Below, piece after piece: positions 1-64,000 of a DNA stretch of 64,000 nucleotides (position 1 is its first letter; every line of letters starts with the position of its first letter). Under the pieces are notes generated by a model. It saw nothing but the letters and a program-made list of their open reading frames with translations, was not told where the DNA came from and made no database searches. The stretch is from an uncultured Oscillospiraceae bacterium. Lineage in GTDB: Bacteria > Bacillota > Clostridia > Oscillospirales > Oscillospiraceae. The stretch covers positions 1 through 64,000 of the forward strand of contig CAKTPO010000011.1 of the NCBI GenBank assembly GCA_934591845.1, in the 5' to 3' direction. Both the position numbers and the translations under genes were made by a program.

Positions 1-16
1 TCCATGCACTATAACC
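1..16 (+). CDS. VirD4/TraG coupling protein, last 16 nt of 5' exon
   Basis: Only the last 16 bases of the 5' exon are in the window. They read Ser-Met-His-Tyr-Asn plus the first base of a Pro codon. Joined to position 2815 they give SMHYNPFAYIHSEKD, the sequence expected in VirD4/TraG coupling ATPases of Tn1549-type ICEs. Bases 10-15 also serve as the IBS1 target of the adjoining group II intron. The rest of the gene, with its Walker A motif, lies before the window. Confidence 0.85.
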
Positions 17-2814
17 GTGCGACTCGTTCGCATACAACCGCTATTCTGTGAGGCAAACCTCATGGACGAAGGCCAAATAGCGAATAAAAATGCGGGGTTC
101 CCGTGAAAGCGGGAGCTACAACTGATAGCTTGAGGAGTGGAATGAAAGGGTAACGCCTTGAGACGCTCCACCTGATACTCCGACTGGCATTGACTGTAAA
201 GGTGAGTGTCAGAAGCTCGGTAAAGGCGGCGGAAGTCTGCCGTAAGTGGGCAACCACACGCAACCGTCCCAGAGGTGGGATGCGTAGATGACACGCCGGG
301 GTTCTATAAAATATCTATGGTGAGAATGTTCGACGACGAACTGACAAAAACCGCGAATGTAATGGTCTAAAAGTGCGCTGTACAGAAATGTGCAGTTGCA
401 GAAATGCAGTCAGTGCGGTGGAGTAAAAATGGTTGTTATGAAACACCGTAACGTGTTACAGGCACGTTCCCGCTGACAGGCTTAGAGCGGACACCTACGG
501 ATATAAATGTACAGATAAAGCTATCGGAACGGGGAAAGGTATCAGGCGGCTCATCTGCCGTAACACGGATAAATTGTAAGAACAAATAACCGTGTGAACT
601 GGTGCTGAAAAGCGAAGCTCGAACCTATGATAGCCCAACGAAAAAGGCGGGCTGGAGGAATGGGCTTTAGTCGGAAAGTCAAAGAAAATGCTATTCAGTC
701 GTAATAAGGATTGCGAGTAAGACAAAAAGGGACACTTTCCCATGAAAGGAGAGTGATGCCTTATGCCTAATGAGAAAGCAAACAACAAGAAAGAAAAACT
801 GCTGTGCGTGGACAATCTGCGCCATGCGGAATACTACGAAATGCAGGGCGTATTTGACGACTTGTATGCACGGAGCAAATGCGGCGAAGAATTTACCAAT
901 TTAATGTCTCTGATTTTGAGCCGTGAAAACATTCTCTTGGCGTATAGGAACATCAAGACCAATGCAGGGAGTAAAACCGCTGGAACAGATGGACTTACCA
1001 TAAGTGACATTGGCCGACTGACAGCCGAACAAGTCGTGGATAAAGTCCGATTCATCGCAGCAGGAAGTCCACATGGGTATCGCCCAAAGGCGGTACGGCG
1101 CAAAGACATCCCAAAGCCCTATGATCCTACGAAAACCCGTCCACTTGGTATTCCATGTATCTGGGATAGGTTGATCCAGCAGTGTGTCAAACAGGTGATG
1201 GAACCGATATGCGAGGCGAAATTCAGTGAAAATAGCTATGGTTTCCGACCGGGCAGGTCAACAGAACACGCAATCGACAGAACCTATCGGCTCATGCAGC
1301 TGACTCATTTGCACTATGTAATTGAGTTCGATATAAAAGGATTTTTCGACAACGTGAATCATAGCAAGCTGGTAAAGCAAATATGGGCAATGGGAATCCA
1401 TGATAAGCATCTTCTATATATTCTGCGACAAATGTTGTCAGCAACAATTAAAATGCCTGACGGAACTTTTGTAAGACCGAACAAGGGAACCCCGCAAGGC
1501 GGAATCATTTCTCCGCTCCTTGCCAACATTGTGCTAAATGAGCTAGACCATTGGATTGACAGCCAATGGCAGGATAGTCCGGTAAAACACAAATACTCAA
1601 AGTGCAATGGTTATGTCCCTATGCGGAAAACAGGATTAAAAGAGATGTATATCGTGCGATATGCTGATGACTTCAGAATATTCTGCCGGAACAAAACAGA
1701 TGCTGAAAGAACCAAAGCTGCGGTGACGCAATGGTTATCCGAGCGTCTTAGGCTCGATGTTTCGCCGGAAAAAACAAGAGTTGTCAATATCAAGCGTCGC
1801 TACTCGGTGTTCCTTGGTTTCAAAATCAGGGTTCACCCCAAAGGTCAAAAACTGGTTGTGAAATCGCATATTAACGATAAGCAACTAAAACACGTCCAAG
1901 AAAAGCTGGTCAAACAGGCAAAACGAATTGGAAACCCAAGACGAGGCAGAAAGACACAGGAAGAAATCTCTTTGTATAACTCCATGGTCATGGGAATTCA
2001 GAATTACTACCGTATTGCTACAAATGTAAATCTTGACTGTTCGGTGCTGCATCGGGCAGTCATGAAAACACTGACTAACCGATTACGGACAGAAAATGGA
2101 AGCAATCTTGTAAAAGCCGGAAGAGAACTGACCAAAGTCGAAAGGAAATTGTATGGCAAGTCCAAAATGCTACGATTTGTGGCCGGAACAGATGAGCCAG
2201 TATATCCAATCGGTTATGTTCAGCACAAACACCCTATGGCTCGAAAGCGGAGCATTTGCCAATACACCGTGGACGGCAGGAAAGGACTGCACGATAGTCT
2301 TCGGATAAATGTTGCTCTGATGTGCCAGATGATGAGGCAACCGCTATTTGATAGAAGCGTAGAGTTTGCGGACAACCGCATTTCATTATTTTCTGCGCAG
2401 TGGGGCAAATGTGCTGTGACGGGGAAAGACTTCCTTAGTGTTGCGGATATTCACTGCCATCACAAAATTCCACAAAAAGATGGCGGTACGGATAAGTATG
2501 AGAATTTGGTCTTAGTGTTTGAACCCGTACACAAACTCATACACGCAACACGGGCAGATACCATTCAAAAATATATGGATATTCTGCATTTAGAAAAAGG
2601 GCAAGTTAAAAAGTTGAATCTATTGCGTGAAAAAGCAGGATTGTTTCCATTGGCCTAAATAGCCCGGATTTGTAAACACATGACTCTCAAAAGGTTGATT
2701 GAATAAGTATTGACAGAGATTTTTCGATGGCACGCCGTGTGCGGTGAAAGCTGCACGCACGGTGTAGAGTGGGGGAAAAGCCTGAGATGATATCAGGGGC
2801 TTACCTATCACTAT
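17..2814 (+). mobile_element. Group II intron 1, inserted in virD4/traG
   Basis: A 2798-nt retroelement. Its 5' end is GTGCGAC, matching the GUGYG consensus, and it ends in AT, matching the AY rule. Both ends are fixed to the base because removing 17-2814 restores the coupling-protein frame. Domain V lies at about 2732-2765 (CGCCGTGTGCGGTGAAAG, then a matching 3' arm), with the catalytic triad apparently CGC rather than AGC. Domain VI follows at 2766-2814. A candidate EBS1, GTTATG at 435-440, pairs with exon bases 10-15 with one G-U pair. The domain IV reading frame is a maturase. A related intron sits in virB4 at 14722-17510. The intron subclass was not assigned. Confidence 0.95.
763..2658 (+). 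CDS. ltrA: Group II intron-encoded reverse transcriptase/maturase (LtrA-like, HNH)
   Basis: A 631-residue multifunctional intron protein encoded in domain IV. It assists splicing and performs target-primed reverse transcription during mobility. Visible parts are the RT fingers (TRPLGIPCIWDRL near residue 130), the catalytic IVRYADDF motif near residue 300, a maturase/thumb region after it, and a C-terminal HNH endonuclease with two Cys-rich turns and HCHHKIPQKDGG near residue 565. The length is normal for RT-maturase-endonuclease proteins. The ATG follows AAAGGAGAG at a good distance. No frameshift is seen and the YADD core is intact, so the protein is probably functional. It is clearly related to the protein at 15468-17351 but differs at many positions. 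Confidence 0.95.
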   Translation: MPNEKANNKKEKLLCVDNLRHAEYYEMQGVFDDLYARSKCGEEFTNLMSLILSRENILLAYRNIKTNAGSKTAGTDGLTISDIGRLTAEQVVDKVRFIAAGSPHGYRPKAVRRKDIPKPYDPTKTRPLGIPCIWDRLIQQCVKQVMEPICEAKFSENSYGFRPGRSTEHAIDRTYRLMQLTHLHYVIEFDIKGFFDNVNHSKLVKQIWAMGIHDKHLLYILRQMLSATIKMPDGTFVRPNKGTPQGGIISPLLANIVLNELDHWIDSQWQDSPVKHKYSKCNGYVPMRKTGLKEMYIVRYADDFRIFCRNKTDAERTKAAVTQWLSERLRLDVSPEKTRVVNIKRRYSVFLGFKIRVHPKGQKLVVKSHINDKQLKHVQEKLVKQAKRIGNPRRGRKTQEEISLYNSMVMGIQNYYRIATNVNLDCSVLHRAVMKTLTNRLRTENGSNLVKAGRELTKVERKLYGKSKMLRFVAGTDEPVYPIGYVQHKHPMARKRSICQYTVDGRKGLHDSLRINVALMCQMMRQPLFDRSVEFADNRISLFSAQWGKCAVTGKDFLSVADIHCHHKIPQKDGGTDKYENLVLVFEPVHKLIHATRADTIQKYMDILHLEKGQVKKLNLLREKAGLFPLA

Positions 2815-3968
2815 CCTTCGCCTACATCCACAGTGAAAAGGATATTTTGAAAGTGGTGACTGCCCTGATCGCCAACACCAAGGGCGAGGGCAAAGCCGGG
2901 GACGACTTCTGGGTCAAGGCAGAAACCCTGCTGTACACTGCGCTCATCGGGTATATCCACTACGAGGCCCCGGTGGAGGAACAGAATTTCTCCACCCTCA
3001 TTGAGTTTATCAATGCCATGGAGGTTCGGGAGGATGACGAGGAATTTCAGAATCCGGTAGACCTGATGTTCGCGGAGCTGGAAAAGGAAAAGCCCCAGCA
3101 CTTCGCCGTCCGGCAGTATAAGAAATACAAATTAGCCGCCGGCAAAACAGCAAAGTCGATCTTGATTTCCTGCGGCGCACGGCTGGCTCCCTTCGACATT
3201 CAGGAGCTGCGTGACCTGACCGCCTATGATGAGCTGGAGCTGGACACCCTGGGAGACCGCAAGACAGCGCTGTTCATCATCATGTCGGATACCGACGATA
3301 CCTTCAATTTCCTAATTTCCCTGTGCTACACCCAGCTTTTCAACCTTCTCTGCGAGAAAGCTGACGATGTTTACGGCGGCCGACTTCCTGTTCATGTCCG
3401 CTGCCTCATTGACGAAGCGGCGAACATTGGTCAGATTCCAAGACTTGAAAAGCTGGTGGCAACCATCCGCTCCCGTGAGATTTCCTGCTGTCTGGTGCTG
3501 CAAGCTCAGTCCCAGCTCAAGGCAATCTATAAGGACAACGCCGACACCATCATCGGCAACATGGATACCTCCATCTTTCTGGGCGGCAAGGAGCCGACCA
3601 CCTTGAAGGAACTATCTGCCGCACTTGGGAAAGAAACTGTGGACACCTACAATACCGGTGAGAGCCGTGGGCGGGAAACCTCCCACAGTCTGAACTACCA
3701 AAAGCTGGGCCGGGAGCTTATGAGCCAGGATGAGCTGGCAGTCATGGACGGCGGCAAGTGCATTTTGCAGCTACGGGGGGTTCGTCCGTTTCTGTCCAAT
3801 AAATACGACATCACCAAGCACCCAAATTACAAATACACATCCGACTTTGACAAGAAAAACGCCTTGGACATAGAGCGTTTTCTGTCCCATCGCCTCCGAC
3901 TGAAACCGGACACAGTATGCGAGGTGTTTGAAGCAGATCCGTCCGGCACACTGCCTGATAAGCAGTAA
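2815..3968 (+). CDS. VirD4/TraG type IV coupling protein, 3' exon
   Basis: This is the C-terminal part (about 384 residues) of the coupling ATPase that brings the relaxase-DNA complex to the conjugation channel at the inner membrane. The exon starts at PFAYIHSEKD. It contains the Walker B-like LIDEAANIGQIP segment and the following VATIRSRE and QAQSQLKAIY motifs typical of TraG/VirD4. The reading frame stays open upstream to an ATG at 2769, but that first stretch (MGEKPEMIS...) is intron domain V/VI sequence and should not be taken as the protein start. The Walker A half lies upstream of the window. Production of the whole protein depends on splicing of the intron at 17-2814. Confidence 0.93.
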
Positions 3969-4043
3969 CCATATTTAGATTCAGAGAAGTTCAACGTGAA
4001 TGTGTCCCTTCCAAAATTTTACGATCTTTTGGAGGTACACAAT

Positions 4044-4262
4044 ATGGCATTTTTCAATTCCGCTATCGAAGTCTTGCAGACCCTGGTGGTTGCTCTGGGC
4101 GCTGGCCTGGGCGTTTGGGGTGCAATCAACCTGATGGAAGGTTACGGCAATGATAACCCCGGCGCAAAGAGCCAGGGCATGAAGCAGCTCATGGCGGGCG
4201 GTGGTGTGGCGATGATCGGCATTACCCTTGTTCCTCTGCTGTCCGGCCTGTTCTCTGCATAA
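4044..4262 (+). CDS. Maff2-family small membrane protein
   Basis: A 72-residue hydrophobic protein starting MAFFNSAIEVLQ. It has one clear membrane segment near residues 10-30 and a second one at the C terminus (GVAMIGITLVPLLSG). Maff2 proteins sit in this position, between the coupling protein and the VirB6/PrgI/VirB4 genes, in Tn1549-like elements. Size, position and the two hydrophobic helices suggest a VirB2-like channel or pilin component, but that role is inference. The ATG at 4044 is chosen over the one at 3996 because GGAGG at 4031-4035 is correctly spaced from it. Confidence 0.8.
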   Translation: MAFFNSAIEVLQTLVVALGAGLGVWGAINLMEGYGNDNPGAKSQGMKQLMAGGGVAMIGITLVPLLSGLFSA

Positions 4263-4268
4263 CAACCG

Positions 4269-4294
4269 GCTCCCGCCTCCTTTGAGGTGGGAGC
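4269..4294 (+). terminator. Stem-loop between maff2 and adhesin gene
   Basis: An 11-bp stem (GCTCCCGCCTC with GAGGTGGGAGC, one G-T pair) around a 4-base loop. No T-run follows directly, so it may be a weak terminator or an RNA-processing/stability element that lowers or stabilises expression of the adhesin gene relative to the small upstream gene. Confidence 0.4.
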
Positions 4295-4324
4295 AATCCC
4301 ATTTTCAAGGAAGGAGAAAACACT

Positions 4325-7300
4325 ATGAAGCACTTTCGGAGCATCGTATCGCTCCTGTTGGTATTCGTGCTGTGCTTTGGAATGATTCCCTGCGCTTTTG
4401 CGGATGAAATCACCACACCGACAGCGCCACAGTCTGGCGAGGGTTCTGCTTCTGAAGCTGTGCCCCCTAATACAGACCAAACGCTACCGCCCGAAGAATC
4501 CGCAGCCCCGCCGGAAGAATCCACAGAACCACCATCCGAGGAGGCAACAGAGCCTATGGAGGAAGAACCTACTGATGAGACAACACTTCCGGAAGAATTG
4601 GACGATTTGGATTCAGACGACCGTCTCCTGGGTGCCGAAGCCTACGCCTCTACGAAAAAAAGTATCATGCTTTTCGACTTTGCGGACAACGGCGACTACA
4701 CTACCCGGCTGAACTACCAGGTGTCTTGCGCCTATAAGCCCAACGGCAGCGGCACGACCCGGACGGCTTATGTCAAAAACATGGGCTGGCACTTTGCCCG
4801 GTATGGCGGTGTCGCTCATGCGGATGAGCCGCTGTACTGCATCGAGCCCTGGCGGAACTACGCGGCCAGCACCAGCGGAAACTCGGTTGACTGGGACGTA
4901 ACCCTGAACGGCAGCGGCAGCACTACTGGCAGCAATGTGTGGTATGCGTTGCCATCCGCTCGGCGGGAGGCTATCGGGCTTATCCTCCTGTACAGTGACC
5001 AGCAGTGGAATCATTCCATCAGCGTCACGACCACGAAGAAGGACAGTAACCCTAACGTGCCGCTGCGGGTAGCAACGCAAATCCTGATCTATGAAATCGT
5101 CTGTGGTTTGCGTGACCCCAGCAGTTTTAACCGGAACAGCTCCAACGAGTGCGGTACTTCTGGCGACGTGTTCTATGCCGCCGCCTCTGCCTCGGTATCC
5201 GGGTTTAGCTCCTGCTACCACAGTCTGGTATCTGTGATCCAGTCTGCGAAAACCATTCCCAGCTTTTGCGGCAGTTCCAGCAGCAACGCACCTACGATTC
5301 AGCTCTCCGGGGATACCGGAAGTGCCTATGATTCTAATGGAGTGTTGTCGGTGTTCTCGTTCTTCAATGGAAACGGAGCCAGCTTCAGCAAAAGCGGCAA
5401 TACCCTGAATATCACAAGAACCGGGGATATTTCCGAATCCACGGTGTTCACTGCGACCCGGTATCTGCCCTCAGCATCCAATTCCAGCTACAACATCTGG
5501 TATATGTCTGGTTCCAGCTACCAAACGACCATCTCCCTGTATAACGCCGGAAGCAGCGGGTTGAATGCCTACTTCAAGATCAAGGCACCCTCCCTGGGGA
5601 ATATCAGCCTGACCAAAACCACCGAGGACGGTCAGAATCTTTCCGGCTGGCAGTTCGGCATTTACGCAGATGCTGCCTGTGCCAATCTGGTATCCGGGCC
5701 GTACACCACCAATTCCAGCGGTAAACTCTCCGTAACGGAGTTGACCGCAGGCACTTACTACGTCAAGGAATTGGGTAACACAGATTCCAGCGTAGATGCC
5801 TTGTACAGCTGCGCCAGCACCAATCCCCAGCGGGTCACAATTACCTCCGGTGGGACTACTTCGGTCAGCTTCTATAACAAGCGGAACACCGGAAGTGTCC
5901 AGCTAGTAAAGAAAACCAATACGGGCGAAAATCTGGGTGGTTGGAAGATTGGCCTGTACACGGATTCTGCCTGTACCAAACCTGTTTCTGGGTCTCCATT
6001 CACCACCGGGGCAGATGGCACAGTAACGGTTTCTGGCTTGCAGAAAGGAACCTATTACGCCAAAGAGATTTCCACGGACGATCCCTATTGGGAATTTGAC
6101 ACCGCCGTGAAGTCTGTAACGGTTGCCATTAGCAAGACCACAGAAGTCACCTTCACCAACACCCACTATGGGCGCATCGAAATCCGCAAGACCACCAACA
6201 CCGGCAATCAGCTTGGTGGTTGGACATTCCGGGTGAGAGATTCCGAGGGCAATTCCTACGGAGACTTCACCACCGATGAAAACGGATATGCCTGCACCCA
6301 AAATCTTCCGTTAGGGTGGTACACGGTTGTGGAGTTACCCACGGAGGATAATTATTGGCTGACCGAGCTGGGTTTCCACGATGTGACCGTGAAAGCCGGT
6401 GAAACCACCGTGGACACTTGGCTCAATAAGGAGCAGGGGCTGGTCTGGTTCTACAAAAAGACCAACACCGGGCAGTCCGTGGAAGGCTGGCATATTACTG
6501 TCTATTCGGACGAAGCCTGCACCCAGAAGGTTGGCACCCTTATCACCAATGCAGACGGTAAGGCGGGCTATTACCTTGACCCCGGCATCTACTGGGCGAA
6601 GGAAACCGGCGACGAGCATGGTCGATTTGAGGACGAATACTGGATGGTAGATGAAACGATCCACAAGTTTGAAATCAAGCCCCATGAGGATGTGCCCATC
6701 ACCTTCACCAATGTCCAGTATGGCAGGCTGAAAATTTCAAAAACCGTGGAGGGCGGCGGTTCTGTGGAGGGCTGGCAGTTCAAAATTACAGATGCCGAAG
6801 GAAAGGTTCTGGACGGTTCTCCCTTCGCCAGCAACAAGGACGGTATTATTCTGACCGGGAATCTGCTGCCCGGACAGTACACGGTAGAAGAACTGCTTCC
6901 CGAAAACAGTCTTTACCAATGCGTCAGTGAAAATCCACAGACCGTCACCGTAAAACAGGGTGAGATTGCCGAAGTATCGTTCGTCAACGCTCTGCGAACC
7001 GGCAAGGTGACTGTGGAGAAGATCGACATTACCGGCAGCCCTCTGGCAGGGGCAACATTTCGGCTGGAATGGAGTGAGGACGGTTCTCTCTGGCATCCCG
7101 TGACCTACTCCGAAACCATTGTCCGGGGCGGCTGCTCCAATCCCGATGTAACGGACGGGAGCCTGACCACCGGGACGGACGGACTGCTGGAATGGGACAA
7201 CCTCTATCCGGGACTACAGTACCGCCTGACGGAAACCAAAGCACCGGAGGGCTACAAACTTCTGGACAAAGCCGCCTATGAAGGTGCGCTGCCTGCGGAC

Positions 7301-7453
7301 GATCTTGCGCTTTCGGTTCGTGTCACCAACACCCGCACCTTTACCATGCCCGACACAGGAGGTAATACCGCTATGATTTTCCGTATCCTCAGTATGATCT
7401 CTGGCACTGTATGTCTTGCTATGCTGATTTACAGCAAGAAAAGGCTGGTGTAA
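4325..7453 (+). CDS. LPXTG-like cell-wall adhesin with thioester domain and Cna-B repeats
   Basis: A 1042-residue secreted surface protein. An N-terminal signal peptide (to about residue 27) is followed by a Pro/Glu/Thr-rich linker (about 30-95). Next comes a domain with YCIEPW near residue 172 and VATQILIYE near residue 250. These fit the Cys and Gln partners of a thioester (TQXA-type) domain, which binds host or neighbour-cell surfaces covalently. From about residue 415 there are at least six Cna-B/SpaA-type repeats, each opening with a Lys-rich strand such as KKTNTG and a conserved GW. The C terminus has MPDTGG, a hydrophobic helix and KKRLV, a sortase signal with Met in place of Leu. It lies inside the conjugation operon, so a role in mating-pair contact is likely. 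The ligand is unknown. Confidence 0.88.
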   Translation: MKHFRSIVSLLLVFVLCFGMIPCAFADEITTPTAPQSGEGSASEAVPPNTDQTLPPEESAAPPEESTEPPSEEATEPMEEEPTDETTLPEELDDLDSDDRLLGAEAYASTKKSIMLFDFADNGDYTTRLNYQVSCAYKPNGSGTTRTAYVKNMGWHFARYGGVAHADEPLYCIEPWRNYAASTSGNSVDWDVTLNGSGSTTGSNVWYALPSARREAIGLILLYSDQQWNHSISVTTTKKDSNPNVPLRVATQILIYEIVCGLRDPSSFNRNSSNECGTSGDVFYAAASASVSGFSSCYHSLVSVIQSAKTIPSFCGSSSSNAPTIQLSGDTGSAYDSNGVLSVFSFFNGNGASFSKSGNTLNITRTGDISESTVFTATRYLPSASNSSYNIWYMSGSSYQTTISLYNAGSSGLNAYFKIKAPSLGNISLTKTTEDGQNLSGWQFGIYADAACANLVSGPYTTNSSGKLSVTELTAGTYYVKELGNTDSSVDALYSCASTNPQRVTITSGGTTSVSFYNKRNTGSVQLVKKTNTGENLGGWKIGLYTDSACTKPVSGSPFTTGADGTVTVSGLQKGTYYAKEISTDDPYWEFDTAVKSVTVAISKTTEVTFTNTHYGRIEIRKTTNTGNQLGGWTFRVRDSEGNSYGDFTTDENGYACTQNLPLGWYTVVELPTEDNYWLTELGFHDVTVKAGETTVDTWLNKEQGLVWFYKKTNTGQSVEGWHITVYSDEACTQKVGTLITNADGKAGYYLDPGIYWAKETGDEHGRFEDEYWMVDETIHKFEIKPHEDVPITFTNVQYGRLKISKTVEGGGSVEGWQFKITDAEGKVLDGSPFASNKDGIILTGNLLPGQYTVEELLPENSLYQCVSENPQTVTVKQGEIAEVSFVNALRTGKVTVEKIDITGSPLAGATFRLEWSEDGSLWHPVTYSETIVRGGCSNPDVTDGSLTTGTDGLLEWDNLYPGLQYRLTETKAPEGYKLLDKAAYEGALPADDLALSVRVTNTRTFTMPDTGGNTAMIFRILSMISGTVCLAMLIYSKKRLV

Positions 7454-7474
7454 GCCATGAATACTGCCCATCAT

Positions 7475-7499
7475 GCCAGGGATCAGCCCTGGCTTTTTT
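7475..7499 (+). terminator. Rho-independent terminator after adhesin gene
   Basis: GCCAGGG and CCCTGGC form a 7-bp GC-rich stem with a 5-base loop, followed by six T. It lies between the adhesin and pilin genes. The downstream genes therefore either rely on read-through or have their own promoter in 7500-7560. Confidence 0.8.
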
Positions 7500-7566
7500 A
7501 TTTCCACCCATGTCGCAAAATTATGTAAACTATCTTGTCATTCTAACTATGAAAGGAAAATGCGAA

Positions 7567-9615
7567 ATGAAAAACCTTACCAAAGCTTTGTCCCTCTTTC
7601 TGGCGCTGACCATGTTACTGTGTTTCCCTGTCGCTGTCTCCGCCGCCGAGTTGGAGGATGCAACCATTGACGAATCCCGAACCGGCTCTCTGACCATCTA
7701 CAAGTACGATCTGACCAACGCCGAAAAGGACGGCGTGTGGGATTCCAGCTATGTTTCTACCGGCGTTTATGACGAAACCGGGGTAAACAATGTTCTGGGC
7801 GGAAATGCTTCCTCCACTCTGGGCAACGGCGAAACCGGCTACGGATATGCCATTAAGGGTGTCGAGTTTACCTATGTAAAGGTGGCCGACATTTTCCAGT
7901 ACGGCGAAACCGAAACCACCGACGGTCATGTGGAAATCCTGTACGCCGTGGACAAGACCAAGGGTGCGGACTTCCTGAAAGCCCTGGGTCTGGCGGACGG
8001 AAAGAATCGGTACGAAAAAGCGGATGCTCTGGATGAAACCAAGTATTTCTACCAGTCTGATGTGCTGATCTCCGCCCTGTCCGCCGGCTTGACTGCCAAT
8101 GCCACCACTGTCAAGAACGCCATGGAGCGTTATGCTGCCACCAACGGTACAGCCATGCCCCTGACGGATTCCTACGGCAAAAGCAAGGTCGAGAATCTTC
8201 CTTTGGGTCTGTATCTGGTTGCAGAAACCAAAGTCCCTGAAATGGTTGTTTCCACTACTGATCCCTTCCTTGTGTCTGTGCCCATGACCTCCGTCAATGG
8301 CACCAACGCCAATGACGGCGGCACCCGCTGGATCTACGACATTACCCTGTACCCCAAAAACCTGACCGGCATCCCCTCTCTGGAAAAGACTCTGCGGGAG
8401 AGCAAGAACGACACCGGCAAGACCGACACCTATGCCCATACCGGCACTGCCTCTGCCGGTGATACCATCGACTACCAGATCATTTCCACCCTGCCCAGTA
8501 TTACCTCCGAGGCAACCTACCTGTCCTGCTACACCTTTATTGATACTCTGTCTGCCGGTCTGACCTACACCAAGGGGGATGTAACCTTAGAAATCTTCTC
8601 CGATGCCGCCTGCAAGAATCCTGTGACCGGCTGGAAAGAAGCGGACGGCTATTTCACCGTTTCCTATAACGATACCAAGGACGGCAAGACCGTTATGACC
8701 GTGGAAATGACCGCCAAGGGTCTGGCAGAAATCAATAAGTCCAAGACCGTCTATGCCGATGCCGGCATGGTCAACTCCGGCTTCTCCGACTGCACCATGC
8801 GCCTGACCTACACCGCTAAGGTAGACAGCGATAACTCTCTGGTGGTGGGCGACAAAGGCAACGATAACAAGGTGGTGCTGACTTGGAAGCGCAGCTCCCA
8901 GAATTACTACGATACTCTGGTGGATGACTGCCATGTGTTCAGCTACGGCATTGACCTGACCAAGCTGTTCTCCGATGGCAAGGGCGATTTCTCCAAGGTG
9001 GCGTTTCTGGTACAGAACAAAACCGATAATTACTTTGTAAAGGCTCAGCTGAATGAGGACGAAGGCGTTTACTATGTGACCGGACATACCGAAAGCAAGG
9101 AAGATGCCACCCACTTTGTTCCCGTGAAAACCGGCGATACCAAGGGCCGGATTCTCATTAAGGGGTTGGAGGACGATACCTATACCATGACCGAAGTTCG
9201 CACGGACAGCGGCTATGTACTGCTGAAACAGGATATTGAGGTGGTGATCTCCCAGAAGGAAAGTGCTGATAGCTGCACCGTCTATTCTTCCGATGCGCTG
9301 GGTCTGATCCAGAACGATCCTCGCTATGCCCAGGTCATTCAGAGTGACGCCGATCTGAAGAACATCCCCCAGAAGCATCTGGAACACAAGTTGCTGACCG
9401 CTTCCGCTACTGTCAGCGGCAAGAACGTCAACATGGTGGAGGACAACGGCAGCACCAACGCCGAGGCTCCTTTGACCGTGGTCAACACCCGTGGCTTTGA
9501 CCTGCCCAAGACCGGTGACAACGGAACTATGATGTTTACTGTGGTCGGAATTCTGCTGATGGTTGGCGCTGTATCCGTTATTGCACTGGTCAGCCGGAAG
9601 AAGCGCTCTGTCTAA
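7567..9615 (+). CDS. SpaA-type isopeptide-forming pilin with LPKTG sortase signal
   Basis: A 682-residue secreted protein. Its signal peptide (MKNLTKALSLFLALTMLLC) ends near AELEDA. The middle carries pilin-type domains with an E-box-like segment (YTMTEVRTDSGY). The C terminus has FDLPKTGDNG, a membrane helix and RKKRSV, the cell-wall sorting signal. The layout matches major backbone fimbrial subunits of Gram-positive sortase-assembled pili. The ATG at 7567 is preferred because the upstream open frame runs through the terminator at 7475-7499, and the signal peptide begins exactly here. Two sortase genes follow directly, which supports pilus assembly. Its place in the transfer operon suggests an adhesive pilus for cell contact during conjugation (inference). 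Confidence 0.88.
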   Translation: MKNLTKALSLFLALTMLLCFPVAVSAAELEDATIDESRTGSLTIYKYDLTNAEKDGVWDSSYVSTGVYDETGVNNVLGGNASSTLGNGETGYGYAIKGVEFTYVKVADIFQYGETETTDGHVEILYAVDKTKGADFLKALGLADGKNRYEKADALDETKYFYQSDVLISALSAGLTANATTVKNAMERYAATNGTAMPLTDSYGKSKVENLPLGLYLVAETKVPEMVVSTTDPFLVSVPMTSVNGTNANDGGTRWIYDITLYPKNLTGIPSLEKTLRESKNDTGKTDTYAHTGTASAGDTIDYQIISTLPSITSEATYLSCYTFIDTLSAGLTYTKGDVTLEIFSDAACKNPVTGWKEADGYFTVSYNDTKDGKTVMTVEMTAKGLAEINKSKTVYADAGMVNSGFSDCTMRLTYTAKVDSDNSLVVGDKGNDNKVVLTWKRSSQNYYDTLVDDCHVFSYGIDLTKLFSDGKGDFSKVAFLVQNKTDNYFVKAQLNEDEGVYYVTGHTESKEDATHFVPVKTGDTKGRILIKGLEDDTYTMTEVRTDSGYVLLKQDIEVVISQKESADSCTVYSSDALGLIQNDPRYAQVIQSDADLKNIPQKHLEHKLLTASATVSGKNVNMVEDNGSTNAEAPLTVVNTRGFDLPKTGDNGTMMFTVVGILLMVGAVSVIALVSRKKRSV

Positions 9616-9623
9616 TTTCATCT

Positions 9624-9649
9624 GCCCCGGAGGGTTAATCCTCCGGGGC
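9624..9649 (+). terminator. Strong stem-loop between pilin and sortase genes
   Basis: A perfect 10-bp stem (GCCCCGGAGG with CCTCCGGGGC) around a 6-base loop, just after the pilin stop. No T-run follows, so it looks more like an mRNA-stabilising or partial-termination element. It would give high pilin and low sortase expression. Confidence 0.5.
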
Positions 9650-9673
9650 TATCCCGAAAAAGGAGGGTTCCTT

Positions 9674-10561
9674 ACGAAGCAAAAGCGTATCACAATCGCT
9701 CTGGCGGTCATGGCGTTCCTGCTGGCACTGGGGCTGACTTTGTATCCTGTTATAAGTAATTATGTAAACCAAAAGTATGCCTCCCAGATTCACACTGCTT
9801 ATCAGGAGGTTATGGAGCAGGCGGATGACAGCGAACTTCTCAAGGCAAAGGAGCTTGCCGATACCTACAACCATACCCTTGTCCCCGGCGCAACAGCAGC
9901 CTACAGCCAAGAGGGCTTGCAGGCTGCATCTGCCGACTACGACAGCCAGCTCGATGTTGCCGGAAACGGCATCATGGGTTATGTGGAAATTCCCAAAATC
10001 AGCGTCAAGCTGCCTATCTACCACGGCACGGAGAATGATTCTCTGGAACGGGGCATTGGGCATCTGTTGGGCAGCTCTCTCCCTGTAGGCGGTGAAAACA
10101 CACATACCATTCTCTCCGGGCACAGCGGCATGGCATCCCAGAAGATGTTTACCGACTTAGAACAGCTCACCACCGGGGATGTGTTCTATCTCCATGTTCT
10201 GGATGAAACTCTGGCATATCAGGTGGTGGAGATCAACACCGTGCTGCCCTACGATACCAGCCTGCTGGGGATTGCTCCCGGCGAGGATCTGTGTACACTG
10301 GTCACCTGTACCCCCTATGGGGTGAACACCCACCGGCTGCTGGTGCGTGGTTCCCGGATTCCCTATGAGGAAGCGGAGCTGCTTATGGAAGAAACTGCCA
10401 GCGAGGAAACAACGGCATCTGCATGGGAGGAAAAGTACCTTCAGGGTGTCATTTTGGGTATTGCCGCCGCTCTAGTTCTGATTCTGGTCATTGCCATTGG
10501 CGCACAGATTTACCAGAGCATTGTTGGCAGCAGCGGAGGGAATGACCATGCGAAACGGTAA
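9674..10561 (+). CDS. Class C-like sortase (pilin polymerase), possible ACG start
   Basis: A membrane-anchored transpeptidase of about 295 residues that would join pilin subunits or anchor them to the wall. It has an N-terminal hydrophobic helix, the catalytic His in TILSGHSGM, the Cys in TLVTCTPYG, a downstream Arg (HRLLVRG), and a second C-terminal helix typical of class C sortases. The start is unusual. No ATG, GTG or TTG is in frame near the ideal ribosome site AGGAGG at 9661-9666, and the codon 7 bases after it (9674) is ACG. The nearest ordinary candidate is a TTG at 9563, deep inside the pilin gene and without a ribosome site. The gene overlaps the next sortase by 14 nt. Confidence 0.85.
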   Translation, partial: TKQKRITIALAVMAFLLALGLTLYPVISNYVNQKYASQIHTAYQEVMEQADDSELLKAKELADTYNHTLVPGATAAYSQEGLQAASADYDSQLDVAGNGIMGYVEIPKISVKLPIYHGTENDSLERGIGHLLGSSLPVGGENTHTILSGHSGMASQKMFTDLEQLTTGDVFYLHVLDETLAYQVVEINTVLPYDTSLLGIAPGEDLCTLVTCTPYGVNTHRLLVRGSRIPYEEAELLMEETASEETTASAWEEKYLQGVILGIAAALVLILVIAIGAQIYQSIVGSSGGNDHAKR

Positions 10562-11321
10562 GCTCCGCGCCTTTCTCATTGCTCTGATGCTGCTGGTGTT
10601 CGCTTCCGGTCTTACCTTTCTCCTGTACCCCTATCTTTGGGGTGCCATGGTTGACCGGGAGATTTCCCTGAATGCTCAGGGCTTTCTGAATCGAGATAAA
10701 ACCGAACCGACCATTTCCGAAGTGATTGTCACTATTGATTCTCCAACAGAGCCGGAGAAGACCAGAGATTACCCGGAACTGTGGGCGGACATGGTTCGCT
10801 ACAACGAAACCATCTACGCCCAAGGGCAGGCAGGGCTTTCCTGTGCGTATGACTACCAGAAACCCAGCTTTCGCCTAACGGATTACGGCCTTTCGGATGA
10901 GGTGTTCGGTGTGATTTCCATTCCCGTTACGGAGCTGGAAATGCCCATCTTTCTCGGCGCAACGGAACAGCACATGGCTGACGGAGCCGCCCATCTGAGC
11001 CAAACCAGCCTGCCCATTGGCGGCGAGAACACCAACTGCGTCATTGCCGGACACCGGGGCTACAACGGTGCCAGCTACTTTCGCTACATCGACAAGCTGA
11101 AAGTCGGGGATTTGGTTTCTATCACAAACCTGTGGGAGACGCTGACCTACCGGGTCTGCGAAATTAAAATCATCGACCCCCACGATGTAACGGAAATCCT
11201 GATTCAGCCGGGACGGGAGCTGCTGACCCTGCTGACCTGCCACCCCTATGCTTCCGGGGGCAGGCAGCGGTATGTGGTTTACTGTGAGCGTGTGGAATCC
11301 CCCGAAGCCAAAAAATCATAA
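10548..11321 (+). CDS. Second sortase
   Basis: A sortase of about 257 residues. An N-terminal membrane helix (AFLIALMLLVFASG) is followed by the catalytic His in CVIAGHRGYNG, the Cys in LLTLLTCHPYASGG and an Arg in RQRYVVYCERV. It lacks the long C-terminal membrane helix of the previous sortase, so the two probably split the work: polymerising the pilin, and attaching the pilus base or the MPDTG adhesin to the wall. The ATG at 10548 is chosen over the ATG at 10542 because GGAGG at 10535-10539 is better spaced from it. Translation is probably coupled to the upstream sortase. Confidence 0.87.
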   Translation: MRNGKLRAFLIALMLLVFASGLTFLLYPYLWGAMVDREISLNAQGFLNRDKTEPTISEVIVTIDSPTEPEKTRDYPELWADMVRYNETIYAQGQAGLSCAYDYQKPSFRLTDYGLSDEVFGVISIPVTELEMPIFLGATEQHMADGAAHLSQTSLPIGGENTNCVIAGHRGYNGASYFRYIDKLKVGDLVSITNLWETLTYRVCEIKIIDPHDVTEILIQPGRELLTLLTCHPYASGGRQRYVVYCERVESPEAKKS

Positions 11322-11339
11322 CGGATCGGAGGTAACACA

Positions 11340-12209
11340 ATGGATTTTATCTGGGATAGCATTACGGACTGGCTGAAGGAAGTGCTTGTCAGCGGAATCG
11401 TCAGCAATCTCTCTGGGATGTTCGATTCCACCAATGAGCAGATTGGAGAAATCGCCGGTCAGGTTGGGCAGACCCCCCAGGGCTGGAACGGCGGCATCTT
11501 CAACATGATTCAGAACCTTTCCAATAATGTGATCCTCCCCCTCGCCGGAGCGATTCTGGCAATCGTCATGACCTTGGAGCTGATTCAGCTCATCACCGAC
11601 AGAAACAATCTCAATGATGTGGACACCTGGATGTTTTTCAAGTGGGTGTTCAAGTCCGCCGCCGCAGTCCTGATCGTATCCAATACCTGGACCATCGTCA
11701 TGGGCATCTTTGACGCTGCCCAGAGCGTTGTCAACGGCGCTGCCGGAGTGATGATTGGAAACACCAGCATCGACATTTCCTCGGTGGTCACGGATTTGGA
11801 AAGCAGGCTCATGGAAATGGATGTGGGGCCGCTGCTGGGGCTGTGGTTTCAGTCCCTGTTCGTTGGTATCTGTACCTGGGCAATCACCATCTGCATTTTC
11901 ATTGTCATCTACGGTCGAATGATTGAGGTGTACTTGGTCACTTCCGTGGCACCCATCCCCATGGCGACCATGGCAAACCGGGAATGGGGTCAGATGGGAC
12001 AGAACTATCTGCGCACCCTGCTTGCCCTGGGCTTTCAGGCATTTCTCATTATGGTCTGTGTGGCGATCTACTCGGTGCTGGTGCAGAACATCTCTGTATC
12101 CGGGGATATCAGCAACGCCATCTGGACCTGCATGGGCTACACAGTGCTGCTCTGCTTCTGCCTGTTCAAGACCAGCAGCCTTGCCCGCTCCGTATTCAAT
12201 GCCCACTAA
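11340..12209 (+). CDS. VirB6/TrbL-like polytopic membrane protein of the conjugation channel
   Basis: A 289-residue protein with several long hydrophobic segments (about residues 60-80, 100-125, 165-200, 225-250 and 262-280) and a soluble N-terminal part. Its place, directly before PrgI and VirB4, is that of the VirB6-like subunit in Tn1549-type ICEs. The family forms part of the inner-membrane channel. A conserved-looking VAPIPMATM turn lies between helices. GGAGG sits 8 bases before the ATG. The family assignment rests on context, topology and recalled similarity to ICE proteins, not on a catalytic motif. Confidence 0.75.
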   Translation: MDFIWDSITDWLKEVLVSGIVSNLSGMFDSTNEQIGEIAGQVGQTPQGWNGGIFNMIQNLSNNVILPLAGAILAIVMTLELIQLITDRNNLNDVDTWMFFKWVFKSAAAVLIVSNTWTIVMGIFDAAQSVVNGAAGVMIGNTSIDISSVVTDLESRLMEMDVGPLLGLWFQSLFVGICTWAITICIFIVIYGRMIEVYLVTSVAPIPMATMANREWGQMGQNYLRTLLALGFQAFLIMVCVAIYSVLVQNISVSGDISNAIWTCMGYTVLLCFCLFKTSSLARSVFNAH

Positions 12210-12220
12210 GGAGGTAAAAA

Positions 12221-12652
12221 ATGCCCTATGTAACCGTCCCCAAAGACCTTACCAAAGTCAAAAGCAAGATTCTTTTTAATCTGACCAAGCGGCAGCTGAT
12301 CTGTTTCAGCCTCGGCCTGCTCATTGGCGTCCCCCTGTATTTTGCAGCCAAGGAGCCGCTGGGCAATTCCTCTGCCGCCATGCTCATGATCCTCACCATG
12401 CTGCCCGCCTTTCTGTTCGCCTTGTACGAAAAGAACGGACAGCATCTGGAGGACATCATCCGCAACATGGTTCGGGTGCTGGTGCTTCGCCCCAAGAAGC
12501 GCCCCTACAAAACCAACAATTTCTATACCGTCGTTGAGCGGCAAAACCAGTTAGATAAGGAGGTATATCGGATTGTCCACCCAAAGAAAGCTGTCCCGCA
12601 CCCAGCAAAAAGAGATAAAGACCGCAATCGCAAGGGCAAATCGGACAGATAA
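12221..12652 (+). CDS. PrgI-family (VirB3-like) membrane protein
   Basis: A 143-residue protein starting MPYVTVPKDLTKVKSK, the standard beginning of PrgI proteins. Two hydrophobic helices (about residues 29-45 and 52-68) are followed by a basic cytoplasmic tail (KKRPYKTNN, then a Lys/Arg-rich end). PrgI corresponds to VirB3 and works next to the VirB4 ATPase. The last 80 bases overlap the start of virB4, so the two are translationally coupled. The ATG is preceded by AAGGAGG. Confidence 0.85.
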   Translation: MPYVTVPKDLTKVKSKILFNLTKRQLICFSLGLLIGVPLYFAAKEPLGNSSAAMLMILTMLPAFLFALYEKNGQHLEDIIRNMVRVLVLRPKKRPYKTNNFYTVVERQNQLDKEVYRIVHPKKAVPHPAKRDKDRNRKGKSDR

Positions 12653-14721
12653 GAAGGAACTGTCCGCACAGGACAGCATTCCCTACCTGCAAATTCGTGT
12701 AGACGGGATCTGTCAGGTCACGCCCACCCACTTCACCAAAACCATCCAGTTCTGGGACATCAACTATCAGCTCTCGGACAATGAGGACAAGCAGGCCATC
12801 TTCGACGGCTGGTGTGATTTCCTCAACTATTTTGACAGCTCCATCAAATTCCAGTTTTCCTTTGTGAATCTGACTGCCCTGCGGGAATCCTTTGCCCGGC
12901 CAATCCCGCTGCGCTCTGACCAGTTTGAAAGCATCCAGCGGGAGCTGTCTAAAATTATTGAGGTGCAGCAGGCAAAGGGAAACAACGGCATCGTGAAAAC
13001 CAAGTATCTCACCTTTGGCATTGATGCCGACAACATCCGCTCTGCCAAGCCCCGCTTAGAGCGCATTGAAACGGACATCCTCAACAACTTCAAACGACTG
13101 GGTGTCAGCGCCGAGGTGCTGAACGGACAGGAACGGCTCCGGGTTCTCCATGACATTCTGCGCATGGACACGCCGGAGTCTTTTGCTTTCCGGTGGGAAG
13201 ATCTGCCCCGTTCCGGGCTGTCCACCAAGGATTACATTTCCCCCAGCTCTTTCCTCTTTAACCGGGCGAAGGATTTCCGCATGGGTAAGAAGTTCGCTTC
13301 CGTCAGTTTCCTGCAAATTCTGGCACCGGAGCTGAGTGACCGGATTCTCAAGGACTTTCTGGATATTGAAAGCAACATTGTGGTCAACATCCATGTGCAG
13401 TCCGTAGATCAGGTCAGCGCCATCAAGACCATCAAGCGCACCATCACCGATCTGGACAAGAGCAAGATTGAGGAGCAGAAAAAAGCTGTCCGTGCCGGAT
13501 ATGACATGGACATCATTCCCTCCGACCTTGCCACCTATGGTGCGGAAGCAAAAAAGCTGCTGTCCGATCTGCAAAGCCGGAACCAGCGTATGTTCCTTGT
13601 GACATTCCTGATTCTCAACACCGCCGACACCAAGCGCCAACTGGACAACAATGTGTTTCAGACAAATTCCATTGCCCAGAAATATAATTGCAGCATTACG
13701 GCACTGGACTATCAGCAGGAAGAAGGCATGGTCAGCAGTCTGCCCCTGGGACTGAACCAGATTGAGATTCAGCGGGGTCTGACCTCCTCCGGCGTGGGAA
13801 TCTTCGTTCCCTTTACCACCCAGGAGCTGTATCAGGACAGCCCGGAGGCACTGTACTATGGCATCAACGCCCTAAGTAACAACATCATTATGGTGGATCG
13901 GAAACTGCTGAAAAATCCCAACGGTCTGATTCTCGGCACCCCCGGTTCCGGCAAGTCTTTCTCCGCCAAACGGGAAATTGCCAATGTTTTTCTGGTGACA
14001 AACGACGATATTATGATCTGCGATCCCGAGGGAGAATACTTCCCCCTGGTGCAGCGTCTGGAGGGACAGGTCATCAAGATTTCTCCCACCTCCAAGCACC
14101 ACATCAACCCCATGGACATCAACCTCAATTACAGCGACGAGGAAAATCCGCTTTCTTTGAAATCGGACTTCATTCTCTCCCTGTGTGAGCTGATCGTGGG
14201 CGGCAAGGACGGCTTGAAGCCTGTGGAGAAAACCATCATTGACCGCTGTGTGCGGATGGTGTATCAGGACTACCTCAATGATCCCAAGCCGGAAAATATG
14301 CCCATCCTCGGTGATCTCTATAACTGTTTGCGCAAGCAGGAGGAAAAGGAAGCTCAGTTCGTTGCCACTGCGCTGGAAATCTATGTCACCGGTTCTCTGA
14401 ATGTGTTCAATCACCAGACCGATGTGGATGTGAGCAACCGGGTGGTTTGCTACGACATCAAGGAGCTGGGCAAGCAGCTCAAGAAAATCGGTATGCTGAT
14501 TGTCCAGGATCAGGTCTGGAACCGTGTCACCATCAACCGGGAAGTCCAAAAATCCACCCGGTACTACATCGACGAATTCCATCTGCTGCTGAAGGAGGAG
14601 CAGACCGCCGCTTACTCCGTGGAAATCTGGAAGCGGTTCCGTAAGTGGGGTGGTATTCCCACGGGCATCACCCAGAATGTCAAGGATTTGCTGGCCAGCC
14701 GAGAGGTTGAAAACATATTTG
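12573..14721 (+). CDS. VirB4-type conjugation ATPase, 5' exon
   Basis: The first 716 codons of the ATPase that powers the type IV secretion channel. It starts at TTG, preceded by AAGGAGG at a good distance, inside the end of prgI. The Walker A motif GTPGSGKSF is near residue 455, followed by ICDPEGEYF. Walker B is in YYIDEFHLLL near residue 666. The exon ends EVENIF plus one base, where a group II intron begins. The open frame runs on a few codons into the intron (GATR, stop), which would give a truncated protein from unspliced RNA. Joined to 17511-17749 it makes a 795-residue protein, the normal length for the family. Confidence 0.95.
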
Positions 14722-17510
14722 GTGCGACACGTTGACGTACAAACATCGCTCTATGAGGGTAACACTTCATAGACTTATGGCCACGCGATGCTAAAAACGT
14801 CGGGCTTATTCCGTAAGGGATAAGCAACAACTGATAACTCGAAAGGTAGAATGACGGGGTAACGCCCTGAAATGCCTTCTCTGATACTTCGACCGGCTCC
14901 GGCTGTAAAGGCAGGGGTCTGGAGCTCGATAAAGTCGGCGGAAGTCTGTCGTAACAGCGTGGCAACACGGCTGACGAAAGTGCGGTAGAGGTACTGTATG
15001 CAGATGACACGCCGGGAGTCTACAAAATATCTATGGTGAGAATTGTCCACGACGGACTGACGAAAACCGCGAATGTACGGGTCTAGATGTTTACCGTATA
15101 GAAATGTACGGACACTTAAATGTGGGTCAGTGCGGTGGAGTAAGAATCGAAAATATGAAACTCCGTATTGTGTTACAGGCACATTCAAGCTGACAGGACT
15201 ATAGCGGACACCTAAGGATATATGCACAGATAGAGTTATCGGAACGTGGAAAGGTACAGAGTTGCACATTTGCAATATGCGGACGAATCATATAAGCCGC
15301 TTAATCTGTGCCGAAAAGCGAAGCTCGAACCTATGACAGCCCAACGAAAAAGGCGGGCTTGAGGAATGGGCTTTAGTCGGTTAGAAACTATTGTTGTCAT
15401 TCAATCTAATAAGGATTACGAGTATGACAAAAAGGGACACTTTCCCCAGAAAGGAGAGTGATGCCTTATGACCAAGAAAAAGGAAAAACAACTGCTATGT
15501 GAGGATAATCTGCGGCACAATGAGTATTACGGAATGCAGAGCACCATTGATAATCTCTACCAAGCGAGTGCAAACGGAGAAGTGTTTACAGACTTAATGT
15601 CCGCTATACTTCAAAGAGAAAATATTTTGCTTGCGTACAGAAATATCAAGAAGAATACAGGAAGTAAGACAAGCGGAACAGACAACCTCACAATCGAGGG
15701 CATCGGAAAATGTACCCCCGATGAAGTGGTCGAAAAAGTAAGATTTATTGTAAATGGAAGCAAACATGGGTATCGCCCCAAACCAGTAAGGCGCAAGGAG
15801 ATACCGAAGCCATACGACCCCAGCAAGACAAGGCCCTTGGGTATCCCTTGTATATGGGACAGGCTTGTTCAACAATGTATCAAGCAGGTAATGGAACCTG
15901 TTTGTGAAGCTAAGTTCAGCAACAACAGCTACGGATTCAGGCCGAATCATTCGGTAGAAAATGCAATAGCAAGAAGTTATCAGCTATTACAGCATGCAAA
16001 TCTCCACTATGTTATTGAATTTGATATAAAGGGATTCTTTGACAATGTGAACCATGCCAAGCTGATACGCCAGATTTGGGCTATGGGGATTCATGATAAG
16101 AAACTGATCTTTCTTATAAAGAGAATACTCAAAGCGCCTATCAGACTTGAGGACGGAACTACCGTTACGCCCGACAAAGGAACACCTCAGGGAGGAATTA
16201 TTTCGCCCCTCTTGGCTAACATCGTACTCAACGAATTAGACCATTGGGTAGAGAGTCAATGGCAATGGTGTCCTATATGCAAGAGGAACACCAGGCCCGA
16301 AAATGGCTACCGGCAGGCAAAGAAATCCAATCTGAAAGAGATGTTCATTGTCCGTTATGCTGATGATTTTCGCATCTTCTGTAGAACAAAGGACGTTGCT
16401 GAGCGTACCAAATGTGCAGTCACTCTCTGGCTGAAAGAACGGCTGAAACTGGAAATTTCAGAAAAGAAAACAAGGATAGTCAACGTGAGAAATCATTATT
16501 CTGACTTCCTTGGTTTCAAAATGAAAGTACACAGAAAAGGCGATAAACTCGTGGTTATGTCGCATATCGCTGATAAGAATCTGGAGCACAAGAGGGAGAA
16601 GCTGAAAGAACAGGCAAAAAGAATCGTCCACCCCCGCAAGATATACGGGGAACAGGGCGAAATCAGATTGTACAACAGTATGGTAACAGGGATGCAGAAT
16701 TATTATTGCATTGCTACGCACGTCAATCATGATTGCGCGTCCCTTAATCGCACGATTATGACTTTGCTGACAAACAGGCTTAGCACCCGTACAGGCAACC
16801 GCCTCGTTAAAAAAGGCAGGGAGCTGACTGCGTTTGAAAAAGCCCGGTTTGGTAAATCCAAAATGATACGGTATGTTGCTGGTACGAACGAACCTATATA
16901 TCCGATAGGTTATACACAGCACAAAAATCCACTTTTTCGTAAGAAAAGCTGGAATTACTATACCCCCGAAGGACGGGAAGGTATTCACGATTGTTTGAGA
17001 ATCAATGTCTCAATGATGTTGGCTCTCATGCGGATGCCAACCTATTCCAATAGTGCCGAATATGCAGACAACCGTATCTCCCTCTTTTCGGCACAATGGG
17101 GCAAATGTGCAGTTACTGGTGATGAGTTCTCTCACATCGGAGAAATTCACTGCCACCATAAGCTGCCACGGCATCTCGGCGGAGACGATTCTTATGGAAA
17201 TCTCGTTCTGATTAAGGACGCTGTACACAAACTCATTCATGCGTCAAACACCGAGACAATTCACAAATATATGGATTTACTTCAGCTTGACAGAAAGCGA
17301 CTGGCTAAAGTCAATAATCTGCGTCAGCTTGCTTCCATGCAGCCCATTTAATCTTACTCACAATTACAACAGTTGCAACACTTTTATAGGTTGATTGTTT
17401 AGACAACGAAAACTACTAACCGATGGAACGCCGTGTGCGGTGAAAGTTGCATGCACGGTGTGGAGTGGGGGAAAAGCCCGAGATTATATCAGAGGCTCAC
17501 CTATCACTAT
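14722..17510 (+). mobile_element. Group II intron 2, inserted in virB4
   Basis: A 2789-nt intron with the same architecture as the one at 17-2814. The 5' end is GTGCGAC and the 3' end is CACTAT. Domain V is at about 17428-17462, and domain VI and the 3' end follow. Removing 14722-17510 joins VENIF to ENSDFIYMLNQ and restores VirB4 exactly. The candidate EBS1, AAATATG at 15151-15157, is fully complementary to exon bases CATATTT at 14714-14720. At the same place in intron 1 the EBS1 is different and matches that intron's own target. Much of domain I (for example 15000-15060) is nearly identical between the two introns, so they share a recent ancestor. Confidence 0.95.
15468..17351 (+). CDS. ltrA: Group II intron-encoded reverse transcriptase/maturase (LtrA-like, HNH)
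   Basis: A 627-residue intron protein in domain IV, related along its whole length to that at 763-2658 (roughly two thirds identical by eye in the first 90 residues). It has the RT palm motif IVRYADDF near residue 300, a maturase region, and an HNH domain with CAVTGDEF and HCHHKLPRHLGG near the C terminus. The ATG lies after AAAGGAGAG, as in the other intron. No stop or frameshift interrupts it. The divergence of the two proteins compared with their shared RNA parts suggests two separate intron lineages rather than a fresh duplication inside this element. Confidence 0.95.
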   Translation: MTKKKEKQLLCEDNLRHNEYYGMQSTIDNLYQASANGEVFTDLMSAILQRENILLAYRNIKKNTGSKTSGTDNLTIEGIGKCTPDEVVEKVRFIVNGSKHGYRPKPVRRKEIPKPYDPSKTRPLGIPCIWDRLVQQCIKQVMEPVCEAKFSNNSYGFRPNHSVENAIARSYQLLQHANLHYVIEFDIKGFFDNVNHAKLIRQIWAMGIHDKKLIFLIKRILKAPIRLEDGTTVTPDKGTPQGGIISPLLANIVLNELDHWVESQWQWCPICKRNTRPENGYRQAKKSNLKEMFIVRYADDFRIFCRTKDVAERTKCAVTLWLKERLKLEISEKKTRIVNVRNHYSDFLGFKMKVHRKGDKLVVMSHIADKNLEHKREKLKEQAKRIVHPRKIYGEQGEIRLYNSMVTGMQNYYCIATHVNHDCASLNRTIMTLLTNRLSTRTGNRLVKKGRELTAFEKARFGKSKMIRYVAGTNEPIYPIGYTQHKNPLFRKKSWNYYTPEGREGIHDCLRINVSMMLALMRMPTYSNSAEYADNRISLFSAQWGKCAVTGDEFSHIGEIHCHHKLPRHLGGDDSYGNLVLIKDAVHKLIHASNTETIHKYMDLLQLDRKRLAKVNNLRQLASMQPI

Positions 17511-17749
17511 AAAACTCGGATTTCATCTATATGCTCAACCAAGCCGCCGGTGACCGGAAGATTCTCGCTCAACAGCTTGGCATTTCTCCCCATCAGCTTT
17601 CCTATGTGACCCACTCCAACGCCGGTGAAGGTCTGCTGTTCTATGGCGATACCATTGTGCCCTTTGTGGACAACTTCCCCAAGGATACAGAGCTGTACCG
17701 CCTTATGACCACTCGCCCGTCAGACAAGAAGGAGGATGCGGAAGAATGA
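17511..17749 (+). CDS. VirB4-type conjugation ATPase, 3' exon
   Basis: The last 79 codons of virB4. They begin with the last two bases of the split Glu codon, then NSDFIYMLNQAAGDRKILAQ. They hold the conserved C-terminal tail with LSYVTHSNAGEGLLFYG and end in an acidic stretch (KKEDAEE). The stretch from 17531 is open but has no ribosome site, so it is not an independent gene. It is joined to 12573-14721 by intron splicing. Confidence 0.93.
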
Positions 17750-17788
17750 GGAATACCCATATCCCGGTAACTCTGGCAGGTGGTATTT

Positions 17789-19519
17789 TTGCGTGAATCC
17801 CGGCTGAAATTTACTGAAAAAGAACGGCTTGACCCGGTTATGGGCAAAGCGGTTCAGAAAGCGGAGAAAGCTGCTGACAAAGCAGAGAAAGCTCAGGCAA
17901 AAATTCCCACCAAAAAGGTTATCAAGCGGGAGCTGATGACCGACAACAGCAATGGCAAGATCAAGGTAAAGCTCCATTTTGAGGATATGGAGAAAAAGCC
18001 GCCCTCCCAGCTCAAAGTTACCGACGCCCCCACCGCCGCAGTACGAAGGCAGATCCGCCGGGAAATCCGAGATTCTGAGGATGACAATGTGGGTGTGGAA
18101 GCTGCCAGCTATGCCGCAGATACCGTGGATTCTTCTGCCCATCTGCTTCAGGAAGCCCACCATTCCGCCCAGCTCCAGCCCTACCGTGCCGCTGCCCGTG
18201 CGGAAAAGCAGCTGGAGAAAGCAAACATCCATGCCCTGCAAAAGAAAGCAGAGGTGGAACACCCCACCAGCAACCCCCTTTCCCGGTGGCGTCAAAAGCA
18301 GGCCATCAAGCGCCAGTATGCTGCCCAGAAAGCCGGGCGCAGTACCGTGGAGGGCAGTGCTCGGGCTGCAAAGGAAGCTGCCAAAAAGTCGGAACAGGCG
18401 GCAACCTTCGTGGCGCGGCATCGAAAAGGGTTTGCCGCCGTCCTCGGTATCCTGCTGATTCTGGCATTCCTGCTCAACGCTGTGTCCTCCTGCTCCATGA
18501 TGGTGGAGGGCATCGGTGCTGGAATCGCTGCCGGCAGCTATGCCGCCGCTGACGATGATATTGTGGGTGCGGAAGCAGCCTACTGCGCCATGGAACAGGC
18601 ATTGCAGCAAAAGCTGGACCACTATGAGCAAACCCATGACTATGACGAGTACCACTATGCGCTGGACGACATCGGGCATGACCCCTATGTGCTGACGGCG
18701 ATTCTGTCCGCCATGCACCCCGGCGAGTGGACATTGCCGCAGGTTATGGGAACGCTGGAAATGCTGTTTGACAAGCAGTATATTCTCACGGAAACTGTGG
18801 AGAGTGAAACCCGCTATCGGACGGAAACCGTCACCGGGGAACGCCATGCCCGTGATCCCGTCACCGGGGCCTATCTGTATGACCAGTGGGGCTACCCCAT
18901 TATAGAGGAATACGAGTATGAAACTCAGGTTCCCTACACCTACAGGAGCGTCACCGTCAAGCTGGAAAACTTCGATCTCAGCCATGTCCCTGTGTATGTG
19001 ATGGACGAGGAAACTCTGGGCCGTTACGCCATCTATATGGCCACGCTGGGCAACCGCCCCGACCTGTTCCCGGATTCTGACTACATCCGGCAGATGCTGA
19101 TCGAGGGTTACACCAAGTATGACCTTCCGCCGGAGGCTCTGGAAAACGCCCGGTTCGCCGCCATGATAAAGGAAGCGGAAAAGTATCTGGGTTACCCCTA
19201 TATCTGGGGCGGCAGCAATCCCAGCACTTCCTTTGACTGCTCTGGCTTCGTATGCTGGGTTCTCAATCACAGCGGCTGGCGGGTCGGCAGAATCAGCGCA
19301 CAAGGGCTGTACAACCTCTGCACCCCGGTTTCCCGGCGCAACGTCCGTCCCGGTGATCTGGTGTTCTTCAAGGGCACCTACAAAACAAATGGTGTTTCCC
19401 ATGTAGGCATTTATGTGGGAGAAAACCGAATGATTCACTGCGGAAATCCCATTTCTTACACAAATATCAACACCCAATACTGGCAGTCCCATTTTTTCAC
19501 ATTTGGGCGTCTGCCCTAA
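17789..19519 (+). CDS. NlpC/P60 cell-wall hydrolase of the transfer system (VirB1-like role)
   Basis: A protein of about 576 residues. The N-terminal 200 residues are basic, Ala/Lys-rich and probably coiled-coil. A membrane helix follows near residue 220 (AVLGILLILAFLLNAVSSC). The C terminus is an NlpC/P60 peptidase with YIWGGSNP, the catalytic Cys in FDCSGFVCWV and the His in GVSHVGIYVG. Such proteins cut peptidoglycan peptides so that the channel can cross the wall. The start is either TTG at 17789, 5 bases after AGGTGG, or GTG at 17780. A stop at 17768 rules out anything further upstream. It follows virB4 by about 40 bases in the same operon. Confidence 0.85.
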   Translation: MRESRLKFTEKERLDPVMGKAVQKAEKAADKAEKAQAKIPTKKVIKRELMTDNSNGKIKVKLHFEDMEKKPPSQLKVTDAPTAAVRRQIRREIRDSEDDNVGVEAASYAADTVDSSAHLLQEAHHSAQLQPYRAAARAEKQLEKANIHALQKKAEVEHPTSNPLSRWRQKQAIKRQYAAQKAGRSTVEGSARAAKEAAKKSEQAATFVARHRKGFAAVLGILLILAFLLNAVSSCSMMVEGIGAGIAAGSYAAADDDIVGAEAAYCAMEQALQQKLDHYEQTHDYDEYHYALDDIGHDPYVLTAILSAMHPGEWTLPQVMGTLEMLFDKQYILTETVESETRYRTETVTGERHARDPVTGAYLYDQWGYPIIEEYEYETQVPYTYRSVTVKLENFDLSHVPVYVMDEETLGRYAIYMATLGNRPDLFPDSDYIRQMLIEGYTKYDLPPEALENARFAAMIKEAEKYLGYPYIWGGSNPSTSFDCSGFVCWVLNHSGWRVGRISAQGLYNLCTPVSRRNVRPGDLVFFKGTYKTNGVSHVGIYVGENRMIHCGNPISYTNINTQYWQSHFFTFGRLP

Positions 19520-19535
19520 TAAGGAGCGTGATTCT

Positions 19536-19781
19536 ATGAATCCCAAACTGCAAAAGCTCCGTGCCGAGCTGGAAAAGAACACGGAGAAAATCAGCAAGCT
19601 CCAGTCCCGAAACGCAGAACTGAAAAAGCAGATTCAGGAGCTGGAGAACATTGACATCATCGGCATGGTTCGGGAGTGCGGTCTGTCCCCGGAAGCCCTG
19701 TCCGACCTGCTGGCAAAAGTCCAGGCTGCGCCCAATATCACCGAAACCAAGGAAAAGGAGGATGTTTCCATTGAGGCTTAA
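19536..19781 (+). CDS. DUF4315 family small coiled-coil protein
   Basis: An 81-residue protein that starts MNPKLQKLRAELEKNTEKI, a Lys/Glu heptad-rich segment predicted to form a coiled coil to about residue 50. A short IIGMVRECGLSPEALSDLL segment and an acidic tail follow. DUF4315 proteins are conserved in this order between the NlpC/P60 and DUF4366 genes of Tn1549-type elements. Their function is unknown. The ATG at 19536 has AAGGAG upstream. The stop overlaps the start of the next gene. Confidence 0.8.
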   Translation: MNPKLQKLRAELEKNTEKISKLQSRNAELKKQIQELENIDIIGMVRECGLSPEALSDLLAKVQAAPNITETKEKEDVSIEA

Positions 19782-20607
19782 TCGCCGCTTTTTCACTCTG
19801 CTGGCGGTGCTGTTGCTGTGTATGTCCTTTCTGACCATCACAGCATCCGCCGAAGCCAATCCCCCCAAGGGTGATGTGATTATCTACACATCTGATCCCA
19901 CAGAACCCCCTCCCACGCAGCCGACACCAAAGCCCACTGCACCAAAGCCTACCACGCCGCCGGAAACGGAGCCGCCTGCCACCACAGCTCCAACCACGCC
20001 CACCACGGTGACCCCGGTGGAACCCTTTACGGAGGGAAATGCCATTGCGAAAGATCTCCAGTTCCATGCGAACACCAACAAGCAGTTCATAACAATTGAA
20101 ACTCGCAGCGGTGAGATTTTCTACATCGTCATCGACTACGATGCCCCGGTGGACGAAAAGAGTGAGCAGTTCAGCACCTATTTCCTGAACAAAGTGGATG
20201 ATGCGGATTTGCAGGCACTGTTGGAGGACGGCAATAAAGTGGAAGTCTGCGGCTGCATTGACCGCTGCTACGCCGGTCATGTGAACACCACCTGCCCGAT
20301 CTGCGCCAAAAACATGACCGAGTGCGTGGGCAGAGAGCCGGAACCCTCTGAGGAACCCACCGTCCCCGCGACAGAGCCGGTGAAGGAGCCGGAAAAGAAA
20401 TCCAATTCCGGCGCTGTTCTGGCTGTGCTGCTAATGATTGTCATGGTCGGCGTCGTGGGCTGGTACTTCCTGAAAAATAAGATGCCCAACCCCAAAACCA
20501 AGGGTGACACCGATCTGGATGACTATGACTACGGCATTGACGAGGATGACGAGGACTATGCCGACTTTGAACCCTATGAAGAAAAGGAGAAAGCGGAATC
20601 CAAATGA
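19771..20607 (+). CDS. DUF4366 family secreted membrane-anchored protein
   Basis: A 278-residue protein. It has a signal peptide (residues 1-28, ending SFLTITASA), a Pro/Thr-rich linker (TEPPPTQPTPKPTAPKP, about 45-85), a globular extracellular part with a CGCIDRC and CPICAKN Cys cluster, a membrane helix near residue 220 (LAVLLMIVMVGVVGWYF) and a strongly acidic tail. The TTG at 19771 is chosen because GGAGG at 19757-19761 is at the right distance from it, while the in-frame ATG at 19762 touches the ribosome site. It is a known part of this ICE family with no assigned function. The linker resembles that of the cargo surface protein at 54765-56498. Confidence 0.8.
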   Translation: MRLNRRFFTLLAVLLLCMSFLTITASAEANPPKGDVIIYTSDPTEPPPTQPTPKPTAPKPTTPPETEPPATTAPTTPTTVTPVEPFTEGNAIAKDLQFHANTNKQFITIETRSGEIFYIVIDYDAPVDEKSEQFSTYFLNKVDDADLQALLEDGNKVEVCGCIDRCYAGHVNTTCPICAKNMTECVGREPEPSEEPTVPATEPVKEPEKKSNSGAVLAVLLMIVMVGVVGWYFLKNKMPNPKTKGDTDLDDYDYGIDEDDEDYADFEPYEEKEKAESK

Positions 20608-20810
20608 GTTACTTCACCACCGGGAAGTCCCGGTTCTATGAAAAGATGATGACCAGCAAGCCCCATCCCCAGCGGGAGGACAGAAAACCTGTCCTCCCCA
20701 CAGATCACCTTTGCTATGGCTGTCAGCGCTACGGCGAAGGCTGCGTTCACCCCTGCCACCGTGAGGTGCGCAGGGGTGCTTCTCTGGAGGTGACAGTATG
20801 CAGCTTGTGA
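20604..20810 (+). CDS. Small Cys/His-rich ICE protein
   Basis: A 68-residue protein that overlaps the previous gene by an ATGA. Residues 37-52 contain CYGCQRYGEGCVHPCH, a compact group of four Cys and one His that could bind zinc. It also overlaps the topoisomerase start by 13 bases, so it sits in a tightly coupled operon. The family is not named here. The arrangement is typical of the small ORF before topB in such elements. Confidence 0.65.
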   Translation: MSYFTTGKSRFYEKMMTSKPHPQREDRKPVLPTDHLCYGCQRYGEGCVHPCHREVRRGASLEVTVCSL

Positions 20811-22837
20811 TTGCTGAGAAACCCTCGGTCGCACAGAGCTTGTCCAGGATTCTGGGCGTTACTACTAGAAAGGACGGCTATCTGGAAGGAAACGGCTTTC
20901 TGGTATCTTGGTGTTTTGGCCATCTGGCGGGGCTTGCCGATGCCAGCGTGTACGACGAACGCTACGCCAAATGGAAGCGGGAGGATTTACCCATCCTGCC
21001 ATGCCCCTTCCGCTTTGAGATTTTCCCCGATAAGCGGGATCAGTTTTCCGTCCTGAAGGAGCTGATGAACCGGGAGGATGTGACCGAAGTTATCAACGCC
21101 TGCGATGCCGGACGGGAGGGCGAGCTGATTTTCCGAAGTGTCTACTATCTGGCTGACTGCCAGAAGCCTATGAAACGGCTGTGGATTTCCTCTATGGAGG
21201 ATGAAGCCATCCGGGAGGGCTTCCAGACTCTGCGCCCTGGCTCTGATCTTGATGGGCTGTACGAAAGCGCCCTTTGCCGTGCCAAGGCAGACTGGCTGGT
21301 GGGCATCAACGCCACCCGGTATTTTTCCCTTCTGTACGGCACAAAGCTGAATGTGGGGCGGGTCATGTCTCCCACGCTGTCTCTGCTGGTGCAGCGGGAA
21401 TCGGAAATCTCCGCTTTTGTTCCCGAAGATTTCTTCACCGTGAATCTGGCCTTCCCGGATTTCACCGTTTCCGGCAAAAAATTTTCAGATAAAATGGAAG
21501 CCCAGCAGCTTGCGAAGAAATGCCAGAATCAGAATGCTGTGGTTTCCGACATTCGCCACAGCGATAAGGAGGAAAAAGCCCCTGCACTCTATGACCTGAC
21601 CACCCTCCAGCGGGATGCCAACCGGCTTTTGGGCTACACCGCCCAGCAGACACTGGACTATCTGCAATCCCTCTATGAAAAGAAGCTGTGTACCTATCCC
21701 CGGACAGACAGCCGCTATCTCACGGACGATATGCTGGGAAGTGTCCCGGCAATTGTCCTGTGCGCTGCCGGAATCTACGGTGTGGAAGCTCCCAGTGATA
21801 TTCTGGCGCAGCAGGTGTGCAACGCCAAAAAGGTTTCTGATCACCACGCCATACTTCCCACAATGGCAGCGGGAGAACAGGATTTGTCCAGCCTTCCCAC
21901 AACCGAGCAGAACATTCTGAAGCTGATCTCCCGGCAGGTGCTGATGGCAGTCAGCGGAGCGTATCGCTATCAGGAGGCAGAAATCACCATTGCCTGTGAG
22001 GGAACCTTTAAGACAACCATGAAAATGCTGCTGGATGCCGGATGGAAGAAATACAGCCAGAAAAGCATCCCCCAGAAGTGGTTCTCTGGTCTGGAGGTCG
22101 GGCAAATTCTGACCCCCGGCAAGGTGTCTGTGAAGGATGGCAAAACCCAGCCGCCCAAGCATTTTACGGAAGACCTGCTGCTGTCCTCCATGGAAACGGC
22201 AGGGGCAAAGGATATGCCGGAGGATGCGGAGCGCAAAGGGCTTGGAACCCCTGCCACCCGTGCCGGAATTCTGGAAAAGCTGGTATCCACGGGAATGCTG
22301 GAACGCCGGAAACTGCAAAAGCAGACCATTCTGGTTCCCACGGCTCTGGGCAATTCCCTGATTACCGTCTTGCCGGAACAGCTTCAATCGCCGCTGCTGA
22401 CAGCAGAATGGGAGAATCGGCTGTCCCAGGTTCAGAAGGGCGAACTGGAGCCGGAGGACTTTCTGGACGGCATTCAGGGTATGCTCACCGATCTGGTCAG
22501 GGATTACCGCCCGGTTTCCGGCGCGGATATTCTGTTCCCCTCCGCCGAAAACACCGTGGGCAAATGTCCCCGGTGCGGCAGGCCGGTGATCGAGCGCAGC
22601 AAGGGATACTTCTGCACGAACAAAGACTGTAAATTTGTTCTGTGGCGAGACAGCCGGTTCTTTACCCTCAAGCAGAAAACCTTGGACAGAAAAACTGCCC
22701 AGCTCCTGCTGGAGAAAGGCCGCGCCCCGCTGAAGGGTTGTGTTTCCTCCAAAACCGGGAAGGTCTACGATGCTGCCGTGGTTCTGGAAGATGATGGGGA
22801 TCGGGTACGGTTCAAGCTGGTGTTTGGCAATGGCTGA
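20798..22837 (+). CDS. topB: DNA topoisomerase III (TopB/TraE type)
   Basis: A 679-residue type IA topoisomerase. The Toprim domain starts MQLVIAEKPSVAQSL and has INACDAGREGELI near residue 97. The active-site Tyr is in LCTYPRTDSRYL near residue 300. A conserved GTPATRAGILEKL segment lies near residue 485, and a C-terminal zinc ribbon with CPRCGRPV and FCTNKDC near residue 588. It would resolve DNA topology during single-strand transfer or element replication. The length and motif order are normal. The ATG at 20798 has GGAGG 8 bases upstream, and the stop overlaps the next start. Confidence 0.95.
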   Translation: MQLVIAEKPSVAQSLSRILGVTTRKDGYLEGNGFLVSWCFGHLAGLADASVYDERYAKWKREDLPILPCPFRFEIFPDKRDQFSVLKELMNREDVTEVINACDAGREGELIFRSVYYLADCQKPMKRLWISSMEDEAIREGFQTLRPGSDLDGLYESALCRAKADWLVGINATRYFSLLYGTKLNVGRVMSPTLSLLVQRESEISAFVPEDFFTVNLAFPDFTVSGKKFSDKMEAQQLAKKCQNQNAVVSDIRHSDKEEKAPALYDLTTLQRDANRLLGYTAQQTLDYLQSLYEKKLCTYPRTDSRYLTDDMLGSVPAIVLCAAGIYGVEAPSDILAQQVCNAKKVSDHHAILPTMAAGEQDLSSLPTTEQNILKLISRQVLMAVSGAYRYQEAEITIACEGTFKTTMKMLLDAGWKKYSQKSIPQKWFSGLEVGQILTPGKVSVKDGKTQPPKHFTEDLLLSSMETAGAKDMPEDAERKGLGTPATRAGILEKLVSTGMLERRKLQKQTILVPTALGNSLITVLPEQLQSPLLTAEWENRLSQVQKGELEPEDFLDGIQGMLTDLVRDYRPVSGADILFPSAENTVGKCPRCGRPVIERSKGYFCTNKDCKFVLWRDSRFFTLKQKTLDRKTAQLLLEKGRAPLKGCVSSKTGKVYDAAVVLEDDGDRVRFKLVFGNG

Positions 22838-23195
22838 TCTGCCCCGGATGAATGACGAGCAGCTGAAGCAGGTGCGAAAGCTGATACGCAGCCGCTGCTG
22901 CAATTATGACAATGGGAGCTGCCTGCTCTTTGACTGGTCGTTCTGCAATGTCTGCCCACAGTGGATCTCCTACTCCCTGAACTGCAAGTGGTTCCGAAAT
23001 GCCGTATTGCCCAATGACCCGGCACTGGAAGCATCCATTCTCCATACCCAGCCGAGGAAACGCTGTGTCATCTGTGGAAAGCCTGTCCTGTCCAAATCTC
23101 ACCGAGCAAAGTATTGTCCTGCGTGTTCCGTTCAGGAACGCAGGCGTCGGGATGCCGAAAGGAAGCGCGTTCAGTATTGGAATCTCCGCATTTAA
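22830..23195 (+). CDS. Cysteine-rich VLP domain protein
   Basis: A 121-residue protein with two Cys clusters: RSRCCNYDNGSCLLFD with FCNVCPQW near the N terminus, and CVICGKPVLS with YCPACS near residue 85. The arrangement matches the Cys-rich VLP family found after topB in Tn1549-type ICEs. The second cluster followed by a basic tail (ERRRRDAERKR) suggests nucleic-acid binding, but the function is not known. The ATG at 22830 overlaps the topB stop. Confidence 0.75.
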   Translation: MADLPRMNDEQLKQVRKLIRSRCCNYDNGSCLLFDWSFCNVCPQWISYSLNCKWFRNAVLPNDPALEASILHTQPRKRCVICGKPVLSKSHRAKYCPACSVQERRRRDAERKRVQYWNLRI

Positions 23196-23363
23196 GGGCC
23201 AAAAAAGTGGGTGATACTAATGACTTTTTCACCCACTTCCGCAGGGGTATATGTATTTACATTCGGAAAGCCAAAATCGGCTTTTATATGCGGAGAAAGC
23301 TCCCTGTGTGACCCATCTATGTCACATGGGGAGCAGTCAAATCAAAGAAAGGAGCGATCAAAT
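23196..23363 (+). promoter_or_regulatory. Leader with three hairpins before the ArdC-like gene
   Basis: Three stem-loops lie in a row. The first, at 23205-23238, has a perfect 10-bp stem (AAGTGGGTGA with TCACCCACTT). The second, at 23267-23284, has a 6-bp stem ending in TTT, terminator-like. The third, at 23299-23334, has a 14-bp stem (GCTCCCTGTGTGAC with GTCACATGGGGAGC, two G-U pairs) and an 8-base loop. The ribosome site AAAGGAG follows at 23348-23354. This interrupts an otherwise overlapping operon, so it may be an attenuator or an RNA control element. Confidence 0.55.
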
Positions 23364-25322
23364 TTGTCCGAAAAACAATCCAGCAAGGAGCGCATCAAAG
23401 AGATCACGGCTGGCATTGAAAAAGGCATCATGGAACTGTTTGAAAGTGACCGCTACCGGAACTACCTTACCACCATGAGCCGCTTTCACAAGTATTCCCT
23501 GAATAATGTCATGCTGATCCATGCCCAGCGGCCCGATGCCACGCTGGTGGCTGGCTTCAGCAAGTGGAAGAACAGCTTCGGGCGTCATGTGAAAAAGGGC
23601 GAAAAGGGCATCCAGATTCTTGCTCCCACCCCCTACAAAATCAAGGTGGATAAGGAGAAGCTGGACCCGGACACCAAGCTGCCTATGCTGGACGATGAAG
23701 GGAAACCCATTACAGAGGAAAAGGAAGTCACCATTCCTATGTTCAAGGTGGTGTCCGTATTCGATGTGGCTCAGACGGAGGGTAAACCGCTGCCGCAGAT
23801 TTCCTTCAGTCTGACCGGGGATGTGGCGCAGTATGAGGTTTTCATGGAGGCTCTGCGCCGGACATCTCAGGTGCCCATTACCATAGAGCCGATGGAACCC
23901 GGCATGGACGGCTATTTTCATCTGGAAAAGCAAGCTATTTTTCTCCGGGAAGGTATGAGCCAGGTGCAGACCGTCTGCGCTGCCATTCATGAAATGGCCC
24001 ATTCCCGGCTCCACAACTATGAGAAAATGACGGAGCTGGCAGACGATGGGGAAACCATCCTTGTGCCGGGAGAAAAAGACAGGAATACTGAGGAAGTGGA
24101 AGCGGAAAGCATTTCCTACGCCGTCTGTCAGTATTTCGGCATTGAAACCGCCGACAACAGCTTCGGTTATATCGCTTCCTGGTCCCAAGGCAAGGAGCTG
24201 AAGGAACTCCGTGCCAGTCTGGAAACCATAAACAAGACCTCCTCGGAGCTGATTTCCGGGATTGAGCAGCATTATCGGGAGATTTGCAAGGAGCAAGGCA
24301 TTGATCTGGCAGCAGATGCCCCTGCACAGGAGCAACCCCGGGTGCCGGATAACGCCGCAACTGTTCAGACGGTTGAAGCAAACGTTCCACCGGAAGCCCC
24401 CTCACCGGACACCCCAGAGCAGGTGCTGGACGAATACCCCATGCCGGATGAATCCCTGAAAGCAGCTGATCTGGAAGCCTGCGGCTATTTGGATGGGGAT
24501 ATGCTGCCCCTGTCCAGAGAATGGGCAGCGGAACTGTACGATCAGGATTTGAGCGTGTACGCCATCGTGGACGGCGGCAATGCAGAGATGCTGTTTGACC
24601 GGGAGGAATTGGATACCCAAGCCTCCGGCACGATGTTCGCTGTTTCCCGTGAGGAATGGGAGCAAAGCCCTATGTTCCACAAAAAAATCTTGGAGCGCCA
24701 GCAGCATCAGGAGGAGCGGGAGAAAGCCTTCCTCGCTCATGGGGGTGACTGCTTTGCCATCTACCAGGTAAAGCGTGACGATCCCGGCAATGTGCGGTTT
24801 ATGAACATGGACTGGATGCAGTCTCATGGGAAAGCCATTGCGCGCGGCAGCTATGACCTGATCTACACCGCACCGCTGACCGCCACCGGCAGCATCGATG
24901 CCAAGCTGGAGGCAATCTTTGAACAGTTTAACCTCCATCGTCCGGCAGATTATCACAGCCCGTCCTTGAGCGTCAGCGACATCGTTGCCATCAAGCAGGA
25001 CGGTGTGGTATCCTACCACTACTGCGACAGCGTGGGTTTCAAGGAGCTGCCCGACTTCCGGCAGGAAAACTATCTGAAGGCAGCAGAAATGTCCATGGAG
25101 GATGATTACGGCATGATCGACGGTATCATCAACAACGGCAAGCAGCCCACGGTAGCCGATCTGGAACAGCAAGCCAAATCCGGCCAGCCCATTTCCCTGA
25201 TGGATTTGGCAGATGCCGTCCACCGAGAGAAAAAGCCCTCCGTTCTGGAAAAACTCAAAGACCAGCCGCAGCAGCCCCAGCGCAAAGCCAAACCCCAAAA
25301 ATCAAAAGAACAGGAGCTTTGA
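23364..25322 (+). CDS. ArdC-like, metallopeptidase-like and YodL-domain ICE protein
   Basis: A 652-residue multidomain protein. Residues 1-90 are ArdC-like (NYLTTMSRFHKYSLNNVML, GFSKWKNSFGRHVKKGEKG), a domain linked to single-strand DNA binding and protection of incoming DNA. A zinc-peptidase-like helix, AAIHEMAHSRLH, is near residue 210, with the downstream Glu-rich VEAESISYAVCQYFG typical of this fold. A linker leads to a YodL-like domain (GDCFAIYQVKRDD near residue 465) and a C-terminal region resembling DUF4316. The TTG at 23364 is chosen for its AAAGGAG 9 bases upstream, since the open frame upstream is only leader sequence. It may protect transferred DNA in the recipient (inference). 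Confidence 0.8.
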   Translation: MSEKQSSKERIKEITAGIEKGIMELFESDRYRNYLTTMSRFHKYSLNNVMLIHAQRPDATLVAGFSKWKNSFGRHVKKGEKGIQILAPTPYKIKVDKEKLDPDTKLPMLDDEGKPITEEKEVTIPMFKVVSVFDVAQTEGKPLPQISFSLTGDVAQYEVFMEALRRTSQVPITIEPMEPGMDGYFHLEKQAIFLREGMSQVQTVCAAIHEMAHSRLHNYEKMTELADDGETILVPGEKDRNTEEVEAESISYAVCQYFGIETADNSFGYIASWSQGKELKELRASLETINKTSSELISGIEQHYREICKEQGIDLAADAPAQEQPRVPDNAATVQTVEANVPPEAPSPDTPEQVLDEYPMPDESLKAADLEACGYLDGDMLPLSREWAAELYDQDLSVYAIVDGGNAEMLFDREELDTQASGTMFAVSREEWEQSPMFHKKILERQQHQEEREKAFLAHGGDCFAIYQVKRDDPGNVRFMNMDWMQSHGKAIARGSYDLIYTAPLTATGSIDAKLEAIFEQFNLHRPADYHSPSLSVSDIVAIKQDGVVSYHYCDSVGFKELPDFRQENYLKAAEMSMEDDYGMIDGIINNGKQPTVADLEQQAKSGQPISLMDLADAVHREKKPSVLEKLKDQPQQPQRKAKPQKSKEQEL

Positions 25323-25324
25323 AC

Positions 25325-25534
25325 ATGAATGATTTCACCTTTGAAGAACAGCAGCTTATAAGCATCTACAACCCCGGAAGTCGTTTGGGGCTGATTCACG
25401 CCCTTGTGGAAATGCGTACCTATCTGGATGAAGATGAGCAGGAGCTTAGGACGCTCACGGATAGCGCTGTCTACAAGCTCAGCCGGATTACAGATGATGC
25501 CTTTGAAAAACTGGATTTGATCCCGGAGTTTTGA
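25325..25534 (+). CDS. Transposon-transfer assisting (TTRAP-like) small protein
   Basis: A 69-residue acidic protein (MNDFTFEEQQLISIYNPGSR..., ending DDAFEKLDLIPEF). The IYN.GSR.GLI and EMR.YL patterns fit the TTRAP family of small ICE proteins that follow the ArdC/DUF4316 gene. The ATG at 25325 has AGGAG 8 bases upstream; the TTG at 25319 is less well placed. No enzymatic role is known for the family. Confidence 0.75.
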   Translation: MNDFTFEEQQLISIYNPGSRLGLIHALVEMRTYLDEDEQELRTLTDSAVYKLSRITDDAFEKLDLIPEF

Positions 25535-25547
25535 AATGTGATAAGCC

Positions 25548-25649
25548 TGCGTATTATCGTAAATTCTTACCACTATAAATCTGCGTATTGTCGAAACTTC
25601 TTGCAATTCTAATATTGCGTATTGCTGGAACCTGTGTTAAAATACCCGT
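25548..25649 (+). repeat. Three direct repeats spaced exactly 34 bp, overlapping a promoter
   Basis: TGCGTATT starts at 25548, 25582 and 25616, each 34 bases apart. The first two copies extend further (TATCGTAAATTCTT and TGTCGAAACTTCTT). The third overlaps a -35 element TTGCGT (25615-25620), which is 17 bases from a -10 TAAAAT (25638-25643), upstream of the ATPase gene at 25663. A spacing near three helical turns suggests binding of one protein to the same face of the DNA, as an operator or activator array. Confidence 0.6.
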
Positions 25650-25662
25650 AGAGGTGAACGGT

Positions 25663-27021
25663 ATGCTATTCAAACGAAAGATTTACGACAAGTTCCTGGC
25701 CTGGAAAACAGAGTGTGCCGGTAAGAAAGCACTGTTGGTCGAGGGAGCGCGGCGAATCGGAAAGTCTACGGTTGTAGAGGAGTTCGCAAAGAACGAGTAC
25801 AAAAGCTATATTCTGATCGACTTTGCGAAAGCATCCAGTGATGTAAAGGAATACTTCCGGCTGTATTTGAATGACCTGGACACATTCTTCATGCTGCTGT
25901 CCGTCCAGTATGGTGTCCAGCTGCATGAGCGGGACAGTGTGATCATCTTCGATGAGGTGCAGCTGTTCCCCAAAGCCAGAGAGGCCATTAAGTACCTGGT
26001 TGCCGATGGGCGTTATGACTATATGGAAACCGGCTCCCTCATTTCCATTAAGGAAAACGTCAAGGACATTGTGATTCCTTCCGAGGAACGGCAGATGAAA
26101 ATGTATCCCCTGGACTTTGAGGAATTCTGTTGGGCATTGGGTGAAAAACCTATGGTCACTTATATCAGAACTTGCTTTGATAAGCGGGAGCCTTTGGAGC
26201 GAACGCTTCACAATAAGGCCATGCTCCTGTTCAAGCAATATATGCTGGTGGGTGGGATGCCCATGAGCATTGTTGCGTTCCTGGAAGGGCGGAAGGACTT
26301 TGGCAAGGCTGATCTGGAAAAACGGGACATCCTGGCACTGTACCGGAACGACATTATGAAGATTCAGGCGCAATACCGCTCCAAGGTGCTGGCGATTTTT
26401 GACCAGATTCCCGGCCTGCTCTCCCGGCACGAAAAGCGGGTCGTGTTCAATCGGATCGCCGCCGGTTCTTCTGCGGATCAGTATGAGGAAACCTTCTTCT
26501 GGCTGACCGATTCCATGGTTGCCAACGAATGCCGTCGAGCCAGCGACCCCAACGTGGGTCTGTCCCTGACAGAATCCGATACCTATATCAAGTGCTACCT
26601 GGGGGACACGGGGCTGCTTCTCAGCCACGCTTTCGACGAAAACGAGCTGTTGGAGGATGAAGTCTACAAACAAATTCTGGACGGCAAGCTGGGTCTGAAC
26701 GAGGGAATGCTCTACGAAAACGTCATTGCACAAATGCTGACGGCCAATGGCCATAGGCTGTTCTTCTACACCCATTACAGCGAGGAGAAAAAGCGCAACG
26801 ACATTGAAATCGACTTCATTATCTCCAACAACAGCAAGACAAAATATAAAATGTACCCCATTGAGGTCAAATCCGGCACACGCTACACAACGGACTCTCT
26901 GCTGAAATTCAGGGAGAAATACAAAACCAGGATCGGCGGCTGCTATATCATCCATCCCAGAAATCTGATTGTAAATGATGATATTCTCTGCATTCCACCG
27001 TATATGACGATTTGTTTGTAG
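25663..27021 (+). CDS. AAA ATPase with DUF4143 domain
   Basis: A 452-residue protein. The N-terminal AAA module has Walker A VEGARRIGKST near residue 26 and Walker B VIIFDEVQLF near residue 95, plus a sensor-like ETGS. The C-terminal DUF4143 region has YLGDTGLL and a PD-(D/E)XK-like core (IEIDFIIS followed by YPIEVKSG), which suggests nuclease-like or DNA-binding ability. Such proteins are common on mobile elements and genomes, and their role is not settled. It has its own promoter with repeats, and its codon use and spacing differ from the transfer genes around it, so it was probably inserted as a unit between the TTRAP gene and the giant gene. Confidence 0.85.
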   Translation: MLFKRKIYDKFLAWKTECAGKKALLVEGARRIGKSTVVEEFAKNEYKSYILIDFAKASSDVKEYFRLYLNDLDTFFMLLSVQYGVQLHERDSVIIFDEVQLFPKAREAIKYLVADGRYDYMETGSLISIKENVKDIVIPSEERQMKMYPLDFEEFCWALGEKPMVTYIRTCFDKREPLERTLHNKAMLLFKQYMLVGGMPMSIVAFLEGRKDFGKADLEKRDILALYRNDIMKIQAQYRSKVLAIFDQIPGLLSRHEKRVVFNRIAAGSSADQYEETFFWLTDSMVANECRRASDPNVGLSLTESDTYIKCYLGDTGLLLSHAFDENELLEDEVYKQILDGKLGLNEGMLYENVIAQMLTANGHRLFFYTHYSEEKKRNDIEIDFIISNNSKTKYKMYPIEVKSGTRYTTDSLLKFREKYKTRIGGCYIIHPRNLIVNDDILCIPPYMTICL

Positions 27022-27115
27022 TTTTTTCTTCCAACACCACTTGCGAGTTTTCTGATTTTGTGCAGCAAATCGCTATGTATTTGGAAATAACAGGATGTAA
27101 AAGGTGGTATAATCT

Positions 27116-27361
27116 ATGGCAGCAAAAACCGCAAATGTAATAGACCGTAAGGCGTCCAATATCAAGGAGCAGGCCGAGGAAATCATGGATATGCACGGTA
27201 TACCTGTGTCGCTCTCTGGTTCTGGCGCACCAACTGCACGGGATGAATTGGACGATGCCGCTTTTCACGCTATGATGGAACATGGTCTTAAAGAAGCTAA
27301 GGCGAATCAGTCCCGTCTCGCCTCTGATGTATTTGCAGACCTGAAACAGAGGATGCAGTAA
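27116..27361 (+). pseudogene. Degraded RelB/DinJ-type antitoxin, toxin missing
   Basis: An 81-residue frame. Its N terminus, MAAKTANVIDRKASNIKEQAEEIM...GIPVSL, matches DinJ/RelB antitoxins, but the conserved central helix (the AINMFYKQI region) is absent. It is replaced by SGSGAPTARDELDDA, after which the C-terminal SRLASDVFADLKQRM resembles the normal end. About 20 residues appear to have been deleted. No RelE/YafQ toxin follows. TATAAT at 27108-27113 and AGGTGG at 27102-27107 lie just before the ATG. It could be a short functional variant, but a remnant is more likely. Confidence 0.6.
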
Positions 27362-27453
27362 ACGCCGGAAAGAAAGTTCAAGTGACTAGAATTATCCACG
27401 GTTGCAGAGATCAGCGCCATCAGCTGTCCAATCTTGATATGTTCTGACAAACA

Positions 27454-27481
27454 CGCCCTGGACCACACAATGTCCAGGGCG
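27454..27481 (+). terminator. Stem-loop after antitoxin remnant
   Basis: A perfect 10-bp stem (CGCCCTGGAC with GTCCAGGGCG) and an 8-base loop, followed by CATTTCTTT. It is probably a terminator for the upstream genes. Confidence 0.65.
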
Positions 27482-27511
27482 CATTTCTTTGACCGCAATA
27501 CTTCCCATTTT

Positions 27512-27537
27512 AGACGGCCTTTCGGTCGTCTTTTTTA
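27512..27537 (+). terminator. Rho-independent terminator before the giant gene
   Basis: An 8-bp stem (AGACGGCC with GGTCGTCT, one G-T pair), TTTC loop and a run of six T. It ends about 25 bases before the ATG of the giant gene, with the ribosome site AAAGGAG in between. Placed so close to the start, it may act as an attenuator for the 9.4-kb gene. Confidence 0.7.
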
Positions 27538-27560
27538 TTTTCTCGGAAAGGAGAACCACA

Positions 27561-30500
27561 ATGGCATCCGTATTGCAACAATACCACCAGCTGGCGGACC
27601 GCATGGCTACCCAGATAACTGGCAGCTACCAGAGCTGGACAGACTTTCTAACCACTGCCGCCCGCCTATACAAGTACCCCTATCACGAACAGCTTATGAT
27701 CTACGCCCAGCGCCCGGAAGCCACCGCCTGCGCAGAATATGATTTGTGGAATAACCGCATGGGGCGCTACATTCGCCGGGGCGCAAAAGGTATCGCCCTT
27801 ATCGACCACTCCGGGGACGCTCCAAAGCTCAAATATGTATTCGATGTAGCGGATACCCGCAGCACAGAACGCTCCCGCAGTCCCTACCTCTGGGAGTACC
27901 GCTCAGAGCATGAGAAGGTTGTCTCCAACGCTCTAGGTCTGCAGTACAGCATTCAGTACAACGGCGACTTTGCCGACCAGCTGGAGCAGATTTCCTCTGT
28001 GAGGGTCACAGAATATTTTCTTGCCCATGAGCAAGACCTCCTCGGCATCGTTGACGGTTCGTACCTGGAGCGGTATCATGACTATGACAAAGGCGTGGCA
28101 TTTCTCAACGCCGCAACCGTCAGCACAACCTATATGCTGCTGTCCCGCTGCGATCTTGCCGAAAATGCCCACTTTGGCCCAGAGGATTTCATGCCGGTGT
28201 TTGACTTCAACACACCGCAAACCGTCGATGCTCTTGGCAGCGCAATCAGCGGCATCAGCGAAGAAATCCTCCGAACTATAGAAGTCACCATCAAGAAATA
28301 TGAACGTGAAAAGCTGTCTGAAAGGAGCCAAGAAAATGAACGAACTGACCTACATTCCCAGCGGGGACTACTGGATTCCCAATCTGAGCCTGTCCCAGCA
28401 GGAGAGCAAGCCCCTGGGCAAGTACGGGAGGATGCGGAAGAAGTATCTACAGGAGCATCGCCCGGTGCTGTGGAACCGACTGATCCTGTCGGAGCAGCTG
28501 TATCCCCATCTGCGGGAGATCGACGAGACGGCGAACCGGCGCTTGGAGCAGATGATGCCGAAGCTGATGCAGTCGGCAGGGGTGACGGAAGCTCTGAAAA
28601 CCAGCGACCCCATGAAATGGGTGGGGCTGATGAACAACCTGAAAGCCCAGGCCGAGGAAGTAATCCTGACGGAGCTGATTTACACCTGACGGAAGATTCT
28701 CCTGTCGAGCAGTTTTCATTCTTCCCCACGGAGGCCCAGCAAATTGAATCTATCACAGAAGCGGAGCGTGTCCAGGCGACACCCTCCGCTTTTTCTATGT
28801 TCATTTCTCAGGCTGACATTGACCATATCCTGCGCACGGGCGGCAACGAAGATGACGCACGAATGAAAATTGTTGCCGAGTTCTCCAAACAAAAACCTTT
28901 GGAAAATCGTGCGACATTCCTGAAAGCGCTCTACCACGGCGGAAACGGCCTGATCACGGAAAATGGCAAGATTTCCGCATGGTATAGCGAGGACGGCATC
29001 TACATCGCAAGCGGCGACACTGCGCGCTATCTTCCCTCTGCCCAAGTTATCAGCTGGGCAGATGCAGCAGGGCGCACGGAAGAACTGCTGGATAGCGGCA
29101 CATTTGCCACCAATTTAGAGGTTGCGGAAGCACCGCGGAATGAGTGCCAGCGTATTGCTGCCGAAGTTTGGGGCCTTTATCACGATCTTTCGGATGAAGC
29201 AAAATCGCTGGGGCATCTGTCCTGTCTAAGTAATATTCGCAGCACCAATTACCCGGAGGAAACGGAATGCCTGACGGATGAACTGGCAAATCCGGCATTT
29301 CGAGAAACACTTCTGACCGAATCCAGGGCGTTTGTTGACGCCTACCGTGAAAACCGTGAACTGCTGCGTTTCCACTACCACCGGCCGCAAGCACTTCTCA
29401 CCCGCTTAGAAGAACTGTCCCTGCCACGCAAAGAATACCGCTCCGACATGACAGCACTCTCGGAAACCGGGAAGTTCATTACGGAGGATGAAATTGCGGA
29501 TTCTCTTGCAAATGGGAGCAGCTTTGAGGGTGGGAAGAACCGTATCTATGCGTTTTTCCAAAACCAGCATTCTCTCAAAGAGAAAGCTGATTTTCTGAAA
29601 GAGGAATACGGTACTGGTGGACGCTCCCATGCTGTATCCGGGGAAAGCGGCAGCTTTGAAGAACACGGCAGCAAAGGCATCGTACTGAAAAAGAGCGATT
29701 GTACGGATATTCAGATGAATTGGAATAAGGTCGCTTCCCGCATCTCTGAACTGATCCGCCTGAACCGCTATTTTACACCAGATGAACAGGTGCTTTATGA
29801 CGAAAAGCTGGCACAGGCTACAGCGCGAACCATCGCCTACAACAGCTATAATGCCGTCAAGGAAAGTAATCTTGCGGCCACACTCCCGACAGTCAGTCTG
29901 TTCTATGACTGGTACGCGGAAGTAAAAAGTCAATATCCTGATGCCATTGTTCTGATAAAGCTGAACGGTGGCTATTTATCATTCCAGGCAGATACGCAAT
30001 TTGCCGCAACGCTTCTTGGGTTGGAGGTTGTTCAACGGGAACACCTTGGAGAACCGAAGCGAGTTTCCGTGTGCTATCTGCCCAACGAAGTTGTGGAAGA
30101 ATATCTGGACAGGCTTGGCGAGAAGAACAAAACAGTGGTTTTGGCAGATCGTCAACCTGGCAAGGATAACATAGATATTCTTCAGATTGCGCCACAGCCA
30201 ACACGGCATATTGATGAGCCATCTCAAGAGCATCCACCAGTAGCGCCTACCGACATTCCCCCAATAAGAGAAATTACGCAGGCTGACATTGACGCCGCCT
30301 TGCAGAAATGGAACGGGAATTCTGAAAGCAAGCAGGCTGTGGCATCGTACATGGGAGACCATGGTCGGGAGCGGGACACCGCCGCATGGCTGGCAAAAGA
30401 ATACGGTACAGACCTCAGCCATCCCTTGCGGGTCGTTGTTACCGGCGTTGATGATGAAGTTGTGCTGCCCTGGCCCAAAGTTCAGCGCCGCATTGCACAG

Positions 30501-33500
30501 CTTATCCGCGAGGACAAATTCTTCACACAGCAGGAAAAGACAGTTCTGGAACATAATCAGGAGTACCAGCTTCTGGACCGACTTCGTTCTGACTGTGAGT
30601 ATTTCCTTGGCGCAGGCAACCGTGCGGAAAAGCATTTGTGGACAGGCAGTGTTCGTGCGCAGATTGCCAAAATGTGGGAACTGTACGATATGCTCCCTGA
30701 AAAGCCTGAATGGCTGACCAAAGAGACTATCGATGATTATGCCGAGCGGATGGCACCGCCGTATCTGGTTGTTGCGTACCATCATTTTGAAAATGGGTTT
30801 GATGATAAGCTGGACTACCAGACATTGGCCGAAGCAGAAAAAGTTGCGCAGGGCTATGTGGACGGTACAATGGAGGGTGACGGCTTTCAATATGACGGTG
30901 CGGCTATCTACAACCAGCAGACACGGAAGTATCTGCGCGTCTACGGCAATTACCCGGATGAACGGGCACACGCGGAGGCAGCGGGACGTGATTGGGTCGA
31001 AAAATCGGCAGCATCTACGGAAAGCGACATCGCCCCCGCAGATCGCTTCCATGTGGTAAGTCTTGACCAAGGCTTCTATACCCGGTATGCCATATGGGAC
31101 GATGAGGCCGACTGTTACTATGTTGACGCTGACGGTGTTGCAGAGGAATTTACAAGCGAATGGCAGGCGGAAGAATACCGGCTGAAGCTGCAAGAGCAGG
31201 TACTTATGGAACGGGCAAAGGGGCTGATCTCTGACTTCTGCCAGAGTGAATACGGCTCTGAACCAGATTTCAGCGACCCCGCGAAAATCGGCATTGCCTA
31301 CACGACCATCACCGATGATGAGATTCCCATTCAGGTGAATATCGACTTTGTGAAATTCCGGTTGGAGCGGGATCTGAACGGTGAACATTTGGAGACCCGG
31401 CAGTACAGTTCCCTGCAAGACCTGATTGCCAACGAGTTGGAAATCCTTGATTTCAGTGACCTCGTTCATGTGTCAGATGAAGATATAGAGCAATACCGCT
31501 GGCACAATCGTGAGGAAGCGACGGAGAAGGCACTTGAAACAGTTGAATCTGTGTCCTTGCCGCAGGAGAACAAAGCCCTGTATTCGGTAGGCGATACCGT
31601 CTATCTGGACAACAAGCCCTTTGAGATCACCGAAGTCGGGCTGTTTGACGTACATCTCCGTGATCCGTCGCAGACATACCCTGTTTTCCGTGCGGAAAGC
31701 AAGGAACGCCTTGAAGTGCTACTGCGCCAGGATGAGCGCAACGCCCATCTTTTTGCTGTGAAACCTCCTGCCATAAGCGAAGAAGAAAAGCTGATCCTGG
31801 AACATGAGGGGCAAGCGGCACTTTCGGAAATGGGCGAGTTCGTACCCGACCCGGATGATGTCGTTTCTCAGGCCGAGCCAGACGAGCCTCCCACACACCG
31901 TCCTGCGGTATCCATCCCCATTGACGGCCAATGGCAGGAGTTCCCCATCGTTTCCACAGCGGAAAAAGCATCCTATACCGACTTCAAGGCAGCAAGCCAT
32001 CGGAATGCCCAGAACTTCCGTATCACAGATGATGACCTAGGAGCTGGTGGCGCAAAGGCAAAATTCCAGGCAAATCTCAATGCCATCCAGCTGCTAAAGC
32101 ACTTGGAAGCTGAAGACTTGCAGGCCAGCCCGGAACAGCAGCAAGTTCTCTCCCGCTATGTGGGCTGGGGCGGCCTGCCGGATGCTTTTGACGCAAGCAA
32201 GCCCAGCTGGGCATCCGAATACCAGGCACTGAAAGCCGCGTTTACCCCAGAAGAATACACCGCCGCCCGCGCATCCACGCTGAATGCCCACTACACCAGT
32301 CCCACGGTTATCCGTGCTATCTACGAAGCTGTAGGAAATATGGGCTTCCAGACCGGCAACATTCTGGAGCCGTCTATGGGTATTGGCAATTTCTTTGGTA
32401 TGCTCCCGGAAAATATGCGAGGCAGCCGTCTCTATGGCGTGGAACTGGATTCCATCACCGGACGGATCGCCAAGCAGCTTTATCCCAAAGCCAATATCAC
32501 CATCGCTGGATTTGAAACCACAGACCGCAGAGACTTCTTTGACCTTGCGGTAGGCAATGTGCCTTTTGGCCAGTACAAAGTAAATGACCCTGCCTATAAC
32601 AAGTTGGGCTTCAACATCCACAATTATTTCTTCGCCAAGGCACTGGACCAGGTGCGCCCCGGTGGTGTAGTAGCTTTCGTGACCAGCCGCTATACCATGG
32701 ATTCCCAGAACCCCAGCGTCCGTAAGTACCTCGCCCAGAGGGCTGACCTTTTGGGCGCTATCCGATTACCCAACACCGCTTTTAAGGCCAACGCCGGTAC
32801 AGAGGTGGTGTCGGATATTCTGTTCCTACAAAAACGTGACCGGGCGATGGACATAGAACCAGATTGGGTGCATCTGGGGAAAACGGAAGATGGGTACGCC
32901 ATCAACAGCTATTTCCTGGACCACCCGGAAATGGTCATGGGCAGAAACAGTTCCGAAAGCACCGCTCACGGTATGGATTACACCGTGGAACCCTTTGAAA
33001 ACATTTCGCTTGCCAGCTCGCTCCATGAAGCGGTGAAGCATATCCAGGGCACCTATCAGGAAGCGGAGCTGCCCGATCTGGGCGAGGGTGAATCCATCCA
33101 GGACACCCTCCCGGCTGACCCGGATGTGAAGAACTTCTCCTACACCCTTGTGGACGGCGAGGTTTACTTCCGGGAAAACAGCATTATGGTCAGACCCGAT
33201 CTGAATGCCACCGCCAAGGAGCGTATCAAGGGTATGCTGGCACTCAGCGCCTGCGTCCATGAGCTGATCGACCTTCAAATGGACGAAACCATCCCGGATT
33301 CTGCCATTCGGGAGAAACAGGCAGAGTTGAACCGGTTCTACGACAGCTTCACGGAAAAGCACGGACTTATCAACAGCCGGGGCAACAAGCTGGCATTCTC
33401 CGACGATTCCTCCTATTTCCTCCTGTGCGCTCTGGAAGTCATGGACGATGATGGCAATTTCCAGCGCAAAGCGGATATGTTCACCAAACGCACCATTCAG

Positions 33501-36500
33501 CCCCACCGAGTAGTCAACTCCGTGGATACCGCCAGTGAAGCCCTGACCCTTTCCATTGCGGAAAAGGCAGAGGTGAACATGGAATATATGTCCAATCTCA
33601 CCGGGAAAACCGCCGAGGAACTGGCATCAGAACTGCGGGGTGTGATTTTCCATGACCCCACCCTCGGTAATGCAGAGGACGGCATGGGCTGGGTAACAGC
33701 GGACGAGTATCTGTCCGGCAATGTCCGGCAAAAGCTCCGGCAGGCGGAAGCAGCTGCAGCGGAGAATCCTGCCTATCAGGTCAATGTAGAAGCCTTGCTC
33801 GCTGCGCAGCCCAAGGATTTGGATGCTTCGGAGATTGAGGTTCGGCTGGGCGCAACCTGGATCGACAAGTCCTACATCAAGCAGTTCATGTTTGAAACCT
33901 TCGATACCCCCAGCTATCTGCGCTATTCCATGGATGTGCAGTATTCTCCCTATACCGCCGCATGGAGCATCAGCAACAAAAAACGGATTTCCTACAACGA
34001 TGTTGCTGCGTGGAATACCTACGGCACAGATTGTGTCAGCGCCTATGAAATTCTGGAGGATTCCCTGAACCTCCGGGATGTGCAGGTGTACGACACCATT
34101 GAGGATGCGGACGGACACAAAAAGCGGGTGCTGAACGCCAAGGAAACCACCCTGGCCCAGCAGAAGCAGCAGCTCATCCGGGATGCCTTCAAAGACTGGA
34201 TTTGGGCAGAACCCCAACGCCGTCAAGCTCTGGTTCGGCAGTACAATGAGGAAATGAACAGCACCCGCCCACGGGAATATGACGGCAGTCACATCGTCTT
34301 TGCGGGCATGAACCCGGAAATCACCCTCCGGGAGCATCAGCGGAACGCCATTGCCCATGTTCTCTATGGCGGTAATACATTGCTTGCCCACGAAGTGGGT
34401 GCGGGCAAGACCTTTGAGATGGTCGCTGCCGCCATGGAAAGCAAGCGGCTGGGACTGTGCCAGAAGTCCATCTTTGTGGTTCCCAACCACTTAACAGAAC
34501 AGTGGGCATCGGAATTTCTGCGTCTGTACCCCTCCGCCAATATCCTTGTCACCAAGCAGCGGGACTTTGAAACAAAAAACCGCAAGAAGTTCTGCGCCCG
34601 GATTGCCACCGGCGACTATGATGCGGTAATCATTGGTCACAGCCAGTTTGAGAAAATCCCCATCAGCAAGCAGCGGCAGGAGCAACTTCTGCAAGACCAG
34701 ATTGCGGAGATCACCATGGGCATTTCGGAGCTGAAGGAAAGCGGCGGTGAGAAATTCAGCGTCAAGGAGTTGGAACGCACCAAGCGCGGTTTGGAGTCCC
34801 GATTGGAAAAACTGCGGGCTGATGATAAGAAAGACGATGTTGTGACCTTTGAGCAGCTGGGTGTTGACCGTATGTTTGTAGACGAAGCGCACAATTACAA
34901 GAATTTGTTCTTATACACAAAAATGCGCAATGTCGCCGGTCTTTCCACTACAGATGCGCAGAAATCCAGCGATATGTTTGGCAAGTGCCGCTACATGGAT
35001 GAACTCACCGGAAACCGGGGCGTGGTCTTTGCCACAGGTACGCCGGTCAGCAACAGTATGACGGAACTCTACACCATGCAGCGGTATTTGCAGTATGCCC
35101 ATCTGGAAGAAATGCACATGACCCACTTCGACTGCTGGGCGTCCCGATTTGGTGAAACCGTCACCGCTTTGGAGCTGGCACCCGAGGGCAAGGGCTACCG
35201 TCCTCGGACACGGTTCAGCCGGTTCTTCAATCTGCCGGAGCTGATGAATCTGTTCAAGGAAGTTGCAGACATTAAGACAGCAGATCAGCTCCATCTTCCC
35301 GTCCCGGAGGTAGAGTACCACAATGTGGTTGCCAAGCCAACGGAGGTACAGAAAGGGCTGGTGCAGGAGCTTTCCGAACGAGCCGCCGCTATCCACTCCG
35401 GCAGTGTTGACCCATCCACTGACAATATGCTGAAAGTGACCTCAGATGGGCGAAAGCTGGGGCTTGACCAGCGGATTATCAATCCCGATTTCCCGGATCA
35501 GGAGGGCAGCAAGGTCAATCTGTGTGTGGAAAATATTCTGCAAGTCTGGAAAGACGGTGAAGCGGACAAGCTGACCCAGTTAGTTTTTTGCGATATTTCC
35601 ACACCTCAGGCTGCATCGAAAGTGAAAAAGGCTGTCAGCACGAATATAGACACTTCCTCCCCGGAGTCTGCGATGCTCCCTATGGAAGAAAAAGCCCCCT
35701 TCACCGTTTACGATGACATTCGTTCCAAGCTGATTGCCAGGGGCGTTCCGGCAGAGCAGATTGCCTTTATTCACGACGCCAATACGGAGGTTAAGAAAAA
35801 GGAGCTGTTCGGCAAGGTGCGTTCCGGCCAGGTGCGTGTGCTGCTGGGCAGTACCTCCAAAATGGGGGCTGGCACCAATGTGCAGGATCGTCTGGTGGCA
35901 ATCCATGATGTGGATTGTCCCTGGAGACCCGGTGATTTGCAGCAGCGCAAAGGCAGAATCGAGCGTCAGGGCAATCAGAATGAGAAAGTCCATGTATTCC
36001 GTTATGTGACAGAAGGAACCTTCGACGCTTACTTGTGGCAGACCGTGGAGAATAAGCAGAAGTTCATTTCCCAGATTATGAGTTCCAAGTCCCCGGTGCG
36101 CTCCTGTGACGATGTGGACGAGGTAGCGCTGTCCTTTGCGGAAATCAAAGCCCTGTGCGCCGGTGATCCCCGGATCAAGGAGCGTATGGATTTGGATGTG
36201 GAGGTTTCCAAGCTGAAGATTATGAAAGCTGACTACAAGAGCAAGCAGTACCGGCTGGAAGATAATCTGCTGCGGCACTTCCCGGAACAGATTGAAAAAT
36301 TGAAGGGCTACATTCAGGCGATTCAGGAAGATATGCAGATGCTGGATACCCATCCCCATCCACAAGACGGCTTTGCGGGTATGACGGTTCTGGCTGACGA
36401 GCTGATGGATAAGGACAACGCCGGTGCCGCTCTGATCGAGGCGGCAAAAAAGGCCACGGGGCTTGACCCAGTGGAGATCGGTACATACCGGGGCTTTCAG

Positions 36501-36920
36501 ATGTCCGTCACTTTGGAGGACTTTGGCAGAAAGTATGTGCTGACCATGCAGGGCAGACTGCGGCACCAGACCGCCTTGGGCAGCGACCCCAGAGGAAATC
36601 TCATTCGTCTGGACAATGCTCTGGCACAGATGCCCCAGCGGTTGCAAGCCTTCCAGACACAGTTGGACGAAACCTACCACCAGCAGGAAGCGGCAAAGGC
36701 GGAGCTGGACAAGCCCTTCCCCTATGAGGAGGAACTGCGGGACAAAACCGCGCGGCTGATTTTTCTGGATGCGGAGCTGAACTTGGATGCCAATAAGGGC
36801 GGTCAGCAGGATCAGGTGGTTGCCAAAGCTGCCCGTCCCTCGGTACTGGATAAGCTGCGAAGCCAGCTCACTCCCAGCAGGACTGATAAAAAACAAAAAC
36901 GCCATGAGGAGGTACGATGA
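27561..36920 (+). CDS. Giant DNA methyltransferase-SNF2 helicase ICE protein
   Basis: A 3119-residue protein. An ArdC-like domain at the N terminus (SWTDFLTTAARLYKYPYHEQ, WNNRMGRYIRRGAKG) is followed by a low-complexity Asp/Gly/Ala/Ser linker at about 265-375. Next come three divergent copies of a domain (about 405-500, 655-760, 910-1010) and YodL/LPD-like regions. An N6-adenine methyltransferase has motif I LEPSMGIGNFF near 1601 and motif IV GNVPFG near 1670. A SNF2 helicase has HEVGAGKTFEM near 2276, VDEAHNYKN near 2439, TSKMGAGTNVQDR near 2763, and QQRKGRIERQGNQ, with a coiled-coil tail. The family is known in Tn1549-type elements and probably modifies and remodels incoming DNA. The ATG at 27561 follows AAAGGAG. 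Confidence 0.9.
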   Translation: MASVLQQYHQLADRMATQITGSYQSWTDFLTTAARLYKYPYHEQLMIYAQRPEATACAEYDLWNNRMGRYIRRGAKGIALIDHSGDAPKLKYVFDVADTRSTERSRSPYLWEYRSEHEKVVSNALGLQYSIQYNGDFADQLEQISSVRVTEYFLAHEQDLLGIVDGSYLERYHDYDKGVAFLNAATVSTTYMLLSRCDLAENAHFGPEDFMPVFDFNTPQTVDALGSAISGISEEILRTIEVTIKKYEREKLSERSQENERTDLHSQRGLLDSQSEPVPAGEQAPGQVREDAEEVSTGASPGAVEPTDPVGAAVSPSAGDRRDGEPALGADDAEADAVGRGDGSSENQRPHEMGGADEQPESPGRGSNPDGADLHLTEDSPVEQFSFFPTEAQQIESITEAERVQATPSAFSMFISQADIDHILRTGGNEDDARMKIVAEFSKQKPLENRATFLKALYHGGNGLITENGKISAWYSEDGIYIASGDTARYLPSAQVISWADAAGRTEELLDSGTFATNLEVAEAPRNECQRIAAEVWGLYHDLSDEAKSLGHLSCLSNIRSTNYPEETECLTDELANPAFRETLLTESRAFVDAYRENRELLRFHYHRPQALLTRLEELSLPRKEYRSDMTALSETGKFITEDEIADSLANGSSFEGGKNRIYAFFQNQHSLKEKADFLKEEYGTGGRSHAVSGESGSFEEHGSKGIVLKKSDCTDIQMNWNKVASRISELIRLNRYFTPDEQVLYDEKLAQATARTIAYNSYNAVKESNLAATLPTVSLFYDWYAEVKSQYPDAIVLIKLNGGYLSFQADTQFAATLLGLEVVQREHLGEPKRVSVCYLPNEVVEEYLDRLGEKNKTVVLADRQPGKDNIDILQIAPQPTRHIDEPSQEHPPVAPTDIPPIREITQADIDAALQKWNGNSESKQAVASYMGDHGRERDTAAWLAKEYGTDLSHPLRVVVTGVDDEVVLPWPKVQRRIAQLIREDKFFTQQEKTVLEHNQEYQLLDRLRSDCEYFLGAGNRAEKHLWTGSVRAQIAKMWELYDMLPEKPEWLTKETIDDYAERMAPPYLVVAYHHFENGFDDKLDYQTLAEAEKVAQGYVDGTMEGDGFQYDGAAIYNQQTRKYLRVYGNYPDERAHAEAAGRDWVEKSAASTESDIAPADRFHVVSLDQGFYTRYAIWDDEADCYYVDADGVAEEFTSEWQAEEYRLKLQEQVLMERAKGLISDFCQSEYGSEPDFSDPAKIGIAYTTITDDEIPIQVNIDFVKFRLERDLNGEHLETRQYSSLQDLIANELEILDFSDLVHVSDEDIEQYRWHNREEATEKALETVESVSLPQENKALYSVGDTVYLDNKPFEITEVGLFDVHLRDPSQTYPVFRAESKERLEVLLRQDERNAHLFAVKPPAISEEEKLILEHEGQAALSEMGEFVPDPDDVVSQAEPDEPPTHRPAVSIPIDGQWQEFPIVSTAEKASYTDFKAASHRNAQNFRITDDDLGAGGAKAKFQANLNAIQLLKHLEAEDLQASPEQQQVLSRYVGWGGLPDAFDASKPSWASEYQALKAAFTPEEYTAARASTLNAHYTSPTVIRAIYEAVGNMGFQTGNILEPSMGIGNFFGMLPENMRGSRLYGVELDSITGRIAKQLYPKANITIAGFETTDRRDFFDLAVGNVPFGQYKVNDPAYNKLGFNIHNYFFAKALDQVRPGGVVAFVTSRYTMDSQNPSVRKYLAQRADLLGAIRLPNTAFKANAGTEVVSDILFLQKRDRAMDIEPDWVHLGKTEDGYAINSYFLDHPEMVMGRNSSESTAHGMDYTVEPFENISLASSLHEAVKHIQGTYQEAELPDLGEGESIQDTLPADPDVKNFSYTLVDGEVYFRENSIMVRPDLNATAKERIKGMLALSACVHELIDLQMDETIPDSAIREKQAELNRFYDSFTEKHGLINSRGNKLAFSDDSSYFLLCALEVMDDDGNFQRKADMFTKRTIQPHRVVNSVDTASEALTLSIAEKAEVNMEYMSNLTGKTAEELASELRGVIFHDPTLGNAEDGMGWVTADEYLSGNVRQKLRQAEAAAAENPAYQVNVEALLAAQPKDLDASEIEVRLGATWIDKSYIKQFMFETFDTPSYLRYSMDVQYSPYTAAWSISNKKRISYNDVAAWNTYGTDCVSAYEILEDSLNLRDVQVYDTIEDADGHKKRVLNAKETTLAQQKQQLIRDAFKDWIWAEPQRRQALVRQYNEEMNSTRPREYDGSHIVFAGMNPEITLREHQRNAIAHVLYGGNTLLAHEVGAGKTFEMVAAAMESKRLGLCQKSIFVVPNHLTEQWASEFLRLYPSANILVTKQRDFETKNRKKFCARIATGDYDAVIIGHSQFEKIPISKQRQEQLLQDQIAEITMGISELKESGGEKFSVKELERTKRGLESRLEKLRADDKKDDVVTFEQLGVDRMFVDEAHNYKNLFLYTKMRNVAGLSTTDAQKSSDMFGKCRYMDELTGNRGVVFATGTPVSNSMTELYTMQRYLQYAHLEEMHMTHFDCWASRFGETVTALELAPEGKGYRPRTRFSRFFNLPELMNLFKEVADIKTADQLHLPVPEVEYHNVVAKPTEVQKGLVQELSERAAAIHSGSVDPSTDNMLKVTSDGRKLGLDQRIINPDFPDQEGSKVNLCVENILQVWKDGEADKLTQLVFCDISTPQAASKVKKAVSTNIDTSSPESAMLPMEEKAPFTVYDDIRSKLIARGVPAEQIAFIHDANTEVKKKELFGKVRSGQVRVLLGSTSKMGAGTNVQDRLVAIHDVDCPWRPGDLQQRKGRIERQGNQNEKVHVFRYVTEGTFDAYLWQTVENKQKFISQIMSSKSPVRSCDDVDEVALSFAEIKALCAGDPRIKERMDLDVEVSKLKIMKADYKSKQYRLEDNLLRHFPEQIEKLKGYIQAIQEDMQMLDTHPHPQDGFAGMTVLADELMDKDNAGAALIEAAKKATGLDPVEIGTYRGFQMSVTLEDFGRKYVLTMQGRLRHQTALGSDPRGNLIRLDNALAQMPQRLQAFQTQLDETYHQQEAAKAELDKPFPYEEELRDKTARLIFLDAELNLDANKGGQQDQVVAKAARPSVLDKLRSQLTPSRTDKKQKRHEEVR
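28336..28689 (+). CDS. tnpV: TnpV family protein nested in the giant gene (+1 frame)
   Basis: A 117-residue protein entirely inside the giant gene, read one base out of phase. It begins MNELTYIPSGDYWIPNLSL, then RMRKKYLQEHRPVLWNRLI and HLREIDETANRRLEQMM, matching the TnpV family of small transposon proteins of unknown function. The ATG is preceded by AAAGGAG at a good distance, at a point where the main frame needs no such signal. In the main frame the same DNA encodes a low-complexity, Asp/Gly/Ala-rich linker, as expected if that linker was created by overprinting the older tnpV frame. Other TnpV genes stand alone, which also supports this frame as the original. Confidence 0.8.
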   Translation: MNELTYIPSGDYWIPNLSLSQQESKPLGKYGRMRKKYLQEHRPVLWNRLILSEQLYPHLREIDETANRRLEQMMPKLMQSAGVTEALKTSDPMKWVGLMNNLKAQAEEVILTELIYT

Positions 36921-37747
36921 TGACCAACGAAGAACGCAACACGGCATTGTATCAGAAGATGTTTGCCGAACAGGAGAAATTCCGGGACTGGCTGAAAGGT
37001 CAGTCCCCGGAGGAAATTCTGAACCACGCCTATGAATACACAGTCCGGGAGGATATTCTGCTGTCGCTGGAATACCACCATCTGTCAGATGCCCAAGCGG
37101 ATGCGCTGATGAAATCCCCCAGCCCACTGGCAGATGTTTTCAGAGATTTTGAAAAGCTGGAAACGAGCCACATGGAGACGGTTTGGGACTGTCTTGAGGG
37201 CAGAGCGGATACGCTTCTGGAAGAACAGCACCGCACACTTAGGGAAACACCGGTATATAGCCAATCCGGTGCCTATGCCCATGAACATGGGGAGCTTAAT
37301 CAGTACCGGGCTTCCAACGAAGCAAATATGGCCTGTAAAAAAGCCATTGAGGGAGCCATCCGTGACCATTACAGAGGGTACAGTCTGGATGGAAAAGCAG
37401 CAGTCGCAGAGGTTGTGCGTGCCTTTGGAACGGAACGAACCATGTACATCCTTGCCAACACCGTCCGGCAAAAGGACTGGGATGGACGGATTTCTCCCAG
37501 CAATAAGGATTGGGCGAAATCAATCCCCATTCAGAAGAATCCAGATGCCTGGGGTGAGGATCGGAACAGCCACCTAGTTGTGGACAGCCATCCAGGACTT
37601 ACGGATTTGTTTGTAAGTGCCTTCCGCAAAGAGTATTGCCAGCAGCAAGAAAAAGGCATCAAGCCCTCCGTCCGGGCAAAGCTGCAAAACCAGCCAGTCA
37701 AAAATTCGCCGAAAATTTCGGCGAATTTAAAAGGACAGGAGCGGTAA
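36917..37747 (+). CDS. DUF3848/DUF3849 domain ICE protein
   Basis: A protein of about 276 residues. The N-terminal 70 residues resemble DUF3848 (LYQKMFAEQEKFRDWLKG, YTVREDILLSLEY). Residues 125-215 resemble DUF3849 (YRASNEANMACKKAIEGAI, DWDGRISPSNKDWAKSIP). It overlaps the end of the giant gene (ATGATGA), so the two are co-translated. Its role is unknown. The last codons carry a 27-bp palindrome (37702-37728), which may have forced the odd NSPKISANLKG ending. Confidence 0.8.
   Translation: MMTNEERNTALYQKMFAEQEKFRDWLKGQSPEEILNHAYEYTVREDILLSLEYHHLSDAQADALMKSPSPLADVFRDFEKLETSHMETVWDCLEGRADTLLEEQHRTLRETPVYSQSGAYAHEHGELNQYRASNEANMACKKAIEGAIRDHYRGYSLDGKAAVAEVVRAFGTERTMYILANTVRQKDWDGRISPSNKDWAKSIPIQKNPDAWGEDRNSHLVVDSHPGLTDLFVSAFRKEYCQQQEKGIKPSVRAKLQNQPVKNSPKISANLKGQER
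37702..37728. repeat. 27-bp near-perfect palindrome before mobC
   Basis: AAATTCGCCGAAA, one A, then TTTCGGCGAATTT: 13-bp arms with a single central base. It lies at the end of the DUF3849 gene, 24 bases before mobC. It could be an operator, a relaxosome binding site for MobC, or part of oriT. As RNA it would form a hairpin with almost no loop, so it more likely acts as DNA. Confidence 0.65.
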
Positions 37748-37751
37748 ATCT

Positions 37752-38084
37752 ATGGTAGAGCGAGAGGTCATTAAAACCATTCGCCTGACCCCGGAGGAAC
37801 TGCAAATGATTCAGAAAAAAATGAAGCAGTATGGCACCCAAAATTTCTCTGCTTTCGTCCGAAAAATGGCGATTGATGGGTATGTGGTTAGGCTGGAGCT
37901 GCCAGAACTGAAAGAAATGGTATCTCTGCTCCGTTACTCCAGCAATAATCTGAATCAGCTTACCAAGCGTGTCCATGAAACCGGAAGAATATACGATGCC
38001 GATTTGGAGGATCTCCGGCAGACCCACGAACGGCTGTGGGATGCGGCACGGGACATTCTCTCTGCTCTTTCAAAGCTCAAATGA
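37752..38084 (+). CDS. mobC: MobC-type relaxosome accessory protein
   Basis: A 110-residue protein. The N-terminal ribbon-helix-helix region (VIKTIRLTPEELQMIQKKM) is followed by FSAFVRKMAIDGYVV and a LPELKEMVSLLRYSSNNLNQLTK-type stretch typical of the MobC family. These bind DNA near oriT and help the relaxase open it. It is separated from the relaxase gene at 40719 by the CD1845-like gene and the AbiE cassette, an unusual split that suggests later insertion. Confidence 0.88.
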   Translation: MVEREVIKTIRLTPEELQMIQKKMKQYGTQNFSAFVRKMAIDGYVVRLELPELKEMVSLLRYSSNNLNQLTKRVHETGRIYDADLEDLRQTHERLWDAARDILSALSKLK

Positions 38085-38096
38085 TCCGCCGTATCC

Positions 38097-38125
38097 TTGC
38101 GGTATGTAATCCGAGCGCTTATAAT
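38097..38125 (+). promoter_or_regulatory. Sigma-A type promoter for the CD1845-like gene
   Basis: TTGCGG (38097-38102) and TATAAT (38120-38125) are exactly 17 bases apart. GAGAGGAGG follows, and the ATG of the small membrane protein is at 38153. Confidence 0.65.
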
Positions 38126-38152
38126 GGCGATACAAAGAGAGGAGGCACCCCC

Positions 38153-38434
38153 ATGAAACTGATCTTCAAAATACTATCCGTTCCTATCATTTTGGTCATT
38201 GACCTGTTCACCCTTGTCTGTACTGGGCTGATTTTCTTTTCCGCATTCTTCCTCCGGCCAGTCAGCGGAATTGTGGGAATCCTCGGCATATTCGTTCTGG
38301 TTACATATTCCGTGAAGAACGGCCTGATTCTTCTGACCATTGCGTTCCTGGTCAGTCCTATGGGCATCCCTATGATAGCAGCGCATCTTCTGGCGGGAGT
38401 GCAGCACATTTCCTCTGCTATCAAAAACTTATGA
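38153..38434 (+). CDS. CD1845-like small membrane protein
   Basis: A 93-residue, strongly hydrophobic protein with three likely membrane helices (about residues 5-30, 38-52 and 56-78). It matches the CD1845-type membrane proteins found next to mobC in Clostridia ICEs. No function is known. The ATG at 38153 is chosen for the AGAGGAGG site upstream and because the membrane helix starts at once. A good terminator follows at 38438-38468. Confidence 0.65.
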   Translation: MKLIFKILSVPIILVIDLFTLVCTGLIFFSAFFLRPVSGIVGILGIFVLVTYSVKNGLILLTIAFLVSPMGIPMIAAHLLAGVQHISSAIKNL

Positions 38435-38437
38435 GTA

Positions 38438-38468
38438 AAATCCGGTGCAAACCAAAGGCACCGGATTT
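38438..38468 (+). terminator. Stem-loop terminator
   Basis: A perfect 11-bp stem (AAATCCGGTGC with GCACCGGATTT) and a 9-base loop, then CC and mixed bases. It separates the small membrane gene from the AbiE cassette. Confidence 0.65.
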
Positions 38469-38522
38469 CCTCATACTGCCCCGCCTTCAGCAAAAGTAAC
38501 CTCTCCTTCGTGTTATTTATTT

Positions 38523-38580
38523 GTAGCAATTTCCGCGCATAGTAGTTGTAAAAACTACGTCAATGTGCTATACTTGCTAC
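38523..38580 (+). promoter_or_regulatory. AbiE promoter with nested inverted repeats (operator)
   Basis: The promoter is TTGTAA (38546-38551), 17 bases, TATACT (38569-38574). An inverted repeat GTAGTT/AACTAC (38542-38547, 38553-38558) covers the -35. A wider pair, GTAGCAA (38523-38529) and TTGCTAC (38574-38580), spans the whole promoter and touches the -10. AbiEi antitoxins are known to repress their own promoter by binding inverted repeats, which fits this layout. Confidence 0.65.
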
Positions 38581-38593
38581 GAGGAGGCGGAAC

Positions 38594-39358
38594 ATGAAAT
38601 ATTACGAAAAGCTGCTCGCCCTTGGCTGCGTGACCCGTTCCCAGTTGGAACAAGTCACGGGAAGCCCATCCGCCGCTGACTGGCTTTGCCGGGAGTATCA
38701 GCGGAAAGGATACATGGAACGAATCAAACGGAATCTGTATGCTGTTATCAGTCTGGAAACAGGTCAGTGTGTTGCAAACCGATATCAGATTGCCTCTCAC
38801 ATCAGTGATGATGCCGTCGTTTCTTACCACAGCGCATTTGAATACTATGGATACGCCAATCAGGTGTTCTATGAGGTTCAGGTTACAAGCGTCAGCCGTT
38901 TCCGTGCGTTCAACTATGATGGAATTACCTATCGTCACATCGGTCAGCGAATTGAGGACGGCGTATTGGAATTACCCAATGGTATCCGTGTAACCTCCTT
39001 GGAACGCACTGTCATTGACAGCATCAATCTGTTTGAAAAAACAGGCGGGTTGGAAGAACTCCTGCGCTGCCTTGCCTTGATTCCTACTCTGGATGAAAAA
39101 GGGCTGATCGCCTGCCTGTCAGAATATGACAGCGGTATCCTCTATCAAAAGGCAGGGTATGTCCTGTCCCATTTTGCAGAGGCAATGGGATTGTCTCAAT
39201 CGTTCTTTGAAAGCTGCGCAGCACACATCCCAAAAGGGAAGAACTATTTCTATGATTATGGACAGGACTTTGTGTGGCACGAAAAGTGGAAGCTCTATGC
39301 CCCTGCGGATCTTATGCAGCTTATTAGCAAGGGAGTGACTGACTATGATGCAATTTGA
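38594..39358 (+). CDS. abiEi: AbiEi-type antitoxin, type IV toxin-antitoxin system
   Basis: A 254-residue protein. The N-terminal winged-helix DNA-binding part (MKYYEKLLALGCVTRSQLEQ, WLCREYQRKGYMERIKRN) is followed by the AbiEi core (VVSYHSAFEYYGYANQVF, GIRVTSLERTVIDSI). It neutralises AbiEii without direct binding (type IV) and represses the operon. GGAGG lies before the ATG, and the stop overlaps the toxin start by 14 nt, so the pair is co-translated. The cassette stabilises the element and can abort phage infection. Confidence 0.87.
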   Translation: MKYYEKLLALGCVTRSQLEQVTGSPSAADWLCREYQRKGYMERIKRNLYAVISLETGQCVANRYQIASHISDDAVVSYHSAFEYYGYANQVFYEVQVTSVSRFRAFNYDGITYRHIGQRIEDGVLELPNGIRVTSLERTVIDSINLFEKTGGLEELLRCLALIPTLDEKGLIACLSEYDSGILYQKAGYVLSHFAEAMGLSQSFFESCAAHIPKGKNYFYDYGQDFVWHEKWKLYAPADLMQLISKGVTDYDAI

Positions 39359-40319
39359 CCGTATAACCTTGGGCAAACAGGCCCGTGAATTGGGTTTTGT
39401 CAGGGATACATTTGAAAAGGTATGCCGCCTGGCTGATATTCTGATGTTTTTCCAGAGTGATTCTCTGTTGTCCGAGAAAATGGCATTGAAAGGCGGTACG
39501 GCAATCAATCTGACCATTTTCAATCTTCCTCGCCTGTCTGTGGACATTGATCTGGATTTTTCAGATGATCTTCCTCGAGAGGAGATGCTGGCTGTAAGAA
39601 AACAGGCAACGGAAAAGGTCAGGAAATATATGGCGGCAAGAGGGTATACCCTTGGACTTAACTCAAAATTCTATCATGCGCTGGATTCCTTTGTTTATGA
39701 GTATCAGAATGCGGGTGGCATGAAAGACAATATTAAAATTGAAATCAACTATATGCTCCGTTGCCATGTTTTACCGCCGGTAAATAGAAGCGTGAATCTC
39801 CCGTGGCTTCAACAGGATCTCGCTGTTTTGAGCGTTGATCCTTTGGAAATTTACGGGTCTAAAATCGTTGCACTTCTGAATCGGGCAGCACCAAGAGATT
39901 TGTATGATATCCATACCATGCTGCAAGCCGGTTTGTTTGATGAATCTCAGGAACCGATGCTAAGAAAGTGTGTCATGTTCTACAGTGCCATTGGCTCTGA
40001 AGTCTGCCCGGAGCAATTTGACTTAGACAAGATCGCCACAGTATCCCAGCAGCGCGTCAAAACCGACCTGATCCCGGTACTTCGCAAGGGCACATGGTTT
40101 GATGTTTCCCAAGCGCAGGAGAAGGTCCGTCATTACTTAGGTGATGTGCTTGTGCCGGAACCCGATGAACTGGCGTTCTGGGCAGCGTTCCGTCAGAAGC
40201 AGTACCAGCCAGAGCTGCTGTTCCGTGATGAAGCAGTTCTGACTCGAATCAGCCAACACCCCATGGCACTCTGGAAATGCAGTGAGAAACAGAGGAACCG
40301 CCCCACGCAGGAAAGGTAA
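39345..40319 (+). CDS. abiEii: AbiEii-type nucleotidyltransferase toxin
   Basis: A 324-residue nucleotidyltransferase. The GG.S-like motif with acidic residues reads LKGGTAINL and SVDIDLDFSDD near residues 45-70. The helper motif GSKIVALLNR and RDLYDIHTM is near residues 165-190, as in the AbiEii/AbiGii family. The toxin transfers nucleotides to cellular targets (tRNA in studied relatives) and stops growth. All visible catalytic residues are present, so it should be active. It lies between mobC and the relaxase. Confidence 0.88.
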   Translation: MMQFDRITLGKQARELGFVRDTFEKVCRLADILMFFQSDSLLSEKMALKGGTAINLTIFNLPRLSVDIDLDFSDDLPREEMLAVRKQATEKVRKYMAARGYTLGLNSKFYHALDSFVYEYQNAGGMKDNIKIEINYMLRCHVLPPVNRSVNLPWLQQDLAVLSVDPLEIYGSKIVALLNRAAPRDLYDIHTMLQAGLFDESQEPMLRKCVMFYSAIGSEVCPEQFDLDKIATVSQQRVKTDLIPVLRKGTWFDVSQAQEKVRHYLGDVLVPEPDELAFWAAFRQKQYQPELLFRDEAVLTRISQHPMALWKCSEKQRNRPTQER

Positions 40320-40327
40320 TTTAGCCC

Positions 40328-40666
40328 ATGAAAAAACAAGGTCACTATTGTAAGGTGTGTGGCAGATACAGAGCAAACGAGAAATTCACCGGCAAAGGTC
40401 ATGCCACGCATATCTGCAAAGACTGTGCCAAACTGCCTCCAGAGGAAAAAGCCAAGCAGGAGGCCTTGAACCGGTTATTCAATCTTCCCTGCCATTTATC
40501 GAAGGAGCAGAAGGCATGGCTGAAAAACAGAATGCAGGATCGCCGCCCGGAAGTCAAGGCGCTCGCCCAGGAGCAATACGATATGCGGTTTGGGCGCAGG
40601 CATCAGGAAATTCCGCTCGATGACTTCGACAATCCTGATGAGAATGAATTTGAAGAAATAGAATAG
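40328..40666 (+). CDS. Zinc-ribbon-like small protein
   Basis: A 112-residue protein. Residues 8-33 contain CKVCGRYRANEKF and HICKDC, a C4 zinc ribbon. Then comes a helical, charged region and an acidic tail (DDFDNPDENEFEEIE). It starts 8 bases after the toxin stop and ends just before a terminator, so it belongs to the AbiE operon. No function is known. It may be a third component or a passenger. Confidence 0.65.
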   Translation: MKKQGHYCKVCGRYRANEKFTGKGHATHICKDCAKLPPEEKAKQEALNRLFNLPCHLSKEQKAWLKNRMQDRRPEVKALAQEQYDMRFGRRHQEIPLDDFDNPDENEFEEIE

Positions 40667-40672
40667 TGTTAC

Positions 40673-40701
40673 AGCGGTCTGCTTCGGCAGGCCGCTTTTT
40701 T
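40673..40701 (+). terminator. Rho-independent terminator of the AbiE operon
   Basis: A 10-bp stem (AGCGGTCTGC with GCAGGCCGCT, one T-G pair) with a TTCG loop and a run of six T. The relaxase ribosome site follows directly. Confidence 0.85.
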
Positions 40702-40718
40702 GTGAGAGGTGGAATTTT

Positions 40719-42125
40719 ATGGCAACCACACGCTTGATGCCCCTGCACATCAGCAAAGGGCGGACAGTTGGTACTGCAATCCAAGCCATCATTGACTATG
40801 TAGAGAATCCCGAAAAGACCGACTATGGGAATCTGATTGCAAGCTGGCAATGCGACAGCCGTGTTGCCGACAGGGAGTTTCTGCTATCAAAGCAGCAGTA
40901 CATCCGAAACACCGGGCGAGTGCGTTGCTCCGATGATGTAATTGCCTATCACCTTCGTCAATCTTTCCGCCCCGGTGAGATTACGCCGGAGGAAGCGAAT
41001 CGTTTAGGCTGTGAGTTGGCTCGGCGATTCACAAAAGGCAATCATGCCTACATCGTCTGTACGCACATCGACAAAGCCCACATTCACAATCATGTGATTT
41101 GGAACTCCACCGCCCTCGATGAGCAAAGCAAATTCCGTAACTTTTGGGGCAGCACCAAGGCTGTACGCCGCCTCAATGATACGATCTGTGTTGAGAACGG
41201 TTACTCCATTGTTGAAAATCCCAAGGGCAAGAGCAAGACCTACGACAAGTGGCTGGGCGATCAGAAGAAACCCTCCCACCGGGAGCGTATCTGCTATGCC
41301 ATTGACGATGCCCTTGGACAGAAACCTCAGAGTTTTGAGAAGCTGCTGGAGCTGCTGCGGGAGTCCGGCTATCAGATAAAAGGGGGCAAGGTTCCCTCCC
41401 TGCTGGGAAAAGGGCAAAAGCGTTTCATCCGCATGGACACGCTGGGTGCAGGCTACACCCCGGATAATCTTCGTGCTATCATTGATGGAACGAAAGCACA
41501 TACCCCGAAAAAGAAGCGGGTCATGGACACACAGACCATACCCAGTGGCAGTCTGTTGATTGACATTCAGGCAAAGCTGCAAGAGGGAAAGGGTGCCGGT
41601 TACGCACGGTGGGCGAAGAACTTCAATTTGAAACAGCTTTCCCAAACGCTGATCTATCTGGAGGAAAACAATCTGCTGGACAGAAGCGTTCTGGAAGAAA
41701 GAACTGCCGCCGTCACAGCGCAGTACCACACCCTGTCCGCCAAGATGAAATCTGCCGAGCAGCGCATGGCGGAAATCAAAGTGTTGCAGCAGCACATCAT
41801 CAACTACGCAAAGACCCGCAACACCTATGTTGCCTACCGAAAGGCTGGCTATTCCAAGAGATTCCTTTTGGAGCATGAATCAGAAATTATTCTGCACAAG
41901 GCGGCAAAGCAGTTTTTTGACGAGCAGGGGCTGAAAAAACTGCCCACCGTCAAGAGCCTGCAAGCAGAATACGCCCAGCTCCTGTCTGAGAAAAAAGCCA
42001 TGTACGCAGATTACCAGAAAGCTAGGGAGGATATGCGTGCCCTGCAGGCTGTCAAAACAAATGTGGATCGGATTCTTGGTGACAATTCTCTCACCGCAGA
42101 GAGAGAAACAGAAAAGAACCGGTGA
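40719..42125 (+). CDS. MobA/VirD2-type relaxase
   Basis: A 468-residue MOBP-like relaxase that nicks oriT and pilots the strand. A candidate nucleophile Tyr is in the N-terminal region (YVENPEKTDYGN near residue 30). The metal-binding HIDKAHIHNHVIW triad is near residue 114, and a GYQIKGGKVPSLLGKG-type region near residue 220. After residue 270 the protein is helical and Lys/Glu-rich, probably coiled-coil (about 320-460). The ATG has GAGAGGTGG upstream. No helicase domain is fused. MobC is 2.7 kb upstream, with AbiE between. Confidence 0.9.
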   Translation: MATTRLMPLHISKGRTVGTAIQAIIDYVENPEKTDYGNLIASWQCDSRVADREFLLSKQQYIRNTGRVRCSDDVIAYHLRQSFRPGEITPEEANRLGCELARRFTKGNHAYIVCTHIDKAHIHNHVIWNSTALDEQSKFRNFWGSTKAVRRLNDTICVENGYSIVENPKGKSKTYDKWLGDQKKPSHRERICYAIDDALGQKPQSFEKLLELLRESGYQIKGGKVPSLLGKGQKRFIRMDTLGAGYTPDNLRAIIDGTKAHTPKKKRVMDTQTIPSGSLLIDIQAKLQEGKGAGYARWAKNFNLKQLSQTLIYLEENNLLDRSVLEERTAAVTAQYHTLSAKMKSAEQRMAEIKVLQQHIINYAKTRNTYVAYRKAGYSKRFLLEHESEIILHKAAKQFFDEQGLKKLPTVKSLQAEYAQLLSEKKAMYADYQKAREDMRALQAVKTNVDRILGDNSLTAERETEKNR

Positions 42126-42139
42126 TAACCGTCTGTCAG

Positions 42140-42232
42140 CGATTTGCAAAATCGCGTAGCCGCTGGGATTTTCCAGCGTTTCCAGAACACGAACCAGTGT
42201 TCTGCGGGGCTTGGGGCAGCGCCTCAACAAGC
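42140..42232. other. Cluster of hairpins after the relaxase, candidate oriT
   Basis: Four inverted repeats follow each other: CGATTT/AAATCG (42140-42154), CGCTGG/CCAGCG (42161-42178), CAGAACAC/GTGTTCTG (42183-42204, perfect 8 bp), and GCTTGGGGC with GCCTCAACAAGC (42209-42232, imperfect). No gene is present. A run of inverted repeats beside a GC-rich stretch next to the relaxase gene is how many oriT sites look. A nic site cannot be named from the sequence alone. Confidence 0.4.
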
Positions 42233-42234
42233 AG

Positions 42235-42275
42235 AAAGTCCTCATTTCCACTTGCGGAGAAATGAGGGCTTTTCG
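42235..42275 (+). terminator. Terminator after relaxase
   Basis: A 14-bp stem (AAAGTCCTCATTTC with GAAATGAGGGCTTT, one T-G pair) and a 10-base loop, followed by TTCGC. It ends the relaxase transcript. Confidence 0.75.
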
Positions 42276-42548
42276 CATCTGTATTACAGATGCATTGCTT
42301 GCTATTACTAAAAATGACTATCAAAAGAAGCCAAGAAATAGCACTTATGGAAAATACATTCTCCAATAGAAATATTCTTATCATTGTCAAAATCAAAACG
42401 AACAATCCAAGGCATTACTTTTTTTATTCTCTCAAAGTCATCATATCCAAAGCAACAAAGTGCAATAACGCTCAACCATTCGTACCATGACTAAATAAAC
42501 AGCGGGACTCCGAAATAACTCCGAAATAAGGAGCCCCGTCTGTCATAT
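42276..42548. other. Gene-free, AT-rich stretch before IS66
   Basis: No convincing gene here. GC is lower than in the ICE core. Two tandem copies of ACTCCGAAATA occur at about 42505-42530 near the tnpC end. The left terminus of the IS66 element should lie in this stretch, but a clean terminal inverted repeat and 8-bp target duplication were not found. Confidence 0.5.
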
Positions 42549-44183
42549 TCAGATGTTCTTGCGGCATTCCTCCGGCAGATTCTCCGACCAGGGAAGCAAG
42601 TCTTCCAGGAAGTCCAAGTTTGTGTCATCCATGTGCTTCGGGATCTCGGTCAACAGATGCTTCAGATACGCATAGATCTTCAGTTTGTTTGCTTTGGCGG
42701 TTTCCACAAGGCTGTAGATCACAGCACTGGCCTGGGCACCATGGACACTGTCAATGATATGCCAGTTTGCTCGACCGATGGTAAAGGGTCGGATGGCACG
42801 CTCCGTTGCGGAATTGTCAATGGGAACATTTCCGTCCTCCAGGAATACTTTTAGATACTTCTCCTGATTCATGCTGTAGTTTAAGCCATCCCGGGTTTTT
42901 CCACTGACGATCGTTTCCGGCTCCTGCTCTTTTACCCATGCAAAGTAAGCCTCCACAAGGGGTTTGACCTCCTTCTGGCGGCGGCTATAACGTTCCTCCG
43001 GGGTAATATCCTTCAGTGCTTCATCTGCTTTGTAGATCGCAGCGATCTGCACCAATGCCTTGTGGGCAACCGTTTCATGGGCGTAGGATTTATCCCCATC
43101 CTTCAATGCTTTCAGCGCATCGGCATATTCCCTGCGGGCATGAGCCCAGCAGAACGCCGACTGGATATTCTCATCGTTCTTATCCAACGATTTATACCCA
43201 CTGAATGCATCCGACATCATGATTCCGGAAAAGCCCTCCAGGAATTTCTGGATATTGCACTTGCTCCGGGTCATGGCGTACTGGTACAGGATGACAGGCT
43301 TCTCTTTGACAAGTTCCGAAGTCCGGTATACAAACATATAGGACTTGGTATTGCTGGGTCTTCCGTCCTTCGTCACCTGGCAGGTGGTCTCATCCGCCTG
43401 GATGTACTTCTGTGCGCACAGGTGCTTCTGCAGCCGGTCATACACCAGACTTAAGTACCGCTCCGAGCAGCGGATGACCCAGTTGGCCATGGTTGCCCGA
43501 CCCAGGAGCATATCGTTCTGCTCAAAGTCCTGGGCGATCCGGTACAGGGGGATGGCATTGGTATATTTGGCATTCATAATGGCTGCCACCAGAGAGGGGG
43601 TGGCAATACTGTTACGCAGCAGGCCAACGGGACGGTCGGCACGAACAATGGTGTCGTCTTCTGTCCGTTTTGCGGCATAGACAGCCACATGGTGCTCCTC
43701 CACTTCACGGACGGCAGGCTGGTATTCCACCCGGTGGTACACTTCATCCGGCAGGCGCTTCCATCCATTTTCTCCAAAGATGGCAGTCAGCTGTTCCCTG
43801 GTCAGTTCGTGGTTCTGGATCCGCCTGGGCAGCCTGCTCAGGTCTTCTTTACGCTTGCCCTTCTGCTTCTTCCGGCGCACCACCACCTGCTCAATGGCAG
43901 GCTCCGCAATGGCCTCCGCTGCGACCACTTCCGCTTCATTGAAAACACGCATCTGTCCGGGCAGAGTCTCCAGCTTTTCCGTGGAACGGCCGAAATGCCG
44001 GGCATTCATAATGGCGATCTTCTCATTGAGGGTCTGGATCTGCTGTTCCATCTGCTTCTGTTGCTGCTGAAGTTGCGCATGCAATTGCTGCATTTCCTGT
44101 TGCTGTTTTTGCATCTGGAGCACCATGGCGGCCAGAACTTCTTTGCTCATGCTGTTCAGTTCAGAAGAAGAAAGCTGATCCAT
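42549..44183 (-). CDS. tnpC: IS66 family transposase TnpC
   Basis: A 544-residue DDE transposase. The N-terminal leucine/Gln-rich coiled coil (about 20-60) is followed by a helix-turn-helix region, a zinc-binding-like part and the catalytic core: QADETTCQV near residue 263 (first Asp), MSDAFSGYKSL near 325 (second Asp) and NSATERAIRPF near 460 (Glu). Full length for the family. GGGAGG lies before the ATG. Confidence 0.95.
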   Translation of the reverse strand: MDQLSSSELNSMSKEVLAAMVLQMQKQQQEMQQLHAQLQQQQKQMEQQIQTLNEKIAIMNARHFGRSTEKLETLPGQMRVFNEAEVVAAEAIAEPAIEQVVVRRKKQKGKRKEDLSRLPRRIQNHELTREQLTAIFGENGWKRLPDEVYHRVEYQPAVREVEEHHVAVYAAKRTEDDTIVRADRPVGLLRNSIATPSLVAAIMNAKYTNAIPLYRIAQDFEQNDMLLGRATMANWVIRCSERYLSLVYDRLQKHLCAQKYIQADETTCQVTKDGRPSNTKSYMFVYRTSELVKEKPVILYQYAMTRSKCNIQKFLEGFSGIMMSDAFSGYKSLDKNDENIQSAFCWAHARREYADALKALKDGDKSYAHETVAHKALVQIAAIYKADEALKDITPEERYSRRQKEVKPLVEAYFAWVKEQEPETIVSGKTRDGLNYSMNQEKYLKVFLEDGNVPIDNSATERAIRPFTIGRANWHIIDSVHGAQASAVIYSLVETAKANKLKIYAYLKHLLTEIPKHMDDTNLDFLEDLLPWSENLPEECRKNI

Positions 44184-44281
44184 GGTGTGCCTCCCGGTAA
44201 GTTTTTACTACCAGAATTATACCACAAAACAGCTTTCTTTTCCACTATTTTCTTTGATTTCAGCAGATTATTTGTCCCTGT

Positions 44282-44635
44282 TCATAACATTTTCTTCGGT
44301 TTTGCTTTTCGGATGGTCGGCATAATCGTCTGCCCCGACATGAGCCATTCGAATTGCTCCTGCGTCATCTCCATGACCTCCTGCTTTGCCCGAGGCCACT
44401 GGTATCTGCCGTCCAGAAGCCGCTTGTATAGCAACAGAAAGCCGTCCCCTTCCCAGATAAGGCACTTGATCTTGTCAGGCTTCCTGCCGCAGAACATAAA
44501 CAGCACGTTCTTCTGGAAGGGGTCAATGTCCAACTGGCGGCGAATGACCGCGCACAAACCGTCGATACCCTGGCGGAGATCCGTATAGCCGCAGGCAATG
44601 TAGATCCGGTCAAAGCCGGTGGCATTATTCAGCAT
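44282..44635 (-). CDS. tnpB: IS66 accessory protein TnpB
   Basis: A 117-residue IS66 Orf2 protein (MLNNATGFDRIYIACGYTD, CAVIRRQLDIDPF, FMFCGRKPDKIKCL). It is required with TnpA for transposition of IS66 elements. The ATG at 44635 overlaps the end of tnpA, so it is translationally coupled. The upstream in-frame start at 44680 would run through tnpA and is less likely. Confidence 0.92.
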   Translation of the reverse strand: MLNNATGFDRIYIACGYTDLRQGIDGLCAVIRRQLDIDPFQKNVLFMFCGRKPDKIKCLIWEGDGFLLLYKRLLDGRYQWPRAKQEVMEMTQEQFEWLMSGQTIMPTIRKAKPKKML

Positions 44636-44972
44636 GGAGCATCGCCTGCAGTATTTGGTCCAACACGGATCGATCTGCATCCATGATTTTCAGAGTTCCG
44701 GCCTTGGTGGTCAGCCGGAGCTTTGCATGAACTTCTTCCGGCTTTGGAGCCAGAGGAACCTCCGCCAGCTGCACCGGCTGAGCCTGTTCCAATGCGGTAC
44801 AAGCTGCCTGCCGAAGCTTCCGGAGCCGGTAATAATAGATATGCTCCGCCAGACCTTGCTCCTGGCACCACTGCTTAACGGACAGTCCGCTTTCCTTCCG
44901 CTCCCGAAGCATCCCGCTCCACTCCTGCAGCTGATACTCCTGCTTCACTTCACTGATCTTCACTGACAACAC
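44625..44972 (-). CDS. tnpA: IS66 accessory protein TnpA
   Basis: A 115-residue IS66 Orf1 protein with an N-terminal helix-turn-helix (EYQLQEWSGMLRERKESG, LSVKQWCQEQGLAEHIYYYR) of the kind seen in IS3/IS66 DNA-binding subunits. It is the first gene of the element and overlaps tnpB. Confidence 0.9.
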   Translation of the reverse strand: MLSVKISEVKQEYQLQEWSGMLRERKESGLSVKQWCQEQGLAEHIYYYRLRKLRQAACTALEQAQPVQLAEVPLAPKPEEVHAKLRLTTKAGTLKIMDADRSVLDQILQAMLHAE

Positions 44973-45139
44973 CCCACTTACATTTCCTTGAAAAACTGGA
45001 ATTCAAGTTTTTCTAAGTGTGGTCTATTGTCTCACAATGGCGGGGTGGTCGGTAGAGTACTGATGATTAAGCGTTTACATAGAGTTAAGCATAATGCTAA
45101 ACTCTATCGCCCCTTGTTCAACGTATCCACTTTATAGAA

Positions 45140-46462
45140 TCACGATAAGTGATTCCCTGAAAACTGAATAACATGGTGGAATCTCTTTTCTTCAACACTA
45201 TAGTACATTGTTGCAATACCATGGTATTTTTTTACAATTCGTTCAATACTGCGAAGGCCCACACCATGAACGTTTTTATCCTTTTTACTCGTGTAAAAGC
45301 CTCCGTGTCCATCTGGTACTGGAACAATGTCACAGGTATTTTCGACAGAAATCACCACAACTGATTGCATAGTATGCCAAGTAACGGATAGTTCAATTTG
45401 CTTTTCTTTAGAGCAAGCCGCAGATTCAAGCGCATTGGACAGGAGATTCCCGTACAGTGTTGTAACACTTGAGGCATCCATGAATTTAGAGATATTTTCC
45501 CGAACATCGCATTGGAAATCCACGCCTGCCTCTCTGCACTCGTCACGGAAGTGCAGCAGTAGGAGATTTAGAATGGAATCGGTGCAGAGCTTTGCCTGCT
45601 TTGAGGGAGCAAATGATATATTTAGCTCCGAGACATACGATTCAATCGCAGTAGCCCCCCCTTGCTTTGCAAGAGCATCAATAACTCCTAAATGCTTCTT
45701 TATATCATGCACAAGGATTCTCTGATTTTCATATTGCTCTTGTAGTGCTTCATAGTAAACAATATCTGCCTGTTCCTTTTGGATACTAAGCTGTAAGGTC
45801 AAATAATCTTCATTTGCTTGTGCAATATAATTATACAGCACAAGGAAAATAAGATTCACAACGAGTAATGATAAAACTGTAACCAACATCATCACACCAT
45901 CTTTTGCTGTTGCACCTGATGACATACCGTAGTAAACAGTAAAAATAGCTATGCATGCAGATATTATTGGTAAGCTACAGAATAACACCATAAAATGTGG
46001 CTCGCTGCTAATGTACTTCTTTGGTGCAATAAATCGAGATCCCAGTACAGAGAATGCTAAGTACAGGATTTTGCTGAGAATAGTCAGTACAATTAGGGAA
46101 TATAAGTCGTTTGTATGGGCTGCAAACTCAAATTTGGGTACTCTTACTCCATTTACCAGTATAGAAAGGATTTCAGCTCCTGTCATAATAAAACACAGAA
46201 AAGCTATGTGCAAGAGAGCTGATTTTTTGTTGCACTGATAATTAAAGCGGATAAGAGTATAGTTTACAATGCAGCATGTAATCGCATTCAGCGTGGTATT
46301 GTTCAACCGAGAAATAAAGGTTAAGGCGACATACCCCACAGCAAAGGTTAATGTGATGACATACGGTCTTTTTTTTCGTGGGAATAGGTAATCAAAGTAT
46401 AACCAAACTGTTAATGCCTCAGATAGAAAACTTATTGCATACCAAAAATTTTCTCCAATCAT
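45140..46462 (-). CDS. agrC: AgrC-like sensor histidine kinase
   Basis: A 440-residue sensor kinase. The N-terminal half has six or seven membrane helices (to about residue 215), as in peptide-sensing AgrC/ComD kinases. The phosphate-accepting His is in ILVHDIKKHLG near residue 250, the N box in YGNLLSNALESA near 345, and the G box in GHGGFYTSK and VHGVGLRSI near 400. Its stop is near the IS66 right end. It overlaps the response regulator by 4 bases. It is expected to sense the peptide made by agrD/agrB at 47839-48584. Confidence 0.88.
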   Translation of the reverse strand: MIGENFWYAISFLSEALTVWLYFDYLFPRKKRPYVITLTFAVGYVALTFISRLNNTTLNAITCCIVNYTLIRFNYQCNKKSALLHIAFLCFIMTGAEILSILVNGVRVPKFEFAAHTNDLYSLIVLTILSKILYLAFSVLGSRFIAPKKYISSEPHFMVLFCSLPIISACIAIFTVYYGMSSGATAKDGVMMLVTVLSLLVVNLIFLVLYNYIAQANEDYLTLQLSIQKEQADIVYYEALQEQYENQRILVHDIKKHLGVIDALAKQGGATAIESYVSELNISFAPSKQAKLCTDSILNLLLLHFRDECREAGVDFQCDVRENISKFMDASSVTTLYGNLLSNALESAACSKEKQIELSVTWHTMQSVVVISVENTCDIVPVPDGHGGFYTSKKDKNVHGVGLRSIERIVKKYHGIATMYYSVEEKRFHHVIQFSGNHLS

Positions 46463-47172
46463 TTCATGCTCTCCATGTACATCAAATAAGTATCCTTAAA
46501 CTGCGAATATTTCCTTCTCGACAAAAAAGTGGTCTTTTCTTTGCCGCAATACTTCAAAACAACCGTATCTTTGCTTATGTTGTAGATAAACCGCATATTG
46601 ATAACAAAACTACGGTGTGTAGAATAAAAGCAGGGCAATGTCAGAACCTGACGCCAATATTCGATGTTTTTATTGCTAACAAACTGTCCGTCTGTGGTAT
46701 GGACCATCACTTTGCGTTGAACAGTTTCTACACACACAATTTCCTCTGCACGCCTGTTAAATATACCGTCGTTTGTGGAAATCTGATATTCATGGGATTC
46801 AATATAGTACGCATAAATAGCATCTTTTAGATTTCGAAATAAGCGGTTCTTATCAATCGGTTTTGAAAGATAGCGAAATACATGAAATCTCATGGCCTCG
46901 TCCAAATAGTCAGGGTATCCGGTAACAATGAATATTTTGATTTGGGGATTCAATTCTTTCAACTTTGCTCCAATGTGGATACCGCTGACCCCTGGCATTT
47001 CAACATCTAAGAAAGCAATATCTGCCCGGGTTTCGTTTTGAATCAGCATATCACCGCTTTCGTAGACAGCGAACTCTGGCAGAGTGCCTCCAAACGACCG
47101 AAAAAACTCTTGTACAAGTTTCTGGAGTTGCGCAAGTATGATTGGATCATCATCACAAAAAACAATTCGCAT
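46459..47172 (-). CDS. agrA: AgrA-like LytTR response regulator
   Basis: A 237-residue regulator. The receiver domain starts MRIVFCDDDP (acidic pocket), with the phospho-Asp in AFLDVEMPGVSG near residue 55 and the Lys in RYLSKPI near 105. The LytTR DNA-binding domain runs from about 135 (ISTNDGIFNRRAEEIVCVE, CFYSTHRSFVINMRFI). LytTR regulators bind direct repeats upstream of agr-type operons. Confidence 0.9.
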   Translation of the reverse strand: MRIVFCDDDPIILAQLQKLVQEFFRSFGGTLPEFAVYESGDMLIQNETRADIAFLDVEMPGVSGIHIGAKLKELNPQIKIFIVTGYPDYLDEAMRFHVFRYLSKPIDKNRLFRNLKDAIYAYYIESHEYQISTNDGIFNRRAEEIVCVETVQRKVMVHTTDGQFVSNKNIEYWRQVLTLPCFYSTHRSFVINMRFIYNISKDTVVLKYCGKEKTTFLSRRKYSQFKDTYLMYMESMK

Positions 47173-47213
47173 AAGTCGGCCTCCTCTCGTCGTTTAAGAG
47201 TAGTATACCATAC

Positions 47214-47564
47214 TTATGCGAAGTTGTCATTATTCCATTTTTCGTCCTGCACCTCGACCATTCGCTGGACAAGTGTGTTCACCAAATCCACATCCCTGCT
47301 GGTACACAACCGAAGGCTGTCAGCGATGTTCTGCGGAACATTATTAGAATACATATTGCCCATAATCAGATAGTCTGGAGTAACAGAAAGGCCATTACAT
47401 ATCTTTACCAAGATGTCCAAGCTCGGCTTTTCCTTACCATGTTCTATACTGGAAAGATAAGTGTTCGAAATGCCGATTCTATCAGCCAAATGAACCTGAC
47501 GCATTTTTAATTTTTTCCGGCGGCGTATGATCCGTTTTCCAATGTTTTTATAGTCCAGTTCCAT
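47214..47564 (-). CDS. XRE-family transcriptional regulator
   Basis: A 116-residue protein. The N-terminal helix-turn-helix (MRQVHLADRIGISNTYLSSIE) is followed by SLDILVKICNGLSVTPDYLI, typical of the XRE/Cro family, and a short C-terminal helix. It is the first gene of the minus-strand agr operon and shares a 274-bp divergent region with agrD, so it probably controls that region. Confidence 0.85.
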   Translation of the reverse strand: MELDYKNIGKRIIRRRKKLKMRQVHLADRIGISNTYLSSIEHGKEKPSLDILVKICNGLSVTPDYLIMGNMYSNNVPQNIADSLRLCTSRDVDLVNTLVQRMVEVQDEKWNNDNFA

Positions 47565-47838
47565 ATAATTATCACCTCACTAATCCTAACAGTTTACAAA
47601 GAAAAACACAATAAACCATTTCTGAACTTTTCTGTTATGGTTAGAAATAGAATAAATTTATTTTTAATTATTCCGGAAATATTCTGATATAGATTTAGAT
47701 TAACGCCTAATTTCCACATATTATACCGTTTCTTCACGATAGAGTGCATCTGGTGTAGCACCTATTGAATTTCGCTTTCATTTTACATACAATCAAAACT
47801 GAGCATAGACCCCGAAAAAATAGAAGGAGGAATCTAAT
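47565..47838. promoter_or_regulatory. Divergent control region between XRE gene and agrD
   Basis: An AT-rich region of 274 bases without genes. The plus-strand promoter is TTGAAT (47765-47770), 17 bases, TACAAT (47788-47793), followed by AAGGAGG (47824-47830) before agrD. Two partial LytTR-like boxes (ACAGTTTA near 47589 and ACCGTTTC near 47725) are present but do not form a clear spaced pair. Confidence 0.6.
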
Positions 47839-48003
47839 ATGACACAAAACAATTTAACAGCAAAACTGATGCAATACCTTGCAAAATATGTAACCTCGGT
47901 ATTGTGTGTGATCCTGTTTGTTTGCGCTAACACAAATTCTAGTTGTGTACTTAATCAGTCCGCCCCCCCGAACGGCCTAAAGAAGTATAGTATCTTCAAA
48001 TGA
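47839..48003 (+). CDS. agrD: AgrD-like autoinducing peptide precursor
   Basis: A 54-residue precursor. It has an N-terminal amphipathic leader with a hydrophobic helix (LMQYLAKYVTSVLCVILFVC), then NTNSSCVLNQSAPP with the Cys expected to form a thiolactone, and a charged tail (GLKKYSIFK). Length, layout and position directly before agrB match AgrD of Clostridia. The exact peptide cannot be read off. CVLNQ, or a slightly longer core, is a reasonable guess. AAGGAGG is 8 bases before the ATG. A run of seven C lies in the coding part just after the core. The stop overlaps the agrB start (ATGA). Confidence 0.85.
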   Translation: MTQNNLTAKLMQYLAKYVTSVLCVILFVCANTNSSCVLNQSAPPNGLKKYSIFK

Positions 48004-48584
48004 TACGCATTATTTCGGAGGCCATCACAAAATGGTTGGAGTCGGAAGGGACCGTTGCGTGTAACGAACGCACATTGTTCCAATATGCAGCATATAGTTT
48101 CTTGTTTGGCATGTTGCCTATCGGAATTGCTCTGATTTGGGGGATATGCTTTGGCATGATCCGGGAAGGAATCGTCCTGATGATACCCTATATGTTGCTG
48201 AGAAAGTTTAGTGGTGGCTTTCATCTGAAGTCATCTGGTTTGTGTTTGGTCATAACTACTGGCGTGCTTGCATTATCAATGGTGCTGAGCAAATACATCG
48301 CTTCTACAGAAAATGCAAGAATATTGACTTTTTTTGTATCCTTGTCCGTGCTTGTTCTGTGCATATTTAGTCCCATTGAAAATCAGTCACGGAAGCTGAC
48401 GGACAAGGAACGAATTTTGTTTAGAATGATAGCAAGAATCCTTGCAATTCTTTCATTTATTCTTTATTTACTTTTATTGCGTAGTGTTTCAGTACGATAT
48501 ATTTCGGCATTTGGTGTTGGAATTTTACTTGTGGGCTTACTGCAAATCCCGTGTATTATCAGTCGGTATTTGCATCGCACATAG
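48000..48584 (+). CDS. agrB: AgrB-like peptide-processing membrane protease
   Basis: A 194-residue membrane protein with five or six hydrophobic segments. The catalytic pair is in RKFSGGFHLKSSGLC: His and Cys seven residues apart, as in AgrB. The downstream ENQSRKLTDKER cytoplasmic loop is also typical. It cuts and cyclises the AgrD precursor. Translation is coupled to agrD. Confidence 0.9.
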   Translation: MIRIISEAITKWLESEGTVACNERTLFQYAAYSFLFGMLPIGIALIWGICFGMIREGIVLMIPYMLLRKFSGGFHLKSSGLCLVITTGVLALSMVLSKYIASTENARILTFFVSLSVLVLCIFSPIENQSRKLTDKERILFRMIARILAILSFILYLLLLRSVSVRYISAFGVGILLVGLLQIPCIISRYLHRT

Positions 48585-49227
48585 AAGCCTGTAAACCATA
48601 TCTGAATGTTCTTACCAGCTTAAACATGGCTTGTCGATTTAAGGGAAGCAAAGAATTTCTCGGTAAGGGCTCTAAGCACCTTTTCAAGATTCCTCCGTTG
48701 CCTATCCGCTTCGCAGATATACAGAGTGTCTTAGTTGGTGAGTAAAGTCGATGGGCACATCACCGAAACTACATATTTAATGTCATTTCGTGCATGGGCT
48801 ATTGAAAAAAGTAGGAAATAGCCGTATGCTGAATTTGGTGAATAGTAATCTTTCGATTCATCAGGATAAAAAAATTCCTCAGAGTGTTGTTGTGCATGAT
48901 ACTGCCTGATCAGCGGTTCATGGATATCTCTAAATTGTGAATAAGTGCACGATTCTACAATTTCCAGTGGCTGCCATAAGCCGTCAGTGGCAGAGAGAAA
49001 AGGTTGATGACACCGCAAATTGAGATTGCTTGATTTCTGAAAACCATACAAGAGCCAGTCGATGAGAAATAATCTCAATATGAATCAGTTTGATCAGCAA
49101 TTTCATGTGTGCCTTGGGTGCTCAGGTATCTACACACCGGAGAACCAGCGTTACGCTTGCTGTAACCCATCAGTGGTGAAGGGCAACGGTTGATGGGACA
49201 ATATGAATCACTTACAGGGAGGATATT
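48585..49227. other. Region without a recognised gene
   Basis: About 640 bases between agrB and the peptidoglycan-binding gene. A minus-strand frame of 115 codons (48731-49078) is open but has no clear ribosome site, and I do not recognise it. It may be a gene remnant. The last 60 bases hold the ribosome site (GGGAGG) of the next gene. Confidence 0.5.
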
Positions 49228-49737
49228 ATGAATACATTAAAACGACCCATAGTCGCAGTTCTGCTGCTTGTCATCTTGATGTCGATTTTAGCAGTTTCTG
49301 CCTACGCAGTAGGCGACCCCTATTATACACACGTTAGCGGTTTTAAGGAGCTTTACAACGGCTCCACTCTGAATGCGTACATCCGTGCTGCACAACGATT
49401 TTTACTGTGTTATGGTGGCGAAGCAAGAAATAACATCATTAGCGGTGGCGGTGTGGATGGCGGATATGGGTACTATACCGGGGAAGCTGTAAGGGAATAC
49501 CAAGAAGACAAATGGCCGTTCAATTCAGAGGAGTGGGATGGCCGTGTTGGCCCGAAGACATGGGAAAAAATCGCTGTCGATCTTGAATACTCTATGGGTG
49601 GGACAAACTATGAAGATCTGTGTGTTAACGGCAGACAGGTTCTATACATTGATACCCGTGCAGAAGGCTATAGATACTACAATTACAATGGAGACGAATA
49701 CAACGGGACTAAAGACCGTTTTATCGTTTCAAAATAA
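49228..49737 (+). CDS. Secreted protein with one peptidoglycan-binding domain
   Basis: A 169-residue protein. The signal peptide is MNTLKRPIVAVLLLVILMS..., cut near VSAYA. A PG_binding_1-type domain follows (residues 45-115): YIRAAQRFLLCYGG, YYTGEAVREYQED and DGRVGPKTWEKI are its usual segments. The C-terminal 50 residues are Tyr/Asn/Gly-rich with no known domain. No catalytic domain is present, so it should bind the wall rather than cut it. It sits next to the agr locus and could be one of its targets (inference). Ribosome site GGGAGG. Confidence 0.8.
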   Translation: MNTLKRPIVAVLLLVILMSILAVSAYAVGDPYYTHVSGFKELYNGSTLNAYIRAAQRFLLCYGGEARNNIISGGGVDGGYGYYTGEAVREYQEDKWPFNSEEWDGRVGPKTWEKIAVDLEYSMGGTNYEDLCVNGRQVLYIDTRAEGYRYYNYNGDEYNGTKDRFIVSK

Positions 49738-49765
49738 TTTAGTTCTCAAGCGGTTATAATCAACA

Positions 49766-49792
49766 GAGGGTGGGACATTTTGTCCTACCCTC
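49766..49792 (+). terminator. Stem-loop after peptidoglycan-binding gene
   Basis: An 11-bp stem (GAGGGTGGGAC with GTCCTACCCTC, one G-T pair) and a 5-base loop, 29 bases after the stop. There is no T-run. Confidence 0.6.
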
Positions 49793-50267
49793 TCCAGCAA
49801 TAGGGGATGATGGATTTGCAAAGCCTACACAATTCAAATCTGCTCATGTGGGAATGGATGAGGTTGTCAAAACACACTTTCCCGAGCACAGCCGAAAACA
49901 CTTGCTCATTCGTTATTATCATTTCCTTGGTGCGAGAACTGGAAACATCCGTATTTTCTCGGGCAAATATTCAGAAAGTTGTGCTGTAATCGCAGTAGAC
50001 ATTCGAGAACACATTATCTAACTCGATATCGAAGACAACAAAGATTGAAGAAGTTCGTCTCCCTAAAGATAAGCTTGCAAGGTACAAAGCCTTATTCATT
50101 TGTACTTGAAAGAGCATCCGGCACAATAAGTATTCAATTCAGCACAGCGCAGAGCTTACTCTGTAGTATGCCCGCTTTCTCAGGTGTTTTTCAACAGATT
50201 GCGTTAAAGCTACCTACTTTGTCTCTCTGGCTGTCTTGAAACGCAGCGGAAAGGAATGGTCATATAT
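49793..50267. other. Region without a recognised gene
   Basis: Roughly 475 bases with only short open stretches in several frames and no good ribosome site. It looks like decayed sequence. The ribosome site of the lipoprotein gene (GGAAAGGA) is at 50249-50255. Confidence 0.45.
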
Positions 50268-51740
50268 ATGAAAAAATATATTTTTTTACTCGTATGTACG
50301 CTTCTGATGTTTTTGACTGCTTGTCAGGCTACACCTAATAGCAATGCAATTATCAGTAAGAATGACGGTTCATTCGATACAAATAAAGTTCAATCTGCAG
50401 ATGAACCGGATTCAGCGGTAACAGCAGAACCCGTTCAGGTTCTGGAAACTTTCCAGAGTACCGATAAATCAGTTACCTTTAATATAGCTGTGCAGAATTT
50501 AAATGAAATTACAAACATGCCTGTTCTGGAGGTTTGTCCGCACTTATTAACAGGAGAAGATGCCCGCAATATTGCAACTGCACTGTTCGGCTCGGAAGCA
50601 GTTTTTTATGAGGCAGAGCCATCAAAAAATGAACGTTTTTCGAAGGAAGAAATCATTGATCAAATTTCTAGATGGTCTCCATATACTTCTGCAGAAGGAA
50701 TGAGTTTGCTGTTTCCCAATAAGGACCTGAACGCTTGCGCATCCTATGCAGAGACAATGCAAGATTGTATTACATATTTGTCAACAGAATTTTTGAATTC
50801 TGATGTAGAAGATTATAAACGGCCTTTGTGCCAATGGCAATTTCATAATAGTTCCTACTACAAGGATAGAACTACCGATTTAGACTCAAATACTTCTTTT
50901 CAAGAAAATGAACAAATTTCCGCTTGGACACCAATAGGAAATGGTATGTATAGCGTTTTCAGAGCAGATCGTCGAGATAAGGCAGATTATAAATTGAATA
51001 ATGTTTATGTTACGGCAGCGGCAGGAGGCCCCCTTGGGATAGATCATAAGATTTTTTGTGCGGAAAACCTTAGAACAAGTGCCCCTACCCAAGAACAAAT
51101 ATCAACGGTAGTCGAAAGGGCCCAGAGAATGGTGAATAATATGGGCTTAGGTTCTTGGGAAGTAGGTTCCGCTCATGTAGAAGAAAATAATATGGGGAAT
51201 TGTACTGAGTATCGTATTCTCGTAGATGCATTTCCCGTTTTGGAAGGAGTAATGGCTTTAGAGCGTCCACAACTTAACAACTTGAAGAGCAAAGAGATTT
51301 ATGCGTCAAACTACTATCTAACAGAAGCAAATTTCTCTTTTTCAGCAGGTGGTGAATTGGTTGACTTCACGCTTTATTCTCCCATTGACATTACGCAGAT
51401 AGTTAATAAAAATGCAAAAACCTTAACTTTAGAAGAATTATTAACTCGAGCAAAAGAGCAGTTGTCATATAGTGACGCCTATCAGTATGGTGGTATTTTT
51501 GAAGGAATGCAAGAAGATGTAACTTGCGCAGTCCAGATCGCACAGATTGACTGTGGTTTAACCCGTGTTAAAGCACCGAATACAGATAATACATATTATT
51601 ATGTTCCTGCTATAATGCTGGTTGGAGATGTGGAATATTGCATAAAGAACACAGGTGAAATGTTTTTCTTCAATGAAAATGTACCGCTTCTGATGTTGAA
51701 CGCCGTGGATGGTACAGTTATTCCACTTGGCAACGAATAA
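50268..51740 (+). CDS. Lipoprotein, DUF6034-like
   Basis: A lipoprotein of about 490 residues. The signal peptide ends in a lipobox (LLMFLTACQA), so it is anchored on the outer face of the membrane. A Ser/Asp-rich linker leads to a large extracellular region (from about residue 60) with no catalytic motif. The general layout is like DUF6034-type lipoproteins of gut Firmicutes. The ATG at 50268 starts the signal peptide directly; an ATG at 50256 is also possible. GC is low compared with the ICE core. The gene ends about 90 bases before the ABC module. Confidence 0.7.
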   Translation: MKKYIFLLVCTLLMFLTACQATPNSNAIISKNDGSFDTNKVQSADEPDSAVTAEPVQVLETFQSTDKSVTFNIAVQNLNEITNMPVLEVCPHLLTGEDARNIATALFGSEAVFYEAEPSKNERFSKEEIIDQISRWSPYTSAEGMSLLFPNKDLNACASYAETMQDCITYLSTEFLNSDVEDYKRPLCQWQFHNSSYYKDRTTDLDSNTSFQENEQISAWTPIGNGMYSVFRADRRDKADYKLNNVYVTAAAGGPLGIDHKIFCAENLRTSAPTQEQISTVVERAQRMVNNMGLGSWEVGSAHVEENNMGNCTEYRILVDAFPVLEGVMALERPQLNNLKSKEIYASNYYLTEANFSFSAGGELVDFTLYSPIDITQIVNKNAKTLTLEELLTRAKEQLSYSDAYQYGGIFEGMQEDVTCAVQIAQIDCGLTRVKAPNTDNTYYYVPAIMLVGDVEYCIKNTGEMFFFNENVPLLMLNAVDGTVIPLGNE

Positions 51741-51827
51741 AAAAATATACTTTTGGGGACTAAAAGGTCAAACTACAAGGGGCAACTTTTTCCATAGGAG
51801 AAACGGCTATATGAAGGAGGATAAAAA

Positions 51828-52580
51828 CTGAAGAATTCTATTTTCATTTGGTTACAACAAGGCTTTGGCATCCGCTTTGTGCTTGGCGTTTCCGCTATTC
51901 TGGCTGTAATTTGTGCATCCTCCTTTAACGCTCTGTTGCAGATGTTGCGTGAATCCACATTACAACCTAGTGGGTATCATATGACCTTCCTGCTAAAAGC
52001 GCTTACATCCGATACGGTGTCACCTTTTGTGGCTATCGTTTCGATTCTCCCCTTTTCAGGTAATTATGTGGATGAGGTAAAAAGTAAGTTTGCCCGTTTT
52101 TCCATGCTGCGGACCGGCTACTCCACCCACCTTCTCAGCCGGATTGTGGCCTGCTTTCTTCTGGGTGGTGCTGTGATTTTGGCTGGAGTATTGACTGCGT
52201 ACTTTGCAAGTGTGTTGATATTCCTACCCATGGAGAAAACGGGAGACAACGAAGTGAGCCAGCTTCCGGAGCTTATCGAGCAGTGCGTCCTACTGTTTCT
52301 AAACGGCGGCTTCTGGGCGGTGCTGGGCATGACCATGAGCACCGTCATGGAGAGCAAATACATTGCCTACGCTTCGCCCTTCGTGGTGTATTACTTGCTG
52401 GTGATGCTCTGTGAGCGCTATTTCCCCAAGGCTTATCTCATTTACCCCCGTGAATGGCTGAATCCTTCAGAGAAATGGCCCATGGGGACTTGGGGGGTAG
52501 CCCTCTACCTGTTGGAGCTGACCGCCCTGCTGGGACTCATATTCTACCACCGAGGAAAAAGGAGGCTGGAACAGCTATGA
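51828..52580 (+). CDS. ABC transporter permease-like membrane protein A, possible CTG start
   Basis: A protein of about 250 residues with around six hydrophobic segments, of the ABC-2-like kind. The open frame has ideal spacing from AAGGAGG (51814-51820) only if it starts at CTG (51828), giving (M)KNSIFIWLQQGFGIRF. The first GTG at 51879 would cut into the first membrane helix and has no ribosome site. Its stop overlaps the start of the next permease. With the following two genes it makes an ABC exporter. Confidence 0.75.
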   Translation: MKNSIFIWLQQGFGIRFVLGVSAILAVICASSFNALLQMLRESTLQPSGYHMTFLLKALTSDTVSPFVAIVSILPFSGNYVDEVKSKFARFSMLRTGYSTHLLSRIVACFLLGGAVILAGVLTAYFASVLIFLPMEKTGDNEVSQLPELIEQCVLLFLNGGFWAVLGMTMSTVMESKYIAYASPFVVYYLLVMLCERYFPKAYLIYPREWLNPSEKWPMGTWGVALYLLELTALLGLIFYHRGKRRLEQL

Positions 52581-53473
52581 AAAAGTTGCATCAAATTTTT
52601 TCTATAGCGGGCTACAATTTTAGACTGTGGCGGAAGAATCCACGGATCATCGTCACCTTTGCATTGGCTTTTGTTATGTGCTTTTTGCTGTCCGACAAGG
52701 CTGTATGTTTTGCCATCGACCACAACACCACGATGCAGATTGTGGAGGTTTTTATCTGGAATTTTGGTGACAGCAATTCCATCCTCCTGTCCTCTGTGCT
52801 GCTGGTCATGCTCTTTGCAGATATGCCCTTTCTGTCATCAGGAACGCCGCTGTATTTAGTGCGTACCAGCCGCCGGGTGTGGATCACCGGGCAGGTGGTG
52901 TACACCTTGGCAGCCACCTTTGTGTACCTGGTGTTTGTGCTGATCTGCACGGCATTCTTCTCCATGCAGCAGTCCTTTGTGGGAAATATGTGGAGCCCAA
53001 CGGCGGCCATTTTAGGCTATACCAACGCAGGTGAACGGGTGGCGATTCCCGCTCTGGTGAAAACTCTGGAAATGAGCTGGCCTTATCAGAGCATGGTGTC
53101 CATTTTCTTCCTCATGCTGGGCTACACCTCGGTTATGGTGATGATCATGCTGGTATGCAACCTTCGCTTTGGTCAGGCCGCAGGCGTGGTCAGTGTGTTG
53201 GTGTTCAGTGTCTACGGCATTCTTCTGAAGCCAGACACCATTCAGACCATCCTGCGGCTACCGGATGAAGCCTACTACATTGCCAATGTGACCATTGGCT
53301 GGGTGTCTCCGCTGAACCAAGCTACCTATCATATGCACAATTTTGGCTATGACAAGCTGCCAAGACTGTGGCAATCTTACTGCATTTTTGGGGCATTGGT
53401 TATTTTGGGTTATATAGCAGCCCTGCAAGCGGCAAAACGCTACAATTTCAGTTTTGTTGGAACGGAGGGATGA
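52577..53473 (+). CDS. ABC transporter permease-like membrane protein B
   Basis: A 298-residue membrane protein with about six to seven hydrophobic segments. It starts MKKLHQIFSIAGYNFRLWRK, a basic end before the first helix, and includes LYLVRTSRRVWITGQVVYTL and VVSVLVFSVYGILL. It is probably the second permease half of the same exporter, resembling membrane parts of peptide or lantibiotic-immunity ABC-2 systems. It overlaps permease A by 4 bases. Substrate unknown. Confidence 0.75.
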   Translation: MKKLHQIFSIAGYNFRLWRKNPRIIVTFALAFVMCFLLSDKAVCFAIDHNTTMQIVEVFIWNFGDSNSILLSSVLLVMLFADMPFLSSGTPLYLVRTSRRVWITGQVVYTLAATFVYLVFVLICTAFFSMQQSFVGNMWSPTAAILGYTNAGERVAIPALVKTLEMSWPYQSMVSIFFLMLGYTSVMVMIMLVCNLRFGQAAGVVSVLVFSVYGILLKPDTIQTILRLPDEAYYIANVTIGWVSPLNQATYHMHNFGYDKLPRLWQSYCIFGALVILGYIAALQAAKRYNFSFVGTEG

Positions 53474-53474
53474 T

Positions 53475-54116
53475 ATGGAAAATGTTATTGAAGTAGAGAG
53501 CGTGTGCAAGTCTTTTGGTGATGAGCAGGTGCTGAAAAGCGTTACCCACACCTTTGAAGAGGGAAAAATCCACGGTATTGTTGGCAACAACGGCTCTGGC
53601 AAAACTGTTCTTATGAAGTGCATCTGCGGTTTTCTTCGGCCCGACAGTGGACGGATTTTGGTTAATCACGAGGAAGTGGGACGGGATCGAGATTTCCCGG
53701 AGGATATCGGCATCATCATCGAAACCCCCGGATTTCTGCCCCATCTATCCGGATTTCAGAATCTGAAGCTACTGGCCTCCCTGCGGCGGATCGCCAACAA
53801 TCACACCATTTACGATGTTATCAAACTGGTAGGTCTTGATCCGGATATGAGGAAGCCTGTGGGCAAATACTCTCTTGGCATGCGGCAGCGGCTGGGCTTG
53901 GCTCAAGCCCTTATGGAAAATCCCAGTATTCTCATTCTGGACGAGCCATTTAATGGCCTTGATAAGTATGGTGTCCTGCATATCCGTAATCTTATTAAGG
54001 GTCTGCGGGAGCAGGGCAAGACTGTGATCCTTGCCAGCCACAATCAAGTGGACATTGACGAGCTGTGTGACACTGTCTGTGAGATGGATGCAGGCAATTT
54101 AACGGTGGTGAGATGA
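53475..54116 (+). CDS. ABC transporter ATPase, intact
   Basis: A 213-residue nucleotide-binding protein. Walker A is GNNGSGKTVL near residue 38, the signature is KYSLGMRQRLGLAQ near 135 (SLGMR in place of LSGGQ, seen in this kind of exporter), and Walker B is ILILDEPFNGLD near 157. The switch His is in ILASHNQVDIDEL. All needed residues are present. It overlaps the next gene by 4 bases. Confidence 0.92.
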   Translation: MENVIEVESVCKSFGDEQVLKSVTHTFEEGKIHGIVGNNGSGKTVLMKCICGFLRPDSGRILVNHEEVGRDRDFPEDIGIIIETPGFLPHLSGFQNLKLLASLRRIANNHTIYDVIKLVGLDPDMRKPVGKYSLGMRQRLGLAQALMENPSILILDEPFNGLDKYGVLHIRNLIKGLREQGKTVILASHNQVDIDELCDTVCEMDAGNLTVVR

Positions 54117-54751
54117 TGGATGAATTATTAAAGGTGGAGGATCTCCGTACATATCGGCCGGGAGGCTGGGAGCATCCCTTCTCCCTAACAGGTTCTTCAG
54201 GAGAGAGAATATTTATTCAGGGAACTCGGCGCAAATGTAACTACTTGTTTGAGTTGCTCTGTGGCCTTAGACTACCTGACGAGGGCAGCGTGTCCATTCT
54301 TGGAAACAGTCTCTATGAACTTCCGGAACAAGAACTAATTCCATTTCGTTGCCGCCATATAGGGGGCGCTCCCTGTGGAGGAGGACTTACGCCAGAGCTG
54401 CGCTTGATTGATCAGGTAACGCTCCCCATGCGTCTGATGGGATTGTCTGAAGTAGAAATCAGAGATCGTATCCGTGGGACGGCATTTGATTACCTTCCGG
54501 TTCACAGCCTTTTCAACCCAGCCAGCCGTTCCACTGACCGCACAAAGGCACTGACCACGATCCTACAGGCCACAATCATGGGACAAGAGGTGCTCATTTT
54601 CAATTCCCCATTCGAGGAACTTTCAGAGATTGCTTCCAATCTAGTTTGGCAACAGTTGATGGAGGTCCTGAAAAATAACACACTATTTATTTATATGAGC
54701 AGCAATCCGGCACCCTTACAGGTGCCATGGACCCGACAGCTGCGGATTTAA
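54113..54751 (+). CDS. Degenerate ABC ATPase-like protein (no Walker A)
   Basis: A 212-residue protein with an ABC ATPase outline (LLKVEDLRTYRPGG, LCGLRLPDEGSVSILGN, LIDQVTLPMRLMGLS) but no working site. In place of Walker A it has QGTRRKCNYLFELL, in place of the signature SRSTDRTKALTT, and in place of Walker B VLIFNSPFEEL with no Asp-Glu. It follows the intact ATPase with a 4-base overlap and would be made in equal amounts. It could be a structural partner in an asymmetric ATPase dimer (inference). The frame is complete, so it is not simple decay. Confidence 0.75.
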   Translation: MMDELLKVEDLRTYRPGGWEHPFSLTGSSGERIFIQGTRRKCNYLFELLCGLRLPDEGSVSILGNSLYELPEQELIPFRCRHIGGAPCGGGLTPELRLIDQVTLPMRLMGLSEVEIRDRIRGTAFDYLPVHSLFNPASRSTDRTKALTTILQATIMGQEVLIFNSPFEELSEIASNLVWQQLMEVLKNNTLFIYMSSNPAPLQVPWTRQLRI

Positions 54752-54764
54752 TGGGAGGAAAGCA

Positions 54765-56498
54765 ATGCTAAAAAAAAACACATCCCTTATGCTGGTAGCT
54801 GTCCTGATGTTTTCACTGAGCATTCCAGCTTATGCGTCTGAGGTAGAAAACACGGCTCCAACGGTAACCTCGGATGTTACCGAGCCGGCAGAGCAGCCGG
54901 AAACTACTGAACCAAGCGTTCCAGCCACCACAGCCCCTGCTCAGCCCACAACCACAGAACCGCCTGAAACGACGGTTCCGACACAGCCCCCAGAAACAGA
55001 ACCGCCTGCAACAACAGCTCCAACACAACCGACGGAAACGGAACCGCCAGAGACCACGGAACCTACACAGCCCGCAGAGACTGAACCGACAGAACCCATA
55101 GCGACGGAGCCAGAGCAACCAACAGATCCCAGTGATCCCCCTACTGAGCCGACGGTTCCAACCACTCCAACAGAACCTCAGATACCGACTGCTCTTGAAA
55201 TTGATACTGAGCACATTTACCATGGCATGGATATGGCCTACGAAGATGGCTATATTCCCAGAGTTTCTGACGGCTATATGCATCTGGTTCTGCCGCTAAA
55301 GACCAACGGTGATATTTATGCAGAGAAGATCGATGTATCCCTCTCCATGGACACCAGCCCGTCCTCTCCCTTTGTAGTGGAAAATTTCAGAAAGACCTTC
55401 TATCTGGATGATGTGACTCCAAAGGATACTGAGGAAGAGCAGGAAGTGTTCTTGGTGGAGTTTTTTGTGGGGTTGTCCGATAACCGCACAAACGGCATCT
55501 ATCCTGTTACAGTGAACATTACCGGCTTCGACAGCACTGCCAAGCCTATAGACTGTACCTTCACAGTCTATGTGACCATCACCGATGGCAAACCTGCAAA
55601 TCCCAAGGCACCCGCCCCGGAAGTACCCACAGCAGAGCCTGTGGTGTATATCTCCAACTCCGTCATGGAGCCTGCAAATCCCCAGGCAGGCGAAGAATTC
55701 ACTCTGACACTGACCTTGAAAAATTCTCTGACCACCAAAAGCGTCAGGAATATGTTGGTAACCGTAAACACCGGAAATGTTCAGATTGATCTTGTTGAGG
55801 ACAGCAACATCTTCCCTGTAGATAAAATCTCTGCTGGCGGTGAAACGGAACTGACCCTACGGTTCAAGACTGACCCTTCTATTCCTTCCGGCAAATATCC
55901 TCTGACTTTCTCTTTTAAGTATGACAGCAGTAAAACCCTGAATCTGTCATCTTCCGGTACTGCGGTTGTATCTATCCAACAGCCTGCCAACATGGAACTG
56001 GTGATGCCGAGAGTGACATCGTCCGTCAGCGTTGGTGAAACCATTCCTCTGTCCTTCCAGGTGATGAACATGGGCAGAAGTTCCATGCACAATGTCCGCT
56101 GTGTGGTGTCCGGCTTTGGATTGGTTCCCTCCAATACGGGCTATATCGGGACGATGGGGCCTGGTTCTTCTTCGACCACCAAGGTGGAACTGTACATTAT
56201 TGCTTTGAATGCCAGCGAAGGTAACGAGAACGGTTCACAGTACGGTGACACCACGGGAACCGTGAAGCTTCTTTATGAGGATGAAAGCGGCAGCCCTTAT
56301 GAACAGGAGTATACCTTTGATACCACAGTCAACCGTCCGGTGGTGGATATTTCTCAAATGACCCAAGAGCCGGAGGAGGAAGAAACGGCAGGTCAGTGGT
56401 GGATTTCCGTAACCATTTTAGGGGGTGTTATCCTTGCAGCAATCGCAGCAATACTTATTACCCGAAAGAAGGGTAAGCGTGGCGGTGCCTATCTGTAA
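54765..56498 (+). CDS. Pro/Thr/Glu-rich surface protein, CARDB/COG1361-like, membrane-anchored
   Basis: A 577-residue secreted protein. The signal peptide (to about residue 25) is followed by a repeat-rich linker (about 35-140) built of TEPPETT and PTQPTETEP units. Then come beta-rich domains of CARDB/COG1361 style (about 145-530), including a VMEPANPQAGEEFTLTL strand and SVSVGETIPLSFQVMNMG. Near 555 a membrane helix and a KKGKRGG tail anchor it. The linker would span the cell wall. No LPXTG is present. COG1361-like proteins often sit beside ABC exporters; their role in them is not clear. Confidence 0.8.
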   Translation: MLKKNTSLMLVAVLMFSLSIPAYASEVENTAPTVTSDVTEPAEQPETTEPSVPATTAPAQPTTTEPPETTVPTQPPETEPPATTAPTQPTETEPPETTEPTQPAETEPTEPIATEPEQPTDPSDPPTEPTVPTTPTEPQIPTALEIDTEHIYHGMDMAYEDGYIPRVSDGYMHLVLPLKTNGDIYAEKIDVSLSMDTSPSSPFVVENFRKTFYLDDVTPKDTEEEQEVFLVEFFVGLSDNRTNGIYPVTVNITGFDSTAKPIDCTFTVYVTITDGKPANPKAPAPEVPTAEPVVYISNSVMEPANPQAGEEFTLTLTLKNSLTTKSVRNMLVTVNTGNVQIDLVEDSNIFPVDKISAGGETELTLRFKTDPSIPSGKYPLTFSFKYDSSKTLNLSSSGTAVVSIQQPANMELVMPRVTSSVSVGETIPLSFQVMNMGRSSMHNVRCVVSGFGLVPSNTGYIGTMGPGSSSTTKVELYIIALNASEGNENGSQYGDTTGTVKLLYEDESGSPYEQEYTFDTTVNRPVVDISQMTQEPEEEETAGQWWISVTILGGVILAAIAAILITRKKGKRGGAYL

Positions 56499-57474
56499 AA
56501 TTGCATTTAAGACCATCCTGCGATATGGCTGGGCGGCTATTATTTTCTTAACCTTGGGGCTGTATTTCCTGTTCCCTGCCTGCAAGAGCTGGGAGGAAAT
56601 TCAGGCGGAGCGAAAGCAGCCGTATGAGTTGCAGGCAACTGTGATGGGTACGGCCCAATTGGAAAAGTACATTGAAGTGGAAAATATTAAGGCGGTCAGT
56701 CCTGTAATTTCCTTCAATACCAAATTGACCGATGTGAATTTTACACTGAGCAGTCAGGTCAAGGCGGTATCTGCTGACTATTTGAAGTTGGATTTGAAAG
56801 ACGGCTGTTTGTACCAAGACCAGTCCAATATGCCGTTTCTGATTCTCAATCGCTATGCATCAGAGCATTTTGTGGATGAGAACAAAAAAGAGTCCATTGT
56901 TCAGGTTAACGATAGTGTTACGATCAATCTGAACGGTACAGAGGAAAAAGCCATCATCTGTGGCATCTTTGAGGATGATCTGGAATCTCCTGTAATTTAC
57001 ATGAGCTACTACGAGGCAGCGAAGTACTTCCCAAAAGAGGAAATAGTAAATCTATTATTTCTTCTGACGGGCAAGGGAGCCGCTGAACAAGCAGTGAAAG
57101 ACTTAGGACATCTGAAAGTCAATGTTTCCCTTGATGAGAATGCTATCGTTCGTTGGGAACTGCTTCAACAGCAGGCTGTGCAGTATTTCATAACAGCTTT
57201 AGGGTTCCTATCCTGTTCCATGGTTTTGATGCGCAATCAGCTAAAATGTGAGATAAGCGACCAGAGAGCGGAACGGCAGAGACTCTTGATGTCTGGATTG
57301 ACGATGGGGCAGTTGGGCTGGATTCTAAAACTACGTTTGCTTTTTTCTTATGGAATCTGCCTCTGTGCGGCAGTATTTGTGGCGTGGTTATTCGATTTAC
57401 TTTCGATAACAGCTGCTATAGCGGAGGCTGTACTGTTGCTATTGCATTACCTGGTTACACAGATGGCAGAATAG
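56479..57474 (+). CDS. MacB/FtsX-like membrane protein
   Basis: A 331-residue protein. An N-terminal helix (LRYGWAAIIFLTLGLYFLF) is followed by a large extracellular part like a MacB core (about 40-220), then helices near residues 235-250, 280-300 and 305-325. This is the layout of FtsX-type permeases, shortened: only part of the four-helix set is clear. It starts at GTG 56479 (or 56485) inside the end of the surface protein gene, so it is translationally coupled. It probably works with the intact ATPase at 53475 or in a complex with the surface protein. Confidence 0.65.
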   Translation: MAVPICKIAFKTILRYGWAAIIFLTLGLYFLFPACKSWEEIQAERKQPYELQATVMGTAQLEKYIEVENIKAVSPVISFNTKLTDVNFTLSSQVKAVSADYLKLDLKDGCLYQDQSNMPFLILNRYASEHFVDENKKESIVQVNDSVTINLNGTEEKAIICGIFEDDLESPVIYMSYYEAAKYFPKEEIVNLLFLLTGKGAAEQAVKDLGHLKVNVSLDENAIVRWELLQQQAVQYFITALGFLSCSMVLMRNQLKCEISDQRAERQRLLMSGLTMGQLGWILKLRLLFSYGICLCAAVFVAWLFDLLSITAAIAEAVLLLLHYLVTQMAE

Positions 57475-57492
57475 GTCTTTTGGGAGAAGATT

Positions 57493-57870
57493 ATGCATCA
57501 TAATGACGTACAGCAGAAAACAGGTTTGCCGAGGATTTCGCCACGTGAGTTTAAACTGTGCCTGATTGTCTGGGAACAGGGGCCACTAAGCAGCTCCGAA
57601 CTTAGAGAACTCTGTCTGGAACGGTTTCAGTGGTCGAAATCTACGACCTTTACTTATATTCGGAGACTGGGTGAGAAAGGCATCCTTGTAAACGAAGATG
57701 CTATGGTGAGAATGTTGGTGTCCAAAGAAACGGTGCAGCAAGCTCGTTTAGATATGTTCATTGAGAGGGAGTTTGAAGGTTCTCCAGCTGCGCTGCTCTG
57801 TGTTTTGAAGCGTATGTATCAGAATGGAACCCAAAAAGTACCGGTGGAGATGTTTGAAAAAGGTTCATGA
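57493..57870 (+). CDS. BlaI/MecI/CopY-like transcriptional regulator
   Basis: A 125-residue protein with a winged helix (ISPREFKLCLIVWEQGPLSS, WSKSTTFTYIRRLGEKGIL) of the BlaI/PenI family. It has the family's C-terminal helices (REFEGSPAALLCVLKRM). BlaI repressors are usually paired with a BlaR-type sensor protease, and none is next to it. The gene ends 4 bases before the signal peptidase gene. It is a likely regulator of this module. Confidence 0.8.
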   Translation: MHHNDVQQKTGLPRISPREFKLCLIVWEQGPLSSSELRELCLERFQWSKSTTFTYIRRLGEKGILVNEDAMVRMLVSKETVQQARLDMFIEREFEGSPAALLCVLKRMYQNGTQKVPVEMFEKGS

Positions 57871-57874
57871 AAGT

Positions 57875-58678
57875 ATGGATAAGGAACTACAAAAGCAAAA
57901 TCAGAAGAAAAAACAGGGCGCAGCGATTTTTGCCATATTTATCATCTTGTTTGGGCTGACAGTTCTTGTTCGTAATAATATTTGCTGTATCGCAATGGTA
58001 GACGGGGACTCAATGTACCCGACCTTGAAAGATCGGGAGCTTTACCTTGTGGATAGGTACAACTATGTTCCATCTTGCGGAGATATTGTGTTGGTTCAGG
58101 TGAACCCAGATGTGGTTGGGACCTCTCATATCGTGAAAAGAGTTATTGCAGTAGGCGGCGATACTGTTAGAATCGGCTATGTGGAAAACAAAGTGTATGT
58201 GAACGATCAGCCTTTGGATGAACCCTACATAAATGCGGAAGATGCTGATCCTATGAAGTTGAAGGGGGAATTGCGTGACAGGACGATCACCATTCCAAAG
58301 GGCTACGCATTTGTTATGGGGGATAACCGCAATCATTCCATGGACAGCCAAAGTATCCGGATTGGGCTGATCCCTGTGACAGACTTGATCGGTAAAGTGA
58401 GTGTTCACATTAACTTGGAACCATGCTTGAATGAATATGTCGATCGTTGGAATAAAAAGGAAATAAACTGGAAGACTAGAAAAATGAATATCAATAACAC
58501 ACTCGAAGAAAAATCTTATTGGGTCCATTGTCCTGTCTGCAAAATGAAAACAAAAACCAAAGTATACCCCAGCACTGTCTTAGTCAAATTCCCGTTATAC
58601 TGTCCCAAATGCAAAAAAGAGTACTTAGTTGATGTAGTCCAACTAAAAATGGCATTGAGCAACGAGCCAGACGCCTAA
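57875..58678 (+). CDS. Signal peptidase I fused to a Cys-rich KTR domain
   Basis: A 267-residue protein. An N-terminal membrane helix (GAAIFAIFIILFGLTVLV) is followed by the SPase I core: catalytic Ser in GDSMYPTL near residue 46, catalytic Lys in HIVKRVIAVGGD near 90, and box E GYAFVMGDNRNHSMDS near 150. After about residue 205 a second domain starts: WVHCPVCKMKTKTKVY and FPLYCPKCKKEY, four Cys in two CxxC pairs, matching the small Cys-rich KTR family that is normally a protein of its own. The peptidase likely matures the exported proteins of this module. The ATG is chosen at the start of the basic cytoplasmic end. Confidence 0.85.
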   Translation: MDKELQKQNQKKKQGAAIFAIFIILFGLTVLVRNNICCIAMVDGDSMYPTLKDRELYLVDRYNYVPSCGDIVLVQVNPDVVGTSHIVKRVIAVGGDTVRIGYVENKVYVNDQPLDEPYINAEDADPMKLKGELRDRTITIPKGYAFVMGDNRNHSMDSQSIRIGLIPVTDLIGKVSVHINLEPCLNEYVDRWNKKEINWKTRKMNINNTLEEKSYWVHCPVCKMKTKTKVYPSTVLVKFPLYCPKCKKEYLVDVVQLKMALSNEPDA

Positions 58679-58683
58679 AGCGC

Positions 58684-58715
58684 AGAGCCTGCTTCCCAAA
58701 AAGGAAGCAGGCTCT
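58684..58715. terminator. Bidirectional terminator between convergent genes
   Basis: A perfect 13-bp stem (AGAGCCTGCTTCC with GGAAGCAGGCTCT), 6-base loop, then TTGTCATTTTT. It lies between the signal peptidase gene (plus) and the XRE gene (minus) and can serve both. Confidence 0.85.
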
Positions 58716-58718
58716 TTG

Positions 58719-59072
58719 TCATTTTTCAACCGAACGGGGAGACTGCTTGCGAAGGAGATTCAGAACCGACTGGATCACAGGCAGGATAGCTTCCGCTTCT
58801 TCCTCACTACAATCCTCAATCAGCAGCCTGATTTTTCGCAGCGAAGGTGATTCCCGTTGCATCTCCGGGTAAAAAATGTCCCAGGGGTCAATCCGTAGAC
58901 AGCGAATTATGGGGTACAGCACAGTCATTTTAGGATTGCCTTTGAAATTCTCAATATTAAGTACTGTCCGATTGTCGATTCTAACAAGATCGGCTACTTT
59001 TTTCTGTGTGAGTTTCATAGTTATCCTGGCTTTTTTGACTGCCTTTCCAAGTGGACGAGAAAAATCATACAT
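58719..59072 (-). CDS. XRE-like helix-turn-helix regulator
   Basis: A 117-residue protein. The N-terminal HTH (MKLTQKKVADLVRIDNRTVLN) with VLYPIIRCLRIDPWDIFYPE is of the XRE family; the C-terminal 45 residues are an acidic helix. It is read towards the ABC module and away from the sigma-like gene at 59422. It is probably a regulator of the element or of the module end. Confidence 0.8.
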   Translation of the reverse strand: MYDFSRPLGKAVKKARITMKLTQKKVADLVRIDNRTVLNIENFKGNPKMTVLYPIIRCLRIDPWDIFYPEMQRESPSLRKIRLLIEDCSEEEAEAILPVIQSVLNLLRKQSPRSVEK

Positions 59073-59302
59073 TGCACTTCACCTCGTCTACATTCTACAA
59101 TACACACCTCAAAATACGGAATCCACCACATTTCACCCTCTATGTGTAATTTATTTCACATAGAGCCTGAAAGGAAACATCTCTCTTTGAAATGCAAAAC
59201 CCATATTGACCAAGTAACAAAAAAATCTTTCACATTTTCTCCGTACCGACTTGCACCTATGTAGCTGTATTACATTTCACCTTGTGCAAATATAGATTCA
59301 AT
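59073..59302. other. AT-rich divergent promoter region
   Basis: Contains no gene. It separates the minus-strand XRE gene from the plus-strand leader at 59303. Several AT-rich -10-like hexamers are present (for example TATAGA near 59291), but no clean promoter with 17-base spacing was found. Confidence 0.4.
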
Positions 59303-59338
59303 ATACCTATCCAACTCTTTCGGATAGGTGTATTTTTT
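59303..59338 (+). terminator. Intrinsic terminator in leader (possible attenuator)
   Basis: ACCTATCC and GGATAGGT form an 8-bp stem with a 9-base loop and are followed, after GTA, by seven T. It lies 85 bases upstream of the sigma-like gene with no gene before it on that strand. It is therefore in a leader rather than at a gene end, which suggests transcription attenuation. Confidence 0.7.
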
Positions 59339-59377
59339 TGTCCTTATCGTCTGCCTATCCGCTGTCGCTCCCCACCT

Positions 59378-59414
59378 ACTCCTTTTCGATTCAACCAAAA
59401 AATCGAAAAGGAGT
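59378..59414 (+). promoter_or_regulatory. 14-bp hairpin that hides the ribosome binding site
   Basis: ACTCCTTTTCGATT (59378-59391) and AATCGAAAAGGAGT (59401-59414) pair perfectly over 14 bases with a 9-base loop. The 3' arm contains the AAAAGGAG ribosome site of the gene that starts at 59422. In this fold the site is fully closed, so translation should need the stem to open. Confidence 0.75.
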
Positions 59415-59421
59415 AATAGAA

Positions 59422-59904
59422 ATGATTAACACAAAGAGCGACTATGCGCTCAACAAGAAAGATACCGAGGCCATTGTTTATATAGATGCCGAAGGTGGCA
59501 TCACCCGTTTATCTACGGATGACTTCTCCAGTGAAGAAGAATTCCGCTGCTGGAAGTCCTGGTCGGATGAAAATTACCATTCTATTGAGAACGGAAACCA
59601 TCTGTTTGCTAATCACACGCTTTCACTGGATCTACTGGCAGATGGCTCTGCTACCGCACCTGGAACGGACATTCGCCTTGAAGCTATCCAAGAAAAGGCT
59701 AGGCAGGCAATATTGTTTTCCTACTATGTGGCTGAAATTAAAGGCCGACTAACCGAAATTCAGTTCCGCAGGCTTTGGCTTTACCTTGTGAATGATCTGA
59801 CAGAAGCGGAGATTGCCAGTATTGAACAAGTCGGACAGCGGCGTGTTTCGTCCTCAATTCTCTCCGCAAAAAGAAAAATAAAAAATATTTTTCAAACTCC
59901 GTAA
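59422..59904 (+). CDS. Sigma-70-like regulator 1
   Basis: A 160-residue protein. The N-terminal 55 residues (KSDYALNKKDTEAIVYID, DDFSSEEEFRCWKSWSDE) are shared with the protein at 61076-61573. The C terminus is like sigma region 4 (RLTEIQFRRLWLYLVNDL, AEIASIEQVGQRRVSSSI) with a helix-turn-helix. Such ORFs are standard in Tn916/Tn1549-type elements next to the excision genes and are thought to control transfer genes. Start: ATG 8 bases after the hidden ribosome site. Confidence 0.8.
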   Translation: MINTKSDYALNKKDTEAIVYIDAEGGITRLSTDDFSSEEEFRCWKSWSDENYHSIENGNHLFANHTLSLDLLADGSATAPGTDIRLEAIQEKARQAILFSYYVAEIKGRLTEIQFRRLWLYLVNDLTEAEIASIEQVGQRRVSSSILSAKRKIKNIFQTP

Positions 59905-60346
59905 AAACAGGGGCTAAAAACGGCTCCAAAACGGCGATAGGTGAAAGGACCTCTTCGCAACCCTTTCGTGTACCTTTTCAACTCCATACGCATTCATCAG
60001 GAAGTCCCGGTTACGGGACCACATTCCTGTCCGCAAGAGCCTGTCCAGCGAGCCGCCGGGATGCCCTTTGGGGCGGATCGATTCACTCGACTGAAAATAC
60101 TGAGCGCACTCAGTTCGGCAATGACGGAGGACAGGGACAATGATACTTCTGTAAAACGCAGCCCGGCCATAGAGAAGGTGGGGAGGCTGAAATGCCTATG
60201 AGAGCAGCCTAGCAAGCTGACACGCCTGATGATTCCCACGATTCCGGGGTGCCAGGGGCAAATAGGAACCAAAACAGTAAAACACATAATTCAATTACTG
60301 GCAGCAGTCCCAAGTGGGCTGCTGCCAGATTCAAAACAAGAACGGG
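59905..60346. other. Structured, gene-free region after sigma-like gene 1
   Basis: About 440 bases without a gene. It holds inverted repeats such as GTCCCG/CGGGAC (60004-60019) and CCTGTCC (near 60046) with GGACAGG (near 60131) that could close a larger fold. GC is close to that of the genes. It may hold an RNA leader for the MazF gene, or DNA sites used in replication or excision. Confidence 0.45.
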
Positions 60347-60739
60347 GTGAGAAACATAGTAAGCAAAGATTATTACCGTGGCGAGATCTACCATGCAGAT
60401 ATGTCACAAGTCCTCGGACATGGTGGCATTCAGCCTGTCCTCGTTTTATTGACCGATGTTGGCAGCTTCCATGTTCCTACGCTCACCGTTGCCCCAATCA
60501 CTCGCCCGTGGGCTGATGGGAATGTCCTGACGACCGATGTGGTCTTAGAGAATGTGGAAGGTCTTTGCCATAAGTCCATGATTTCGCTGAAGCCGCTATG
60601 CAGCATTGACAAGCGGTGTGTTTTAGATTTCGTTGGAAAACTCGATCGAGAGCAGCTGAAAAGCGTAGAAATTGTCCTGCGAATCAGCCTGAATCTGGAC
60701 GAAGAAGCCTTCGTCCTCTGGGAAATGGAGGCACCATGA
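60347..60739 (+). CDS. PemK/MazF-like toxin, no antitoxin seen
   Basis: A protein of about 130 residues. Features are YYRGEIYHADMSQVLGHGG (Arg and Gly of the active loop), QPVLVLLTDVGSFHVPT and LENVEGLCHKSMISLKPLC, the usual conserved pieces of MazF-type endoribonucleases. The start is uncertain: GTG at 60347, or GTG at 60314; both have poor ribosome sites. No MazE-like gene lies before or after it. The stop overlaps the ParB-like gene. It may have a role other than plain toxicity. Confidence 0.7.
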   Translation: MRNIVSKDYYRGEIYHADMSQVLGHGGIQPVLVLLTDVGSFHVPTLTVAPITRPWADGNVLTTDVVLENVEGLCHKSMISLKPLCSIDKRCVLDFVGKLDREQLKSVEIVLRISLNLDEEAFVLWEMEAP

Positions 60740-61083
60740 CATACGGAGTAACACACAAGATCACAGACTTAAAGATCGACCCGGAGTTCCAGAACATGAT
60801 TCCCCCTCTGACCGGGGAGGAATTTGCCCAGCTGGAAGAAAACATTTTGGAGGATGGTATTGTCCTGACCCCCCTCATCGTATGGGCCGGGACAATCGTA
60901 GACGGTCACAACCGCTACAAGATCATCCAGGCGCACACCAAGCTGACATTCAGCACCTTTGAAAAGGACTTCGAGAGCCGCTGTGAGGCACTGTCCTGGA
61001 TCTGTAAGAATCAACTGGGCCGCCGCAATCTGACTCCACAGCAGAAAAAGTACCTGATTGGGCAGCGGTATAAAAATGTTTGA
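60736..61083 (+). CDS. ParB-like N-terminal domain protein
   Basis: A 115-residue protein with a ParB/sulfiredoxin-like core: MIPPLTGEEFAQLEENIL, PLIVWAGTIVDGHNRYKI and ALSWICKNQLGRRNLTPQQ. The VDGHNRYKI motif is the nucleotide (CTP)-binding loop of this fold. It lacks the long DNA-binding and dimer parts of full ParB, so it may act as a small regulator. It overlaps the gene before (ATGA) and the gene after (8 bases). Confidence 0.8.
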   Translation: MTYGVTHKITDLKIDPEFQNMIPPLTGEEFAQLEENILEDGIVLTPLIVWAGTIVDGHNRYKIIQAHTKLTFSTFEKDFESRCEALSWICKNQLGRRNLTPQQKKYLIGQRYKNV

Positions 61084-61573
61084 TAGCAAAAGCGACTATG
61101 CTTTGAATAAAAGGGATCAAGACAGCATCGTGTACTGCGGTAGCGATGGCTATGTAGCCCACATCACCAGAGCAGATTTTTCTTCTGAGGAGGAATTCCT
61201 GTTCTGGAAGTCCTGGTCGGATGCCGATTACAAAGAAACCGACTATGCCGATTCCTACTTTCACCGGCACACAGTGGGACTTGACACCATCGGGGACAAC
61301 GCTGGTAACATCCCTTCTCCCGAGGAAACGCTGCTATACAAAACAGAGCGTGAAGAACAGGTTCAGGAAGCCATGGAGTTGGTTCAGAGGATTTCAGAAT
61401 CCCTCACAGAGGTGCAGTTCCGAAGATTATGGCTCCATCATGTTCAGCTTGAGAATGTACGCTCCATCGCAAAAGCCGAAGGTGTTGCCCATCCAAGCAT
61501 CGTGGCAAGCATTACATCTGCTCAAAGAAAAATTATGAGAATCGTGCAGAAACACGCTACCAAAACGGAATAG
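61076..61573 (+). CDS. Sigma-70-like regulator 2
   Basis: A 165-residue paralogue of the protein at 59422-59904: KSDYALNKRDQDSIVYCG, ADFSSEEEFLFWKSWSDA, then LTEVQFRRLWLHHVQLENV and AHPSIVASITSAQRKIMRI. The shared N terminus is about half identical by eye. It overlaps the ParB-like gene, so it has no separate leader, unlike its paralogue. It probably controls excision or transfer genes. Confidence 0.8.
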   Translation: MFDSKSDYALNKRDQDSIVYCGSDGYVAHITRADFSSEEEFLFWKSWSDADYKETDYADSYFHRHTVGLDTIGDNAGNIPSPEETLLYKTEREEQVQEAMELVQRISESLTEVQFRRLWLHHVQLENVRSIAKAEGVAHPSIVASITSAQRKIMRIVQKHATKTE

Positions 61574-62095
61574 AAAATGACGATATGTGAAGGGAGTTTT
61601 CACTGACCTTCCTGAACCTTGAAAACTGAACAGACAGTGGTACAAGCACAAACACCTATGCGGATGTGTGGGAGCTGCGCCGCCATGACAGATGTCTTTC
61701 AAGAAGCCATCCGAGCGATCTACGCAGCCTCCAAGCCCAGCACGGCACTCTGGGCATATCAACCCATAGGTGACAATGAAACTTGCTCACGCTCTCCCAA
61801 GGACTAGGGGGAAGCCCTGCGGTATCCGCCAGCTATCGTGCAGCGGTACTGTGGAGCTATGACAGCCATGCCAACGGCGGCTTGTATCATTCCTTCCACC
61901 AGGGGTGCGTGGCAAAAATGGTGGACATAACATCAAGGTATCTTAAAAACGCAACGCCGGAATTCGTATGTTTATATGCGGACAAACAACCGGCGCTGCC
62001 ACATCAACGTCAGATACCATGCGCTGGAGGAGCTTTTCTTCCAGCGCATTCATGTGACTTTGATGATCTATATCCATCACACCGGAGGTAATATT
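61574..62095. other. Structured, gene-free region before xis
   Basis: About 520 bases with only short open stretches (for example a TTG-started frame at 61619-61807 that I do not recognise). A perfect 10-bp stem, ATGCGCTGGA/TCCAGCGCAT (62019-62028, 62040-62049), lies 46 bases before the excisionase. The ribosome site GGAGG is at 62084-62088. Confidence 0.45.
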
Positions 62096-62296
62096 ATGTG
62101 CAAAATCCGAAGTATCAAACAAGCAGCTGACTACTTCAAGCAGCTTGATCCCGAAACCCAAATCACCGAATATACCCTTCGCAAGCTGATTGCCGATGGC
62201 ACGATCCCGTCCATCAAAAGTGGGAATAAGCATCTAATAAATCTCGAACAGGTGCTGTCCCTGTTTGAGCCTGTTTGCGTTACCGCCGTAGAGTAG
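62096..62296 (+). CDS. xis: Excisionase (Xis) family protein
   Basis: A 66-residue small DNA-binding protein (MCKIRSIKQAADYFKQLD, TLRKLIADGTIPSIKSGNKHL) with the winged-helix excisionase fold (helix-turn-helix plus SGNKHLI wing). It works with the integrase directly downstream to excise the element. The ATG at 62096 is 8 bases after GGAGG. The upstream open frame without a ribosome site is ignored. Confidence 0.88.
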   Translation: MCKIRSIKQAADYFKQLDPETQITEYTLRKLIADGTIPSIKSGNKHLINLEQVLSLFEPVCVTAVE

Positions 62297-62334
62297 AAAA
62301 ACTCTAATAGTTTTTCGAATAATCGAATTTTTTA
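62296..62334 (+). terminator. Two small stem-loops after xis
   Basis: GAAAAACT/AGTTTTTC (62296-62303, 62309-62316) is followed by TTCGA/TCGAA and a run of T to 62334. They may end xis transcription or control the amount of integrase made. Confidence 0.55.
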
Positions 62335-62428
62335 CAGCAAAAAAGTTCGGTTCTTGACAAAGTGGTGCAACCCCATTTTTCTCGGTATAGTAATTGCATA
62401 AACTAAAAGAAATGGAGGAGCCAACACA

Positions 62429-63721
62429 ATGGCAACGATCAGAGAACGCAATGGTACATACCAGATTTCCGTATATGCTGGTTTCGACCTGAACGGACAT
62501 CGTAAAAGAGAAACAACCACTTTTACACCCCCGAAAGACCTGTCACCAAAGAAAAAGGAAAAGGCGGTACAGGCATTTGCCATCGACTTTGAGAACCGTG
62601 TAAAGAATGGGCTGGTTCTGGCGGGAGAAAAAACCACCCTGCGAGAGTTCGTTGACCGGTGGAGAGAAGAATACGCTTCTCAAAATCTTGAGCCGGGTAC
62701 GCTGGAAAAGTACAACGCAGAAATTGATGACAAAATTCTTCCCATGCTCGGTAACATGATCCTGACGGAAATCAAACCCCACAATGTCAACGCCTTCTAT
62801 GTGTCCATGACAAAAGGCGGTGTGCGGCGGGACGGCAAGCCCGGAGGCTACAGCAAGGGAACCATCGCAAAAACAGCGAATGTCCTTTCCTCCATTCTCA
62901 AAACCGCTGTGGACTGGGAAGTCATAAACCGGAATCCCTGCGATAAGATTCGGACGCATGGCGAGGATGTCGCTGATAAAATCAAATTCTTCACACCGGC
63001 ACAGGTCAGCTGTTTCCTGGAATACATCGAGAAGCCCTATGAAATCCATACACGGGGGCACAGCCGGGTGGATGACACCGGCATCCAGTATCAGGTTGGT
63101 GACTACACGCTGACCAGGACCATGCCGGAACAGCTCAGAGTTCTTTTCAATCTGGCTGTCTTCTCCGGTCTGCGGAAAGGAGAAATGCTGGCGCTGCAAT
63201 GGTCTGATATTGACTTTGAGAACAGCACCGTCAGCGTCACCAAAGCCGCTGCAGTGGTGGATGGCAAGCAGGTCTGCAAAGCACCGAAAACGAAAAACTC
63301 CCGTCGAGAGGTCAGCATCCCCAGATTCCTGACAGACCGGCTCCACAATCTGATGGTCGAGCAGACCAAAAATAAGGAATCGCTGGGTGCCTACTGGAAG
63401 GGCAACAACTGGCTCTTTACCCAGTCTGATGGCTCCATGATGAGCTACTCCACACCCTACGCCACCTTCCAGGATGCCATAGATCGCTACAATGCAGACA
63501 AGGAGCCAGCCGATCAGCTTCCGCACATTCCGTTCCACGGATTGCGTCATACCTCAGCTACCCTGCTGATCGCCGCACATCAGGATGTTCGTACCGTGTC
63601 CAACCGCTTGGGCCATGCACAGGCTTCCACGACCATGAACATCTACGCCCACGCCCTGAAAGAAAATGATCGCACAGCATCCAACGCCCTTGAAAATATG
63701 CTCTGCAAAACCGGAGCATAA
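62429..63721 (+). CDS. int: Tyrosine recombinase integrase
   Basis: A 430-residue integrase of the Tn916/Tn1549 type. The N-terminal arm-binding domain (MATIRERNGTYQISVYAGFD) is followed by a SAM-like core-binding domain (about 75-170) and the catalytic domain. Catalytic Arg is in GLRKGEMLALQW near residue 250, His/Arg in HGLRHTSATLL near 372, the second His in RLGHAQASTTM near 395, and the Tyr in NIYAHAL near 407. All are present. It carries out integration and excision. GGAGG is before the ATG. A perfect terminator follows. Confidence 0.95.
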   Translation: MATIRERNGTYQISVYAGFDLNGHRKRETTTFTPPKDLSPKKKEKAVQAFAIDFENRVKNGLVLAGEKTTLREFVDRWREEYASQNLEPGTLEKYNAEIDDKILPMLGNMILTEIKPHNVNAFYVSMTKGGVRRDGKPGGYSKGTIAKTANVLSSILKTAVDWEVINRNPCDKIRTHGEDVADKIKFFTPAQVSCFLEYIEKPYEIHTRGHSRVDDTGIQYQVGDYTLTRTMPEQLRVLFNLAVFSGLRKGEMLALQWSDIDFENSTVSVTKAAAVVDGKQVCKAPKTKNSRREVSIPRFLTDRLHNLMVEQTKNKESLGAYWKGNNWLFTQSDGSMMSYSTPYATFQDAIDRYNADKEPADQLPHIPFHGLRHTSATLLIAAHQDVRTVSNRLGHAQASTTMNIYAHALKENDRTASNALENMLCKTGA

Positions 63722-63731
63722 TGACTCAGGT

Positions 63732-63778
63732 ATAAAACAAAGCAGGTCGGATTCCATATCCTACCTGCTTTGTTTTAT
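63732..63778. terminator. Perfect 16-bp terminator stem after int
   Basis: ATAAAACAAAGCAGGT (63732-63747) and ACCTGCTTTGTTTTAT (63763-63778) pair over 16 bases, with A-rich and T-rich ends. It can act in both directions and protect the element from transcription from the flank. Confidence 0.85.
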
Positions 63779-64000
63779 GGTTGAGGCACCAAAAGCTGCT
63801 TCCCAGCGTAAAAAGTAACGCCAAATAATGGTGTACCCAGCAACTTTTGGTATCTTCTGAAAAGTTATGGTTTCATCCAAAACTGTCATGTTATCATCGA
63901 AGCAAAAACGATTCAAAAAGTTCTGTATTCTCCGAGTTTTCGGAATAATCATTTTCCCCTGTCCTGTTGCGTCTATTTTTCCTCAAAAACAAATCACTTC
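63779..64000. other. Gene-free sequence after the integrase, likely element end
   Basis: No recognised gene. A minus-strand frame of 63 codons (63761-63952) is open but without support. The right attachment site of the ICE is expected at or shortly after this stretch; it cannot be placed without the left end. Confidence 0.4.

Follow-up and report, generated by a model that had tools for sequence, protein, structure and literature searches.

A cassette encoding a DUF6034 lipoprotein, permease C, permease D, ATPase B, the ATPase-like protein E, a CARDB protein and the FtsX/MacB-type permease F, in that order, recurs across many Clostridia. In the window (the whole 64,000-nucleotide stretch analysed) it is carried on a mobile, conjugative element of a gut-type Clostridia bacterium. 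Judged from its sequence, E is a retained pseudo-ATPase, and loci with a dead E have an F that lacks its coupling motif. We think the cassette is probably a mobile module of Ytr-like type that answers envelope stress: B would power a C/D exporter next to an ATP-uncoupled E-CARDB-F complex, with swappable sensors. The features discussed here are the following.

49228-49737, + strand: secreted peptidoglycan-binding-domain protein (PG_binding_1, Pfam PF01471, 25.7 bits, cut-off 23); accessory
50256-51740, + strand: DUF6034 lipoprotein (PF19499, 71.3 bits); core gene
51828-52580, + strand: permease C, ABC-2-like; CTG start at 51828 behind GGAGG, or GTG at 51879; no Pfam match
52580-53473, + strand: permease D, ABC-2-like, the most conserved subunit; no Pfam match
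53475-54116, + strand: ATPase B, intact, with Walker A GNNGSGKT; PF00005 (ABC_tran), 110 bits
54113-54751, + strand: predicted pseudo-ATPase E, without Walker A, signature, Walker B or H-loop motifs; no Pfam match
54765-56498, + strand: CARDB-like surface protein; CARDB match marginal (23.0 bits, cut-off 22.7)
56479-57474, + strand: F, FtsX/MacB-type permease with four TM segments; GTG start; degenerate coupling motif
57493-57870, + strand: BlaI-type repressor; PF03965 (Penicillinase_R), 47.3 bits; accessory
57824-58678, + strand: signal peptidase I-Cys_rich_KTR fusion, alternative ATG at 57875; PF10502 and PF14205; TIGR02227, 121 bits, cut-off 47; accessory
58684-58715, + strand: terminator-like hairpin of 13 pairs, the unit end

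Between 51828 and 58678 lie eight open ORFs, all on the + strand and separated by -1 (C/D), +1 (D/B), -4 (B/E), +13 (E/CARDB), -20 (CARDB/F) and +18 (F/BlaI) nucleotides, which agrees with the eight same-direction, mostly overlapping or closely spaced genes of the original prediction. The unit starts at least one gene upstream of 51828, at the DUF6034 lipoprotein gene, and ends at the hairpin just 3' of the last stop codon (58678). Terminator-like sites number 13 in the region against 10.6 expected, this hairpin having the longest stem by far. A sigma-70 promoter scan returned 16 sites against 19.0 expected, and consequently no promoter is claimed.

Comparison with relatives redraws the set of genes first proposed. 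The prediction would have failed had the homologues been scattered without order; their order proved to be conserved across Clostridia, so that the ABC exporter, the dead ATPase and the FtsX-like protein do form a conserved system. The BlaI repressor and the signal peptidase-KTR protein had been counted in, the latter correctly described as a fusion by its Pfam and TIGR02227 matches, but they are accessories outside the core: BlaI adjoins the cassette in 4 of 30 loci (window, L002, L003, L163) and a KTR domain lies near it in 3 of 30 (window, L014, L183). The PG_binding_1 protein is found near the cassette also in L003, L015, L016 and L153. An agr-type locus, suggested as a possible participant, adjoins it in only two of the 30 loci (window, L015) and is thus outside the core. 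The lipoprotein, by contrast, was rightly suspected of a link but is more than the neighbour it was taken for, as its gene precedes that of C in 25 of 26 loci that allow a judgement.

Cysteine C23 of the DUF6034 lipoprotein is invariant across 8 aligned sequences, and in L002, L163 and L190 the domain is fused to M56, the BlaR1-type peptidase. The protein is probably a sensor or ligand-binding lipoprotein. Plausibly, DUF6034 supplies the sensing part both in antirepressors resembling BlaR1 and in ABC operons of the envelope. The window's repressor resembles BlaI/BlaR1 systems through its BlaI family, and the three relatives just named through their M56 partner; the differences are that the part behind M56 in these relatives is DUF6034, and that the window has no M56, a profile of three M56 sequences giving no match at E 10 among its 349 ORFs. 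A BlaI-like repressor without a BlaR, as first read from the sequence, is therefore what the window holds. With TACANNTGTA taken as the BlaI operator, 16 sites with at most one mismatch occur in the window against 14.15 expected. Relatives carry BlaI with M56-DUF6034, a sigma factor with a presumed anti-sigma, or a two-component system. Pfam scans of the cassette and the scanned neighbours returned BlaI, XRE and LytTR regulators and no GntR regulator of the YtrA type.

Homologues of permease C at the same place in relatives share 40-50% identity, and permease D is 60-86% identical in 7 relatives; a D profile found no chain in the PDB. A strict Walker A is present in ATPase B of every compared locus that includes that part, 29 in total (B of the remaining one, L149, is a 107-residue piece ending at a contig edge), and the signature and LDEP of B are kept in 30/30 combined loci. 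The two permeases and intact ATPase originally proposed thus stand, and together they would make up an ABC-2 exporter (B2CD) driven by B. The closest NCBIfam model of B is the lantibiotic protection ATPase TIGR03740 (191.3 bits), which raises the alternative that the cassette protects its own cell against a lantibiotic or bacteriocin, as an immunity exporter of the LanFEG kind to which the surface proteins are accessory; the BlaI/M56, sigma and two-component regulators of the relatives, as in stress-response transporters, would suit it as well. However, B does not reach the cut-off of that model (309.75), no bacteriocin maturation gene was found among the Pfam-scanned window ORFs, and C-D-B exporters without E, CARDB protein and F are common (18 of 20 neighbourhoods fetched). 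We hold this alternative to be unlikely. A known anti-phage defence system was considered and rejected: PADLOC, run on 9 proteins, matched only ATPase B, on ATPase-bearing models. Matches in phage records (4, unannotated) were confined to ATPase B and those in plasmid records (6) to the P/T/E-rich stretch, while the viral contigs searched held no relative of E or F.

E, in turn, has mostly lost what makes an ATPase. Among the 30 combined loci it is intact in 4, lacks Walker A in 21 (the window and 20 relatives) and is missing in 5; it is hence live in 4 of 25 E-bearing loci, namely L158, L160, L163 and L164, which have the full set. The claim of an ATPase-like protein without catalytic motifs is confirmed for the window, where Walker A, signature and Walker B are all absent. 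Absence of E from 5/30 loci indicates that the gene can be lost, and would be consistent with a merely decaying gene, a chance passenger of a mobile cassette. This is very improbable, for no E used for dN/dS has an internal stop, dN/dS of the dead copies is 0.19-0.27 in three pairs, as under purifying selection, 52 columns are invariant among 10 window-clade sequences, and the dead state persists throughout two clades, one of 5 and one of 16 loci. An ATPase from another site in the genome might make up for a dead E, a point against the Ytr-like reading favoured here.

The presumed partner of E changes with it. Window F has no Pfam match up to E 0.1, FtsX and MacB_PCD included, and its structure model adopts the MacB/LolE/YtrF fold, which bears out the MacB/FtsX-like protein of the original prediction; F of the live relative L163 matches PF02687 and PF12704 above cut-off. 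In FtsX-type permeases, the segment ER..[DE]IG..K..G couples the permease to its NBD. This motif is present in 17 of 17 live-E rows reaching it and in none of the 20 dead-E rows, the window included. F was detected in all 24 E-bearing loci whose contig extends that far, whereas in the 5 E-less loci, which retain C-D-B, it is mostly truncated (1) or not found (3). The remaining one, L013, has a near-full-size F without E, likewise a point against the favoured reading.

These observations also bear on whether B and E might form one asymmetric NBD heterodimer for C/D, like heterodimeric exporters in which one site is degenerate, with F and the CARDB protein as separate accessories. The gene for E directly follows that for B with a 4-base overlap, and E of a second dead clade (e.g., L014, L016) lacks Walker A but still has LSLGE, which resembles a signature, and the LTEP Glu; both points favour such a dimer. 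In the window clade, however, the signature is lost too (replaced by STDRT, CSQRT or CTVRT), so that a joint ATP site of E and B is unlikely. Furthermore, an E profile search of the PDB finds YtrE, FtsE, LolD and BceA, and YtrE, FtsE and LolD are partners of FtsX-type permeases; loss of E goes mostly with truncation or loss of F rather than of C-D-B; and the coupling motif of F is gone wherever E is dead. We consider the heterodimer quite unlikely, and favour F as the partner of E.

The CARDB protein has an N-terminal hydrophobic segment (residues 6-24, signal peptide), a P/T/E-rich stalk (74% P/T/E over residues 36-140), a CARDB-like part and a C-terminal TM segment (547-565). It is indeed the PTE-rich CARDB-like surface protein first described, with a marginal domain match, and has no sequence match in the PDB. 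Free-standing ATPase-CARDB-FtsX triples also occur in Clostridia: 14 were counted, all with live E and in the order E-CARDB-F, and the sequence retrieved around them showed neither C-D-B nor DUF6034. To our knowledge, these triples bear no system name. In the CARDB tree, the combined loci group apart from 10 of the triples (95/93). The D+B tree, covering 28 of the 30 loci, requires two changes for the dead-E rows and puts the E-less L049 beside the window clade. A single dead clade against all others is rejected there (AU p 0.0001) but not in the CARDB tree (AU p 0.066), and dead rows against live rows alone already form one side of a branch in the D+B tree; both trees gave long-branch warnings (L050, L158 and others). 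One death of E followed by losses is enough, and two deaths are possible.

Taken as a Ytr-like module, the cassette may work as follows. Besides the B-driven exporter, E, the CARDB protein and F would form a second, type VII-like membrane complex, descended from an ATP-driven E-CARDB-F complex that has since abandoned ATP use. E would now support F structurally or allosterically, and outside the membrane the stalk of the CARDB protein and the ectodomain of F would act on a substrate or on wall enzymes. DUF6034 lipoproteins may sense or bind a ligand, and the three kinds of regulator named above, each able to replace the others, would turn the unit on, most likely when the wall or the lipid II cycle is under stress. 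More tentatively, and at slightly less than even odds, a whole clade of the FtsEX/MacB/YtrEF type may have given up ATP, its NBD becoming a pseudo-ATPase scaffold and its permease rewriting the coupling segment, so that the complex, with its CARDB stalk, would act through its ectodomain either passively or in the manner of a sensor, and would serve an ABC-2 exporter that has its own power supply. E may then be a natural example of an ABC 'machine' no longer run by ATP yet still kept. A conserved, selected, ATP-dead complex without the matching coupling motif would show what the remainder does without ATP.

No published description of the cassette was found in the titles and abstracts of a limited literature collection. 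Contrary to the original statement that no named system has this set, the five ABC genes C, D, B, E and F repeat the layout of YtrBCDEF, within one operon. The products of B. subtilis ytrGABCDEF have been modelled as two complexes, YtrB2CD and YtrE2F2; E aligns to YtrE and F to YtrF of 9o9x, while C, D and B are likened to YtrC, YtrD and YtrB by layout alone. The E/F fold matches LolD/LolE as well as YtrE/YtrF and so is not specific to Ytr. The roles first proposed, namely export of a surface product, sensing of wall damage and immunity to a peptide, may each apply; the parallel with Ytr speaks for stress on the wall or lipid II. The cassette shows an envelope ABC module, probably Ytr-like, that travels on conjugative elements in gut-type Clostridia. 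The cassette differs from Ytr in the dead E of the window and 20 relatives, in the CARDB protein between E and F, which the Ytr literature consulted does not describe, and in its DUF6034 lipoprotein, BlaI instead of the GntR regulator YtrA, and location on a conjugative element. Type VII ABC complexes are regarded as ATP-driven mechanotransmitters. MacB, LolCDE and FtsEX share the fold and four TM segments of F, and differ from the cassette in that window F has neither Pfam match nor coupling motif and its NBD no Walker A. A B. subtilis ytrA ytrE double mutant is reported to have a wall as thick as that of the ytrA mutant (PMC8060467), so that E can be dispensable there too, and a 2025 study reports no consistent role of Ytr in antibiotic survival (PMC12772383). 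An ATP-free clade, if real, would parallel in nature the unexplained dispensability of YtrE in Ytr-driven wall thickening, and the cassette offers comparative material for asking how YtrBCDEF can thicken the wall when its ATPases are missing.

The eight ORFs of the original prediction are all present in the window and tightly packed: two permeases (C and D), an intact ATPase (B), an ATPase-like protein (E), a CARDB protein, an FtsX/MacB-type protein (F), BlaI and a signal peptidase-KTR fusion. The cassette is closed by the following feature:

58684-58715, terminator-like hairpin of 13 pairs

Judged by its gene content, the window resembles an integrative conjugative element, carrying genes for a T4SS coupling protein, a TraG P-loop (VirB4-type) ATPase, a CD1107-like protein, a topoisomerase, a giant SNF2-domain protein and a MobA-type relaxase. 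Past the cassette lie a tyrosine integrase gene and a weak HTH_17 match (21.9 bits vs a cut-off of 27), a possible excisionase. Within the transfer region, 4325-9615 encodes two surface proteins of SpaA/pilin type, of which one matches an LPXTG anchor, and an AbiEi/AbiEii toxin-antitoxin pair (38594-40319) adjoins the relaxase. Two reverse-transcriptase ORFs (RVT_1; 763-2658 and 15468-17351, one with an HNH match) inside the element possibly encode group II intron proteins.

That the cassette genes form a set was borne out, the set being real and conserved: with CARDB as an independent anchor, all 16 places found in a 35-genome genus sample (15 genomes matched) sit in a B-E-CARDB-F arrangement. 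The same profile matched 18 of 136 genomes of another genus and, in a class-wide sample, 82 of 391, including 7 at E-values below 1e-50. Scanning genomes with an alignment of F (39 of 118 proteins) recovered at least three loci, all in Oscillospiraceae MAGs among the matches listed, and the three loci listed all carry the complete order DUF6034-C-D-B-E-CARDB-F. An F profile matched 6 of 300 genomes in one sampled family; four contain the cassette (G003, G058, G219, G297), G061 has nothing but an F tail at a contig start, and G210 has a different ATPase-FtsX pair. A D profile matched 34 of 394 genomes in a sample of the order, three strongly: locus L003 is complete, L050 is C-D-B-CARDB with a short F, and L049 is C-D-B only. 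Among 20 D neighbourhoods, 18 are C-D-B or D-B without DUF6034, CARDB or F, C going undetected in two. DUF6034 scored above cut-off in 8 of 245 genomes and in none of 14 control genomes; the combined cassette occurs in five of the eight (G003, G722, G797, G818, G849), while G798 lacks CARDB and has DUF6034-C-D-B with D split into two ORFs, the match in G882 lies on a contig of just 4.1 kb, and G674, at the cut-off (27.2 bits), shows none of the cassette. In L002 and L003, BlaI separates CARDB from F. L001 carries, immediately ahead of its full cassette, a second DUF6034-C-D copy (18-2527) with D cut to 131 aa, by its layout a partial tandem duplication.

The comparison took in thirty loci, each with the cassette, part of it in truncated form, or a close D (the window, L001-L003, L013-L016, L049, L050, L144-L156, L158, L160, L161, L163-L165 and L183). 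The 40 neighbourhoods fetched comprise 20 of these, 14 free-standing E-CARDB-F triples and six left out of the counts for another layout or an early end (L157, L166, L170, L176, L181, L182); L157 and L166 have a CARDB close in sequence but no C-D-B. Since the 30 loci were mostly collected through CARDB or F, the presence of CARDB in them is not evidence, and the evidence they give is gene order and the state of E.

Walker A of B is found in 29 of 30 loci, the exception (L149) ending at a contig edge, and the signature-like and LDEP motifs of B in all 30. E is intact in four (L158, L160, L163, L164), lacks Walker A in 21 and is absent from five; it is live (intact) in all 14 triples. Three pairs gave dN/dS values of 0.27, 0.19 and 0.22 for E, with dS at 1.15 in the third; D and B lie at 0.04-0.11 and F at 0.21-0.41. 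These values point to the dead E as a pseudo-ATPase under selection, the surprising part of the cassette. Because E proteins of the window clade have lost the signature motif too, they probably do not contribute to an ATP site with B.

Wherever the contig extends to F, it was detected in every E-bearing locus (24 of 24). Its FtsX motif, ER..[DE]IG..K..G, which we take to be the NBD-coupling segment, occurs in each of the 17 live rows that extend to it, namely three combined loci and 14 triples (L160 stops short of it), and in none of 20 dead rows, where the segment itself is retained with different residues. The surprise extends to permease F, the partner of the pseudo-ATPase, whose matching motif for coupling is gone. 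Of the five loci without E, F is near full size in L013, also without the motif, and a 248-residue two-TM form in L050, recognized by eye below the profile threshold; it was not found in L049, L161 or L183. A CARDB tree built from 29 combined loci and 10 of the 14 triples unites the combined loci (95/93) and, likewise, the dead rows together with L013 and L050 (100/99). We read this as a live triple that joined C-D-B and subsequently lost ATPase function, with E and F both gone in places; on the trees, E may have died either once or twice.

Of 26 loci where it could be judged, 25 have DUF6034 upstream of C, L145 lacking it; four more (L013, L049, L149, L165) end too early. Three DUF6034 ORFs stand in a row before C in L147, L148, L150, L151, L154 and L158, a hint that one transporter may be served by several such sensors or binding proteins. 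L002, L163 and L190 (a short contig from the same genome as L160) carry DUF6034 as a fusion, placed behind a BlaR1-type M56 peptidase and paired with BlaI:

L190, 128-3182, M56-DUF6034 fusion adjoining BlaI
L163, 11954-14991, M56-DUF6034 fusion adjoining BlaI

Such a fusion would be a sensor type of BlaR1-like antirepressors, and we found no paper on it in the literature searched. Given the fusion and its lipoprotein form, DUF6034 may act in ligand sensing or binding. Elsewhere a sigma-70-family factor is followed by a presumed anti-sigma protein without Pfam match (L003, L014, L016), or a two-component system (response regulator, histidine kinase) stands between DUF6034 and C (L050). As the loci differ in carrying BlaI with M56-DUF6034, a sigma factor or a two-component system, the core is constant and the switch exchangeable. 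The Cys-rich KTR domain, fused to the signal peptidase in the window, has free-standing KTR-like counterparts directly behind the cassette in L183 (7820-8026) and L014 (between 330 and 617).

An agr locus is also found in the window:

45140-47172, minus strand, GHKL kinase and LytTR regulator
48000-48584, AgrB

A 54-aa ORF (47839-48003), overlapping AgrB by 4 bases, is AgrD-like by eye (internal NSSCVLNQSAPP, then LKKY), has no Pfam match and may encode the autoinducing-peptide precursor. As in the window, an agr-type set lies near the cassette of another genome, in L015 (14395-17195: LytTR regulator, GHKL kinase, weak AgrB match).

In make-up the cassette is a Ytr-like composite, combining ABC-2-like with type VII ABC parts. 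Following the YtrB2CD and YtrE2F2 model of Bacillus subtilis as presented in PMC11466899 and PMC12772383, C, D and B would form an exporter and E and F a type VII pair. Ytr and the regulators suggest a possible function under wall or lipid II stress; PMC12772383 gives Ytr no consistent role in antibiotic survival. According to PMC8060467, ytrA ytrE and ytrA ytrB double mutants retain the thick wall of the ytrA mutant, and how it persists is left open in its discussion. An E that is dead in nature, beside an F that has been rewritten, fits a module acting without ATP use of its own.
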